Source of the DNA: Flexibacter flexilis DSM 6793
GTDB taxonomy: Bacteria; Bacteroidota; Bacteroidia; Cytophagales; Flexibacteraceae
DNA length: 46,094 nucleotides
NCBI RefSeq assembly: GCF_900112255.1
Contig: NZ_FOLE01000004.1
Coordinates: 275,819-321,912 of the forward strand
Direction of reading: 5' to 3'
The notes under the pieces are model-generated. The model did no database searches and was not told the origin of the DNA. It was given only the letters and a program-made list of their open reading frames with translations. The position numbers and the translations under genes are program-made. This document shows, piece by piece, positions 1-46,094 of the stretch (position 1 is the first letter of the stretch; the number at the start of each line of letters is the position of its first letter).

Positions 1-338
1 TTCCATGTTAGCGTTTCACTATCTACAAAAACAGGCTTGGCTTTCTCGTACAAAATCGGGTTGGCTGATGCCGCAAATGTAAAAGTGGAGCAAATTACCG
101 TGTCATTTTCTTTTATTTCTAAGGCTTTGATGGCCAAATGAATAGCCCCAGTACAAGAAGAAAGTGCTACCACATTTTGACCTAATTTTGCTGCCAATTT
201 TTCTTCAAAAATACCGACATTTTGATACGCTGTAGCCATGCCCGAACGCTCAAATAACGAAGAAATATATTCAATATCTGAAGACTCAAAATGCGGCTGC
301 GACAACCAAATACGTGTAGGATTTTTTGCTTTAGACAC
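1..338 (-). CDS. DegT/DnrJ/EryC1-family PLP aminotransferase, N-terminal part
   Basis: The reading frame leaves the window at its left edge, so only about the first 112 residues are present. The segment VALSSCTGAIHLAIKALEI followed by a TFTFAASANPI stretch is the typical PLP-cofactor region of the DegT/DnrJ/EryC1/StrS sugar-nucleotide aminotransferases, which convert keto-sugars to amino-sugars for surface polysaccharide or glycan synthesis. An in-frame TAA lies directly upstream of the GTG at 336-338, so GTG is the earliest possible start; the next candidate is an ATG 34 codons further in. It is followed upstream by a sugar nucleotidyltransferase on the same strand, which fits a polysaccharide locus. 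Substrate cannot be told from the fragment. Confidence 0.85.
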   Translation of the reverse strand, partial: MSKAKNPTRIWLSQPHFESSDIEYISSLFERSGMATAYQNVGIFEEKLAAKLGQNVVALSSCTGAIHLAIKALEIKENDTVICSTFTFAASANPILYEKAKPVFVDSETLTW

Positions 339-418
339 TTAAATATAATGTTGGAATATTTGCGTAAAAAAAATATGGTTGCAAATATACTAAAACATTA
401 TATGAATGCGCCCAAAAA

Positions 419-460
419 GAAAAAGACCGCACAAAAGCCTTAGCCTGTACGGTCTTTTTT
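419..460 (-). terminator. Rho-independent terminator
   Basis: The arms AAAGACCG and CGGTCTTT enclose about 20 bases, with T runs on both sides, so it can work in both directions. It lies just beyond the stop of the leftward nucleotidyltransferase gene and before the leftward aminotransferase gene, which argues that those two are separate transcripts. Confidence 0.75.
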
Positions 461-481
461 TATTTAAAGAAATTAAAAATA

Positions 482-1486
482 TTATTGAGTAATGTGATTG
501 TAATCACCAACACTCAAATCCAAAGAGCGGCCTTCAAAGCCTGCATGGTTGCCGAGCATTGAGTTTGCCACGTTCGCGTTTTTAATTTTGCTGTGTTCCT
601 GTACAATCGTGTTGCGAACCACCGAGTTGGTAACATGTGTTCCGTTACCGATAGACACGTGAGGACCAACTACGCTATTTTCTATCTTAACATTTTCGCC
701 AATAAATACGGGCGGAATAATCACGGAATTAACCACCGAAGCCGAATCCGCTACCAGTTTCGTGTCTTTGATGTATTCCAAATAACGTTGGTTGGTGAAA
801 ACCGTAGAATCTTTGTTGCCGCAGTCGAGCCACTCAGTTACTTGACCTGGTACGAATACCATGCCTTTTTGTTTCATGTTCTCCAGCGCATTAGTGAGTT
901 GATACTCACCTTTTTCCATAACGTCATTGTCTAGCAAATATTGAAGTTCTTGGCGCAAATATTCGCCATCATTGAAGTAGTAAATGCCGATAATAGCCAA
1001 GTCCGAAACGAATGTTTCGGGTTTTTCTACAAAATCCGTAATTTGGTTTTGAGCGTTAAGTTTCACCACGCCAAACGGACGCGGATCTTCTACGCGTTGC
1101 ACCCAAATCGTGTTGTCTTTTTTGCCAGCGAGCGTAAAATCTGCTTTGAAAAGCGTATCAGCAAAGGCCACAACCAAATTTCCTGAAAGAGATGGTGTTG
1201 CACACAGAATAGCGTGCGCCGTGCCCAAGGCTTTTTCTTGGTAATAAATACTTCCTTTTGCGCCAACTGATTCGGCTATTTTCAGTAATTGTTTTTCTAC
1301 TTCTTGGCCAAAATGCCCAATAATAAAGGCCACTTCTTCCACAGGTTCGCCGCAAACTTTGGCAATATCTTCTACTAAGCGTTGCACGATAGGTTTGCCA
1401 GCTATCGGAATAAGAGGTTTCGGAACTGTAAGAGTATGTGGGCGCATACGTTTGCCCATGCCTGCCATTGGTACTATAATTTTCAT
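482..1486 (-). CDS. Sugar-1-phosphate nucleotidyltransferase (RmlA/GlmU-like)
   Basis: A 334-residue protein of the nucleotidyltransferase family that couples a sugar-1-phosphate to an NTP to give an NDP-sugar and pyrophosphate. The N-terminal signature MAGMGKRMRPHT followed by PKPLIPIAGKP (residues 7-32) is the nucleotide-binding loop and the catalytic lysine region. Around residues 105-112 the FADTLF segment matches the metal-binding Asp position. The C-terminal part, from about 250, has hexapeptide-like repeats (IENSVVGPHVSIGNGTHV), a left-handed beta helix as in GlmU or long RmlA homologues. Start ATG is preceded by a non-coding gap. Sugar and base specificity (dTDP-glucose, UDP-GlcNAc or other) cannot be assigned from sequence alone. 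Confidence 0.9.
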   Translation of the reverse strand: MKIIVPMAGMGKRMRPHTLTVPKPLIPIAGKPIVQRLVEDIAKVCGEPVEEVAFIIGHFGQEVEKQLLKIAESVGAKGSIYYQEKALGTAHAILCATPSLSGNLVVAFADTLFKADFTLAGKKDNTIWVQRVEDPRPFGVVKLNAQNQITDFVEKPETFVSDLAIIGIYYFNDGEYLRQELQYLLDNDVMEKGEYQLTNALENMKQKGMVFVPGQVTEWLDCGNKDSTVFTNQRYLEYIKDTKLVADSASVVNSVIIPPVFIGENVKIENSVVGPHVSIGNGTHVTNSVVRNTIVQEHSKIKNANVANSMLGNHAGFEGRSLDLSVGDYNHITQ

Positions 1487-1655
1487 AGCGAATGGTGTTT
1501 CTTTTTGGATTAAAGTTTTAATGATACCGCAAGATAACGCTCGCGCAATGCACCGAGAGTTAAATTTTTATAGGAAAAATTTGCAGGCGTAAGGTATAAA
1601 AAAAGCCATACAGCACAAAATTTTAATTTTTATTACTTCAAAAATACTTGCTTAC

Positions 1656-2390
1656 TTATATTTTTTGAGCAATAAAAATCATACGCTCCGAGCCATTGGC
1701 ATCATAAGCCGAAAGGTCGTAGCCGCCAAGCACTTCTTTTAGTTTTAGCCCTGCGGCGGCGAAATAACGCTCAAAATCTGAGGGTAAAATAATTTTTACT
1801 TTTTCTTGAAAAAACTGGGCTTGCCCGTTACTGTCTGTAAAGCGTATATCTTTGAGAATAAAGCCATTTTCGGCACGCCGCTCAATCTGAAAAGTAGTGT
1901 TACCAACTGTTTTAGTTTCTTGCACCACCAAATTAGCCAACACTTTAGGCGTATTCATAAAGTCGATGAGCAATGTTCCGTTGGGGCGTAGCGTTTGAGC
2001 AAAAGCGTTCATGGCTTCTTGGTTTTCCGCATCACTCTCGAAGTACCCGAAGCTGGTAAACAAGTTCAGTACAAAGGCAAAATAATTAGGTTTATAAACT
2101 TGGCGCATGTCATGTACGGCAAAATGCAGTCGGTCGTTGGCGTGTTGTGTCGCCGCTGCGATGCTGTTAGGCGAAAGATCTATACCTTCCACCCAATACC
2201 CTAACTTATTGAGCTGTATAGCATAACGTCCTTTCCCACAAGCCAAATCCAGAATGGGAGCCTCTGCCGTAAAGTCTAATTTGCGGGTAAGGCTTTCCAC
2301 GAAATTGGCGGCTTCAGCCTCGTTACGATTGCCATAAAGTAAATGGTAATAAGAAGAATTAAACCATTTTTCAAACCAAAGTTCTTCCAT
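1656..2390 (-). CDS. Class I SAM-dependent methyltransferase
   Basis: A 244-residue cytosolic protein. Residues about 46-56 read ILDLACGKGRY, the glycine-rich motif I of Rossmann-type methyltransferases; VEGIDLSPNSI (about 68-78) supplies the acidic residue that binds the ribose of SAM; NLFTSFGYFE and LLIDFMN match motifs III-IV. Members of this group (Methyltransf_25-like) act on small molecules or unknown substrates, so no substrate is claimed. It stands alone, with about 170 bases to the sugar nucleotidyltransferase downstream and a divergent short secreted protein upstream. Confidence 0.85.
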   Translation of the reverse strand: MEELWFEKWFNSSYYHLLYGNRNEAEAANFVESLTRKLDFTAEAPILDLACGKGRYAIQLNKLGYWVEGIDLSPNSIAAATQHANDRLHFAVHDMRQVYKPNYFAFVLNLFTSFGYFESDAENQEAMNAFAQTLRPNGTLLIDFMNTPKVLANLVVQETKTVGNTTFQIERRAENGFILKDIRFTDSNGQAQFFQEKVKIILPSDFERYFAAAGLKLKEVLGGYDLSAYDANGSERMIFIAQKI

Positions 2391-2576
2391 AAAAAGTGTT
2401 TATTAAAAAGTGTTTTTGTAAAGCAAAATGCCGTTTTGGACTCAAACGTAGTAAGAGTAACAATACTTAGAAAAAAAATATTTCATAAACCTTCTAATTT
2501 TTTTGCAAAAATGGTATATTCGCAACTTCAATAATACCCTCTATACTTATTTTCTTACTTTTAGCGTTCTAAGCCT

Positions 2577-2963
2577 ATGAAATCATTGCTAACTTTTGTA
2601 TTTGTATTGAGTGCTACACTCGCTTGGGCGGGCGTAAATACCGCGTGTTCGTCGGCGCAGGCTCAGCAGCCTTCGCAAACGTCTAAGCAATCTAAGCAAG
2701 TGTTGGCCTGCGCTCCTGCGCTCAAGGCTACCAAGGTGCAAAAAGAAAAGGGAAATGATAAAACTAAAAATAATGTGGAGGTAGCCCCAGTAGCCAACGA
2801 AAAACCTTTGGAATTTGAAATTCCAGAATTGCCAGTTCCTGCGGAAGCCAAACCACAAAAAAAACAGACTAGGAAATCACAACAACCTTCTATACTTCCA
2901 TTGATGATGTGTTCGCCAGCCTTACTTAATAGGCTTTACACAGAAAAACCATCAGAAGGGTAA
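2577..2963 (+). CDS. Small secreted or lipoprotein-like hypothetical protein
   Basis: 128 residues, not recognised as a known family. The first 23 residues form a hydrophobic signal sequence; a cysteine at residue 24 within VNTACSSAQAQ could be a lipobox cysteine, although the preceding residues are not ideal. The remainder is low-complexity: Gln/Ser/Lys-rich, then Pro/Glu/Lys-rich, with no folded domain that I can see. It is most likely an exported or envelope-attached peptide. It faces away from the methyltransferase and precedes tRNA-Asp. Confidence 0.6.
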   Translation: MKSLLTFVFVLSATLAWAGVNTACSSAQAQQPSQTSKQSKQVLACAPALKATKVQKEKGNDKTKNNVEVAPVANEKPLEFEIPELPVPAEAKPQKKQTRKSQQPSILPLMMCSPALLNRLYTEKPSEG

Positions 2964-3025
2964 GTATTTGAAAATCTGTTAATTATTTTATAGTTTAAAA
3001 TTTTTTTCAAAAAAAAGCTATAAAA

Positions 3026-3057
3026 TTTGCATTTTTAAAAAAATAGACCTAGTTTTG
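3026..3057 (+). promoter_or_regulatory. Bacteroidota-type promoter of tRNA-Asp
   Basis: TTTG at 3026-3029 and TAGTTTTG (fits TAnnTTTG) at 3050-3057 are separated by 20 bases, the layout of the main sigma factor promoter in Bacteroidota. The predicted start point is some 20 bases before the mature tRNA end. Confidence 0.6.
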
Positions 3058-3083
3058 CACCGCGTTAAACAACTAACGCCAAC

Positions 3084-3157
3084 GGTTTGGTAGTTCAGTT
3101 GGTTAGAATGCCGCCCTGTCACGGCGGAGGTCGCGGGTTCGAGTCCCGTCCATACCG
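3084..3157 (+). tRNA. tRNA-Asp (GTC anticodon)
   Basis: A 74-base cloverleaf: D arm with AGTTCAGTTGGTTAGAAT, anticodon stem CCGCC/GGCGG around the GTC anticodon at 3118-3120, extra loop AGGTC, T arm GCGGGTTCGAGTCCCGT, discriminator G73. The 3' CCA is not encoded. The acceptor stem GGTTTGG / CCATACC pairs except for a U-U opposition at position 4:69. GTC, C38 and G73 agree with aspartate identity. Confidence 0.97.
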
Positions 3158-3159
3158 CA

Positions 3160-3194
3160 AAAAAAGCCTAACTCTTTTAGAATTAGGCTTTTTT
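3160..3194 (+). terminator. Terminator of tRNA-Asp
   Basis: The arms AAAAAGCCTAA and TTAGGCTTTTTT flank a 10-base loop directly after the tRNA, ending in a T run. A strong intrinsic terminator in the tRNA direction. Confidence 0.9.
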
Positions 3195-3312
3195 GTTTAC
3201 GCTTTTAACCAGCTTCTCTAATCTGTTTTTATATTAATACCGCGCTGTGCTTCATTTTATTTGGCGTAAATAAAAATCCACCTTTTCTCAGCAAATATCA
3301 CCATCAGCAAAA

Positions 3313-3374
3313 ACTAATGTGTTGGGGTATTTGCAAGTATAGGCTCGGCAAGCAGATACCCCGAATACGTTAGT
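3313..3374 (-). terminator. Long imperfect hairpin downstream of the TonB receptor gene
   Basis: Nested arms ACTAATG/CGTTAGT (outer), GGGGTAT/ATACCCC (7 bp perfect) and TTGC/GCAA form an extended bulged hairpin. On the minus strand it is followed by a TTTTT run, so it probably terminates the receptor transcript, but its nested bulged layout is also reminiscent of folded recombination sites. Confidence 0.5.
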
Positions 3375-3378
3375 GGTT

Positions 3379-5718
3379 TTAAAACTCAATTTTATAGCTT
3401 AAACTCGGCACTACCGTCACGCTGGCATCTTTGTCGATTCGGCTTTCTTTCAGATTGTATTTGTAGCCATAAAAATCGGGTTGGCCTGTCAGGTTCAGGA
3501 TTTTAAGTGAAATCTCGCGCGAACTTTTAGCTTTATTAATTTTATAATTCACGGTCAAATAAACGTTTAGCACTGAGGCCGACTGCTGCGAAAATGCTTT
3601 GGTTTCGTCATATACCACGTCTTGCATCTGCTCAGAAGCCAGTTGATTGATAGGCGAATAACGGTTGCCACCCTGATAGCCTACGCGACCATTTACACTC
3701 AAAAGATTCTGTTTGTTTTTGCCAACTTTCCATTCTTTGCCCATCAAAAAATTGAATACAAAATTGCGATTGAAACGTGTATCACGCCATACGCCGTCAC
3801 CGCCTTTGTATTTGGCCGCAAACACCGAAGCCGTCAGCAAATAGTAATAACCATTGGAAATGAATTTTTCCAGTGTAAAGTCTATGCCATAATTGCGGCC
3901 TTTGCCTGTGTTTTGGAGTTTTTCGGCAAAAAACCAATCATTTTGCATATTGATAAATGAAAATGAACTATCAGCCATCACGGGCACATCGTAAAGTTCC
4001 TGCAAATAAGGCTCTACGCGCAAATGCAGCAGCGGCGAAATCGTGTAATCATAGCTCAACACAAAATGATGTGCTTTGGTAAAATCCAAGTCTTTGTTCA
4101 CGGCTTTTTCGCCTGTGGCCAACGAATTATTGAAGTAATAATTAATTTTCTCTAAGCGGCTGTGCAGTCCATACGCTATGCCAACAGCCTGATTTTCATT
4201 CAGTTTTTGTTTAAAACCAAGTCGCGGCTCTACGGTGTAATGCTTGTTGAGCGTAAATTGTTGGGCGTTAATACCTGCGTTCATGGTTAGGCTTGGGGTC
4301 AAATCTATCGCCGAACTGCTGTAGGCCGACACCACCGAACTAAAACCGTCGGTATTGACAATTTCGGTAGGCGACTGCTCGGCAGCTAATGACTTATTCA
4401 ACAACATGCGATACGTCATTCCCGTCAGCAAAATCCCTGTTTTGTTGGTGTGTCTAGGGCTGATTTTTTTATTCACAAAAGCCGACACAATGTAGTTTTG
4501 GTTGGTGGCCGAAATCTTGCTGTAAGGCTGCAAAACACGTTCGCGGTTAAGAGCTTGCGTATTCCAGAGGTTATCGGTAATGGTGGTGGCCAGCGTGATG
4601 CTCACATAAGTATTTTGGTTGGGGAAAAATTTGTGATTGAAGCCCGCCGCACCCGTGTACTGTGTGATGTCGTTTTGTTGTTTGTCTTCTTTGTAAACCC
4701 ATTTGGTGCTGTCGGTGCGTACTTTGGAGGTTGCGCCATCGCGCAGGCCAATTCCCCAAACCGAAAACACCCCAGCTTTTTGGGTTGGAAAATGAAGTTT
4801 GAAAGAAAGGTCTTGATATTTGATACTGCCCGCATCTTGTGGCAATAGCGGCGCAAGCAGTGCCAGCGTAGAATTTCGGTAGTTGAACAGGTACGACGAT
4901 TGGCAGCCTCTTCGGAATGCACCTTCCGAAGAAGCATCTATGCCAATCACTCCAACCTGAAAAGTGTGTTCGCGGTGCATATTGTTGCCTTTGCGCATCG
5001 AAATATCAAAAACACCCGATAGCGCATTGTTGTATTCGGCAGGGAAAGCCCCCGTCGAGAAATCAGAATTGGCCAGCATTTGGCTACTCAGCCCTGTGAG
5101 TACGCCGCCGCCAAAAGTTTTGAGGTCGCCAAAATGGTTAGGGTTCGGTATTTCCACCCCTTCCATTTTCCATTGCAAATATTTGGGCGCGTTACCGCGT
5201 ACAATGATGCCATTAATGTCGGTGTTGCCAGCCACCCCCGCAAAAGCAGAAGCCAAACGCGCAGGGTCGTCAAAACCGCCTGCATAGCGTTTAGCTTCCT
5301 CCACGCTCAACATTCTGGCGCTAACCGTTGCCATTGAGTTGAGTGCTTGACCTTTATTGATATGGGGTGTGATAATCACGTCACCGAGCGTCTGGGCGGC
5401 TTCCTTCATGCCTACGTTCACAATAGCCTGCTTTGCCGAAATGACAAGTAACTCACGCACAATAGTTTCCTCATAGCCTAAAAACGAGGCTTTAAGGTCA
5501 TAACGACCCACTGGAACATTAGCAATCAGGAAGTTACCCTCCGCGTCGGTTGTCGTGCCCAGTAGCGGCGTAGTGTTCAGCAAAACCACATTAGCGAACG
5601 CAATCGGCGCATTAGAGGCTTTGTCTTGCACCACGCCGCGCACCGTCTGGGACAGTTGGGCAGATGATGATAGATGATTTAATAAAATAAAGAGATAGCA
5701 AAAGAAAATTCGTTTCAT
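3379..5718 (-). CDS. TonB-dependent outer membrane receptor with carboxypeptidase-regulatory-like domain
   Basis: 779 residues from the ATG at 5716-5718. An in-frame TTG nine codons earlier is less likely because the signal peptide MKRIFFCYLFILLNHLSSSA begins at the ATG. Mature residues about 22-105 form a CarboxypepD_reg-like beta-sandwich (VRGVVQDKASNAPIAFANV), followed by a plug domain (about 115-225, with VRGNAPKYLQWKMEGVEIP) and a 22-strand-type barrel ending in a terminal aromatic residue (YKIEF). Such receptors import large or scarce substrates using TonB-ExbBD energy. There is no adjacent SusD gene, so it is not a classic glycan SusCD pair; a metal, vitamin or peptide ligand is possible. 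Ends just after a PAS-LuxR regulator gene on the same strand. Confidence 0.92.
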   Translation of the reverse strand: MKRIFFCYLFILLNHLSSSAQLSQTVRGVVQDKASNAPIAFANVVLLNTTPLLGTTTDAEGNFLIANVPVGRYDLKASFLGYEETIVRELLVISAKQAIVNVGMKEAAQTLGDVIITPHINKGQALNSMATVSARMLSVEEAKRYAGGFDDPARLASAFAGVAGNTDINGIIVRGNAPKYLQWKMEGVEIPNPNHFGDLKTFGGGVLTGLSSQMLANSDFSTGAFPAEYNNALSGVFDISMRKGNNMHREHTFQVGVIGIDASSEGAFRRGCQSSYLFNYRNSTLALLAPLLPQDAGSIKYQDLSFKLHFPTQKAGVFSVWGIGLRDGATSKVRTDSTKWVYKEDKQQNDITQYTGAAGFNHKFFPNQNTYVSITLATTITDNLWNTQALNRERVLQPYSKISATNQNYIVSAFVNKKISPRHTNKTGILLTGMTYRMLLNKSLAAEQSPTEIVNTDGFSSVVSAYSSSAIDLTPSLTMNAGINAQQFTLNKHYTVEPRLGFKQKLNENQAVGIAYGLHSRLEKINYYFNNSLATGEKAVNKDLDFTKAHHFVLSYDYTISPLLHLRVEPYLQELYDVPVMADSSFSFINMQNDWFFAEKLQNTGKGRNYGIDFTLEKFISNGYYYLLTASVFAAKYKGGDGVWRDTRFNRNFVFNFLMGKEWKVGKNKQNLLSVNGRVGYQGGNRYSPINQLASEQMQDVVYDETKAFSQQSASVLNVYLTVNYKINKAKSSREISLKILNLTGQPDFYGYKYNLKESRIDKDASVTVVPSLSYKIEF

Positions 5719-5793
5719 TATTGTTTGATGATTTAGACAATGCAAAATTGAGTCTAAACCACGCGCCCCGCAATACTGATTTATCAGTATTTT

Positions 5794-6564
5794 TTAGTCA
5801 ATGAGTCCGAATTTTCCCGCAAATTCGACGGCCTCGAAAGAGTTGTTCGCGCCTAACTTCTCCAGCAAGCGTTGGCGGTGTGTATTCACGGTATGAATGC
5901 TGATAGAAAGTTTGTCGGCGATGTGTTTGCTCAAAAGTCCTTGTTTTACCAATTTCAGAATCTCCACTTCGCGGCGCGTGAGCTCTAAGGTTGGCTTTTG
6001 GGTTTCTTCAAACGGAATAAAATCCCCCGTCTTAAAATTCAGGAATTGACTTCGGGCAGGGCTGTTTTCATCTTGGTTGGGCGAAATGTCTATCACGCTC
6101 ATCATCAACCAAATCTGGCCAGTTTTGTCCAGTTCCAAAATTTGATATTGCTCCACAAGCCTAATGTATTGGTTGTCGGCATTGAGCATTCGGTACTCGT
6201 GTATGACCTTGTGGCTGAGCTTGTCTTCTTGGGTAAAGGCATTAAATATTTTTAAGAAAGAGATTCCATTTTGCCCCAATTTAAGATTGTCTTCTGGATG
6301 TATTTTCGATTCAAAAAACTGATAATCAATATTTTGCGAATCCTTTAGCTCATAGCCCAACAGTTTGGCAAAATTGGGTTCGTAGAATGCAATTTGCGTT
6401 TTGGCTAAGTCAAAAATATGAATGCCCGAATTGCCGATTTCCGACAAAACCTTGAGCCTTTCGATGTGTTTGGGCAAAACCGTATAATCTAAGTTTTCGT
6501 CCTGAAACTTAAATTCCATCAAAAATTGAAAAAAAATCTTTTGAAGGTGGTTCAACTCTGCCAT
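5794..6564 (-). CDS. LuxR-family transcription regulator with PAS-like sensor domain
   Basis: 256 residues. The C-terminal 60 residues (LTRREVEILKLVKQGLLSKH to KLGANNSFEAV) are a GerE/LuxR helix-turn-helix, including the typical TREVEIL start and HTVNTHRQRLLEKL recognition helix. Residues about 45-155 resemble a PAS domain (IHIFDLAKTQIAFYEPNFAKL, FFESKIHPED), a form common in Bacteroidota one-component regulators. No receiver domain is present, so it likely senses a small molecule or redox state directly. It is 75 bases upstream of the TonB receptor in the same direction and may control it, which is inference. Confidence 0.88.
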   Translation of the reverse strand: MAELNHLQKIFFQFLMEFKFQDENLDYTVLPKHIERLKVLSEIGNSGIHIFDLAKTQIAFYEPNFAKLLGYELKDSQNIDYQFFESKIHPEDNLKLGQNGISFLKIFNAFTQEDKLSHKVIHEYRMLNADNQYIRLVEQYQILELDKTGQIWLMMSVIDISPNQDENSPARSQFLNFKTGDFIPFEETQKPTLELTRREVEILKLVKQGLLSKHIADKLSISIHTVNTHRQRLLEKLGANNSFEAVEFAGKFGLID

Positions 6565-6653
6565 ATTTTTTTGAAAAGTGCGTCAAATGATAAATTCTAG
6601 CGTACTCATTTCACAAATGTAACAAAGTAAACTAAATGACCTTGCGCTATACA

Positions 6654-6685
6654 TTGGTAAAGTATGCACTCAAATCATATATTTG
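6654..6685 (+). promoter_or_regulatory. Candidate promoter for the secreted protein at 6783
   Basis: TTG at 6654-6656 and a perfect TAnnTTTG element (TATATTTG) at 6678-6685 with 21 bases between. It points at the rightward gene and would leave a leader of roughly 90 bases. Confidence 0.45.
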
Positions 6686-6782
6686 TTCTACCTTATCACA
6701 TTCTGCCGTAGTAAGCCAATCAACCACAAACACACAGCACATTTACGAACTAACTAATCCATTGTTTTAAAAACTATTTTTT

Positions 6783-8381
6783 ATGTTTAAACTTTTGCTC
6801 CGCAGCCTTTTGCTTATTTGGCTGGCCAGTCCCCTGCTTTTTGCCCAAAAACTCGAAAAACAACAATCCTTCACACTCAAAACACCGTTTACAGAACCCG
6901 ACAACAGTCGTAAAATTCTGCCGCTTTCCGACCCCAATACGTTTGTGGCACTCTCCAAAGTGATTCATAACCAAAGTAACTATGGCGCAACTTACAGTTT
7001 GGAACGCTGGGACACCGAATTACAAAAACAATGGGCAACCGACTGGACTATTTCCGAAAATGAAGAACCTTTAGAGCTTTTCGAGAACAAGGCGCAAGCC
7101 CAAATCTATTTGTTTTCGTTGCTGCACCAGCCCAAGCAGCGCAAAGCATCCGTAAAAGTATATGCTTACGGTGCCGCTAACGGAACATTACAAAAAAGTA
7201 TGGTGCTGGATTCGGTGATTGTCGGGGCGTGGAAAGATACTGCGGCCAAAGCAACCGTTAAAGAAACGCTGCTCGACCACATAGCCGCCTTTGCGCGTCC
7301 GCGTTTCATGCCCCAACACGACTACCGCTACACGTTTGCCGCCTCGCCCGATGGCGCGAAGCTGTTGTTTTATCTCTATGATTATAGCCTGAGCAAACTA
7401 CACGTCCGATACGCCGTTTTCAATACTAAAAACCTTGAAAAACAAAGCGTTGGATTAGTGGGATTGGATGAAATGCACGTAAATTTTGGGGTTTATCTCA
7501 ACAACAAAGGCGAACTTTTTATGCCTACCACTCAACCCAACACGGGGGCTGTGGTGATGTGGCGATACCAACCCGCCACCCACGATTTTTCTAAAATAGG
7601 CTTGCCTTTCAGCCAATACTCGCGCGACGATTTGAAGTTGCAAATCCTTTCGGACAATATTTGCAGCGTTTATGGAATGTTGCGCAACGATTCGGAAAAA
7701 ATGGTGGGGCTTTTTGCGGTGAATTTTGATTTTGGGAAAATGACTTATGATAAATCAGAGTACATCGAACTGAACGACGAGTTCCGCGCCTACGTGGACT
7801 CGCTGCGCAACACGATGGGACAAATGTACAAACACAACGAAGATTGGCGCAATTTTGAAATTACGCATTTGCTCCCAACGCCGCAAGGTGGCAGGCTTGT
7901 GCTTTTGGAAAAACGCGAACCATTCGAGAGCAATTACAAATACGCTGGGTTGCAGGCACGCAAAGCCCCAAAAGAAATCAAAGAAGAAACCAAAATATCG
8001 TTACGTTGCGAATCGGTTTGGGCAGTCAATTTTGATGCGAATAACAAACCTCTTTGGCAACAATATTTACCAAAATTCCAAAGCAACACGGCCAGCGACG
8101 GACTACAAACCATTTCGTTTGTTCCTCATATTCAGGGCGATAAACTTAAACTTTTGTACGCAACAGCCAAAGTACAAGGAGCTCCGCTCCTACTGCTCAA
8201 AATACAGCAATTAGACCTTGCCACAGGCCAAAATAGCAGTGTTATTTCTATGCCTAACGATAGCAAAATGACATTGGTGCGCCCTTTTGCGTTCTTCCTA
8301 CCAAACGGGAAACTTATTGCCGTAGGCCGCACGGGCATGCTTTCCAACCAATCTAATATTTACCGTTATACCGCCGAATAG
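6783..8381 (+). CDS. Secreted protein of unknown function
   Basis: 532 residues, no family recognised. The first 21 residues are a clear signal peptide (LLLRSLLLIWLASPLLFAQ), so the protein is exported to periplasm or surface. The rest is rich in alternating hydrophobic/aromatic beta-strand-like segments (YRYTFAASPDGAKLLFYLYD, LLKIQQLDLATGQNSSVI) compatible with a beta-propeller, but no repeat is regular enough to prove it. There is no C-terminal sorting (type IX) domain that I can see. Divergent from the PAS-LuxR gene and convergent with menE. Base composition resembles the neighbouring core genes. Confidence 0.8.
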   Translation: MFKLLLRSLLLIWLASPLLFAQKLEKQQSFTLKTPFTEPDNSRKILPLSDPNTFVALSKVIHNQSNYGATYSLERWDTELQKQWATDWTISENEEPLELFENKAQAQIYLFSLLHQPKQRKASVKVYAYGAANGTLQKSMVLDSVIVGAWKDTAAKATVKETLLDHIAAFARPRFMPQHDYRYTFAASPDGAKLLFYLYDYSLSKLHVRYAVFNTKNLEKQSVGLVGLDEMHVNFGVYLNNKGELFMPTTQPNTGAVVMWRYQPATHDFSKIGLPFSQYSRDDLKLQILSDNICSVYGMLRNDSEKMVGLFAVNFDFGKMTYDKSEYIELNDEFRAYVDSLRNTMGQMYKHNEDWRNFEITHLLPTPQGGRLVLLEKREPFESNYKYAGLQARKAPKEIKEETKISLRCESVWAVNFDANNKPLWQQYLPKFQSNTASDGLQTISFVPHIQGDKLKLLYATAKVQGAPLLLLKIQQLDLATGQNSSVISMPNDSKMTLVRPFAFFLPNGKLIAVGRTGMLSNQSNIYRYTAE

Positions 8382-8396
8382 TTTTCTAGGAAAAAT

Positions 8397-9497
8397 TTAT
8401 TGGCCTAAATACTTTTTCACGGTATCCTGTCGGGCAACTTTGTCGGTGGCCGTACGCTGAAAAACAGGCACAAAAACAAATTCTTTCGGCATTTCGTAAA
8501 CTGAAAGCGAAAGGCCAAGAGCCGTTTTGAGAGCCATTATTTGCGGTTGGGAAAGTGCGGGACTCAGTTCCAAAAAAGCGGTCACGCACTCTCCCAAAAT
8601 CGCATGAGGCAAACCCACCACAAAGCATTCGCACGACAATTGCAGCGTTTGCAAGGTTTGTTGCAAGGCCTTTTCTACTTTTTCGGCTTGCACTTTCACG
8701 CCTCCCGAATTGATAATGTTATCGGCACGCCCCAACCAAACAAAATGCTTTCCGTCTGCCGAAAGCTCTACTATATCATTTGTAATCAACTCTTTATAGT
8801 CAGTAGTCGGCGCACTAATACACAAACAACTTCTTTCACCCAAACGTAAAATCACATTGGGCAAAGCCTCAAACATTTGGCTGGCCTGTGTGCCATTGAG
8901 TCGGCGCAAGGCGATGTGCGAGACGGTTTCGGTCATGCCGTAGGTGTGCAACCATCTCGGCGAGGTCATGGCCACCAACTCACTTTCGAGGGCTTGGTCG
9001 ATGGCCGTGCCGCCTACCAAAATATTAGCGTGGCTTTGTTGCAAAATGTTGCGGGCGTGCGCGTCGGTGAGCATCGCGCGGACTTGTAGTGGCACGAGCG
9101 CGGCAAAATCAAACCTAAAATCTGCGTCAAAATCAGCCAACGGATTGCTTGACGGTGGCACAACATACATTTCCATACCCACTTCCAAACAGCGCACGAG
9201 CATCATTGTACCCGCAATGTAAGCAGTGTTAAGACAAACGAAGGCTTTTTGTTGAGGTTTCAGGCCAACGTATTGCGCCGTCATGGAAACGCTGGCTTGC
9301 ATGGCTTTGCGCGAAATTTGCCAAGCCTTCGGCTGTCCCGTAGAGCCTGACGTATGCAAAGTATATATTTCTTTTCCCGACAGCCAGTCCCGACAAAACC
9401 GCAATGTATTTTGTTCGTAATCAGTGTATTGACTCAAATCCAACTGCTCAATTTCTGCAAAAGCAATCGGCTTTTTTTTATTGAAATGAATAAACAT
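8397..9497 (-). CDS. menE: o-Succinylbenzoate-CoA ligase-like AMP-forming enzyme
   Basis: 366 residues. The phosphate-binding loop YTLHTSGSTGQPKAW (about 45-60), the THYGMTE-type segment (HTYGMTETVSHIAL, about 185) and the GRADNIINSGGVKV hinge (about 255) place it in the ANL superfamily. The short length, without the N-terminal ~150 residues of most acyl-CoA synthetases, is what Bacteroidota MenE proteins show. MenE activates o-succinylbenzoate with ATP and CoA in menaquinone synthesis. No other men gene is adjacent, though an unlinked hotdog thioesterase occurs at 34255. The assignment is by family likeness; a related short acyl-CoA ligase is the alternative. Confidence 0.75.
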   Translation of the reverse strand: MFIHFNKKKPIAFAEIEQLDLSQYTDYEQNTLRFCRDWLSGKEIYTLHTSGSTGQPKAWQISRKAMQASVSMTAQYVGLKPQQKAFVCLNTAYIAGTMMLVRCLEVGMEMYVVPPSSNPLADFDADFRFDFAALVPLQVRAMLTDAHARNILQQSHANILVGGTAIDQALESELVAMTSPRWLHTYGMTETVSHIALRRLNGTQASQMFEALPNVILRLGERSCLCISAPTTDYKELITNDIVELSADGKHFVWLGRADNIINSGGVKVQAEKVEKALQQTLQTLQLSCECFVVGLPHAILGECVTAFLELSPALSQPQIMALKTALGLSLSVYEMPKEFVFVPVFQRTATDKVARQDTVKKYLGQ

Positions 9498-9519
9498 AGT
9501 TCTACCTTTTCTCTCATAA

Positions 9520-9553
9520 AAAAATCCCTGCCAACAGTACGCGACAGGGATTT
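9520..9553 (-). terminator. Terminator after the RmlD-like gene
   Basis: The arms AAATCCCTG and CAGGGATTT around a 15-base loop; on the minus strand the hairpin ends in a run of seven T. It separates the RmlD-like gene run from menE. Confidence 0.85.
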
Positions 9554-9563
9554 GTATGTTTTG

Positions 9564-10478
9564 TTATGATTGCTGTGCTGCCACTTGTTCGGCCAGTATC
9601 GCGATGCCTTCTCGGAACGTGTGCGGCGCGTAACCCAACACGGTTTTTGCTTTGGTAATGTCAAAACCTGTGCGCGGCGGGCGTTTGGCAGGCTGCGTAA
9701 ATTTGCTTGAATCGGTGCGTATCATCGTGTCGGTACTCAAGCCAAAAAACGCGGCGGTTTGCTGTGCCATTTCGTATGGCGTAAGCAATTCTTCACCCGA
9801 AATATTGAAAATACCTTCGGCTTTGTGCTTGACTATCAACCAACAACCCATCGCCAAATCTTCGGCCAGCGTGGGCGTGCGCCATTGGTCATCCACTACC
9901 TGAATGGTTTTGCCGTCTTCCAAACTTTTCTTCACCCAAAGCACAATGTTACTGCGGCTCATGTCCTGCGCAATGCCGTACACCAAAATCGTGCGAGCGA
10001 TAGCCCACTGTAAACCAGCTTGTTGTATTACGACTTGTTCGGCATCGGCTTTGCTTTGGCCATAAAAACTAATTGGGCTGGCGGGAACGTCTTCTTTGTA
10101 AGGACCTGCCGTGCCATCAAAAATAAAGTCGGTGGACAGGTGCAACAAAAATACGCCATGTTTGGCGCAAGAGTCAGCCAAATAACGAACCGCCTCCACA
10201 TTGAGTTGGCGACATTCGGCTTGCTTGCTTTCGCATTCGTCCACATTGGTCATGGCGGCGGTATGAATCACAGCATCGGGGCGCATTTCGGACACGATGG
10301 CTTCTACGGCCTGCGCGTCGGTTACGTCCAGACTTCTATACTCAAAATTCGCAAAATCTCCTTTTAGGCGATTTTGGCCGCGAGCCGTCCCGATTACCTG
10401 ACAATTTTCTTGAGCGGTAAGTAATGTAATGAGTTTTTGGCCTAATAATCCATTAGAACCAGTTACAAGTATTTTCAT
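9564..10478 (-). CDS. RmlD-like NAD(P)-dependent sugar reductase (extended SDR)
   Basis: 304 residues. Starts with MKILVTGSNGLLGQKL, the GxxGxxG Rossmann motif, has HTAAMTNVDECES (about 72-84), LSTDFIFDG (about 114-122) and the catalytic YGQSK (Tyr-x-x-x-Lys, about 138-142). These are the hallmarks of dTDP-4-dehydrorhamnose reductase and related nucleotide-sugar reductases. The rmlA/B/C partners are not next to it, so the real substrate may be different. It is 29 bases downstream of a cyclophilin gene and ends at a strong terminator, so it is probably the last gene of a three-gene transcript. Confidence 0.88.
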   Translation of the reverse strand: MKILVTGSNGLLGQKLITLLTAQENCQVIGTARGQNRLKGDFANFEYRSLDVTDAQAVEAIVSEMRPDAVIHTAAMTNVDECESKQAECRQLNVEAVRYLADSCAKHGVFLLHLSTDFIFDGTAGPYKEDVPASPISFYGQSKADAEQVVIQQAGLQWAIARTILVYGIAQDMSRSNIVLWVKKSLEDGKTIQVVDDQWRTPTLAEDLAMGCWLIVKHKAEGIFNISGEELLTPYEMAQQTAAFFGLSTDTMIRTDSSKFTQPAKRPPRTGFDITKAKTVLGYAPHTFREGIAILAEQVAAQQS

Positions 10479-10507
10479 TTGAAAAATTAGAGAGGATAAA
10501 TGTATTA

Positions 10508-11155
10508 TTAGTTAGAAGGCTGATTATCAAAATCATAATTATAGCGTTCCGCTATTTTTTTGCGACGCATCTTCTGTACTTTTACTTTCATAGTGATGTC
10601 TTTGAGTGGACGGTCGGACATACCTTTAGGCTGCTCGGCTATCTTATGAATCACGTCAATGCCCATGACCGTTTGGCCAAAAACCGTGTAGTTGCTATCC
10701 AAAAAGTGTGTTCCCGAAGGGTTTTCTACCAAATAAAACTGCGAACCACTCGACTCTTTCTTAGGGTTTACATTGTCGCCCATACGTGCGGCAGCCAACG
10801 CGCCTAGTACGTGCTTGCGATTCGGCAAAAATTCGGCTGGAACAGTATAACCCGGTCCACCTGCGCCATCGTCATTTGCATTGCTATTTTTGGAGTTGGG
10901 GTCGCCGCCCTGAATCATAAAATTTTTGATAATGCGGTGAAACGTCGTGCCATCATAAAAACCGCTTTTCGCCAATTTCAAGAAGTTTTCTTTGTGCTGA
11001 GGCGTTTCGTCGAACAACACCAATTCTATATTTCCAAAAGCAGTTTCGATAGTGATCAGATAGTCGCGACCTTTGGGTTTAGCTTTTTTTTCTTGAGCAA
11101 TAGCCATTGGCGAAGCCAACAACAATAATAGAAAGAGAATAAATGTATTTTTCAT
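10508..11155 (-). CDS. Exported cyclophilin-type peptidyl-prolyl isomerase
   Basis: 215 residues, beginning with a signal peptide of 20 residues (FILFLLLLLASPMAIAQ). The cyclophilin core has GFYDGTTFHRIIKNFMIQGG (about 66-85) containing the catalytic Arg and Phe-Met-Gln-Gly, then GSQFYL (about 136) and YTVFGQ (about 157). A KKESSG insertion and a charged C-terminal tail (KMRRKKIAERY) are extra to the minimal fold. It speeds cis-trans proline isomerisation during folding of periplasmic or outer membrane proteins. It lies between a SirB1-like gene (42 bases upstream) and an RmlD-like gene (29 bases downstream). Confidence 0.92.
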   Translation of the reverse strand: MKNTFILFLLLLLASPMAIAQEKKAKPKGRDYLITIETAFGNIELVLFDETPQHKENFLKLAKSGFYDGTTFHRIIKNFMIQGGDPNSKNSNANDDGAGGPGYTVPAEFLPNRKHVLGALAAARMGDNVNPKKESSGSQFYLVENPSGTHFLDSNYTVFGQTVMGIDVIHKIAEQPKGMSDRPLKDITMKVKVQKMRRKKIAERYNYDFDNQPSN

Positions 11156-11197
11156 AAATTTTCAGAAAACTGATTTGTATTGTTTTTAGGGCTAAAA

Positions 11198-12043
11198 TTA
11201 TTCTGTATCGTCGTCGGCAAGCAAATCCAACAACATTTTGATTTCGTTCACTTTATCATCTTCGTTGTTTCGCGTGAAGGAAACCACCAAATTGCGCAAA
11301 ACTCTGAAAATAATATCCACGTGCGAGCATGGTTCGAAGAAAATATCCAAAGGTTCAAGATTGAGCTTAGAAATATAGTTGTCTATGTCTGCTTTGGATA
11401 GAATTACACCTCTACTAAAGGCATTGATATAGAACTGTGTATGTTCTTTTTTGTAAGTCAGGACAAATAAGTTAGGCAAATTTACGCCGTACACAGGCAT
11501 TTTAAGTTTCTGAGCCACAAGCATATATACCGCACAAAGTGTAATTGGATTGCCTTTTTTGGTATCAAGCACCAAGTTGATCATGGAGTTGGCAGGCGAA
11601 TGGAAATTGGTAGTATTGGCCGCAAATTTTAGTTTACCAAAAATAACAGAATTGACCACTTTTACTTGATCTAAAGGATGCATCTCATTTTCCAATTGCA
11701 GCCAAACTTCATAATAAAGCTGTTCAATTTGGGCTTTGATGGTTTCAAATTGCAAATCTGGATACTGATACGTAGCCACCAACCAAAGGCCTTCGAGAAG
11801 GTCTTGGCCGCCTGCTTTTTTCCAATTCAAAAGCCTTTCTTGAAGCTGTTGTTGTTGGAGCAAATGGATGAGTTGTTCTATTCGGAGTTGAACATCGGGG
11901 TCAAGGCTTTTTTCCCATTCTGCTTCCAGCAACGGGATTATTTCGCTTCCCAGCTCCAAAATTTTGGTTTCTACATGGCTGACCACTTCGCGGTCTTCGT
12001 CGCTAATCAGCGAAACGAGTGCTTGCAATTCATTGTTTTGCAT
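11198..12043 (-). CDS. SirB1-family transglutaminase-like protein
   Basis: 281 residues. N-terminal about 90 residues are helical and acidic; the core contains GNPITLCAVYMLVAQKLKMP (about 168-187) with the cysteine of the transglutaminase-like fold and VNLPNLFVL (about 191-199). These features match the SirB1/DUF1499-neighbour group of TPR-transglutaminase proteins (COG2912). The TPR tail usual in that family is short or missing here. The biochemical role of the family is unclear; proteobacterial relatives are described as sirB1. It is the first gene of the SirB1, cyclophilin, RmlD-like run. Confidence 0.75.
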   Translation of the reverse strand: MQNNELQALVSLISDEDREVVSHVETKILELGSEIIPLLEAEWEKSLDPDVQLRIEQLIHLLQQQQLQERLLNWKKAGGQDLLEGLWLVATYQYPDLQFETIKAQIEQLYYEVWLQLENEMHPLDQVKVVNSVIFGKLKFAANTTNFHSPANSMINLVLDTKKGNPITLCAVYMLVAQKLKMPVYGVNLPNLFVLTYKKEHTQFYINAFSRGVILSKADIDNYISKLNLEPLDIFFEPCSHVDIIFRVLRNLVVSFTRNNEDDKVNEIKMLLDLLADDDTE

Positions 12044-12121
12044 AGTCTAAGGCAATTGACTCAATACATAAGGCTTTCAGATGACTTGCTAAATAACAAA
12101 TAAATTTTGTCAATAAACACA

Positions 12122-12155
12122 AAAATCCGTTGCCATTTGACACGACAACGGATTT
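12122..12155 (-). terminator. Terminator of the alanine dehydrogenase gene
   Basis: AAATCCGTTG and CAACGGATTT enclose a 13-base loop, with T runs on both outer sides; it stands 29 bases past the ald stop. Confidence 0.85.
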
Positions 12156-12183
12156 ATTATTGATAATCAATATTTTGCAGCAA

Positions 12184-13299
12184 TTACGCCAACAAAGTTT
12201 CTACGTCTGTCAATGGCAAGCCCCAAGCATCTGCCACACCTTTGTAAACCACTTTGTCGCCAATCACGTTCAAGCCCAATTTCAATTCGGCGTTTTCGCG
12301 GCAAGCCTTCGCCCAACCTTTGTTGGCCAATTGCAACGCATACGGCAAAGTAGCGTTCGTAAGAGCCAACGTAGAAGTGTAAGGCACAGCACCTGGCATA
12401 TTGGCTACGCAATAGTGTACCACGTCGTCGATGATATACGTTGGGTTTTCGTGCGTAGTCGGCTTACAAGTTTCAATACAACCGCCTTGATCCACGGCCA
12501 CGTCCACAAGCACCGTACCAGGGTTCATATCTTTGAGCATATCTCTTGTGATAAGGTGTGGAGCTTTCGCACCAGGGATAAGTACCGCACCCACAATCAA
12601 CGAGGCGTGTTTGATGTGTTCGCGAATGTTATATTCGTTTGAATAAACCGTATTAACATTGGCAGGCATAATTTCGTTGAGGTAACGCAAACGCGGCAAA
12701 CTCACGTCCATAATCGTTACGTTAGCACCCAAGCCAGCCGCCATGCGAGCCGCTTGCATACCAACCACACCGCCACCAAGCACCAACACGTTAGCAGGAC
12801 GCACACCTGGTACGCCTCCCAACAAAATACCTCTGCCTTTTAATGGTTTTTCGAGGTATTTCGCGCCTTCGTGAATCGCCATACGGCCAGCCACTTCCGA
12901 CATCGGCACCAGCAACGGTAACGAACGGTCTGCTTTTTCTACCGTTTCGTAAGCCAAACAAATCGCCTTGCGGCTAATCATAGCGTGCGTAAGCGGCTCA
13001 GAAGAAGCAAAGTGGAAATACGTGAAGAGTAATTGATTTTCTTTGATGAGTGTGTACTCCGACTCGATTGGCTCTTTTACCTTAATAATCATCTCGGCGA
13101 TTTCATACACCGCCTCAATGCTTGGCAAAATCGTTGCGCCAGCTTTTTCATACTCAGCATCAGCAAAACCACTGCCTTCGCCTGCACTGGTTTGTACATA
13201 AACCGTATGGCCGTGTTTTTTAAATTCTGTAACACCAGCAGGCGTAAGAGCTACGCGATTTTCATTGTTTTTGATTTCCTTCGGAACACCTATAATCAT
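12184..13299 (-). CDS. ald: Alanine dehydrogenase
   Basis: 371 residues, the usual length for Ald (EC 1.4.1.1), which interconverts L-alanine and pyruvate with NAD and ammonia. It starts MIIGVPKEIKNNENRVAL, the pyruvate-binding arginine being R15; KVKEP holds Lys75 and FTYFHFAS holds His96, the known active-site residues of the family. The NAD-binding GGGVVGMQAARMAAGLGA follows at about 175-192 and DVAVDQGGC at about 267-275. It is monocistronic with its own terminator. It likely supplies or consumes alanine in nitrogen and cell wall metabolism. Close relatives such as NAD(P) transhydrogenase alpha are longer or lack the full C-terminal part. Confidence 0.95.
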   Translation of the reverse strand: MIIGVPKEIKNNENRVALTPAGVTEFKKHGHTVYVQTSAGEGSGFADAEYEKAGATILPSIEAVYEIAEMIIKVKEPIESEYTLIKENQLLFTYFHFASSEPLTHAMISRKAICLAYETVEKADRSLPLLVPMSEVAGRMAIHEGAKYLEKPLKGRGILLGGVPGVRPANVLVLGGGVVGMQAARMAAGLGANVTIMDVSLPRLRYLNEIMPANVNTVYSNEYNIREHIKHASLIVGAVLIPGAKAPHLITRDMLKDMNPGTVLVDVAVDQGGCIETCKPTTHENPTYIIDDVVHYCVANMPGAVPYTSTLALTNATLPYALQLANKGWAKACRENAELKLGLNVIGDKVVYKGVADAWGLPLTDVETLLA

Positions 13300-13498
13300 G
13301 GCTTCTTCTGTTTTTGGGGAATAATTTTGTTTGTTATTTTGGTTGGTAATTTGGTGGGCAAAACTATGAAAAGTTGTAAGTGTTTGGTACTATTTCTAAA
13401 GAAAAATTTTGCAAAGGCCTTTCACTGCACGCCTATTCAGAATATAATTTCGTTTTTCTTTTTTTTTCTTTTTTCATAAAAACAAAAAACGCATTATA

Positions 13499-15526
13499 CT
13501 ACACCAAAATTTGCTTCAAGGCTTCTTGCACTGAAGCCACAGGCTGTTGGCACGCGTGATTTTTGCATACATACACCAAGGTTTGCCCTTCCACCAACCT
13601 ATTTTCCAACAAAGGCAAATCACTTCCTTGCACCGAACCGGCCACTACTTTATTAGGAATATACACTTTGTCTAAATCGCGGCGCAAACGCTGTGCATTT
13701 TTGCCGACGATGGCCACTTCCGCCACCGATTTGGCCGCGCACAAATACAAACTTGCCCAATTGGACACATATTGCAAATCCGTTTCAAGCATTTTTACCA
13801 CGCTCGAAAGCATGGTTTCGGCTTTTTGCACGTAGTCAGGAATGTACAACAGCGTGCCAAGCGCGTACAGGTTATGCGCCATAATTGAGTTGGAAGCAGG
13901 AATTACGCTATCGAACAACTCTTTTTTGTCGGCGATGAGCCGCTCGGCGTTGCGTGCCGTGAAGAAAAAGAATTTGTCTGTTTCGTCGTAAAATTCCTGT
14001 ACCGCAAAAGCCATCAGGTTTTTGGCCTCCAACAACCACGTTTCATCAAAAGTAGCCTGATACAGTGCCACATAGCCCTGAATCACGGCGGCGTAATCTT
14101 CCAAAAAGCCCTTGATGCTCGTTTTTCCGTTTTTGTAGCTATGGAAAAGTTGCTGGCCATCGGTCATTTTTTCTTTCAGGAAACGGGCATTATCCAAGGC
14201 CATTTTGAGCATAAGCGGCTCATCAAAAGCGCGATACGCATCTACCAAACCTTTGAGCATGAGGCCATTCCACGAAGCCAAAATCTTGTCGTCGAGCGAA
14301 GGACGCACACGCGAGGCGCGATGTTGAAGCAGAATTTTGCTGCAAGCCGACACGTGTGCAAACAAATCCGATTTGCTTACGCCATGCAACTGCGCAAACA
14401 TCGAGTCGGGCAAGCGACGATGCAAAATATTTTTGCCGTGTTCCCAATTGCCTTCTTCATCCACATTATAATATTCCAAGAAAAGCTGCGCATCATTTCC
14501 CAATATTTGTTCTATTTCTGCCTGCTCCCAAACATAAAATTTACCCTCCTCTCCTTCCGAATCAGCGTCTAAGGCCGAATAAAAACCGCCTTCCGAACTC
14601 ATCAATTCTCTTTTTACAAAATTGATAGTTTCAAAAACCACGCCTCTGTACAGCTTGTCCGATGTAACCGTAAAGGCCTCCGAATACAAGCTAATGAGTT
14701 GGGCATTATCGTACAGCATTTTTTCAAAATGGGGAACAAACCACTGGCTATCAACAGAATAACGAGCAAATCCACCACCCAAATGGTCATAAATTCCACC
14801 GTAAGCCATTTCCGTCAGGGTCGTGTTTAGGTGTTGAAAGGCTTGTTTGTCGTCGGTAAAAGCAAAGTATCGGAGCAAAAACAAGTACAGCGACGGCATC
14901 GGGAATTTGTTGGCGGCGCGTTGCAAACCGCCATGCTGGTGATCGAACTGCTGCGCCAATCGCTCAAACGGAGCTTTTAGCGTCGCTATATCAAATGTCG
15001 GATTTTCTTGGGCAAAGAGCTTGTATTTTTCCGTTTCGGTGCGCTGCAAACCTTCCGTAAAGGCTTCCGCCGAACGTAATAATTCTGCTTTGTTATGGCG
15101 GTAGGCTTTGGCTATTTCGCGCAAAACTTGATGCCATTGTTCGGGTCTGAAATACGTGCCGCCCCAAAACGGTTTGGTTTCGGGCGTAAGGAACACGTTG
15201 AGCGGCCAGCCGCCATGTACGCCCATTTGTTGTACGGCATCCATGTAGATTTGATCGAGGTCGGGGCGTTCTTCGCGGTCTATTTTGATACAAACAAACC
15301 ACTCGTTCATGATGTCGGCAATATCATGATTTTCAAAAGATTCTTTTTCCATTACATGACACCAATGGCAAGCAGCATAGCCGATACTTACCAAAATGGG
15401 TTTGTCCTGCGAAGCGGCCAAGTCAAGGGCTTCTTTTCCCCACGGATACCATTGTACGGGGTTATAGGCGTGTTGCAGCAAATACGGACTGCTCTCGTTG
15501 ATAAGGCGATTGGGCGTGTGTTTCAT
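13499..15526 (-). CDS. DUF255 thioredoxin-domain protein (YyaL/SSP411 family)
   Basis: 675 residues. An N-terminal thioredoxin-like domain (about 1-170) carries [15 protein letters not shown] with a Cys-x-x-Cys pair, followed by [19 protein letters not shown]; the remainder is an alpha/alpha toroid like N-acylglucosamine epimerases and glucosidases (for example [17 protein letters not shown]). This is the widespread YyaL/spermatogenesis-associated protein 20 family; its reaction is not established. It is the last gene before an AT-rich accessory block on its downstream-upstream side: the next same-strand gene (an ABC ATPase) lies left-to-right at 15722. Confidence 0.92.
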
Positions 15527-15721
15527 ACAGCTCAGAAAGATTTATCTCGCAAATTATAGGATTTTGATCAAGATACAACCAAAACTCTTCAGAGAACGCA
15601 TATCTATTTGAATCAAATTCTAATTCACTAACTCGTAAGACAGTATAAAATCTTCTTTTTGTAACGGTACACATGGAAAAAATAAATATCTAGTGTGGTT
15701 AATTATTCGAATTTTATTTCT

Positions 15722-16402
15722 TTATTTTAAACCTAATTTTTCGATTTTTTTTCCTATAGCTACCTCTTTCATTTCGGCTTCCAATATAGGAAAGTCCGCT
15801 TTTAGAACAGACTTTACAAAACATCCGTTACTCAATAAATGTATTTCATCGCAGGTATTACTCAAGGTAGAAAATATATGAGATGAAATAATGACTATTT
15901 TATCGAGTTTTTTTAGTTGATGAATTATTTCTGTAATTACAATATTACTTTGTATATCTACTCCATTAAAGGGTTCGTCAAATATGAAATACTCATTATT
16001 TTGCAATAAAATAGCAGTCAGTGCTAGCTTCTTTTGCATTCCCGTAGAATACGTAACAGCATATTGATTTAATGGTAAATCAAAAACATTTTTACTTTCT
16101 ATATCAGCTATTTTTATGCTCCTTGCGTTGCAAAGCAATTGTATATATTCCTTGCCCGTAATTTTTGGGAAAAAGAAAAGCTCTGTTAGTAACAAACCTA
16201 GGTTATTTTTAATTGGTTTAAGACTTGAACTTATTTCACCCTCATAGCTTTCCAAATCGGCAATACATCTAAATAAAGTTGTTTTTCCTGCGCCATTTTC
16301 ACCAACGATTCCATATACTTTTCCGTTATCAAATTGTATATTGATATTTTTAAGAACTTCATTAGTTCCATATTTTTTAGACAAATCTCTGATTACTATC
16401 AT
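15722..16402 (-). CDS. ABC transporter ATP-binding protein (ABC-2 type exporter)
   Basis: 226 residues. Walker A GENGAGKTTL (about 35-44), signature YSTGMQKKLALTAIL (about 117-131) in place of the classic LSGGQ, Walker B YFIFDEPFNGVD (about 138-149) and the switch histidine ISSH (about 173-176) are all intact. The stop-start overlap ATGA with the permease gene (16399-16402) shows translational coupling. Small ATPases of this kind power ABC-2 exporters of peptides, antibiotics or gliding components. The substrate is not visible. The local base composition is clearly more AT-rich than the flanking core genes. Confidence 0.9.
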   Translation of the reverse strand: MIVIRDLSKKYGTNEVLKNINIQFDNGKVYGIVGENGAGKTTLFRCIADLESYEGEISSSLKPIKNNLGLLLTELFFFPKITGKEYIQLLCNARSIKIADIESKNVFDLPLNQYAVTYSTGMQKKLALTAILLQNNEYFIFDEPFNGVDIQSNIVITEIIHQLKKLDKIVIISSHIFSTLSNTCDEIHLLSNGCFVKSVLKADFPILEAEMKEVAIGKKIEKLGLK

Positions 16403-17331
16403 TTTAATAAATACTTAAGGCGATTTTCTGCTTTTTTAAAAAGATAAGGAATTACAAGAATTAATATCGGAGGAAACCAAATACAAAGAGCAAAAAAGAT
16501 ACCTTGAGGTATATTCATTTCATCAGGGTACGCAGAATACTTAGCGGCTATTATGCTAATTAAAAAAGCCCAACCAATCAATAATAAAAGTAAAATTATT
16601 CCCACATTTTGAGGATAATAAATTAAAAGAATGACTATAATTGGCAATACAATCAAAGTTGAAAAAAAAATGGATATTTTAATTTTTTGAAGTATAAAAT
16701 TTCTAGAATTTCCATTGAAAATCCAAACATAATACTCATTTTCAGGTTTTGTATAATAACTTAATGTAGTTAAAAAAACAAGTAAAATTGAAAAAGCTCC
16801 AAGATTAAAATTATTTATATAAACAGCAACAATTCCTAAAATATATGCTATAAAAAACAAATAAAAAGTATTTCGAAACCCTATTATAAACTCAAATGGT
16901 TGCTTTGAAAATGGAGTCCAAATGACAAAATTAAAAGTTGTACGAAAATTTACAAAAGGTAAAAATATTGTCGATATAAACAAGATAAATGCCAAAAGAA
17001 AAAACTGTTTATATAATAGAAACAACAGAAATGGAAATGAACAAATGATATTCTCTATTATTCTTATTTTTTTTAGTTTTACGTTCCCAAAGCAAAGCTT
17101 TAAAAATTCAGTTCTTCGGATTTCTGAAAGTTTGCCGATAAGTACCAGCGCATAAAACACATAAATATATTGTGCAAATTCCGTTTTGCTAAACAAATAA
17201 AGAGAAAAAACAATAAACCCAACTATCAACATAAGGTATGCCAATAATGGTACAAAGACCGCGTCTTTTAATCTGCGGTTTATCATATTATATTGCAATT
17301 TAAAATATTCGATCATTTTTTGTTTATACAT
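16399..17331 (-). CDS. ABC-2 type transporter permease subunit
   Basis: 310 residues with about eight hydrophobic segments (for example VPLLAYLMLIVGFIVFSLYL, FSILLVFLTTLSYY, IVLLPIIVI-type stretches, and a last one near IWFPPILILVIPYLF). Positively charged N-terminus MYKQKMIEYFKLQYNMINRR on the cytosolic side. Coupled to the ATPase gene by a 4-base overlap, so the two probably form a homo- or heterodimeric exporter. No signature beyond the hydrophobic layout; function is inferred from the neighbour. Confidence 0.8.
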   Translation of the reverse strand: MYKQKMIEYFKLQYNMINRRLKDAVFVPLLAYLMLIVGFIVFSLYLFSKTEFAQYIYVFYALVLIGKLSEIRRTEFLKLCFGNVKLKKIRIIENIICSFPFLLFLLYKQFFLLAFILFISTIFLPFVNFRTTFNFVIWTPFSKQPFEFIIGFRNTFYLFFIAYILGIVAVYINNFNLGAFSILLVFLTTLSYYTKPENEYYVWIFNGNSRNFILQKIKISIFFSTLIVLPIIVILLIYYPQNVGIILLLLLIGWAFLISIIAAKYSAYPDEMNIPQGIFFALCIWFPPILILVIPYLFKKAENRLKYLLK

Positions 17332-17469
17332 TTTCGTTTGTTCACAATTATAAAATAATACTGCTGAATCAAATTGAAGTGTTAAAATTTTAGTTCATAA
17401 CAATTAAGCAAAATTTCATAAATTCATTTACTTTGTTTTACCATTATTAATATAAATTAATTCAATTAT

Positions 17470-18108
17470 TTATTTCAATAAATATAATTCTTTTTGTAAA
17501 TTTTCTTTTGCTTGATTTTCTAGTTTAGAATTAAAAAATTCTGTTTTAAAAATTCGATCCATCGACAAAAAATGATGCAACACTTTTTTTCGACCTGAAT
17601 TATAAATAATGTCTGGATAAATAATATATTCTTTTCTTACATTTTTGTAATATATTTCGTATATATTCCATGATTGGCCTAATACAGAAAGGTCAGCATC
17701 TGTAAAATAATTGGTATCATTATCAGCAGATTGGGCATGCGATTGCGTCGCCATAATTTGCATTTTACAAATGTTTATTATTTGGTTATCTACCCCAATT
17801 TGTAGCATTCTTTTTTCAGCAAGTGCCGCGCTTCTTTGCTCGTTATCAGATTTTAATACATTGTAAATAGCGTCGTGATAGTAAATTGAAAATAAAATAA
17901 TATTCCAATTTTGTATTTTTTCTTTTACTTCCACTAATTGCACTAAAAGGTTTTCTAGATGTTGTAATGTATGATAATATCGTCTATGATTGGAATAGTT
18001 TTTTTCTATTTCATTCCATAAATAATTGATCGTATTTTCATTATCTGTATAATTTCTTATAAGATCAAAAAAAAAATCTTTTAACATAGTAATTTTTGTG
18101 TAAAACAT
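17470..18108 (-). CDS. HD-superfamily phosphohydrolase-like protein (COG4339-like)
   Basis: 212 residues. HRRYYHTLQHLENLL (about 37-51) supplies the first histidine, SIYYHDAIYN (about 71-80) the His-Asp pair, and NYFTDADLSVLGQ (about 132-144) a further Asp; this spacing is that of the predicted metal-dependent HD phosphohydrolases sometimes annotated as NMDA-receptor-like. The family is assumed to act on nucleotides or phosphoesters, but no substrate is known. The gene may start at the second methionine (MLKDFFFDLIRN, eight codons in). It is 192 bases downstream of the endonuclease V cluster in the same direction, so it could belong to it. Confidence 0.75.
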   Translation of the reverse strand: MFYTKITMLKDFFFDLIRNYTDNENTINYLWNEIEKNYSNHRRYYHTLQHLENLLVQLVEVKEKIQNWNIILFSIYYHDAIYNVLKSDNEQRSAALAEKRMLQIGVDNQIINICKMQIMATQSHAQSADNDTNYFTDADLSVLGQSWNIYEIYYKNVRKEYIIYPDIIYNSGRKKVLHHFLSMDRIFKTEFFNSKLENQAKENLQKELYLLK

Positions 18109-18300
18109 GAATTATTTTCAACTATCAAAACCCGTTCAATTAAGTCGCTGAATAGTTCTGATTGATACGTTTTAATATTGATTAATGTCGTTTTTTTTAA
18201 TTGCACATCATATTTTAATATTTGGGAAAGTGGAGGAAATTAAAGTACAAAAGTTGAATCAAATAATTAATGTCGTACTTGCGTCAATACCTTATTAGTT

Positions 18301-18807
18301 TCAGTTTTTTTCTTTCGTTAATATGTCCAATTTTTTTAGCAAATCAGGTATTCTATTTTGCCCTTTCATTTGTTCTATTAACCTTGCCGCTTCTCTAACA
18401 TCCATGCCAATAGAAGTAATATAAAGTGGTTTAATGCTTTTCCCTCTTAAAATTTGCTGCTTGTTTTTATCAATTGTTGCAAAATTAGTCTTAGCTACTC
18501 CAATAATCGGTATTTTTCCGCCAAGTGCGTCAAATAAATGCCCTCCCAAGCCAAATTTTTCGTTGTCATCTAAATAGACATAGCCGTCTATAATAATAAA
18601 TTCAATATTCTTAAATGTATTTTTTTTAAGTAGCGACAATATACAAGGGAGTTCTCTTTTATAAAATTGTCCTGATTGATAATCTCCAGCGATTTCAGTT
18701 AATTCTGAATATACATCAAAGTTCTCTTCGTTTGTCCAATTGTCAAATGCTACGCAAATAGTTTTGGCTTTGGTATCAAAATAATATGTGTCAAATGCTA
18801 AAATCAT
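18301..18807 (-). CDS. Compact endonuclease V family protein
   Basis: 168 residues, shorter than typical endonuclease V (about 220). Visible family features: AFDTYY (Asp6), YKRELP (Glu52), IIDGYVYLDD (Asp74), KFGLGGHL (His90) and PIIGVAKTNF (Lys106); together they match the catalytic Asp/Glu/Asp set and the FGL-x-HL and IGVAK blocks. About 35 N-terminal residues are absent and the PYVP wedge that reads the damaged base is replaced by YQSG. Endonuclease V cuts the second phosphodiester 3' to hypoxanthine in DNA or inosine in RNA. It starts two bases after the stop of an AlkB-like gene, as the third gene of a tight operon. Confidence 0.8.
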   Translation of the reverse strand: MILAFDTYYFDTKAKTICVAFDNWTNEENFDVYSELTEIAGDYQSGQFYKRELPCILSLLKKNTFKNIEFIIIDGYVYLDDNEKFGLGGHLFDALGGKIPIIGVAKTNFATIDKNKQQILRGKSIKPLYITSIGMDVREAARLIEQMKGQNRIPDLLKKLDILTKEKN

Positions 18808-18809
18808 TA

Positions 18810-19622
18810 TTAAATATTTTTTGGGTTTTGGGGATATAAAACATCACCTAAACTAATTGTAAAATTAAAAAAAGGATAATGATAATTTAAACTTTTATTT
18901 TCTTCTCCTCTATGCTTAAAAAACAACTTTTCTTGCTCTTCATTGGCTAATATTAATTGTTCACCATTTGAAAAAAAAGGGAAATTATTTTTAAAATGAA
19001 TATACGTTTTTGAAGTTCTAAACGTTATTCCTAACCACCTATTATCAATTACTGGTTTCTTTATTTTCGGGTTAGCATCTAAAACAATTTTGTGTTGATA
19101 TTTCATATTGGTTTCAGTCGAAAAAAGAATTACAGAATTGTGGGTTAAAGAAATATCAAATTCATCATTTGTTACTTTATCTTTAATTTTTAGTTTTCTT
19201 ATATTTTGTTCAGATATATCATCTGGATATTCATAACAAGAGAATAAACCAATATATGAATTATCTTCTAAATCCAAATTTTGGTCTGAATGATAATTCA
19301 TTTTTGAATACTTCAGATCATAAATTTCAATCAGGGCATTATTAAAATATTGAATAGGAATTTCAGTAAGATTCTTTTTTATAGTTTGATTAATCTTATT
19401 GATAATTAAAAGATGAACATCTGCAAAATTTTGCGCAGGAATACTATACTTGCTTGTAGTTCTTACAATTGGAATTGATCCATTGGCAATATTAACTAAT
19501 TGATTAGCAACTCTTCCATTGGTTATATTTTCAAACTCAACTGAATTAGACAACTCATTGAATAAGTTGTGTTCAAATGGAACCAAAATTTTATAAAATC
19601 CTAAATCAGTTATCATACTCAT
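18810..19622 (-). CDS. AlkB-like 2OG-Fe(II) dioxygenase, short paralogue
   Basis: 270 residues. The double-stranded beta-helix signature is visible: MNYHSDQ gives the HxD motif (His111, Asp113), KYQHKIV the distal His177, and NRWLGITFRTSK the two arginines (Arg195, Arg202) that bind 2-oxoglutarate in the AlkB manner. Cytosolic, no signal peptide. AlkB-family enzymes oxidatively demethylate N-alkylated bases in DNA or RNA; other members oxidise proteins or hypermodify bases. The ATG follows the stop of the preceding paralogue with no gap, and the endonuclease V gene follows after 2 bases. Shares a C-terminal F-x-x-S-L-G-D motif with the larger paralogue. Confidence 0.72.
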   Translation of the reverse strand: MSMITDLGFYKILVPFEHNLFNELSNSVEFENITNGRVANQLVNIANGSIPIVRTTSKYSIPAQNFADVHLLIINKINQTIKKNLTEIPIQYFNNALIEIYDLKYSKMNYHSDQNLDLEDNSYIGLFSCYEYPDDISEQNIRKLKIKDKVTNDEFDISLTHNSVILFSTETNMKYQHKIVLDANPKIKKPVIDNRWLGITFRTSKTYIHFKNNFPFFSNGEQLILANEEQEKLFFKHRGEENKSLNYHYPFFNFTISLGDVLYPQNPKNI

Positions 19623-20852
19623 TTAATAAATAGGTTTTTCATAATCTCCCAAATTCATACTGAAATGAACTTTCCCATACTCAACAATATTTTCTGTTTT
19701 ATTTTCCTCAATATAAGATGCTCTTAAGTTTTCAATAGCATTTAATGTCATTGGTTCAAGTTTTATTAAATTGCCGTTTTCTATAATAAATGTTTGGTTA
19801 TTTATGTATTTGGCTTCAACATTTGAGCAGCGAACCACATAGCCCATTCTCACGGGTATTCGTTCTACATTGAGTATGGATGGTCTTATTTCATGAGTGT
19901 ATAATCTATTTGTAGAAAGCGGTATTATGAACGCCGAGTTAGGGTATAATATTACACTAAATTCTTTTTCTAAACGTTCATCTTTTACAGTATTTTTCAA
20001 CTTAAAATGAAGTTTTGTTAACCCTGTAATCTCTTTATAGCACAAGTCAAATTTATCATTTTTAGAGGGACTTAAATCAGTAAATTCTGTTCGGTCATAA
20101 AAAGTACAAAAAGCCATAAGTCCTTCTTTTGGCATATCTTTAGTCTTATCAGAATGTGCTTTAATTTTTGCCTTTATTTCCCTTGTACTTTCTTTTGATT
20201 TTTTAGTATTTTCATATATTTGAGCTAAAACATGATTAAATTTTATTTCCTTTTCAAAAGTATATTTTACAGACTCATTTAATTTATTTATGATAAAATG
20301 GTCTGTTGTTCTGAAATTATCGGTTGAACCCGTAAAATTACTTGAGCACCGTAATAAATGAAAGCTTAGTATTTCTGTATCATTTTCAATTTCTCTCAAA
20401 ATTTCTGTTATATAAATACCCGTTCTGAATGCTTTAGATTCTTTATTAGATTCGGTTAATTTTTGAAATTCGTGTTCAGATTTAATTTTATTAAAATATT
20501 TTTTTTCTGAAAAAAGATTTCTAAAATAAACACCTGAACTACTAACAATAATTGGGACTTCTCCTAGTGATACTAATTGCACTTTCTCATTCAGTAGATT
20601 TTCATAGTTTGTAGATACCTCTTGAATGATATAGAACGCTATTTCCACATTTTCAACTACAGAAAAATCACCACAAATATATATTTTAATGCCGTTATTT
20701 TCTTTCTGTATTTCAGAAAAATTATTTTTTACTGTACCACAAAAATTGTCAATTAAATATAAAAGTTCAGTATTATTTTCTTCATTTTTATTTAAAACAA
20801 CAAGAACATTTTTATCTTTACAAATTTTATTTTCAAATTGAGATACTATCAT
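19623..20852 (-). CDS. AlkB-like 2OG-Fe(II) dioxygenase, long paralogue with extra N-terminal domain
   Basis: 409 residues. The C-terminal half has KAHSDK (His233, Asp235), RLYTHEIRPS (His320) and RIPVRMGYVVRCSN (Arg335, Arg341), the iron and 2-oxoglutarate ligands arranged as in AlkB. The stretch NFRTTDHFIINKLNES aligns with AQNFADVHLLIINKINQT of the next gene, so the two are paralogues. The first about 150 residues form an additional alpha/beta-looking domain (KNVLVVLNKN, GIKIYICGDFSVVE) absent from the short paralogue and not recognised. First gene of the three-gene cluster; the 347 bases upstream hold a gene remnant. Confidence 0.68.
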   Translation of the reverse strand: MIVSQFENKICKDKNVLVVLNKNEENNTELLYLIDNFCGTVKNNFSEIQKENNGIKIYICGDFSVVENVEIAFYIIQEVSTNYENLLNEKVQLVSLGEVPIIVSSSGVYFRNLFSEKKYFNKIKSEHEFQKLTESNKESKAFRTGIYITEILREIENDTEILSFHLLRCSSNFTGSTDNFRTTDHFIINKLNESVKYTFEKEIKFNHVLAQIYENTKKSKESTREIKAKIKAHSDKTKDMPKEGLMAFCTFYDRTEFTDLSPSKNDKFDLCYKEITGLTKLHFKLKNTVKDERLEKEFSVILYPNSAFIIPLSTNRLYTHEIRPSILNVERIPVRMGYVVRCSNVEAKYINNQTFIIENGNLIKLEPMTLNAIENLRASYIEENKTENIVEYGKVHFSMNLGDYEKPIY

Positions 20853-21199
20853 TTTATTTATTTTTATGCAGTGTAAAATTTAGACATTTTTTGTTTTATT
20901 TCTGAAAGTATTATCTTTTTTTTTGCAAAGTATTTTTATTGACTTTTCTCTAATCTTTGGGTTTGTATTATTAATTAGGTGTCAATTTCTTTTTTAATGA
21001 TAGGATCAGGATAATAATCGTTATTACTATTATTTCTGTCTGTTCCTGTTTTTAAAATATAATCAAGATATTGATAGGTTCTTTTTTATATTAATAAAGG
21101 AATTGCTATCGACCTGATAGCCATTTATCACTTTTTCTCCGCCTATTTGAGTCCCAAAATGGCCGTAATTCAATTATTAAATAAATAGATGTTTTTGAA
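20853..21199. other. AT-rich spacer containing a gene remnant
   Basis: Apart from the remnant at 20975-21173 this 347-base gap has long T runs and no recognisable RNA, repeat or convincing small gene. The promoter of the dioxygenase cluster must lie in its left half; I see no clear TAnnTTTG element on the minus strand. Confidence 0.5.
20975..21173 (-). pseudogene. Frameshifted gene remnant
   Basis: Read on the minus strand, the first half codes for NYGHFGTQIGGEKVINGYQ followed by VDSNSFINIKK, and the second half, in another frame, for RTYQYLDYILKTGTD and ending PDPIIKKEIDT and a stop. The switch falls at a run of six A (T6 at 21082-21087), so a single-base indel has broken the frame. No start codon and no longer homologous frame precede it: TAA TAA lies directly upstream. 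Peptide composition looks protein-like but I do not recognise the family. It may be the C-terminal piece of a lost toxin or cassette gene. Confidence 0.5.
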
Positions 21200-21793
21200 T
21201 CAATATTTTTTAAGTTCATTATTTAATTTATCAAGAAACTGTTGCTGTTTTTTATTGTTTTTATAGGATCGTTGATAAGGCCCACAACTATAAATATCAG
21301 AAATATTCTCAATGTTAAAACTCCAATCATTTTTATTTTTTATTAAAACAGATAATCTTTCATTACAACTTTGACACAATTCAGTAAATGTTGTCTTATT
21401 CTTTAATTGATTAAAATCAATAGAAATTGAAAAACCTTTTGTATTAGAACCATCAATAAAATCTCCCGTAGCATTAAATTTAGTTACGGGAATACCTCCC
21501 CAATCTATCGTTTTACCTTCGGGTAAATTTATAGCGTCGATATTATTTTCTTTCAACATTATATCTTGCTGACCTTCTGCAAAAGGGCTTAAAATATATT
21601 GTAATGTTGTTCCTTTTGGGACGGTTATATTTTTTACAACTGTTGGTTCTTTTGTAATAAAATAAGGTACAGGTGAGTAGTATCCACCCGATGTACTTCC
21701 AATATTTCCAAATCCATTTAACATTGTTTTGAATATTTTTATTACTATAATAATAGCACCTATTCCTATCGTAAAATAAGTTATTTTTTTCAT
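21200..21793 (-). CDS. Membrane-anchored hypothetical protein
   Basis: 197 residues, no family recognised. One N-terminal transmembrane segment (about 4-22: ITYFTIGIGAIIIVIKIFK) followed by a Gly/Ser/Tyr-rich linker (GSTSGGYYSPVPYF) and an about 150-residue polar domain with the cysteine pair CQSC (about 144-147) and a further Cys at about 170. The anchor type suggests a periplasmic domain attached to the inner membrane. Neighbours are a gene remnant and an attC-like repeat, so it probably belongs to a cassette-like accessory region. Confidence 0.65.
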   Translation of the reverse strand: MKKITYFTIGIGAIIIVIKIFKTMLNGFGNIGSTSGGYYSPVPYFITKEPTVVKNITVPKGTTLQYILSPFAEGQQDIMLKENNIDAINLPEGKTIDWGGIPVTKFNATGDFIDGSNTKGFSISIDFNQLKNKTTFTELCQSCNERLSVLIKNKNDWSFNIENISDIYSCGPYQRSYKNNKKQQQFLDKLNNELKKY

Positions 21794-21831
21794 TTTGATC
21801 TTGCCTTTGTAAGGTCAATTTTGCAAAATTA

Positions 21832-21927
21832 CCGCTAACAGTTGGGGGCTTGGCGATGGTGGGTTTCAGAGCACAAAGCTTAAGTTTGCACGTCAGCCCG
21901 CCATATTGCCAAACCGATGTTAGCGGC
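21832..21927. repeat. attC-like folded intergenic repeat
   Basis: Perfect 9-base outer inverted repeat CCGCTAACA / TGTTAGCGG (21832-21840, 21918-21926), and an inner pair GGCTTGGCGATGGTGGG with CCCGCCATATTGCCAAACC that is complementary apart from a 2-base bulge and a few G-T positions. The 95-base size and the two nested, bulged stems with a GTTAGC end are those of integron attC recombination sites, as found in Bacteroidota cassette arrays. No integron integrase is in the window. Could also be another type of palindromic intergenic repeat. Confidence 0.55.
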
Positions 21928-21929
21928 TG

Positions 21930-22856
21930 TTATTCTTTAAGGTAAAGAGTCTCGTTACCAAAGTCAATAATAGCCTTATGTTCTACTAAAAAATCTGCCC
22001 CTAATATTCCACCAATATTTTCAGATTTTTCTTTTGTTCTTGTCTCTTTTATATAAGCATACATATCTTCAATAGTTAGCTTGTTAATTTTATACCTATG
22101 ATTTACCAAGCTAAATATCAATGGTATTGTATTTTCGTAAACAAAACCTACAGAACCAGTAGGTCCACCATAGCTATTGCCAGTATTCTTTATCTTCAAT
22201 GAAAGGTCAACGGCAAAAACGGAATCAATTGTGGTGAAGGCTACAGTACTTAAAGTGAAGTTCCTTGTCAATCCACCAATTTCAATTTTCACTAAATACC
22301 GTTGTCTTACACTATCAAATTTTATTGGGATACTAATGTATTTTTCTTTACTTAATTTAGCTTTCAAGCATTCCAAGGTTTCAATTTTAGGATTTAAGAA
22401 AAATTTTTTCTTTTTATAATCTATTACTATACGATTGGTTTTAATCCAGTCTACTCCAGCCATTCCAGCATTTATTTCGCCATCAGGTACTTCAAAAATG
22501 GATGCAGGTACATTTTTTAATTGATTGATCCCAACCTGCAAGAGGCTTACATTAGCGCTGTCTCGTCCAAGTTCGCTTACTTTACCAGGTTTAGAAATTC
22601 CAAAACTTCCATTTGATACCAAACTATCAATGCCGACTTGTGAAGCAAAAGCGTGATTCAGTTGTAAATAAAAGGAAGCGTTTGAATGAAACATTAAATT
22701 GGCAGGAAAGCCATTAACAGAAGCTTTGAAAATAGGCCGTTTTCCTGCGATTTTCTTCATTTCAAAAGGAACTCCATTTTTTTCTTGACACTGTGATAAA
22801 GTTCTATTCGTTATACAAAGACAAATAATTATTGCAAATAAAATTCTAGTGTTCAT
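21930..22856 (-). CDS. Retropepsin-like exported protein without catalytic aspartates
   Basis: 308 residues from ATG at 22854-22856, chosen because a signal peptide (NTRILFAIIICLCITNRTLS) starts there; an upstream in-frame ATG would begin inside a repeat. The two halves look like aspartic-protease lobes: VNGFPANLMFHSNASFYL and, after DWIKTNRIVIDYKKKKFFL, IEIGGLTRNFTLSTVAFTTI, ending GGILGADFLVEHKAIIDF. In true proteases the lobes have D-T/S-G; here FHSN and LSTV replace them, so it is probably catalytically dead and perhaps binds peptides. Lies between an attC-like repeat and its truncated copy, which marks it as a possible integron cassette. Confidence 0.7.
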   Translation of the reverse strand: MNTRILFAIIICLCITNRTLSQCQEKNGVPFEMKKIAGKRPIFKASVNGFPANLMFHSNASFYLQLNHAFASQVGIDSLVSNGSFGISKPGKVSELGRDSANVSLLQVGINQLKNVPASIFEVPDGEINAGMAGVDWIKTNRIVIDYKKKKFFLNPKIETLECLKAKLSKEKYISIPIKFDSVRQRYLVKIEIGGLTRNFTLSTVAFTTIDSVFAVDLSLKIKNTGNSYGGPTGSVGFVYENTIPLIFSLVNHRYKINKLTIEDMYAYIKETRTKEKSENIGGILGADFLVEHKAIIDFGNETLYLKE

Positions 22857-22890
22857 ATCTTTTGTAATATTAAGGTTTTTTGCTTTAATA

Positions 22891-22920
22891 GCCGCTAACG
22901 TTGAAGCATTGGCGTTGTTG
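22891..22920. repeat. Truncated second attC-like repeat
   Basis: GCCGCTAACGTTGAAGCATT then GGCGTTGTTGGGG resembles the left part of the repeat at 21832, but the matching right arm is missing; a REP pair starts about 24 bases further. Together with the intact copy it brackets the retropepsin-like gene. Confidence 0.4.
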
Positions 22921-22943
22921 GGGTAATCAAGGCTCATCCTTCC

Positions 22944-23014
22944 CCGTGGTCTGTGTCCTCACAGACCACATACGTTTATCGTCTTTTATGATTTGTGAAG
23001 ACACAAACCATGGA
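22944..23014. repeat. REPIN-like pair of inverted REP hairpins
   Basis: The first hairpin has a perfect 10-bp stem GTGGTCTGTG / CACAGACCAC with loop TCCT (22946-22969). About 20 bases on, TGATTTGTG / CACAAACCA with loop AAGA (22989-23010) is the same sequence family in inverted orientation and slightly diverged. Two inverted REP units of this kind (REPINs) are mobilised by RAYT transposases, none of which is seen here. Confidence 0.55.
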
Positions 23015-23020
23015 GGAGAA

Positions 23021-23641
23021 TTATTTTTTCTCGCATATTTTTTCAATATTCTCAATAATCTGATTCACTCTTTTCTCAATAGGATCAGGATCTACCATAT
23101 TTAACCAAAAAATTGCTTGGTTATCTCTCATCTTTTTTAAGTGTCTATTAATTTCATCGTCACTCATCTTCGTACCTTGTCTTGGCCAGTAAACATTACC
23201 AAGCTTATGGGCCGCTAAAAAAATATCCTTAAGAACGTTGTCTAAATCCTCGAATGGTACGATTGATTCTTGACCGAAAGCAGCTCTAAATTTATATTTT
23301 AATTTTGAAAGTTGAATAAATACATCTTTTTCCTTTTCATATCTTTCGTAAACAACATATGCTCTATTTAATAGTTCTGTAATTTCTTCTCTTTCATTAG
23401 GTGCTTTCTCTCTTGTTGAACCTTCATTAATAGACGAGTATGGACTTCTAATTCTTTTAATACTCTCAGCTGAGCTATAAAACAGATATAATACTTCCTC
23501 ACTAAGTTCATATCTGCGCTTCCATTTTGCCTCTCTTCGCCATGAATCAATGCCCCAAATTGCTACAATCGATGTTACTATAACACCAACACTTTCAACT
23601 ATATCAAAATAGTCTTTAATTGTCAAACAAAGAAAAATCAT
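23021..23641 (-). CDS. Membrane-anchored hypothetical protein
   Basis: 206 residues, not assigned to a family. An N-terminal hydrophobic segment (DIVESVGVIVTSIVAIWGI, about 13-31) is followed by a basic stretch WRREAKWKRRYELSEEV and then a mainly helical cytosolic domain with many Glu/Lys/Arg. It resembles small stand-alone membrane proteins of accessory regions. The stop is next to a REPIN-like pair and the start is followed upstream by an AT-rich gap. Start chosen at the first ATG; the frame has no better downstream ATG. Confidence 0.6.
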   Translation of the reverse strand: MIFLCLTIKDYFDIVESVGVIVTSIVAIWGIDSWRREAKWKRRYELSEEVLYLFYSSAESIKRIRSPYSSINEGSTREKAPNEREEITELLNRAYVVYERYEKEKDVFIQLSKLKYKFRAAFGQESIVPFEDLDNVLKDIFLAAHKLGNVYWPRQGTKMSDDEINRHLKKMRDNQAIFWLNMVDPDPIEKRVNQIIENIEKICEKK

Positions 23642-23830
23642 ATCTAATTACAAAAAAAATAAATATTCCAATTAAAAGTAAATTTGCCAAAAGTGTATTA
23701 CAGCTAACATCTTTATAAACGCAACCTTTGCGTTCATTTTGTAGAAACTTGTGTTTATTTCTGATTTATCTGAGGCTTTGGCAAGCATAATCAAAATAGC
23801 TCTCCAATTTATATAAAAATATTTTTAAAA

Positions 23831-23862
23831 AAAACAAAAAGCCGCCCCTTGAGGAGACGGCC
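23831..23862 (-). terminator. Terminator of the acs gene
   Basis: On the minus strand GCCGTCTCC and GGGGCGGC pair over 8 bp (two G-U pairs) around TCAA and are followed by TTTTTGTTTTTTTT. Located 30-60 bases past the acs stop. Confidence 0.8.
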
Positions 23863-23893
23863 TTTGTGCAAAAATGTATGAGCAAGACGAAAA

Positions 23894-25798
23894 CTAAACT
23901 AATTTAGCACCTGCTACGATGTCTTCTACTACCGTTGGGTCGAGTAGCGTAGAGGTATCGCCCAAGTTAGAAATGTCGCCTTCTGCTACTTTACGCAGGA
24001 TGCGGCGCATAATCTTACCCGAACGCGTTTTTGGTAAACCTTTCACTATCTGAATTTTATCAGGTTTAGCGATTGGCCCAATAATTTTGCTTACCGTCGC
24101 GATAATCTCGGACTTGAGCAAACTGCTTTCCATTGGCACGTGTGTATCACAAATCACGAAAGCATAAATGCCTTGTCCTTTGATGTCGTGCGGATAGCCT
24201 ACTACCGCCGATTCCACTACGGCCAAATGTTCGTTGATGGCGTTTTCTACTTCTGCCGTACCCATGCGGTGGCCAGACACGTTGATTACGTCGTCCACGC
24301 GGCCTAAGATGCGGTAATAACCGTCCTCGTCGCGGCGGCAGCCGTCACCCGTGAAATACATTCCTGCATAAGTAGAGAAGTAATTCAAGCGACAACGCTC
24401 ATGGTCTCCGTAGGTTGTACGAATCATCGAAGGCCAAGGGAATTTGATACACAAATTGCCTTCTACGCCATTGCCTACCAATTCTTCGCCTTTTTCGTCC
24501 ACCAAAACAGGCTGAATACCTGGCAATGGCAAAGTAGCAAAAGATGGTTTGGTTGGCGTAACACCCGCCAAAGGCGCAATCATGATGCCACCTGTCTCGG
24601 TTTGCCACCAAGTATCCGTGATAGGACAGTGGCCTTTGCCGATGTGGTCATGGTACCAGTGCCAAGCCTCTTCGTTGATAGGCTCGCCCACCGAACCCAA
24701 CACACGCAAAGAGCTAAGATCGTGGCCTTCTACATATTCCAAACCAAAGCCTTGCAATGAACGGATAGCGGTAGGAGCTGTATAGAAAATATTAACTTTA
24801 TGTTTTTCAATTACTTTCCAGAAACGGCTTGCGTCTGGATAAGTCGGGATGCCTTCAAACATAACGGTTGTTGCACCGTTGAGCAATGGGCCATATACCA
24901 AGTATGAGTGACCAGTAATCCAACCCACATCGGCAGTACACCAATATACGTCACCGTCGTTGTATTGGAACACGTTGGCGAAAGTATAACCCGCGTACAC
25001 CATGTAACCAGCCGTCGTATGTACTACGCCTTTAGGCTTGCCTGTAGAGCCAGAAGTATAAAGGATGAAAAGCATATCTTCTGCTTCCATTGGTTCTGCT
25101 TCACAAATAGCACTTGCTTTGGCTTCTTCTTCGTGCCACCAAATATCGCGGCCTTCTGTGAATGTTACAGGCGTATTGGCATAACGCAAAACAATAGAAC
25201 GCTTTACGGTTGGGCTTTTAGCCAAAGCCTCATCCACGATTCCTTTAATATCAATGCTTTTATTGCCACGATACGCACCGTCCGAAGTAAGCACTACGGT
25301 TGCTTCGGCATCGTTGAGGCGGTCGGCTAATGAAGAAGCCGAAAAACCTGCAAAAACTACAGAGTGGATAGCACCAATACGCGCACAAGCCAACACCGAA
25401 ACAGCTAACTCAGGCACCATTGGCATATAAATACAAACGCGATCGCCTTTTTTTACGCCATTGTTTTTTAAAATATTGGCCGCTTTACATACGCGCTCAT
25501 GAAGCTCTTTGTAAGTGATATGTTGAGCCGCTTGAGTAGGATCGTTCGGTTCCCAAATAATGGCGGTTTGATTGCCACGCGTGAACAAATGACGGTCTAA
25601 ACAGTTTTCCGTAATGTTGTGCAAACTTCCTCCATACCATTTTACACTTGGTTCTTCGAAGTTCCATTCCAACACCGAATCCCATTTTTTTCTCCAGAAG
25701 AAAGATTCGGCCTGATTTGCCCAAAATTGCTCTGGGTTTTGCACGCTTTCATTGTATGCACTCCAATATTCTCCAAAAGAGTTAATTCGGTTAATCAT
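23894..25798 (-). CDS. acs: Acetyl-CoA synthetase (AMP-forming)
   Basis: 634 residues. The ANL motifs are clear: LYTSGSTGKPKGVVHT (about 255-270), YWCTADVGWITGHSY, WWQTETGG (about 395), YFTGDGCRRDEDGYYRILGR (about 480-499), DVINVSGHRMGTAEVE and, near the C-terminus, LPKTRSGKIMRRIL with the lysine that is acetylated in Acs regulation. Overall length and the N-terminal FGEYWSAY region fit Acs (EC 6.2.1.1), which makes acetyl-CoA from acetate. It stands alone with a terminator; upstream an exact palindrome TGACAATTGTCA occurs in the leader region and may be an operator. Confidence 0.97.
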   Translation of the reverse strand: MINRINSFGEYWSAYNESVQNPEQFWANQAESFFWRKKWDSVLEWNFEEPSVKWYGGSLHNITENCLDRHLFTRGNQTAIIWEPNDPTQAAQHITYKELHERVCKAANILKNNGVKKGDRVCIYMPMVPELAVSVLACARIGAIHSVVFAGFSASSLADRLNDAEATVVLTSDGAYRGNKSIDIKGIVDEALAKSPTVKRSIVLRYANTPVTFTEGRDIWWHEEEAKASAICEAEPMEAEDMLFILYTSGSTGKPKGVVHTTAGYMVYAGYTFANVFQYNDGDVYWCTADVGWITGHSYLVYGPLLNGATTVMFEGIPTYPDASRFWKVIEKHKVNIFYTAPTAIRSLQGFGLEYVEGHDLSSLRVLGSVGEPINEEAWHWYHDHIGKGHCPITDTWWQTETGGIMIAPLAGVTPTKPSFATLPLPGIQPVLVDEKGEELVGNGVEGNLCIKFPWPSMIRTTYGDHERCRLNYFSTYAGMYFTGDGCRRDEDGYYRILGRVDDVINVSGHRMGTAEVENAINEHLAVVESAVVGYPHDIKGQGIYAFVICDTHVPMESSLLKSEIIATVSKIIGPIAKPDKIQIVKGLPKTRSGKIMRRILRKVAEGDISNLGDTSTLLDPTVVEDIVAGAKLV

Positions 25799-25881
25799 AG
25801 TTTTAGCAGAATAAAATATGTATAATGATTGAATTGTATTAAAAACGTTTTAAAGTTATACACTATTTGCAAATCAATGTA

Positions 25882-25893
25882 TGACAATTGTCA
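25882..25893. promoter_or_regulatory. Perfect 12-bp palindrome upstream of acs
   Basis: TGACAATTGTCA is a perfect dyad about 85 bases before the acs start, between acs and the bacilliredoxin terminator. It could bind a dimeric regulator of acetate metabolism; no known operator match is claimed. Confidence 0.3.
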
Positions 25894-25939
25894 GGCCGTT
25901 TTTACGTTCAAACCTCATATTGCAATTCGACTAACAAAA

Positions 25940-25966
25940 AAGCCAAAGTCTTGAAAACTTTGGCTT
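25940..25966 (-). terminator. Terminator of the bacilliredoxin gene
   Basis: AAGCCAAAGT and ACTTTGGCTT form a 10-bp perfect stem with a 7-base loop; the minus-strand exit has a T run. It is about 35 bases past the stop of the bacilliredoxin gene. Confidence 0.88.
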
Positions 25967-26000
25967 AAAATGCATTAAATTTTGCTTTTATCGAAAAAAC

Positions 26001-26420
26001 TTACGCGCAAAATTCTTCAAAAACTTGTCCTAAATGTTGGGCAATCATCTCTGCCGAACGGCCTTCGATGTGATGACGCTCTACAAAATGGATCAGCTGA
26101 TCACCTCTGAAAAGCGCAATAGCTGGCGAAGATGGCGGATACGGAACTGTATATTCACGCACTTTTTGCACAGCGTCTTTGTCCACACCCGCAAACACCG
26201 TTGTAAGGCGAGTTGGTTTTTTCTCGCTGCGTTGCAAAGCCAATTTCACCCCTGGGCGAGCCGCACCAGCTGCGCAACCGCACACCGAATTAATCACAAC
26301 CAAAGTTGTACCTTCTTTTTCGGCCAAAGTGCTATCTACTTCGGCAGGTGTTTTGAGTTCTTGAAAACCTACCGCCACCAAATCTTGGCGCATAGGAGCT
26401 ACTAAATGCTCTGGATACAT
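26001..26420 (-). CDS. BrxA/BrxB-type bacilliredoxin
   Basis: 139 residues. VINSVCGCAAGAARPG (about 45-60) has the Cys-Gly-Cys motif and the AGAARPG block of the YphP/YqiW (DUF1094) family; later QLIHFVERHHIEGRSAEMIA is also family-typical. Bacilliredoxins reduce S-bacillithiolated proteins, but homologues occur widely in Bacteroidota. Lies 44 bases downstream of a DUF59 Fe-S assembly gene on the same strand and shares its terminator, so the two are probably co-transcribed. Confidence 0.93.
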   Translation of the reverse strand: MYPEHLVAPMRQDLVAVGFQELKTPAEVDSTLAEKEGTTLVVINSVCGCAAGAARPGVKLALQRSEKKPTRLTTVFAGVDKDAVQKVREYTVPYPPSSPAIALFRGDQLIHFVERHHIEGRSAEMIAQHLGQVFEEFCA

Positions 26421-26464
26421 AATCGTTATTTAGTTTTAAGATTGATTTTAATAAACAGGATATA

Positions 26465-26782
26465 TTACATAAAGCCCAATTCCAAACGCGCAATTTCCGA
26501 CATCATGTCTTGGCTGTAAGGCGGGTCAAAAGTAAGTTCAATTTGTACATCTTGCACCTCTGGCACGGCTCTAATGGCCATTTCCACTTCACCAGGCAGC
26601 GTTCCCGCCGACGGGCAAGAAGGCGAAGTGAGCGTCATGCGTACATAAACATTGTTGATGGGATAGACCTTGATCTCATAAATCAACCCCAATTCGTAAA
26701 TGTCCACTGGGATTTCGGGGTCGTAAACGCTTTTGATGGCGGCTATAATTTGAGGGTCTAATTCGTGTTCGGTCGTTATCAT
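26465..26782 (-). CDS. DUF59/SufT-like Fe-S cluster assembly protein
   Basis: 105 residues from the ATG at 26780-26782; a longer in-frame start 11 codons earlier adds a non-homologous tail (RPVASFFPSI) and is rejected. Family marks: VYDPEIPVDIYELGLIYEI (about 20-38), TLTSPSCPSAGTLPGEVE with the conserved Cys, and FDPPYSQDMMSE. Members (MIP18/SufT/PaaD-like) help mature Fe-S proteins in the SUF pathway. Sits upstream of the bacilliredoxin gene, which makes sense if both serve thiol or Fe-S stress functions. Confidence 0.9.
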   Translation of the reverse strand: MITTEHELDPQIIAAIKSVYDPEIPVDIYELGLIYEIKVYPINNVYVRMTLTSPSCPSAGTLPGEVEMAIRAVPEVQDVQIELTFDPPYSQDMMSEIARLELGFM

Positions 26783-26900
26783 GATTGAAGGAAAAAAGCT
26801 GGCCACAGGCCGCACTAAAGTATTTTTGATTGCAAACTTATCCTACAAAACTAATCTTTTTTGAGAAAAGTTGCACAGGCGCAGCCGCCAATATTATTTT

Positions 26901-27530
26901 CTATAAATATTGTTCGATGTCGCCTAAGCCCTGACGCACAATTTCGGGTTCGCCTTCGCTACAATCCACGATTGTAGAGGCCACGTTGTTGCCATAGCCG
27001 CCGTCTATGACCAGATCAACTAAGTGCTGATATTTTTCGTAAATCAACTCAGGGTCAGTGGAATACTCGATTACTTCGTCTTCATCGCGAATGGACGTAG
27101 TCAGAATCGGGTGCCCAAGTTCCTTGACGATTTGGCGCGGAACGTTATGGTCAGGAATCCTGATCCCAACGGTTTTCTTTTTGTTGTTCAGCAGCTTGGG
27201 CACTTTCGTATTTGCTTCCAAAATAAAAGTAAACGGGCCAGGCAAAGCCTTTTTCATTAACTTAAAAATAGGCGTGTCCACGCCTTTGGTATATTCCGAA
27301 AGGTGGCTCAAATCGTAGCAAATAAACGAGAAATTGGCCTTTTCGGGCTTGATACCTTTGATGCGTGCGATGCGCTCAATGGCGCGTTGGTTGTGTATGT
27401 CGCAACCCATACCGTACACCGTATCGGTGGGGTAAATGATTACGCCGCCTTCGCGCAGACAACGAACTACTTGCTCGATACGGCGCATGTCGGGGTTTTC
27501 GGGGTAGATTTTTATAAATTCAGCACTCAT
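26901..27530 (-). CDS. tsaC: Threonylcarbamoyl-AMP synthase (Sua5/YrdC/TsaC)
   Basis: 209 residues from ATG at 27528-27530; an upstream TTG frame would add ten unlikely residues. [20 protein letters not shown] (about 30-49) is the substrate-binding entry, followed by [19 protein letters not shown] (KxR and SxN region), LPGPFTFIL (about 111-119), TVGIRIPDH and [11 protein letters not shown]. The enzyme makes threonylcarbamoyl-AMP from threonine, bicarbonate and ATP for the t6A37 modification of ANN-decoding tRNAs. Only the YrdC domain is present; the Sua5 extension is absent. Confidence 0.93.
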
Positions 27531-27671
27531 GTTCGTAAGTTGTATGCAATTGGGGCGCAAAGGTAGTGTTATATTCCTATTGTTCCCGCCTCAATTAGTG
27601 AGAAACTTTTATTTTCTGTTTCTATAAAAACAATATTTTCAGACCTTTGGTTTCGGAAATCATTGGGCAAT

Positions 27672-27705
27672 AAAAAAGGCCGCTTGTACGAAACAAGCGG
27701 CCTTT
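27672..27705 (-). terminator. Terminator of the gene at 27730
   Basis: AAAGGCCGCTTGT and AACAAGCGGCCTTT make a near-perfect 13-bp stem with a short loop; the T run lies on the minus strand exit. It can also stop rightward readthrough. Confidence 0.92.
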
Positions 27706-27729
27706 GAGCAATGCTAAAAATAAAAAATC

Positions 27730-28164
27730 TTATTTGTAACCAACGGCGTACGCTACACACGATGCCTGTGTTTTGGCACTTGATGAAAATTTGAAGCGAA
27801 TCGTATAGTCGCCTGTTTGGCTTGCCGAAAAGTCAAAATGCTTTACTGATTTTCCTTTGGCGTTGGTAAACAATTCTGTTTTGTCTGGGGCAATGATGGT
27901 AAATTCTACGTCTTCCGCAAAACCCGAACAAAGATTCACAATTCTATAATTTTCGCCTTCGTAAGCCGAGAACTCTGCTTCCAAATAATCTTTTTTAGCG
28001 AAAGTAGAATAGGGTTTGTAATCGGCAGTTTCAAATATGTAGTGTCCCAAACTGGTTTTGCAGTGTTTGCGGATAGATTTATCGTCGCATTGCGCAAAAG
28101 AAACATGGCCAGCCAACAAAAGCAACCAAAGCCACACGAACTTAGAAAAAAGACTGATTTTCAT
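27730..28164 (-). CDS. Secreted hypothetical protein
   Basis: 144 residues, family not recognised. Signal peptide: MKISLFSKFVWLWLLLLAGH with a likely cut before QCDDKS. The exported domain (about 120 residues) has alternating beta-type segments (YRIVNLCSGFAEDVEFTII, GDYTIRFKFSSSAKTQASC) and four cysteines that could form disulfides. The pattern DYTIRFKF resembles pre-peptidase C-terminal-type beta-sandwiches, but this is only likeness. Followed by a strong terminator; no functional clue from neighbours. Confidence 0.75.
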   Translation of the reverse strand: MKISLFSKFVWLWLLLLAGHVSFAQCDDKSIRKHCKTSLGHYIFETADYKPYSTFAKKDYLEAEFSAYEGENYRIVNLCSGFAEDVEFTIIAPDKTELFTNAKGKSVKHFDFSASQTGDYTIRFKFSSSAKTQASCVAYAVGYK

Positions 28165-28229
28165 ACCAAAGTTTTATTTTTTGCTTTGAAATAATTTTTG
28201 TTTAAAAAGCTCTGTACTGAGCTACCCAA

Positions 28230-29099
28230 TTAGACAGTAGCAATTATTTTGCCACGAATTTGTTTTACCTGCTCAGAGAACTTTTTGAAGGTTGCCTCAT
28301 CAATGTTGTCTTTGTTTGCATTGAGGCTATCGAGTGTAACTTTTACTTCATTAAGCTGCGCGATAAGGTCGGCTACCTGTGGTCTGTCTTTGTAATCTTC
28401 CAACAACTTAATCAGTTTGTTAAGCGTAAGATGTTGATGTACAATGCGTTTTACTAAAACAGGATTTTTTTCTTTGCTCACCAACGAAGTGGCAACGTAC
28501 ATACTTTCCACCCAAGCACCCGCGAACGACAAATACACTACGTCGCGGCGAGAAGTTTCTTTCAACAACAAATCAGATTCCATGTACATATCCGACATGA
28601 TCGAAACAAGTGAATCTTGGTTGTTCAAATTTTTCTCAAAGCGAGGCAAAAGGCCGTTTTTGTCAAAAATGCTGGCCATGTTTAGTTTTTCGCCCAAGGT
28701 GCGCACGGCTTTGAAATACGAAATAGACACTTGACTCTTGTTGTTGAAAGTCGCGTAGGCCAAATCTGTGGTGTAAACACCCGTGTTAAGAGAGCTGCTA
28801 AACTCCGATTGATATTTGGATACGTTGTTCGGGTCGCTACCCAATCCGTCTATGTATTTGAGGCCTGCTCTTTTGAACAAATGCGCAATGTGGATAGGAG
28901 AAGGAAGACTCAAGAAAAAATCTTCTGCCTTTTCTTCTTTCAATGTTGTATCTGGTGTAGCGGAAACGGTGGCAGTGGCCGCACTGTCTTTGTTAGTTTT
29001 TTCTCCCTCTTTAGGAGCTGGCGAGCAGCCATAAGCCAAAATTGCCGTAGAAAGCAACAATCCTGATGCGTGTTTGCGTAACGAAAACTTGTGAGACAT
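28230..29099 (-). CDS. Lipoprotein of unknown function
   Basis: 289 residues. STAILAYGCSPAPKEGEK is a signal peptide with lipobox LAYGC (Cys25), so the mature protein is lipid-anchored to periplasmic or outer membrane leaflets. A low-complexity Thr/Ala/Lys linker leads into a helical domain (about 60-289, for example PSPIHIAHLFKRAGLKYIDG) that I recognise as a conserved Bacteroidota type but not by name. It lies 177 bases from the membrane protein gene at 29277, in the same direction. Confidence 0.75.
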   Translation of the reverse strand: MSHKFSLRKHASGLLLSTAILAYGCSPAPKEGEKTNKDSAATATVSATPDTTLKEEKAEDFFLSLPSPIHIAHLFKRAGLKYIDGLGSDPNNVSKYQSEFSSSLNTGVYTTDLAYATFNNKSQVSISYFKAVRTLGEKLNMASIFDKNGLLPRFEKNLNNQDSLVSIMSDMYMESDLLLKETSRRDVVYLSFAGAWVESMYVATSLVSKEKNPVLVKRIVHQHLTLNKLIKLLEDYKDRPQVADLIAQLNEVKVTLDSLNANKDNIDEATFKKFSEQVKQIRGKIIATV

Positions 29100-29276
29100 A
29101 CGATACTAATTTTGTTTTAATTTCTTACTAAACAATAATGCAAAGCCTAACTCAGACCCATAGGCCATAAGCCTCAAAGGCATTGACCAAAATCTCCCAA
29201 AGGTAATTTTTTTTTTGGATTCTCCATTGTTAAAGCTATGTTTTTAACTTAAAAATCCCTTTAATTCACTTTTTTA

Positions 29277-30344
29277 TTATTTGCCCAAGAAAAATGCTTT
29301 TTTCTGACCGTTCAAATCCAAGACCAACAAGAATGGTTCGTCGTGTTCGGTGGAGGCAAAATGCAACTGGGCAGCAGTTTTCGGCTGTGTTATCTGATAA
29401 ATATTTTCGCTTACATTCAAATAATTGCCGTCTATTTTCAAATAATTTTTATACACACTCAAATGCCCTTGCAGCGTATAATGTGGCTCTAAGTCCTTGT
29501 TACTAATTTGTTTTTCGGCTACATACGTCGTAACAACTTTCTTTTTGTTTTGACGAATGGCCTTGCGCAAAGGATCGTATTTTCGCGCAAATTGTTTGTA
29601 CGAAAACCACAAAGCCGCCGCCGCCGCCAAAGCGGGCAGCAAGTCCGAAGCCCATGCCCAACGTCCTTCGGGGCTGTTGTCGGCCAAAAAACGAACGATA
29701 ATTTTAATCACAAAAAACGTAAGCACGCCCCACAACAAAGCCGCAATCAAGTTTTGATTGAGAATCAATTGTTTTTGTTTTTCCAAAAAATCTTTGTCCG
29801 TTGGTGTAAGCGGCTCGGTGTGCGTGTGCCTTGAAATGGCAGCTTTGGGGTTTTCGGTTTGTGTTGCTGCTGTTGCGTTTGGATTGGCCTCCGAAGGCTC
29901 GGCAGTTGCCAATGGTTCGGCTGCCGTTACCGACAAAATTTGTTTGCTTTTGGGTAAAATAGCCACGCAAGCCCATTGCCCAACCTTGAAATTGGCCGCG
30001 TGCGCCGCCCCAATTATGATTTTTTCTTCTCCCAAAATCCAAACAGCACCTTTGCTGTGTGGCTCAATGGCCGTAATTTGGCCTATAACAACGCGTTTGG
30101 TTTGTTGTTGGCTATCTGCGAGCGTTTTATTTACCCACAAAAACAAGGCCATCGCCACCGCACTCAACCCGAAGGCGGCCATGCCTTTTACAAACATGGC
30201 AACGGGCAAACCAGCCACAAAAAAATATCCCACAGAAGCCACCAATGCATAAGCCACCAATGCGATGTAGGCTTTACGTTGTTGGGCGGCTAAGGCTTCT
30301 TTTTCGGCCTGTGATAGCGGCACTAACTCTTCTTTAAATGTCAT
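29277..30344 (-). CDS. Membrane protein with internally duplicated two-helix units
   Basis: 355 residues, no named family. Four transmembrane segments: about 25-45, 50-70, 198-218 and 230-250. Each half begins with a similar helix (PLSQAEKEALAAQQRK at 7, PLTPTDKDFLEKQKQL at about 177), then two membrane spans, then a soluble beta-rich part (VVIGQITAIEPHSKGAVWIL; VVTTYVAEKQISNKDLEPHY). So it looks like a tandem duplication of one two-span plus beta-domain unit. Between the halves is an Ala/Pro/Thr-rich linker. Downstream of a TPR protein gene (34 bases), which could form a transcript with it. Confidence 0.75.
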   Translation of the reverse strand: MTFKEELVPLSQAEKEALAAQQRKAYIALVAYALVASVGYFFVAGLPVAMFVKGMAAFGLSAVAMALFLWVNKTLADSQQQTKRVVIGQITAIEPHSKGAVWILGEEKIIIGAAHAANFKVGQWACVAILPKSKQILSVTAAEPLATAEPSEANPNATAATQTENPKAAISRHTHTEPLTPTDKDFLEKQKQLILNQNLIAALLWGVLTFFVIKIIVRFLADNSPEGRWAWASDLLPALAAAAALWFSYKQFARKYDPLRKAIRQNKKKVVTTYVAEKQISNKDLEPHYTLQGHLSVYKNYLKIDGNYLNVSENIYQITQPKTAAQLHFASTEHDEPFLLVLDLNGQKKAFFLGK

Positions 30345-30378
30345 TTTTTATTTTGTTTAAAATCTGATTAACAGACTT

Positions 30379-31554
30379 TTACTTGCGTTTTAGTTCTTTG
30401 ATTTTTTTCTTGGCAAACTTATAACATTCATGATCGGAGTCGGCATCGTCCTTGATGGTTTCGTAATAATCTCTGGCCAACGAATAATTTTTTTCTTCTT
30501 CGGCAGCCTGCGCCAAATATTGCAAAGCGTACAAATAATAACCCGTTTCGGTGGATTTGGTGTCTTTGGCAAAATTGATCGCCATCTGGAAATATTCTTT
30601 GGATTTGGCCGCGTTGCGGTAGCGATATTTGAAAATATAACCCAAGAAAAACGAAGCATAACGCCCACTGGTGGACTCATAACCTGGCATTTTCTTTTGA
30701 ATTTTATCCAAAATATCCAGCGAAGTTTTTTCACATTTGTCTATGTGGCCTTGCGAGTACGTGATACGCGCGTAAAGCCTTTGGAAATAGGCATTGTCGG
30801 GGAAAGTCGCAGCCAAATATTCCAAAATAGGCAAAGCCTTTTCGGGTTGATTTTCGTCGTTATAATAAATGCGTGCCAAATAATATTGAGCTTCCACACG
30901 CGTATAAAACGCGTTACGCGATACAGTTTCCAACTGCTTTATGCCCAACTCTTTATTCCCGTTCGGAAAAAAAGAAAGCACAGGGCGCAACCAACGGTAG
31001 TTGTCGTGTATCCATACGGCATAATAATTGAAAAGCGCATCACCAAATAAGAACTCAGAACCAAAAGTAGCTGCACTGTCTTCGCGGTTTTTTTGCAAAT
31101 AATTCAATGCGTTGCGGCCTGCGTTGGTGGCTCTGCTCCAGTTGTGACGTTCGGAATGCAGGCGGCCTTTGAAGCCATGCGCCGCCGACAAAAAGAAACA
31201 AGCTTCTACATTTTTGTTGGTTTTGGACTGGTCAAGCATTACTTCTGCTTTGGAAATGGTCGTGTCCATGTACGCAAAAAACGCATCGTCATGGGTTTCG
31301 TCGTTAGGATTGGGCATAATTTTCCACCATTCGGCCAGCCCCAACAAAAAATACGGCATTGGGTGCTCTGGGTATTTGAATTTGAGCCAACGAAAATCGC
31401 GGTCGGCCTTTTCAAATTTAAAATTGTATAACGCGTTCACGGCGTTGGTGGCATCTATTTTAACTTGTGGGTCGGTGAGCAACATTTTTTGTTGGGCGTT
31501 GGCCGCGATTGCTCCAAAAAGTCCGACGATAATTAACAAATGTCTGATATTCAT
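30379..31554 (-). CDS. Exported TPR-type repeat protein
   Basis: 391 residues from the ATG at 31552-31554, where a signal peptide begins (NIRHLLIIVGLFGAIAANA); a longer frame upstream of it lacks one and is unlikely. The mature part is all alpha with TPR-like pairs (AEWWKIMPNPND, ARIYYNDENQPEKALPILEY, YLAQAAEEEKNYSLARDYY). Such periplasmic TPR proteins scaffold protein complexes. Reads toward the membrane protein at 29277. Confidence 0.85.
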   Translation of the reverse strand: MNIRHLLIIVGLFGAIAANAQQKMLLTDPQVKIDATNAVNALYNFKFEKADRDFRWLKFKYPEHPMPYFLLGLAEWWKIMPNPNDETHDDAFFAYMDTTISKAEVMLDQSKTNKNVEACFFLSAAHGFKGRLHSERHNWSRATNAGRNALNYLQKNREDSAATFGSEFLFGDALFNYYAVWIHDNYRWLRPVLSFFPNGNKELGIKQLETVSRNAFYTRVEAQYYLARIYYNDENQPEKALPILEYLAATFPDNAYFQRLYARITYSQGHIDKCEKTSLDILDKIQKKMPGYESTSGRYASFFLGYIFKYRYRNAAKSKEYFQMAINFAKDTKSTETGYYLYALQYLAQAAEEEKNYSLARDYYETIKDDADSDHECYKFAKKKIKELKRK

Positions 31555-31837
31555 GCGGATATAGATTTTGTATTTGTTTGTTGATGACAAAACTACCAAA
31601 AACAATGCCAATTCAGGCATTTTTATATTCTGTTTTGATACAAATACGAATGGATTGTAACCCTTTGGCAAGACTTTTGTAGAGAGAAAAGAAACGCCGC
31701 CGAAAAATATTTTTAAGATAAATACTTTAGAAAATAAATTTCTGGCACGGTGTTTGATAAAGTACAGTTAACAAAGCAATTACTGAAAGTAATTATCTCA
31801 CAAACAAAGACTTACACTTAATAAACTTCTTATAGCC

Positions 31838-32713
31838 ATGAAAAAGTTAGTCCTATCATTCGTTTTAGTTTTGGCCGCTTTACAAATATTTGCGATGCCA
31901 GCTTCTGCCACATTTTCTTCTAACGGAGGGCAATTATTGCATGTATATTTTGATGGCAAATTGCTCAACTCAGCCGCTGCGCCTTTCGTGCGTACGCCAA
32001 TAGTAAGAGACGGGCAACACAACGTAACCTTACGCATTTATGCAGCCAACGGCAGCGTAGGAGACTACCAAACCAGCGTAATGCTTGAAGGTGGTTTTGA
32101 AACTAATTTTTATGCACGCAAAACTGGCCGTAGAGGTTTTGAATTTGTAAAAACAGACATGGTAGCCCTTGCGCCTCCAACGCCAACTCCACAACCTCCA
32201 CACAACGGCGGACACGGCGGTGGTCATCACGGACATGACGGCAATAATAACGGTGGCGGTTACAATAATGGCGGCGGCTATGGTAATAATAATGGAAATG
32301 GCGGCGGTGGTTACAATAATGGCGGCGGTTATGGCAATAACAATGGAAATGGTGGTGGCTATCACAATACCAATGGTGGTGGCTATGGCAATAATAACGG
32401 TGGTGGCTATAACAATTCGCCTAACATTATGCCAGCTCAAACGTTGCAAGCCTTACAGAATAGCATTCAGCATGAGTCTTTCGACAATACAAAACTTTTG
32501 GTAGCACAACAGGCTTTGCGCGGCGGCTACTTGATTTATACGCAAGATGTTAAGTCGATTATGAATCAATTTACTTTTGAAAAAACACGCCTTGAGTTTG
32601 CAAAATTTGCGTATGCTTATACTTACGACCGCCAAAACTATTTTCAAGTAAACGATGCTTTTCAGTTTTCGTCAAGCGTTAGAGACCTGAATCGTTTTTT
32701 GGAAGGACGCTAA
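31838..32713 (+). CDS. Gly/Asn-rich protein with DUF4476 domain
   Basis: 291 residues. Signal peptide (KKLVLSFVLVLAALQIFAMP) followed by an about 80-residue beta-rich domain, then a histidine- and glycine-rich repeat block (about residues 115-190) with many GGGYNN and GGGYGNNN units, and a C-terminal DUF4476 domain from about 196 (MPAQTLQALQNSIQHESFDN to RDLNRFLEGR). DUF4476 is a mostly helical domain found in Bacteroidota envelope proteins. The low-complexity linker likely projects it from the membrane. Single-gene transcript with its own terminator. Confidence 0.9.
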   Translation: MKKLVLSFVLVLAALQIFAMPASATFSSNGGQLLHVYFDGKLLNSAAAPFVRTPIVRDGQHNVTLRIYAANGSVGDYQTSVMLEGGFETNFYARKTGRRGFEFVKTDMVALAPPTPTPQPPHNGGHGGGHHGHDGNNNGGGYNNGGGYGNNNGNGGGGYNNGGGYGNNNGNGGGYHNTNGGGYGNNNGGGYNNSPNIMPAQTLQALQNSIQHESFDNTKLLVAQQALRGGYLIYTQDVKSIMNQFTFEKTRLEFAKFAYAYTYDRQNYFQVNDAFQFSSSVRDLNRFLEGR

Positions 32714-32751
32714 GAAAAAGAATTAAAATTTGATAGTTGACTAGAAGTTTC

Positions 32752-32787
32752 AAAACGAGATGCTTATTTTAGGTATCTCGTTTTTTT
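32752..32787 (+). terminator. Terminator of the DUF4476 gene
   Basis: AAAACGAGAT and ATCTCGTTTT flank a 13-base loop and end in TTTTTTT; 40 bases after the stop. Confidence 0.88.
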
Positions 32788-32826
32788 ATTGTAGAAAAAA
32801 CACTTCTACCAGCATTACATAAAATA

Positions 32827-32864
32827 AAAAACCGACAAACAATCAATGTGTTTATCGGTTTTTT
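32827..32864 (-). terminator. Terminator of the small lipoprotein gene
   Basis: AAAAACCGA and TCGGTTTTT outer arms plus AAACA/TGTTT inner arms form a stem ending in T runs on both sides, just past the stop of the 53-codon gene on the minus strand. Confidence 0.8.
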
Positions 32865-32891
32865 ATATTTTGACAGAGGCAATACAACTGC

Positions 32892-33053
32892 TTAGCATTT
32901 TTTTGCATCAACAGTTTTAACTTCTTGCTTAATTACATTTTTGGAATAAGTAGGGCAAGTGCGCAAACCGCAAGATTGCATAGACAAAGCTCCTAACAAA
33001 AGGATTGCACCTAACTTGATTAACTGAACGGTAGGGTTAGCGATAGCTCTCAT
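32892..33053 (-). CDS. Small lipoprotein (53 residues)
   Basis: Short reading frame: ATG at 33051-33053, stop TAA at 32892-32894. The N-terminus VQLIKLGAILLLGALSMQSC has a hydrophobic core followed by lipobox LSMQSC (Cys28), then a Cys/Lys-rich tail ending DAKKC. Bacteroidota have many such lipoproteins of unknown function. Supported also by a terminator just after the stop. Not seen in any larger frame, and the base composition is typical. Confidence 0.7.
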   Translation of the reverse strand: MRAIANPTVQLIKLGAILLLGALSMQSCGLRTCPTYSKNVIKQEVKTVDAKKC

Positions 33054-33231
33054 ATTTGAATGTCGTTTAAGATTCTACTTAACTGCATTACAAATGTAGT
33101 AGATGCATTGTTAGTAAATTATTGATTTAATAGCAAATCCTTGTATGTGTTTGATTTGCAAAAAAAAACAACAAAAAATAATAGTATATTCTGCTGTTTA
33201 ATCAAAAAACAAAACATACTATTGAAAATAA

Positions 33232-34233
33232 CTAAAAATACAGCATCAAATTACAGCCTCTAACATCACTATTATCTAAACGACCAAGCACTCTAAATGT
33301 AAGGTTTTGATCGTATTCGCCCATATCTTTTGTCTCTATAAAGCAGCATGAGTCTATATTGGCCAAATCAACCACATTAATGCCTCCGCGTTTGCGCGAA
33401 ATATTCATATCGAAGGGGTCATTAGGGTCGCGAAGAAGGATTTTTAGCCAAGGCGGCGTTGTAAAAATCCCATTTCCTGCGGAGTAGCCTTGCGAAAAAA
33501 GCTCAGTCATCCCGTACTCAGAGTGAATAGTTGATATATGAAATTTACGACAAAGAAATGCATGTAATTCTTCGCGAATCATTTCTTGACGGCGGCCTTT
33601 CATTCCACCTGTTTCAACCACTATCACACCTTCCAAATCCAAATCGTGCTGTTCGGCCAAGTCGAGCAAAGCAAAAGTTACACCCCAAAGCATCACTTTT
33701 TTGCCTGCGTATTTTGCTGCTTTCAGATTCAGTATTAATTCGTCTATATTATGAAGATAAAACCCCGAATATTCCGCCCCTTTTTGGATAAAATAATCCA
33801 TCATACACACCAACGACGAGCCGTCTCGCTCCAGATACGAGGGCAGCAACGCCAAAAACGTAAAATCTGATAATTTGCCGTAATGTTGCTGAAAAATCTG
33901 CTCGCAGGTACGCAAATAAAAAGCGGTATCGGTTACAAAATGTTTGCTCCTCACCTGCCCCGTCGTGCCGCTGCTCTCAAAAATTTGTTCGATGGGCGCA
34001 TGAGTACTCAAAACCCTATGGTTTTTAAAAAACTCAATGGGCATAAACGGAATTTGCGGCACATTGTTCACGCACTGCGGCTCGACTCCCAGATACGAAA
34101 TAAACTGCTGATAAACCGCATTATGTTTTGCCTGAAATCTAAACGCTTCTAAGGCGCGTTGCTCGAAGTTTTTGGGAGTAGTCTCGAACAAACGCGCCTT
34201 AAAGTCACGGATAAAATCTTGTGGATTTTGCAT
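33232..34233 (-). CDS. LuxE-like acyl-activating (acyl-protein synthetase) protein
   Basis: 333 residues. FESSGTTGQVRSKH (about 85-98) is the AMP-binding loop of the ANL superfamily; VIVVETGGMKGRRQEM (about 205-220) and IHSEYGMTELFSQGYS (about 235-250) are the acyl-protein synthetase/LuxE features. LuxE-type proteins activate a fatty acid and carry it as an acyl-enzyme thioester; this one has no partner LuxC/D here. It may load an acyl group for polysaccharide, aryl polyene or surface modification. Last gene of an operon with a hotdog thioesterase, a glycosyltransferase and a TPR protein. Confidence 0.82.
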   Translation of the reverse strand: MQNPQDFIRDFKARLFETTPKNFEQRALEAFRFQAKHNAVYQQFISYLGVEPQCVNNVPQIPFMPIEFFKNHRVLSTHAPIEQIFESSGTTGQVRSKHFVTDTAFYLRTCEQIFQQHYGKLSDFTFLALLPSYLERDGSSLVCMMDYFIQKGAEYSGFYLHNIDELILNLKAAKYAGKKVMLWGVTFALLDLAEQHDLDLEGVIVVETGGMKGRRQEMIREELHAFLCRKFHISTIHSEYGMTELFSQGYSAGNGIFTTPPWLKILLRDPNDPFDMNISRKRGGINVVDLANIDSCCFIETKDMGEYDQNLTFRVLGRLDNSDVRGCNLMLYF

Positions 34234-34254
34234 TAAAAAAAATCAAAAAAGAAA

Positions 34255-34677
34255 TTACTTTTTATGGTTGAGAATGGCCATCGTAATGCGACTAATGCAC
34301 ACGAGTTTGCCCGTTTCGGTCGTGATACGAATCTCCCAAATATGCGTAGAGCCACCAATATGTACCGCCGAAGCCTTGCCATACACATAGCCATCGCGTA
34401 CGCCGCTCACGTGGTTGGCATTGATTTCCAAGCCTACGCAATATTGCTTTTCAGGATTCAGGCAGCACATAGCCCCGACACTGCCAAGTGTTTCGGCCAA
34501 CACCACCGACGCGCCACCATGCAACAAGCCCATCGGCTGATGTGTGCGATGATCAACTGGCATTTTGGCGCAAAGATGGTGCGTGCCAATTTCCGTAAAT
34601 TCAAGGCCTAAATGTTCGCCCATATTGCCTTTGCTCATGGCGTTGAGTTGTTCGATAGTTATGTTTGGGTTAATCAT
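34255..34677 (-). CDS. Hotdog-fold thioesterase (PaaI/MenI-like)
   Basis: 140 residues of the hotdog fold. HRTHQPMGLLHGGASVVLAE (about 43-62) carries the HGG motif and the Glu/Gln active-site position; VGLEINANHVSGVRDGYVYG (about 81-100) is the core strand block. Members hydrolyse aromatic or fatty acyl-CoA, for example 1,4-dihydroxy-2-naphthoyl-CoA in menaquinone synthesis. The gene is 21 bases from the LuxE-like gene and 29 bases from the glycosyltransferase, so it is clearly in an operon. Function in this operon is inferred from position. Confidence 0.9.
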   Translation of the reverse strand: MINPNITIEQLNAMSKGNMGEHLGLEFTEIGTHHLCAKMPVDHRTHQPMGLLHGGASVVLAETLGSVGAMCCLNPEKQYCVGLEINANHVSGVRDGYVYGKASAVHIGGSTHIWEIRITTETGKLVCISRITMAILNHKK

Positions 34678-34706
34678 GCGTATTTTTTTTGGGTTGAAGA
34701 TATTAT

Positions 34707-35708
34707 TTACTTTACTATTTTTTTGAAACCTTTTACTATCGGACCCAATATTCCAAAAACCAAGGGGCTCGCATAAATAGATTTAATTTTTTTGATAAGC
34801 TCTCGTTTCTTATACTCTTTAAGAGACAAATTGGTGAAGTATTTATAATAATAGGCAATTTTCTGAGCCATTTCTTTATCTTCCACGGGAGCCAAATACT
34901 CGACCTTTGCCTCACGGCACAGCGGGTCGTAGTGATAATATATGTCCGTAGCACCTTCATGTTCACCAGAACTATCAGTGCCTATATTCTGTACAAAAGA
35001 CTGTCTGGGGTTCAAACACAATCCATTGTTTAGAAAAATTGCAGCGTGCCAAAAAATAGCCCATGTATTCAATTGACCTGTTAAGTTAAATTGTACTTGG
35101 CTGTATAAGTATCCCGAATTATCATAATCAAACTCGCGAACCTGCCCCCTACTCAATAACTTGTTACTGATATCGGCAGCATCTTTTTTATAATATTTCC
35201 AAGCCCTACTCCATGTTGCCCAACCCCAACAATGCATCATTTTAGCAAAATAAAAGTTAGAAGAAGGTGTACTATCTGCCTTAATCGGATAAGTATAGCC
35301 GCTGACGTGCATAACCTTCTCATTGTCCTGATAAAGGGTTAAAGCATTGTTCATGTACGCCAGAAACGCATCCGACGTAACTATATCGTCTTCCAACACT
35401 ATTACCTTACCATACTGATTTACAATGCGTGTAACGCCCTCTATAATATTCTGAGCCAGTCCCTTATTCGTCTCCGACTCCACGATATGTACTTGCCCAC
35501 ACCATTGCTTTTCACGAATAACTTCGCGTGTTTGGCGTACTTTTTCTAATTGCTCCGCCGAAGCAGTCGGCTTAGCACCATCAGCAAAAATATACAGAAC
35601 GCTTTCTTTGGCTAAGTCGTTTTGGAATAAAGCCTCCAGCGTTTGGCGCGTATGCGCAGGCCGCCCGTACACAAACAATACGATAGGGGCAAGTGTTGAA
35701 TTAATCAT
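34707..35708 (-). CDS. Glycosyltransferase (GT2-like or GNT-I-like)
   Basis: 333 residues. LAPIVLFVYGRPAHTRQTLE (about 6-25) is a GT-A-type N-terminus; YGKVIVLEDDIVTSDAFLAY (about 98-117) has the acidic EDD metal motif and MHCWGWATWSRAWKYY (about 157-172) the Trp-rich acceptor block of the GNT-I/Fringe-like group. It transfers a sugar from a nucleotide donor. No transmembrane segments. Operonic with a TPR protein (11 bases), thioesterase (29 bases) and LuxE-like gene, suggesting a surface glycolipid or lipopolysaccharide decoration pathway. Confidence 0.85.
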   Translation of the reverse strand: MINSTLAPIVLFVYGRPAHTRQTLEALFQNDLAKESVLYIFADGAKPTASAEQLEKVRQTREVIREKQWCGQVHIVESETNKGLAQNIIEGVTRIVNQYGKVIVLEDDIVTSDAFLAYMNNALTLYQDNEKVMHVSGYTYPIKADSTPSSNFYFAKMMHCWGWATWSRAWKYYKKDAADISNKLLSRGQVREFDYDNSGYLYSQVQFNLTGQLNTWAIFWHAAIFLNNGLCLNPRQSFVQNIGTDSSGEHEGATDIYYHYDPLCREAKVEYLAPVEDKEMAQKIAYYYKYFTNLSLKEYKKRELIKKIKSIYASPLVFGILGPIVKGFKKIVK

Positions 35709-35719
35709 TGTTTCGTCAA

Positions 35720-36511
35720 TTATTTTTTCTTCGGCGTAGCAGTTGCCTTATCGGTTGTTTTGGTTTTAGGTTGGGACTTTTTCAATACCTCCAAATTATT
35801 TTTGGCCAACACAAAATCTGGATAAACTTTCAACGCCTCTTCATAATTAGAAATAGCGGCACTATATTCTTTCAAATCACCCGCAATCACGCCACGCAAA
35901 TTGTACGCTGCGGCCTTCATTGGCACTTTTTGGCTTTGCCCTTGCCCTGCCGAAATCGAAATAGTTTGTTTGGTGGCTTCTTCGTTGTTCAAAATAGCGG
36001 ATACCGTCGTATTACATTCCCCAAAACGCTTAAGTTGGTATTGCAACGTCGCGATTTCGTACAAATACGATATGTTTTTGGTTTTGCCATACACTTTTTC
36101 ATAATCGGCCAAAGATTCGCGATACAAACCCAAATTCTGTTCGGCTATTGCCTTTATTTCTAAGATGTTATCATTATTTTCGTTAGCCGAAAGAATATCA
36201 CGACACACCAACACACATTCCGCATTGCGGTTCAAATTGAAATACAAAATGGCCAAAGAATCTTTTAAAGATACCATTTCAGGGTTTTGCACCATCATCG
36301 AAAACAAAGCATTTTTGGCTGCATCGCCATCGCTGTATTTGAGAGCTGCTCTAAAGATTTTTTCTTGCAATTGATACTCTGACGTGGTCAAAGCACCTGC
36401 CGTTTTGGGCGTTGCGGCAGGCGTTGCCACCGCGTCTTTTGTTTCTTTCTTTTGCGCATAAGCCCCAAAACTCAGAGCTGCCAACAATGTAAGTGTGAAT
36501 ACTTTTTTCAT
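35720..36511 (-). CDS. Exported TPR-containing protein
   Basis: 263 residues starting at ATG 36509-36511, where a signal peptide is present (KVFTLTLLAALSFGAYA). The mature part is alpha-helical with TPR-like units (LKYSDGDAAKNALFSMMVQN, RESLADYEKVYGKTKNISYL, LKEYSAAISNYEEALKVYPD) and ends in a basic Lys/Thr tail. It is probably a periplasmic scaffold. It leads the operon to the glycosyltransferase. Confidence 0.85.
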   Translation of the reverse strand: MKKVFTLTLLAALSFGAYAQKKETKDAVATPAATPKTAGALTTSEYQLQEKIFRAALKYSDGDAAKNALFSMMVQNPEMVSLKDSLAILYFNLNRNAECVLVCRDILSANENNDNILEIKAIAEQNLGLYRESLADYEKVYGKTKNISYLYEIATLQYQLKRFGECNTTVSAILNNEEATKQTISISAGQGQSQKVPMKAAAYNLRGVIAGDLKEYSAAISNYEEALKVYPDFVLAKNNLEVLKKSQPKTKTTDKATATPKKK

Positions 36512-36552
36512 GATTTGAAAAATAAAACGGCCTAATTTCAATTTAAACCCTG

Positions 36553-36573
36553 TTTTTCGGACGAACCGAAAAA
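36553..36573. terminator. Hairpin at the border of the mobile element
   Basis: TTTTTCGG and CCGAAAAA are a perfect 8-bp pair with an ACGAA loop. It lies between the core operon and the element's regulator; both outward exits are T or A rich, so it may terminate the regulator transcript (minus strand). Confidence 0.65.
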
Positions 36574-36601
36574 TAGTAGGTAAGTTTAGTGGGCAAATTT
36601 T

Positions 36602-36979
36602 TTAGGCCTCCGCCTCTGTATTTTTTTTCCACACTAAGGGTCTAATAAACTTACCTACGAAATGCTTTCCCATTAATTCTGCAATTATTTGGTCTTTGGC
36701 CTCAATCTGACCTTTTAGCCTTGCATTCTCGTCTTTAAGTTCTTGTATTGTTAGATTCTCGTTAAGTGTTGTATTGTGAGGTGGATTGTCTCCTAATATA
36801 GATACAACATCAACCCCTATTACGTCGGCGTATTTCTGTAAGGTTTTATTGGTAAAGTTATTTCTACCAAAATCTTTGTAAACATTTTGCCGAGTTTTAC
36901 CCAATTTATTGGAAAGCTCCTGTACGGTTATGTTTTTTTCCTTACATAACGTTTTGATTTTCAACCCTATATGTTCCAT
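36602..36979 (-). CDS. HTH_3-type regulator with C-terminal coiled coil (repressor-like)
   Basis: 125 residues from ATG at 36977-36979; a longer frame upstream would add nine basic residues and is less likely. LKIKTLCKEKNITVQELSNK to TRQNVYKDFGRNNF (about 6-45) is a Cro/CI-type helix-turn-helix; LTIQELKDENARLKGQIEAK and the following residues (about 77-107) give a heptad coiled coil for dimerisation. It faces a stretch of plus-strand small genes across a 148-base operator-like intergenic, as do phage or ICE repressors. It likely silences the element at 36.6 kb onward. Confidence 0.82.
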   Translation of the reverse strand: MEHIGLKIKTLCKEKNITVQELSNKLGKTRQNVYKDFGRNNFTNKTLQKYADVIGVDVVSILGDNPPHNTTLNENLTIQELKDENARLKGQIEAKDQIIAELMGKHFVGKFIRPLVWKKNTEAEA

Positions 36980-37021
36980 GTGTCTGTTTTTTTTAAAAAA
37001 AATCACCCATAAAGTTTGTTT

Positions 37022-37100
37022 TGTATCCTTTTAGGGATAATATTTGCAATACAAAAAGATACAATGTAATACAAATACAGTGTATTGAATTACAAATGTA
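37022..37100. promoter_or_regulatory. Operator-like region between divergent regulator and element genes
   Basis: Between the regulator and the first plus-strand gene: TATCC/GGATA inverted repeat (37024-37039), CAATACA at 37047 mirrored by TGTATTG at 37081, AATACA at 37068, and repeated TACAAA. Several half-sites of one dyad pattern imply a dimeric repressor binding site. Confidence 0.45.
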
Positions 37101-37127
37101 ACAACAATTATTATACCAAAAAAGCGT

Positions 37128-37295
37128 ATGGCACAAGATACATTTAACGTAACAATTTCTTTGCCAAAGGCAATAGAATTGGATTACAAAAAATTAAAAA
37201 AGCAAAAAAGGTTAGCATTGAGTCAGCTCGTAACCGAATCGCTACGAAATCAGTACCCCGAAATCAAAGAAGCGTTGGAAGCTAAACAGGTGTAG
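37128..37295 (+). CDS. Small ribbon-helix-helix-like protein
   Basis: 55 residues: starts MAQDTFNVTISLPKAI (beta strand) followed by helices KLKKQKRLALSQLVTES and a tail ending KQV. The layout of one strand and two short helices with an SQL-x-x-E-S pattern is like an Arc/MetJ/CopG ribbon-helix-helix regulator, common as the first early gene in mobile elements. It begins the plus-strand series 149 bases after the divergent regulator. Not verifiable by homology here. Confidence 0.55.
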   Translation: MAQDTFNVTISLPKAIELDYKKLKKQKRLALSQLVTESLRNQYPEIKEALEAKQV

Positions 37296-37297
37296 CC

Positions 37298-37645
37298 ATG
37301 TCAATAAATCTTTTAAAGGCTTTGGACGGCGAGGACTGGAAAGAGCAAGACGGGTGCAGCAGTTGCACCAATTGCCCGAAATCGAAACGACAGCAAGACC
37401 AGAGCAAGGAGGTAATAGTTCGCATTGTCTCAAATGCTGTGTTTGGCTTTTTTGCCTTTGTTGGTGGATTAATCATAGTGTTTTTTATGGTCAATGGTTC
37501 GAGAGAAAAAAGCCGATTAGATTATAAGTTGGATTCGATGAAAATTGTAAAAGGCATACCGACGGAGCTACCAGATGAGCGAGTTCGCCAAAGTTTTGTC
37601 TTGGATTCTATTTTAATCGCCAAAGGGTTACGAAACCATCGCTAA
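37298..37645 (+). CDS. Small membrane protein
   Basis: 115 residues, no family. A Cys-rich N-terminal part (DGCSSCTNCPKSKR, three Cys-x-x-Cys-like cysteines near 20-26) precedes one membrane span (about 46-66, NAVFGFFAFVGGLIIVFFMV), then a basic soluble tail. Begins two bases after the ribbon-helix-helix gene; likely co-translated. The cysteines might bind metal or bond. Confidence 0.6.
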   Translation: MSINLLKALDGEDWKEQDGCSSCTNCPKSKRQQDQSKEVIVRIVSNAVFGFFAFVGGLIIVFFMVNGSREKSRLDYKLDSMKIVKGIPTELPDERVRQSFVLDSILIAKGLRNHR

Positions 37646-37668
37646 GAATTTTCACAACGGTAAAGACT

Positions 37669-37893
37669 ATGGAAAACAAAGAAAAACCCGCCTACACGGA
37701 ATCGGAAAAGCTACTCAGATTAGAGTGTTTGAAATTGGCACGGGTTGAGTATAGCGGACAATCCTCACTACCAAGCCCACGGATAGCAGAAGAATTTTAC
37801 GAATGGGTAACTAATCCAGCCTACGAACACCCGAATCAACCAACTGTAACGGACTGGATAAACGGAGTTAAGCCGTATGGAGAAAGAGCCTAA
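37669..37893 (+). CDS. Small hypothetical protein (74 residues)
   Basis: 74 residues with no match I can name; helix-rich with SEKLLRLECLKLARVEYSGQ and a Trp/Tyr-rich C-terminus (EEFYEWVTNPAYE, TDWINGVKPYGE). The residues RLECLKLA recur in the protein at 38050 (RLKCLEIA), suggesting a shared helical unit. Typical accessory-module orphan, 23 bases after the membrane protein. Confidence 0.5.
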   Translation: MENKEKPAYTESEKLLRLECLKLARVEYSGQSSLPSPRIAEEFYEWVTNPAYEHPNQPTVTDWINGVKPYGERA

Positions 37894-38038
37894 AGGCCGT
37901 AAGCCCAAAAAGGAAGAAAGTAGCCGCGTTATATCTGTTAGTCGTTGGTATTTTACTTCTACTGATTACAGTGTCCCAAATCAGATTTTGGCCTATAAAG
38001 TCAAAAAACAACGCCGAAAATCAATTTTCACTTTTTAA
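37877..38038 (+). CDS. Small basic hypothetical protein (53 residues)
   Basis: ATG at 37877-37879 overlaps the previous gene by 17 bases; stop at 38036-38038. Very basic N-terminal (MEKEPKGRKPKKEE) and C-terminal (KVKKQRRKSIFTF) ends suggest nucleic-acid contact. Its 3' end TCAATTTTCACTTTTT recurs exactly at 40121-40136, at the end of another element gene. No known family. Confidence 0.4.
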   Translation: MEKEPKGRKPKKEESSRVISVSRWYFTSTDYSVPNQILAYKVKKQRRKSIFTF

Positions 38039-38049
38039 AATACAAAATC

Positions 38050-38571
38050 ATGACTGATGAATCAATGCTAAATATGCTTGGTGTTCTACAACAAGTGAGT
38101 GGTGTTTACAAAAGAATCGCAGACGACAGTAAGTCGAACGACGACATCGGATTGCGGCTTAAGTGCTTAGAAATTGCAGCAAGCGCGAATGGTGTTAGTA
38201 ATAAAGTGCACGAAGCCCAAATTATGTACAACTGGATTGTTAAGGCCAGAGAAAAAAAGGCAATCGCACAAAACGCCCCGACCTCTGACGAAGAATTTCC
38301 AGACCTCAAAATCAAACGCCTACCTGTATCGTATTCCGATGCCATAGGAGAAGCGCAAAGCCTAAGGAACGCTCTTGTAGGTTTAAAAAATGATTCGCAC
38401 AACGCATTTAGTGCGCTTATCCAAACTATAGAGCAAGTGGCTTCTGACAGAGAGAAAGATAGTGGATTAGAGCAAAATCAGATTGATTGGCTTGTGCGCG
38501 AAATTGAGTCTATCAAAAAACAAATCATTGAATCTGCGGATAATTTTTTGGAGAAAGTAGCCGATGAATAA
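38050..38571 (+). CDS. Hypothetical protein (173 residues)
   Basis: No family recognised. Helix-rich throughout, with two long amphipathic helices (LGVLQQVSGVYKRIADDSKS; EIESIKKQIIESADNFLEKV) and a recurring RLKCLEIA / LECLKLA motif shared with the small protein at 37669. Overlaps the next gene by 8 bases, so they are co-translated. Possibly a structural or regulatory element protein. Confidence 0.55.
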   Translation: MTDESMLNMLGVLQQVSGVYKRIADDSKSNDDIGLRLKCLEIAASANGVSNKVHEAQIMYNWIVKAREKKAIAQNAPTSDEEFPDLKIKRLPVSYSDAIGEAQSLRNALVGLKNDSHNAFSALIQTIEQVASDREKDSGLEQNQIDWLVREIESIKKQIIESADNFLEKVADE

Positions 38572-38962
38572 AAATAAACTACCTGTTAATCTGACAACAA
38601 AGCAACTTAGGGCTTTTTTCGATGCACGCCTTGTGGCTACTGGAGAAGATGAACGCGACACATTAACTGTGATAGCATCAAGAGATGCAATTAAAGTGGC
38701 TTTAGGCTCTTTTTGTAGACGATACGCAGCCATAGCATTGTCAAGCAATAACGAACAGATTAATGAAGTTCGCTTTTCTTATTCGGAAATTATACACGCA
38801 CTTGTTATGTGTCAATTTTCCTTAGCGTGGTACACAACTCAGGATTTACGCGCTTCATTGCTTTTGGCTATCCAACACGCCGAAGACGTTAAGTATAGCG
38901 AATTTAAAAAACTTTTATCTAAAGTAAATTTACTATGCCAAGAATCAACAAAGCCGCAGTAA
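38564..38962 (+). CDS. Hypothetical protein (132 residues)
   Basis: 132 residues, entirely helical-looking, unassigned. TTKQLRAFFDARLVATGEDE then RDAIKVALGSFCRRYAAIAL; no membrane span or signal. Overlaps both neighbours (8 bases upstream, 28 downstream), evidence of a compact polycistronic unit. Base usage resembles other genes of the element. Confidence 0.55.
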   Translation: MNKNKLPVNLTTKQLRAFFDARLVATGEDERDTLTVIASRDAIKVALGSFCRRYAAIALSSNNEQINEVRFSYSEIIHALVMCQFSLAWYTTQDLRASLLLAIQHAEDVKYSEFKKLLSKVNLLCQESTKPQ

Positions 38963-39240
38963 TTGAGTATTTGCGAACATTGCCTAATTCGCTAAAGACA
39001 GAGGTAGCAAGTTTGTACGCTACACAATTTAAGACGACACCAGAGGCATATAAAACAAGCCTAAGCAGGGCGAGTTTTGGAAATTTAGAGCTTGAATTTT
39101 TGGTAAAGTATTTAATAGAATACGGGGCAGACGAGGAGCGTATTTGCCCACCACCGCCACCAAAAATACAGCTATCCCCCGAACTTTCGAGGTATTTTAT
39201 TTTAAAATCAATACCCAAATCGTTATTGGAAAATAACTAA
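38935..39240 (+). CDS. Hypothetical protein (101 residues)
   Basis: 101 residues starting at ATG 38935, overlapping the previous gene by 28 bases. MPRINKAAVIEYLRTLPNSL and LVKYLIEYGADEERI are predicted helices; a proline run (CPPPPPK) sits near residue 68. No family identified. It ends the packed group before a 245-base gap that holds two hairpins and a mini-frame. Confidence 0.5.
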   Translation: MPRINKAAVIEYLRTLPNSLKTEVASLYATQFKTTPEAYKTSLSRASFGNLELEFLVKYLIEYGADEERICPPPPPKIQLSPELSRYFILKSIPKSLLENN

Positions 39241-39370
39241 ATCATCTCATAAATGCAAAATCAATCTAAAATCCCCAGCCCGAACCGCCCGCCTTAGTAG
39301 TGGCTACTGTGTGCCTGCAAAATCAAAGTATAGTTATTCAGGCACGCGGAGTATATCAGGTTTCTAATAT

Positions 39371-39410
39371 TTTACGCACACGTGCATTTTTTTAAGTGCA
39401 CTTGTGTAAA
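39371..39410. repeat. Imperfect hairpin near the end of the small-gene group
   Basis: TTTACGCACACGTGCA mirrors TGCACTTGTGTAAA with a 2-base bulge and one mismatch. It directly precedes a terminator hairpin at 39411. Role unknown; possibly RNA stability or protein binding. Confidence 0.45.
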
Positions 39411-39443
39411 AAAAAGCCCGAATACAGACGTAAACGGGCTTTA
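39411..39443 (+). terminator. Intrinsic terminator
   Basis: AAAGCCCG and CGGGCTTT around a 14-base loop after the 38935 gene. The following A/T run is TTTAAAT rather than a clean T run, so it is of moderate strength. Confidence 0.7.
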
Positions 39444-39485
39444 AATAAAATCTATAAATTGGTAATTTTAATTCTATTTTTTTAA

Positions 39486-39608
39486 ATGCAAAGCAAAGGT
39501 AAAAATTTTTCTCTTGACCTGCAAAAAATGAGTCAAGAAAAAGCCAAAGAATTGGCTATTTGTTTGGTGAAACGTGGTTTTATGGTTGAATTTGTTAATG
39601 TAAATTGA
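39486..39608 (+). CDS. Small hypothetical protein (40 residues)
   Basis: ATG at 39486, stop at 39606-39608, one base before the next start. MQSKGKNFSLDLQKMSQEKA then KELAICLVKRGFMVEFV suggests a small alpha/beta fold. It starts with MQ, like several other genes of the element, and is followed by a coupled gene. Unknown function. Confidence 0.45.
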   Translation: MQSKGKNFSLDLQKMSQEKAKELAICLVKRGFMVEFVNVN

Positions 39609-39609
39609 T

Positions 39610-39828
39610 ATGGCAAAAGTATTATTAGCACTGGATTACACCGATGCACTGGTTTTGCAAAATCACATCAACGAAATACTTAATACAGAAGTCGAAGACT
39701 TGGAGTGTTTGAATCGTGTTTTGTTGGATTTGAAAACAGGAATTGCGGTAGAGCAGAAACACAATCGCAGCAAATTTTGTCAAGAAATGCGCGAATTATT
39801 AAGCGACTTAACCGACCAAGAGCCATGA
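39610..39828 (+). CDS. Small hypothetical protein (72 residues)
   Basis: 72 residues: MAKVLLALDYTDALVLQNHI with predicted helices and acidic/basic alternation, ending DLTDQEP. No family. The stop overlaps the start of the next gene (ATGA), so the genes are translated together. Confidence 0.5.
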   Translation: MAKVLLALDYTDALVLQNHINEILNTEVEDLECLNRVLLDLKTGIAVEQKHNRSKFCQEMRELLSDLTDQEP

Positions 39829-40139
39829 CTCAATTTATATTTTCAACTAAAGAAGTTGATTTTTTCCGAGCCTCATTATTGCCAAAAATAAAGGAATTGG
39901 GCGCAAGTATTTTGTATCGCAAACTTAACGATAATTGTTTAATTTCCCTAACGGAAGAAGAAATTAATTATCTCAAAAATGTAGCCGAAACGGAGTATTT
40001 GGAAAGGTCAAAAGGCCGCGCGTTTGAATTGCGTTATACGCAAACCACGACTTTACGCAAGATAGCCATGATGGCAGCCAATGACACAGAAAAACAGGCT
40101 TTAGTAAAATTAACCAACATTCAATTTTCACTTTTTTAG
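39825..40139 (+). CDS. Hypothetical protein (104 residues)
   Basis: Start ATG at 39825-39827 in an ATGA overlap with the preceding stop; an earlier frame start at 39705 would overlap that gene by more than 100 bases and is rejected. Sequence MTQFIFSTKEVDFFRASLLP, EEEINYLKNVAETEYLERSK, then a helical tail ending IQFSLF. No family recognised. Its final bases TCAATTTTCACTTTTT are identical to the end of the gene at 37877. Confidence 0.5.
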   Translation: MTQFIFSTKEVDFFRASLLPKIKELGASILYRKLNDNCLISLTEEEINYLKNVAETEYLERSKGRAFELRYTQTTTLRKIAMMAANDTEKQALVKLTNIQFSLF

Positions 40140-40141
40140 TC

Positions 40142-41146
40142 ATGCAAATAACTACACGCCCAAGCCTGCTACACGCGCCAATTATTGGCAATGCTGCTAA
40201 TGTAATTTGTAATAATACAATTGGTAATAATACGGCTGTTTTTCGGGCTAAAAAAAGCCCAAAAACAGCCGTAACAGAAATGTTTAACTTGCTAAAAGCG
40301 CGCATCGCCGAGTATAATTTTACTTGCAAATTATTGCGTCATACAATCAGAGGTACATTTTTAGCGGCCATCAAAAATGTAGTTAATCTTTTTGCGCCTT
40401 CTTATTCGCAATTGCAGGATTATTACGTCGAATTTAGTACGGCCATGTTAGCGGGTGCGATGAATCAGAGCACCGACAGTGCAGCAAGGCACATCAAAAA
40501 AATGTTAGTGTTAGGCTTTTTGCAAGAAACGGACATTGCGCCAACGCATAAGCATTTTGCACGATTCAACACAGTGTATCGTGTGGACTTGACGGCCATC
40601 AATAGCGAGGCCATCGCAAAACTCATAGAGCAGGAAAAGGAAGACGACATCAACCCTAATCTTGGACTACTGAAAAAGCACAGGAAGCCACGCAAGCAGG
40701 TACAGGCCGAGCCAGTGGAAGGAGAGCCAGCGCAGGCAGTTGAAGCAATCGCAGTAGAAGCAACCACAACAGAAGGCCAACAACCCGCCGAACTCGTGGA
40801 AGACGTGGAAGCGGAAGTAGTATTTGTTGAAGCAGGAGACGACGGCGACGGCCAAAGCCTGTACGAGTGCTATATGACAGACGAGGAGGCCGCCCAAAGT
40901 CCATACGTTAGCCCCGCGAAATTTGAGGCATCAAATCTAAGCCCTTGTATTGCCGTTCCTGTGTACTGTGTTATGCCATTCTATGCGAATTTAACACAGC
41001 TTAACCGAAAAATTACCAACATCACTAATCAACTGAAAATCAACGACACTTCTTTTTGCATATACCGCAATTTGCGGCACATATTTAATAGTAACTTTTC
41101 AATAGTAAAAGGTATTACATATAAAAAACTATTTAAAAGTAACTAA
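40142..41146 (+). CDS. Putative replication initiator with winged-helix domain
   Basis: 334 residues. The part about 40-165 is helical with a winged-helix pattern (AGAMNQSTDSAARHIKKMLV helix-turn-helix, GFLQETDIAPTHKHFARFNT wing), like N-terminal domains of phage replisome organisers and plasmid initiators. A charged Glu/Ala-rich linker (about 175-240) leads to a C-terminal part resembling a short DNA-binding tail (LNRKITNITNQLKIN, FNSNFSIVKGITYKKL). A perfect DnaA box lies just 11 bases after the stop. Function is inferred from domain pattern and position; it is not proven. Confidence 0.5.
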   Translation: MQITTRPSLLHAPIIGNAANVICNNTIGNNTAVFRAKKSPKTAVTEMFNLLKARIAEYNFTCKLLRHTIRGTFLAAIKNVVNLFAPSYSQLQDYYVEFSTAMLAGAMNQSTDSAARHIKKMLVLGFLQETDIAPTHKHFARFNTVYRVDLTAINSEAIAKLIEQEKEDDINPNLGLLKKHRKPRKQVQAEPVEGEPAQAVEAIAVEATTTEGQQPAELVEDVEAEVVFVEAGDDGDGQSLYECYMTDEEAAQSPYVSPAKFEASNLSPCIAVPVYCVMPFYANLTQLNRKITNITNQLKINDTSFCIYRNLRHIFNSNFSIVKGITYKKLFKSN

Positions 41147-41156
41147 GCTGTGAATA

Positions 41157-41165
41157 TGTGGATAA
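41157..41165 (-). promoter_or_regulatory. Consensus DnaA box
   Basis: TGTGGATAA is the exact complement of the strong DnaA box TTATCCACA. It lies immediately after the putative initiator gene, followed by tandem TAAAAAACTG repeats at 41179 and 41190, so it may mark the element's replication origin. Confidence 0.5.
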
Positions 41166-41178
41166 GTCCCCGTACTGC

Positions 41179-41199
41179 TAAAAAACTGTTAAAAAACTG
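41179..41199 (+). repeat. Tandem direct repeat TAAAAAACTG
   Basis: Two exact 10-base copies (41179-41188, 41190-41199) one base apart, adjacent to the DnaA box. Possibly iteron-like or part of an AT-rich unwinding element. Confidence 0.4.
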
Positions 41200-41378
41200 A
41201 AATGAAAATTGCCCTTTAACGGCTCAAAGTTTAATATTTTGCAGTGTTATGAATTGAGTTTTGCGACTAAGGACTTTTTTACAAAAAAAAATAACAGGGG
41301 GCGGGGCGCGGCGGCCACAGACAGCAAAAACAATGCGTACGGCGTAATGTTTTATTAAACTCGTCGGTTACAGAGGCC

Positions 41379-41419
41379 AAAGGGCAAATGCGTGTAACGC
41401 TGCAATTATAGCCCTTTTT
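41379..41419 (+). terminator. Two-tier hairpin with T run
   Basis: Outer AAAGGGC/GCCCTTT and inner GCGT/ACGC stems ending in TTTTT, just before the next start. Could terminate the initiator transcript or be an attenuator or antisense RNA stop. Confidence 0.5.
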
Positions 41420-41450
41420 GGTGGTTTCTCCAAATTTTAATTCCAATCCT

Positions 41451-41972
41451 ATGCAAATTTCCGATAAAAAAGCAGGGCGCGTGTTATTGCCGTCCAGCGG
41501 GAGCGATTCCCTTTTTGTAATGCAATTGTATTATAACGAGAATCATTATAAGAGTAAAACGCAAAATATTGCCCGTTTCTGGTCTATGGACTTTGAGGAC
41601 GAAAGAAACGGAACAGTGCAATACGAAACGCTCAACGAGTACAATGGCTATATTAAGTTTATCGAATATATCCAAAAACTCAATGTTTCGGGCAGGCTTT
41701 GGAGAGCTTTTATATACTACAATACAATTTTAGACGGTAGCGGCAAACCCGAACTAATAACAGGCTTTGCAGGTACGAAGCCCAAGAATTTTTTAACGCA
41801 AGCCGAAGCGTACAGCGGCCTGACAATGGAGCAGGTGCAAACGAGCCGCACGATATGCACCGACGCACCAGCCGCCCCGATTGAATTAGATTTTGGTCAA
41901 AAGGCAGTGCAGCCGCCACAGGCAGTCGAGGCCATCACACGCACGATTAATCAATTTCAAAACCATTATTAG
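41451..41972 (+). CDS. Hypothetical protein (173 residues)
   Basis: 173 residues from ATG at 41451, which is 33 bases after an alternative GTG-type start that would run through the terminator. No family. MQISDKKAGRVLLPSSGSDS then FVMQLYYNENHYKSKTQNIA, WRAFIYYNTILDGSGKPEL; an acidic-aromatic soluble protein with mixed alpha/beta character. Follows the origin-like gap and overlaps no gene; the next starts 2 bases after its stop. Confidence 0.55.
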   Translation: MQISDKKAGRVLLPSSGSDSLFVMQLYYNENHYKSKTQNIARFWSMDFEDERNGTVQYETLNEYNGYIKFIEYIQKLNVSGRLWRAFIYYNTILDGSGKPELITGFAGTKPKNFLTQAEAYSGLTMEQVQTSRTICTDAPAAPIELDFGQKAVQPPQAVEAITRTINQFQNHY

Positions 41973-41974
41973 CC

Positions 41975-42277
41975 ATGTGGAATCTTACTGAGCATCAAAA
42001 GCCAAGCACCCGCCAAGATTTGCAGGTGTTAGTATCAATTCGAGATACAATAGAATACGCTACACATTGTACTTATGCAGGCTCTTTTATTAATCAATTC
42101 AAAATTGATTTGTCCGAAATTCCACGCAGTAATAATTTTTCGGCAGACCTGATGTATAAGGCCATCGCACCAAATCAAGACGAATACAGTAATACGGTTG
42201 AAATTTGGAAACTGAAAGCTAACGGAGATTTTAAAACCAAACTATATACGCTTATTTATGCAAAATCCACTAAATAA
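41975..42277 (+). CDS. Hypothetical protein (100 residues)
   Basis: 100 residues: MWNLTEHQKPSTRQDLQVLV, then YAGSFINQFKIDLSEIPRSN and TVEIWKLKANGDFKTKLYTL. Mixed alpha/beta, soluble, no family. Overlaps the next small gene by 20 bases. Confidence 0.5.
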   Translation: MWNLTEHQKPSTRQDLQVLVSIRDTIEYATHCTYAGSFINQFKIDLSEIPRSNNFSADLMYKAIAPNQDEYSNTVEIWKLKANGDFKTKLYTLIYAKSTK

Positions 42278-42383
42278 AATCAATCTACTAAGTATGCAAG
42301 CTGCCTTTTGTTGTGGCTTGTTCTTAGGCGCAAGCATCGCATTTTTTGCAACACTTTTATTTACCGATTATTTCAAATTTTAA
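42258..42383 (+). CDS. Small membrane protein (41 residues)
   Basis: ATG 42258-42260, stop 42381-42383. One membrane span (about 13-36: MQAAFCCGLFLGASIAFFAT) with basic N-terminal and short C-terminal tail FTDYFKF. Phage and plasmid elements often encode such holin-like or accessory peptides, but function is unknown. Confidence 0.45.
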   Translation: MQNPLNKINLLSMQAAFCCGLFLGASIAFFATLLFTDYFKF

Positions 42384-42392
42384 TTCTTTTTT

Positions 42393-43016
42393 ATGCAAAA
42401 TCAAATAGTAACAGACGTCTACGAAAACGCACCAACCGCCGCACAAGGTGTGGCTGTTTTGAATAAAATCATCCCTGTATTGCGTGCTTTTCAAAAAAAA
42501 ACGCAAAAGGATATTGATACTCATTTTGAGTATTTTACGCATAGCGATATTGCTAAAAATTGGAAAGGAGACGTAATGTATATATCGGAAAAATTTCGTC
42601 AAAACAAAAAAGAAATAGCTAATTTTTATTGTAATTTGGATTATGGTAATCAAGTTAATTTCTTTCGTATGTTGAACTTACCATTATCCGAACCCTTGCA
42701 AGATATATCCGAATGGAACGAAGACCCCGAACTTGGAAAGGTGTTTGCCTTTTACGATGAAAACGCAAAGCAGCCGTACAAATACAGGCCAATAGAAACG
42801 GTTTTGTTACATAAGTTTTGCCTCTTTTCGCTCAATCATAGTAGCGTTTCTTCTTTGTATCATTTAAGTTCCGTACACAAGGATTTAGGCTACGAAAAAC
42901 CTTGTATTAATTTCAAAGGTTGGGCGGATTATTGGATATGGCTACAAAAAAACGAATGCACAGCCGCGACAGGCGCACAGGAAGAATTTGTTCATTACTT
43001 AATTAATTATAAATAA
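42393..43016 (+). CDS. Hypothetical protein (207 residues)
   Basis: 207 residues, helix-rich and soluble. MQNQIVTDVYENAPTAAQGV then ITPVLRAF-type repeats of charged helices (KKTQKDIDTHFEYFTHSDIA) and a Trp-rich part near the end (GWADYWIWLQKNE). Not assigned to any family. It opens a second packed group with the nuclease-like gene 5 bases further on. Confidence 0.55.
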   Translation: MQNQIVTDVYENAPTAAQGVAVLNKIIPVLRAFQKKTQKDIDTHFEYFTHSDIAKNWKGDVMYISEKFRQNKKEIANFYCNLDYGNQVNFFRMLNLPLSEPLQDISEWNEDPELGKVFAFYDENAKQPYKYRPIETVLLHKFCLFSLNHSSVSSLYHLSSVHKDLGYEKPCINFKGWADYWIWLQKNECTAATGAQEEFVHYLINYK

Positions 43017-43021
43017 AACCC

Positions 43022-43561
43022 ATGACAGCAAAAGACGTATTGGACAGGCTTAACAGTAATGATTTTTGGATAAAACAGATAAGCAAAGACCGCTTTCCTT
43101 TTATCTCAAAAATGGCAACACCGCCAGCCTTTTCTTTGTACAAAGAGGTAACGGTAAGAATTGATACCGATGAAATTACGCGGTTTGGAAAACCTAAACC
43201 GCAACGAAGGCGGTTTGATGCAATTGCACTTGTGAAGCCTCATTATAAGGCTTACGGAGACGAATTATTTACAATTGGAATCGAAATAAAAGTAAGCAAA
43301 TCCGATTTAACCAGCGATATTAAATATACTGATTATATCGGTTACGCCAATTATAATTTCTTTGCCGTGCCTACTGCTTTAGTTTCAGCTGCACGCGAAA
43401 AATTAAAGAACACAAAAGAGTTTGGTATTATCAATATTGATTTCAATGAAATTGTTAAAATGCCTGAATTTCAAAATGTAGCAGTTTCCAATTCAGAGGC
43501 TTTATTTCGTGAAATTATTTTCAACAAAATTATAAAATCATGTACACACCCGAAGAATTAA
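43022..43561 (+). CDS. PD-(D/E)XK nuclease-like protein
   Basis: 179 residues. RRRFDAIALV (Asp66) followed by GIEIKVSKSDL with Glu88 and Lys90 is the D...E-x-K signature of the PD-(D/E)XK fold, and YANYNFFAVP is the following strand typical of MmcB/DUF3883-type nuclease domains. The active site residues are all present. Nearby is a DNA methyltransferase, so a restriction or DNA-repair role is plausible but not shown. Overlaps the next gene by 22 bases. Confidence 0.65.
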   Translation: MTAKDVLDRLNSNDFWIKQISKDRFPFISKMATPPAFSLYKEVTVRIDTDEITRFGKPKPQRRRFDAIALVKPHYKAYGDELFTIGIEIKVSKSDLTSDIKYTDYIGYANYNFFAVPTALVSAAREKLKNTKEFGIINIDFNEIVKMPEFQNVAVSNSEALFREIIFNKIIKSCTHPKN

Positions 43562-43836
43562 ATTTCCTTTCAAAGGAAAGAAGCAACCAGCAAATAACAG
43601 GTTGTTTGACATGTGAGTACGGACACAGTCAATGTACTTGCAGCCAATACGACGAAGAAGAAGACGACGAGGAGGAACCGTGTACAACATGGTATCTTTT
43701 AGAGCTCACAAACGACGACGGTTCAAGGACAAAAGAATCTTTAATTATTGTTGTGGGTACGTTTGAGGAATGCGAAAGTAAATTTAATCCAGGCGAAAAT
43801 ACGATTCTTTCGGAATCTGAATTTAAGTATTTGTAA
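43540..43836 (+). CDS. Acidic, cysteine-containing small protein
   Basis: 98 residues. CLTCEYGHSQCTCSQY (about 22-37) has four cysteines and one histidine close together, a possible zinc-binding knuckle, followed by a strongly acidic run (EEEDDEEEP) and a soluble mixed domain ending EFKYL. No family recognised. Overlaps the nuclease-like gene by 22 bases; the acidic run could mimic DNA (anti-restriction-like), which is speculation. Confidence 0.5.
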   Translation: MYTPEELNFLSKERSNQQITGCLTCEYGHSQCTCSQYDEEEDDEEEPCTTWYLLELTNDDGSRTKESLIIVVGTFEECESKFNPGENTILSESEFKYL

Positions 43837-43840
43837 CCAC

Positions 43841-43872
43841 AAAAAAAGCACCCGTAACAGGGTGTTTTTTTT
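43841..43872 (+). terminator. Intrinsic terminator
   Basis: AAAAGCACCC and GGGTGTTTTTTTT around GTAACA; a clean stem of about 9 bp with a strong T run directly after the 43540 gene. Confidence 0.9.
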
Positions 43873-43885
43873 AACCTTACAGGAA

Positions 43886-44011
43886 ATGAAAAACAATAAT
43901 ATATACAGGACAGCCGAAGAAATGGCAAACGCTTTTCGGCAGCGAAGGAGAGCCGCGCCAACAGGCTATCCTAATGGACTGCATGGACTATATGCGAGCA
44001 TTGCCCGATAA
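43886..44011 (+). CDS. Short frame overlapping the methyltransferase start
   Basis: 41 residues (MKNNNIYRTAEEMANAF then a basic stretch). It overlaps the start of the DNA methyltransferase by 38 bases in another frame. The methyltransferase frame itself stays open upstream of its ATG to about 43890, with no ATG. So this is either a coupled leader peptide or the true N-terminus joined by a +1 shift near the T4 run at 43933-43936. Confidence 0.3.
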   Translation: MKNNNIYRTAEEMANAFRQRRRAAPTGYPNGLHGLYASIAR

Positions 44012-44642
44012 GGCTTTTGATTTGGCCGTTTGCGACCCGCCTTATTTTTCAGGGCCAGAAGAACGCGGGTTTTATGGCAATGAATATTCTAAAGACGGGA
44101 TTAAACGAATAGATTACCCTGTTACTAATACGTGGCAAGTACCACAGGAAGAATATTTTAGGGAATTGTTCCGCGTATCGGAACATCAGATTATTTGGGG
44201 TTGTAACTACTATGATTATAAGTTTGGTTCGGGTAGGATAATTTGGGATAAAGTTAATTACAATAGTAGTTATTCTGATTGTGAAATTGCCTATTGCAGC
44301 CTTCACGATTCTGTTAGACTGTTTCGGTATATGTGGAACGGCATGATGCAAGGCAAAAGTATTACAGAAGGTCATATAGCACAGGGGAATAAAAAGCTCA
44401 ATGAGAAGCGAATACACCCGACCCAAAAGCCAGTCAATTTATATAAGTGGGTTTTTAGTAAGTATGCCAAAACAGGATACAAAATCCTTGATACGCACTT
44501 AGGAAGTGGAAGCTCCAGAATTGCAGCCTATGATTTGGATTTTAAATTTGTTGGTGTTGAATTAGACTACACACATTACAGGAATCAACAAACCCGATTT
44601 GCCCAGCATACAGCCCAATACCCTATCCGATTTGCCAGCTAA
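43974..44642 (+). CDS. Beta-class DNA methyltransferase
   Basis: 222 residues from ATG 43974. Motif IV DPPY at residues 21-24 precedes motif I ILDTHLGSGSSRIAA (about 171-185), the beta-class order, and HPTQKP (148-153) is the typical motif X-like block. It methylates adenine N6 or cytosine N4 in a specific DNA sequence. The MTase is short and its target recognition region (about 30-145) fits a phage or orphan MTase. Nearby PD-(D/E)XK-like gene might be its restriction partner, but there is a terminator between them. Start is uncertain because the frame is open upstream. Confidence 0.85.
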   Translation: MDCMDYMRALPDKAFDLAVCDPPYFSGPEERGFYGNEYSKDGIKRIDYPVTNTWQVPQEEYFRELFRVSEHQIIWGCNYYDYKFGSGRIIWDKVNYNSSYSDCEIAYCSLHDSVRLFRYMWNGMMQGKSITEGHIAQGNKKLNEKRIHPTQKPVNLYKWVFSKYAKTGYKILDTHLGSGSSRIAAYDLDFKFVGVELDYTHYRNQQTRFAQHTAQYPIRFAS

Positions 44643-44652
44643 GGCACTAAAC

Positions 44653-44681
44653 AAAAAAGCCCCAAAAACGGGGCTTTTTTT
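44653..44681. terminator. Bidirectional terminator
   Basis: AAAAAAGCCCC and GGGGCTTTTTT arms with a 5-base loop separate the methyltransferase (plus) from the convergent HTH gene (minus); T runs on both sides. Confidence 0.93.
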
Positions 44682-44856
44682 ATGCTACAAACTCTCCGAG
44701 TTCGTCCACTATATCTTTTACTTGCTTTGGCGTGAATAGTTTTTTACGACCAATGTTTACGATGTGCTTTATTCGCTTGTTAAGTGTCTTCACGGTTATT
44801 TGATAGGCGTTTGCTACCTGACCTTTGGACATGGTCTTGAATTGGGTACGGTTCAT
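44680..44856 (-). CDS. Small HTH DNA-binding protein
   Basis: 58 residues from ATG at 44854-44856; a longer frame to 45006 would read basic low-complexity residues through the AAACGG repeat array and is not credible. MSKGQVANAYQITVKTLNKR then a second helix and PKQVKDIVDELGEF: a helix-turn-helix of excisionase or Mor-like size. It faces a repeat array (44879-44947) that could be its binding site. Confidence 0.55.
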   Translation of the reverse strand: MNRTQFKTMSKGQVANAYQITVKTLNKRIKHIVNIGRKKLFTPKQVKDIVDELGEFVA

Positions 44857-44878
44857 AATTTTTGTTAGGTAAATCTTT

Positions 44879-44947
44879 AAACGGAAAAAAACGGAACGAA
44901 ACGGAAAAAAACGGCACAAAAGCGAACGAAACCGACCGAAACGGAAA
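44879..44947. repeat. AAACGGAA repeat array (iteron-like)
   Basis: The 16-base unit AAACGGAAAAAAACGG occurs twice exactly (44879-44894, 44899-44914), period 20, followed by degenerate units GAACGAAACCGACCGAAACG. It lies in the 196-base space between the small HTH gene and the LEA14-like gene. The layout is that of iterons or operator arrays recognised by a multimeric DNA-binding protein. Confidence 0.6.
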
Positions 44948-45052
44948 GTGTTATTTTTTCGTAAAATACATTTGTGTCCACAAAGCACGACAAAACAAAG
45001 ATACAAGTTTCACTTAAAAAAAGCATTCACAATATGAAAAATAATTAAGACA

Positions 45053-45571
45053 ATGGCAAAAGATATTGTCGGTAAAATATTAGGGCTTGGATTGATAATA
45101 GCCTTATTAATGGCAGTTTGGGAATACCTGCAAAAAGCATTTCGCGCCGACCAATTAAAGCCGCTTATTTCGAGTTTTTCGGTGGGTAAATTAGGGTTTT
45201 CATCAATCCAAAGTTTGCCACTAAAAGTAGTAATGGCTATTTCTAATTTCTCCCCTACTTTATATAATTTACAACAAATTCAAGTAGAGATTTATGATAA
45301 AGACGGGACTAAATTATTAGCAAGCCAAGATGTACCACTTACGCAAGGCGTTAGCTTGCAACCAAATGCTCAAACATTAATACCTGAGCTAAATTTTAGC
45401 GTATCTAACGCCAATGTGGTACAATATCTATTTTCGGGAGATAAGATAAAAGCAGCCGAAACCATGCTAAAATTAGCGGTAGGAGAAAAGGCAGGTTTGA
45501 CGCTAAGGGTAAAAGGATTTATCAGAGCCGAAGGCCTTAAAATACCACTAAACGAGGAGGTTAGTATATGA
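45053..45571 (+). CDS. Membrane-anchored LEA14-like protein
   Basis: 172 residues. One N-terminal transmembrane span (about 8-24: KILGLGLIIALLMAVWEYL) followed by a basic linker and a beta-rich LEA14/WHy-like domain (about 45-172: LPLKVVMAISNFSPTLYNLQ, YDKDGTKLLASQDVPLTQGV, ending EGLKIPLNEEV). LEA14-like domains are beta-sandwiches with unclear bacterial roles. Its stop overlaps the next start (ATGA), coupling it to a transglutaminase-like gene. In this element it may be a virion or conjugation surface component, which is inference. Confidence 0.65.
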   Translation: MAKDIVGKILGLGLIIALLMAVWEYLQKAFRADQLKPLISSFSVGKLGFSSIQSLPLKVVMAISNFSPTLYNLQQIQVEIYDKDGTKLLASQDVPLTQGVSLQPNAQTLIPELNFSVSNANVVQYLFSGDKIKAAETMLKLAVGEKAGLTLRVKGFIRAEGLKIPLNEEVSI

Positions 45572-46094
45572 CAAATGTAACTAACAATCCTTCAAAAGTG
45601 AGTAAACCTTCAGGTTTGGCCATCAAATTAAGCGATAGAGCAGACGCAGGGCAAACAGTAGGATTTTTGTTTGAGGACATTGAAAAAAACGCCGAACAAT
45701 TGCGGCCATTATTGGCCAATGTAGCGGTTTACGATGCAAACGGAATTTTGCTTTTAGATAAAACTTTGCGCAAAATTTGGAACTTTTGTAGGCGAGAAAT
45801 CAAATATAAATTTGACCCAAAAAACCAAGAGGTTATTTATTCGCCGCGCCGAATTTGGGAACAGAAATTTGGTGATTGTGATGACCAAACGAAGTTTTTA
45901 CTTTGCTTTTTATTTATGCTCAAAATTCCGTTTAAAATTCGGATTGTAGGCTACAATAAAAACAGAGGATTTGCGCACGTTTTCCCCGTTTCGTGGCTTG
46001 AAAATGGCAAAGAAATTATCTTGGATTATGTACCCGAATGCCAATATTTTGGCCACACGCCACCCTATTTATTTTACAAAGACTTTCACAAAAA
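45568..46094 (+). CDS. Transglutaminase-like protein, N-terminal part (right edge)
   Basis: About 175 residues before the frame runs off the window. FGDCDDQTKFLLCFLFMLKI contains Cys104 in the GDCDD motif, NRGFAHVFPV has His137 and EIILDYVPE has Asp153, a complete Cys-His-Asp triad of the transglutaminase-like (papain-like) fold. N-terminal region is soluble with no signal. Enzymes of this fold act as proteases or peptide ligases and, in phage, as tail or lysis proteins. Coupled to the LEA14-like gene by a 4-base overlap. Confidence 0.72.
   Translation, partial: MTNVTNNPSKVSKPSGLAIKLSDRADAGQTVGFLFEDIEKNAEQLRPLLANVAVYDANGILLLDKTLRKIWNFCRREIKYKFDPKNQEVIYSPRRIWEQKFGDCDDQTKFLLCFLFMLKIPFKIRIVGYNKNRGFAHVFPVSWLENGKEIILDYVPECQYFGHTPPYLFYKDFHK

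Follow-up and report, generated by a model that had tools for sequence, protein, structure and literature searches.

A divergent AlkB-like protein pair and a short endonuclease V form a tight gene cluster in Flexibacter flexilis

In a 46,094-nucleotide stretch of the Flexibacter flexilis DSM 6793 genome, hereafter the window, three genes follow one another on the minus strand: A1 (19623..20852), encoding a divergent AlkB-like 2OG-Fe(II) oxygenase of 409 aa, A2 (18810..19622), encoding its AlkB-like oxygenase paralogue of 270 aa, and EV (18301..18807), encoding a short endonuclease V of 168 aa. The cluster is built from known enzyme kinds, and the AlkB-like pair together with EV points to an undescribed route for processing damaged or modified bases. 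Our best reading, which we hold tentatively, is that an A1-A2 oxygenase would oxidise a modified or damaged base and that EV would nick at the product or at what remains of the lesion. The gene positions, shared strand and spacing given by an earlier sequence-only reading were all recovered, with intergenic gaps of 0 and 2 bases, and this tight spacing suggests that the three genes are co-transcribed. The idea that they make up a single unit stands for the A1-A2 core but not for EV, which is a separable partner: the cluster is better described as the AlkB-like pair A1-A2 plus a short endonuclease V.

Each of the three proteins has relatives in other genomes at 39–69% identity, spanning most of its length, and A1, A2 and EV are thus genuine genes rather than chance open reading frames. 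As judged by the GC content of 2-kb windows, they lie within an AT-rich, acquired-looking stretch (15722..23641, minus strand), flanked on one side by a DUF255/thioredoxin-domain gene and on the other by an acetyl-CoA-synthetase-like gene (the latter named by eye). GC is 0.26–0.33 in windows within 15–24 kb as compared to 0.36–0.47 outside, and 27.0% for the triad as compared to 43.7% for bases 1–15500 and 40.5% from base 24000 onward, so the AT-richness that had been claimed for the block is real. Promoter-like and terminator-like sites are no more numerous in 17400–21300 than in shuffled sequence. The pattern TTTG-N-TANNTTTG, which we take to be the Bacteroidota-type promoter pattern, occurs 10 times in the window as compared to a shuffle mean of 4.8, and has no match upstream of A1 at 20853–21199.

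As far as its sequence goes, A1 is AlkB-like solely through profile comparison and invariant ligands. The window protein gave no match to Pfam PF13532, and while four of nine A1 family members matched it, all did so below the cutoff (best E 5.6e-4), the highest score among the relatives being 20.6 bits as compared to the gathering cutoff of 31.2. The A1 profile aligned with A2 at 97.2% in hhalign, which supports the proposed paralogy of the two proteins; its direct similarity to ordinary AlkB proteins is weak (hhalign only 64.7%, E 6e-5). Residues H233, D235, H320, R335 and R341 are present in 26/26 rows (window included), and A1 carries the complete HxD...H plus RxxxxxR motif set. The AlkB-like core spans residues ~160–345, and the C-terminal extension beyond it aligns with A2; the N-terminal region (residues ~1–150) is not assigned to a fold. 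A BRCT domain was considered for the N-terminus, with the consensus matching PF00533 at E 0.0078 (below cutoff) and the A1 of genome G033 at E 0.098; this reading was dropped, since comparing profiles against six LigA BRCT domains gave a score of 13.3 and column-shuffled controls reached 17.1. A capsid-protein match of the same region (E 0.05) is not believed, and matches of A1 to NSUN2 (E 0.006) were gone once the family profile was used. AlphaFold models built from two-row alignments (pLDDT 31.2 for A1 and 32.5 for A2) were left unused.

A2 matches PF13532 with an E-value of 2.7e-7 and a score of 31.4 bits, narrowly over the gathering cutoff of 31.2, and exceeds this cutoff in all seven genomes tested; PF13532 is matched by 9/9 A2 family members (E up to 1, best 2.1e-10), and the A2 profile matches ALKBH2 in the PDB (E 0.009). 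The AlkB-like identity suggested for both large proteins is therefore supported, for A2 by PF13532 and for A1 by profiles and ligands. In A2, H111 and D113 are present in 26/26 rows, and H177 and R202 in 25/25 rows that reach them; the 26th row, G826, ends at 150 aa, short of H177, W196 and R202. A2 lacks the first Arg of RxxxxxR, the one that binds the 2OG C5 carboxylate: the aligned residue is W196, a Trp in all 25 covering rows, and R195, one position out of register with the AlkB Arg, is variable (R, K, N or Q). The corresponding residue of ALKBH5, Arg277, is described as a likely contact of the 2OG C5 carboxylate (PMC3985658). The sequence-only reading had credited both proteins with HxD, a distal His and two Arg ligands; A1 has all of these in 26/26 rows and A2 has the HxD and the His, but the two-Arg claim fails for A2 because W196 replaces the first Arg and R195 varies. 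Because of this Trp, we file A2 as AlkB-like by family profile and not as a canonical AlkB. When set beside the AlkB family (PF13532; E. coli AlkB, ALKBH2, ALKBH3 and ALKBH5), the two proteins share the HxD...H iron ligands, with RxxxxxR in A1 and the PF13532 and ALKBH2 profile matches for A2 as further likenesses; they differ in being two divergent paralogues retained as a pair, in the C-terminal extension that both possess, in the 150-aa N-terminal region of A1 and in the Trp of A2.

EV exceeds the PF04493 cutoff (E 6.1e-8; 33 bits as compared to 23.4), and its family profile matches the endonuclease V structure 3goc (E 5.7e-10) over 3goc residues 45–223. Residues D6, E52, D74 and K106, which we take to be the endonuclease V catalytic residues, are kept in every covering row of a 29-row alignment, in agreement with the earlier assignment of EV to endonuclease V by its Asp/Glu/Asp/Lys set; the wedge-region Tyr and the GxFxxRE stretch are kept as well. 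A C-terminal His is conserved in endonuclease V. EV has neither this residue nor the full endonuclease V length: the window protein has no His aligned to the GH of 3goc and, at 168 aa as compared to 217–253 aa for the matched chains, is without the N-terminal 44 residues and has a shorter middle. There is a partial parallel in haloarchaea, where gene order ties endonuclease dU (DUF99, PF01949), a nuclease of the EndoV superfamily, to a second enzyme of base repair, uracil-DNA glycosylase (PMC11585767). EV differs from endonuclease dU in scoring over the endonuclease V cutoff and under that of PF01949 (18 bits as compared to 32.7, with the C-terminal part matching weakly, E 0.0019), and in having an oxygenase pair rather than a glycosylase as its partner.

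A1 and A2 are found together in 23 Bacteroidota genomes or contigs (window included) and are adjacent in 22 of these, in the same order and 0–25 bp apart; three actinomycete records also have adjacent A1-A2. Across these sequences the pairing is near-obligate. Of the 23 Bacteroidota pair carriers, 22 also have an EV gene, which lies beside the pair in 13 (window included) and elsewhere in nine. Absence of the triad from all other genomes had been named in advance as grounds for abandoning the proposal; the same triad is present in other Bacteroidota. G067, whose A1 and A2 lie on separate contigs, has no EV-short, and a search of two Embleya records did not find it either.

In genus g67, EV is encoded in all 13 pair genomes as compared to 71/348 genomes overall (p 4e-10), in genus g68 in 4/4 as compared to 23/141 (p 6e-4), and among the non-window order relatives in 3/4 as compared to 10/97 (p 0.003, and only 0.06 when order relatives are counted by genus); all of these p-values count genomes as independent. 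In the reverse direction, only 13 of the 71 g67 genomes with EV have the pair and 58 are without it. The dependence is one-way: the pair is almost never seen without EV, and EV is often seen without the pair. No remnants of A1 or A2 were detected (E up to 0.01) within 1.5 kb of pair-less EV genes at 21 loci.

EV overlaps A2 by 4 bp in 9/13 linked loci. On an EV tree of 46 rows (11 of the 13 linked EVs are included), 8 changes in linkage to the pair are needed, at least 5 of them forced by well-supported branches; the linkage label is mildly clustered, with a change count as low in 23/500 shuffles. Together with the gene order EV-A1-A2 in G635, these 8 changes indicate that EV and the pair have become linked or been separated on repeated occasions. 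Of all neighbour families, EV lies near the pair most often (11/24 loci); ABC ATPases (8/24), AraC regulators (7/24) and SDR enzymes (6/24) also recur, and part of the EV linkage may therefore reflect a shared genomic hot spot. Taken to its extreme, this would mean that pair and EV have no functional link and are simply genes of large-genome generalists that share such a hot spot. We consider this hardly credible: while it would fit the g67 carriers, all of which have large genomes (4.7–6.7 Mb), an association test that treats genomes as independent, and the recurrence of AraC, SDR and ABC genes near the pair, it fits poorly with the tight arrangement seen in 13 genomes, with the scatter of linked EVs across the tree, and with the unlinked EV cases, which are associated on their own (combined p 1e-5, or 6e-5 with G033 and G048 merged, again counting genomes as independent).

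In the reading that we favour, A1 and A2 would function as a unit, probably as a heteromeric AlkB-type Fe(II)/2-oxoglutarate oxygenase, and would oxidise a nucleobase that is modified or damaged, whether in DNA or in RNA. EV would then nick the strand beside the product, or beside lesions that the oxygenase cannot restore, and nick-directed repair or RNA decay would complete the processing. The AlkB-like and endonuclease V homology, the conserved metal ligands, the near-obligate A1-A2 pairing and the one-way association of EV are consistent with this scheme, within which we infer the physical complex, the catalysis, the sequential order and the substrate. With its full AlkB ligand set, A1 is predicted to be the likelier catalytic subunit; A2, which has the iron ligands and is without the canonical 2OG-anchoring Arg, may bind 2OG differently or serve as a substrate-binding partner. 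The stricter form, a pathway of oxidation followed by incision in which the heteromeric oxygenase makes a product that is recognised by the short EV, is possible though doubtful.

The 58 g67 genomes that have EV without the pair would be expected if the two acted in parallel against genotoxic stress, the pair reversing alkyl lesions and EV separately handling deaminated bases, with the same agents (e.g. nitrosating compounds) causing both. This would match the known activities, AlkB demethylation and EndoV action on deaminated bases, as given in the literature, and the chemical-stress-like character of the AraC, SDR, FAD-enzyme, glyoxalase-fold and AHSA1 genes that recur near the pair or EV. 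On its own, however, it does not predict that the pair is hardly ever seen in genomes lacking EV or that tight coupling recurs, and ordinary AlkB-like proteins are also encoded in 6/7 pair genomes tested, where alkyl reversal is thus already covered; we regard it as somewhat unlikely. A role in RNA modification or quality control, with the pair oxidising a modified base of tRNA or mRNA and EV cleaving RNA that contains inosine or is unmodified, strikes us as distinctly unlikely. Human EndoV is described as an inosine-RNA nuclease (PMC3741642) and ALKBH5 as acting on RNA (PMC3985658), and the sporadic pair contrasts with housekeeping repair, but no RNA enzyme was recognised among the scanned neighbours and no sequence feature distinguishes an RNA from a DNA substrate.

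The patchy spread (A1 was found in 3/395 phylum genomes), the placement of the triad within an AT-rich, acquired-looking island and the repeated linkage changes on the EV tree could instead suggest an antiphage system directed against modified bases of phage, a role that the sequence-only reading had raised. It gained no support here and is very unlikely: A1, A2 and EV matched no PADLOC family at E up to 1, and the sole match among 10 neighbours from six loci was a FAD enzyme, to a desaturase-named model; A1 and A2 had no match in 50,697 phage records, and a scan of viral contigs with A1 returned no relative. Moreover, EV is far commoner without the pair than with it, and EV-like proteins are themselves carried by Lak megaphages.

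In literature titles and abstract openings we found no description of an AlkB–endonuclease V gene cluster. If oxidation followed by incision is the true order of events, the AlkB-type reaction here would depend on a nuclease partner rather than restore the base directly, and A2 would be an oxygenase subunit with re-engineered or lost 2-oxoglutarate binding. A1 would represent an additional AlkB-like branch, one that Pfam does not recognise above cutoff. A module whose two-protein AlkB-like oxygenase hardly ever occurs in the absence of an endonuclease V would unite both chemistries in one pathway, and may offer a way into what endonuclease V does in bacteria.

The three called genes lie on the minus strand of the window: A1 (19623-20852) and A2 (18810-19622), which encode two AlkB-like 2OG-Fe(II) oxygenase paralogues of 409 and 270 aa (the pair), and EV (18301-18807), which encodes a short endonuclease V of 168 aa. 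The gaps are 0 bases (A1/A2) and 2 bases (A2/EV), and positions, strand and spacing are all as a sequence-only reading had given them; the 347 bases upstream of A1 contain no ORF of at least 60 aa. That reading's AT-rich block is equally evident: the triad has 27.0% GC as compared to 40-44% in the neighbourhood, with 2-kb windows at 0.26-0.33 from 15 to 24 kb and 0.36-0.47 outside. A DUF255/thioredoxin-domain gene (13499-15526) and an acetyl-CoA-synthetase-like gene named by eye (23894-25798) flank this AT-rich stretch, which also holds an ABC transporter ATPase and a protein without Pfam match (15722-17331); the best NCBIfam score of the ATPase, 100 bits to a lantibiotic-protection ABC model, is far under the cutoff of 310. 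Directly downstream of EV is a 212-aa protein (17470-18108) with no Pfam matches at E up to 10, which by eye we take to resemble HD-type metal phosphohydrolases, and two genes upstream of A1 is an aspartyl-protease-like gene (21930-22937).

The proposed AlkB and endonuclease V identities are borne out by Pfam and profiles for A2 and EV. A2 narrowly exceeds the PF13532 cutoff (9/9 A2 family members tested also match), its family profile retrieves ALKBH2 from the PDB at E 0.009, and profile comparison links it to ordinary Bacteroidota AlkB proteins at 95.0%; EV exceeds the Endonuclease_5 cutoff, and its family profile finds EndoV 3goc at E 5.7e-10. A1 is not identified by Pfam: the window protein alone does not match PF13532, and four of nine family members match, all under the cutoff (best E 5.6e-4). 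Since its profile link to A2 is strong (97.2% over 243 columns) while that to ordinary Bacteroidota AlkB proteins is weak (64.7%, E 6e-5), we classify A1 as AlkB-like by way of A2 and of its invariant ligands. In the genome of the window, PF13532 matches A2 alone, and each of six other pair genomes tested has one or two further AlkB-like proteins.

The HxD motif and distal His noted in both large proteins are conserved in alignments of 26 rows each, window included: H233, D235 and H320 of A1 in 26/26, H111 and D113 of A2 in 26/26, and H177 of A2 in all 25 rows that extend to it (the missing row is G826). The two Arg ligands claimed for both hold for A1 (R335 and R341, 26/26) and not for A2, where R202 is kept in 25/25 rows but Trp occupies the site of the first Arg of RxxxxxR in 25/25. 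Probably mistaken for that Arg was R195, a variable column (K in 16 rows, R in 6, Q in 2, N in 1; one row missing). According to an extract of PMC3985658, Arg277 of ALKBH5, the counterpart of the first Arg, likely contacts the 2OG C5 carboxylate, and A2, with Trp instead, may thus bind 2OG in another mode or not at all. EV retains the Asp/Glu/Asp/Lys set of endonuclease V (D6, E52, D74 and K106) in every covering row of a 29-row alignment; unlike 3goc, it is without the first 44 residues and has no His opposite the GH of that protein. In G826 (L142), a 67%-complete genome, the A2 frame ends at 150 aa; decay or assembly error would fit alike.

The same triad recurs in other Bacteroidota. Among 23 pair carriers, 22 encode EV: beside the pair in 13 (the window, a Lutibacter contig with the complete triad, G290, G533, G566, G578, G596, G635, G705, G758, G786, G847 and G893) and elsewhere in the genome in nine (G033, G048, G063, G399, G554, G577, G702, G735 and G826). 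In the remaining one, G067, EV is absent, the sole EndoV-like protein being a longer one of 233 aa, and A1 and A2 are on different contigs. A1 and EV were found, respectively, in 3 and 20 genomes of the phylum sample (n=395 including the window), 13 and 71 of genus g67 (that of G290, n=348) and 4 and 23 of genus g68 (that of G399, n=141), with EV present in 3/3, 13/13 and 4/4 A1 genomes. Strong A2 matches occur in five of 98 genomes of the window's order (G000, the window's own; G033, G048, G063 and G067), and seven further ones match no better than E 1.9e-6. Outside the Bacteroidota, adjacent A1 and A2 with 39-47% identity occur in three actinomycete records, two of Embleya and one of Nonomuraea; a search of both Embleya records found no EV. 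In one g68 genome, G841:C1, EV is matched three times (twice at full length, once partially) and A1 not at all.

In one-sided tests that take genomes as independent, with no species-tree correction, the pair is associated with EV in g67 (p 4e-10), g68 (p 6e-4) and the order relatives without the window (p 0.003), the last giving a p of only 0.06 at genus level. The g67 carriers all have large genomes (4.7-6.7 Mb). Because linkage could make the association trivial, linked EVs were dropped; the unlinked pair genomes alone, again taken as independent, give p 0.001, 0.02 and 0.003 (g67, g68, order relatives) and a combined p of 1e-5, or 6e-5 after merging two same-genus genomes. The association holds in one direction only: genomes with the pair nearly all encode EV, while 58 of the 71 g67 EV genomes lack the pair.

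The A1-A2 distance is 0-25 bp in 22/22 adjacent Bacteroidota pairs. Between A2 and EV the overlap is 4 bp in 9/13 linked loci, 8 bp in G566 and 44 bp in G893 (probably a start-site choice); the window instead has its 2-bp gap, and in G635 the order is EV-A1-A2, EV and A1 being 44 bp apart. A 46-row EV tree that includes 11/13 linked EVs requires 8 changes of linkage, of which well-supported branches force at least five; the linkage label shows mild clustering on it (a value as low in 23/500 shuffles). Given the 8 changes and the order in G635, linkage arose or was lost on several occasions. For 21 EV genes lacking an adjacent pair, no remnants of A1 or A2 were found within 1.5 kb. In g67, the gene after such an EV repeatedly encodes a 456-466 aa protein (L106, L107, L108, L111, L114 and L115; the L107 protein, the only one tested, has no Pfam matches at E 1e-5). 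Genes for DUF4256, DUF1801 and AHSA1 proteins are found repeatedly near EV.

Within several kb of the pair at 24 loci (G893, G826 and G847 left out), EV is the commonest neighbour family (11), followed by ABC ATPases (8), AraC regulators (7) and SDR enzymes (6). As AraC and SDR genes recur near the pair in two bacterial families, a shared genomic hot spot possibly lies behind its neighbours. The genes recurrent near the pair or EV (AraC, SDR, FAD-enzyme, DUF1801, DUF4256, AHSA1 and glyoxalase-fold) suggest chemical stress rather than phage conflict. This speaks against the antiphage role proposed earlier, as do the lack of PADLOC matches for A1, A2 and EV and of phage-record matches for A1 and A2. 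PADLOC gave one match among 10 neighbours from six loci, an FAD enzyme to a desaturase-named model; in the window, there are matches for the C-terminal part of the aspartyl-protease-like protein (the candidate PDC-M08B, E 4.8e-7) and for the ABC ATPase (several ATPase models).

In 15 Prevotella Lak megaphage records (H11-H25), short EndoV relatives align with 68-75% of EV at 33-36% identity; two viral contigs (L030 and L031) encode EV-like proteins as well. On a Moraxella osloensis plasmid (L020), a Tn3-family transposase is found ~1 kb from a short EndoV; mobility of EV by itself is thus possible. The corresponding modules of the 13 g67 pair genomes and of G399 have 25-35% GC. By identity, the window's A1 and A2 are closest to those of triad-bearing G533 of g67 (69% and 65%), and its EV groups with those of G533 and G118, both g67 (support 95/96); judged from these sequences, the triad was likely transferred from a G533-like g67 donor. 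We found no description of an AlkB pair and EndoV cluster in an open-access library that leaves out many subscription papers and preprints.

Were the pair and EV to act in parallel on unrelated lesions, this by itself would not predict the one-way association, which is expected if they act in sequence. We therefore infer a sequential scheme: the oxygenase pair would act on a base of DNA or RNA, and EV would then incise at its product, or at what the pair leaves. Coupling of an EndoV-superfamily nuclease to another repair enzyme has a precedent in Endo_dU and UDG of haloarchaea (PMC11585767).
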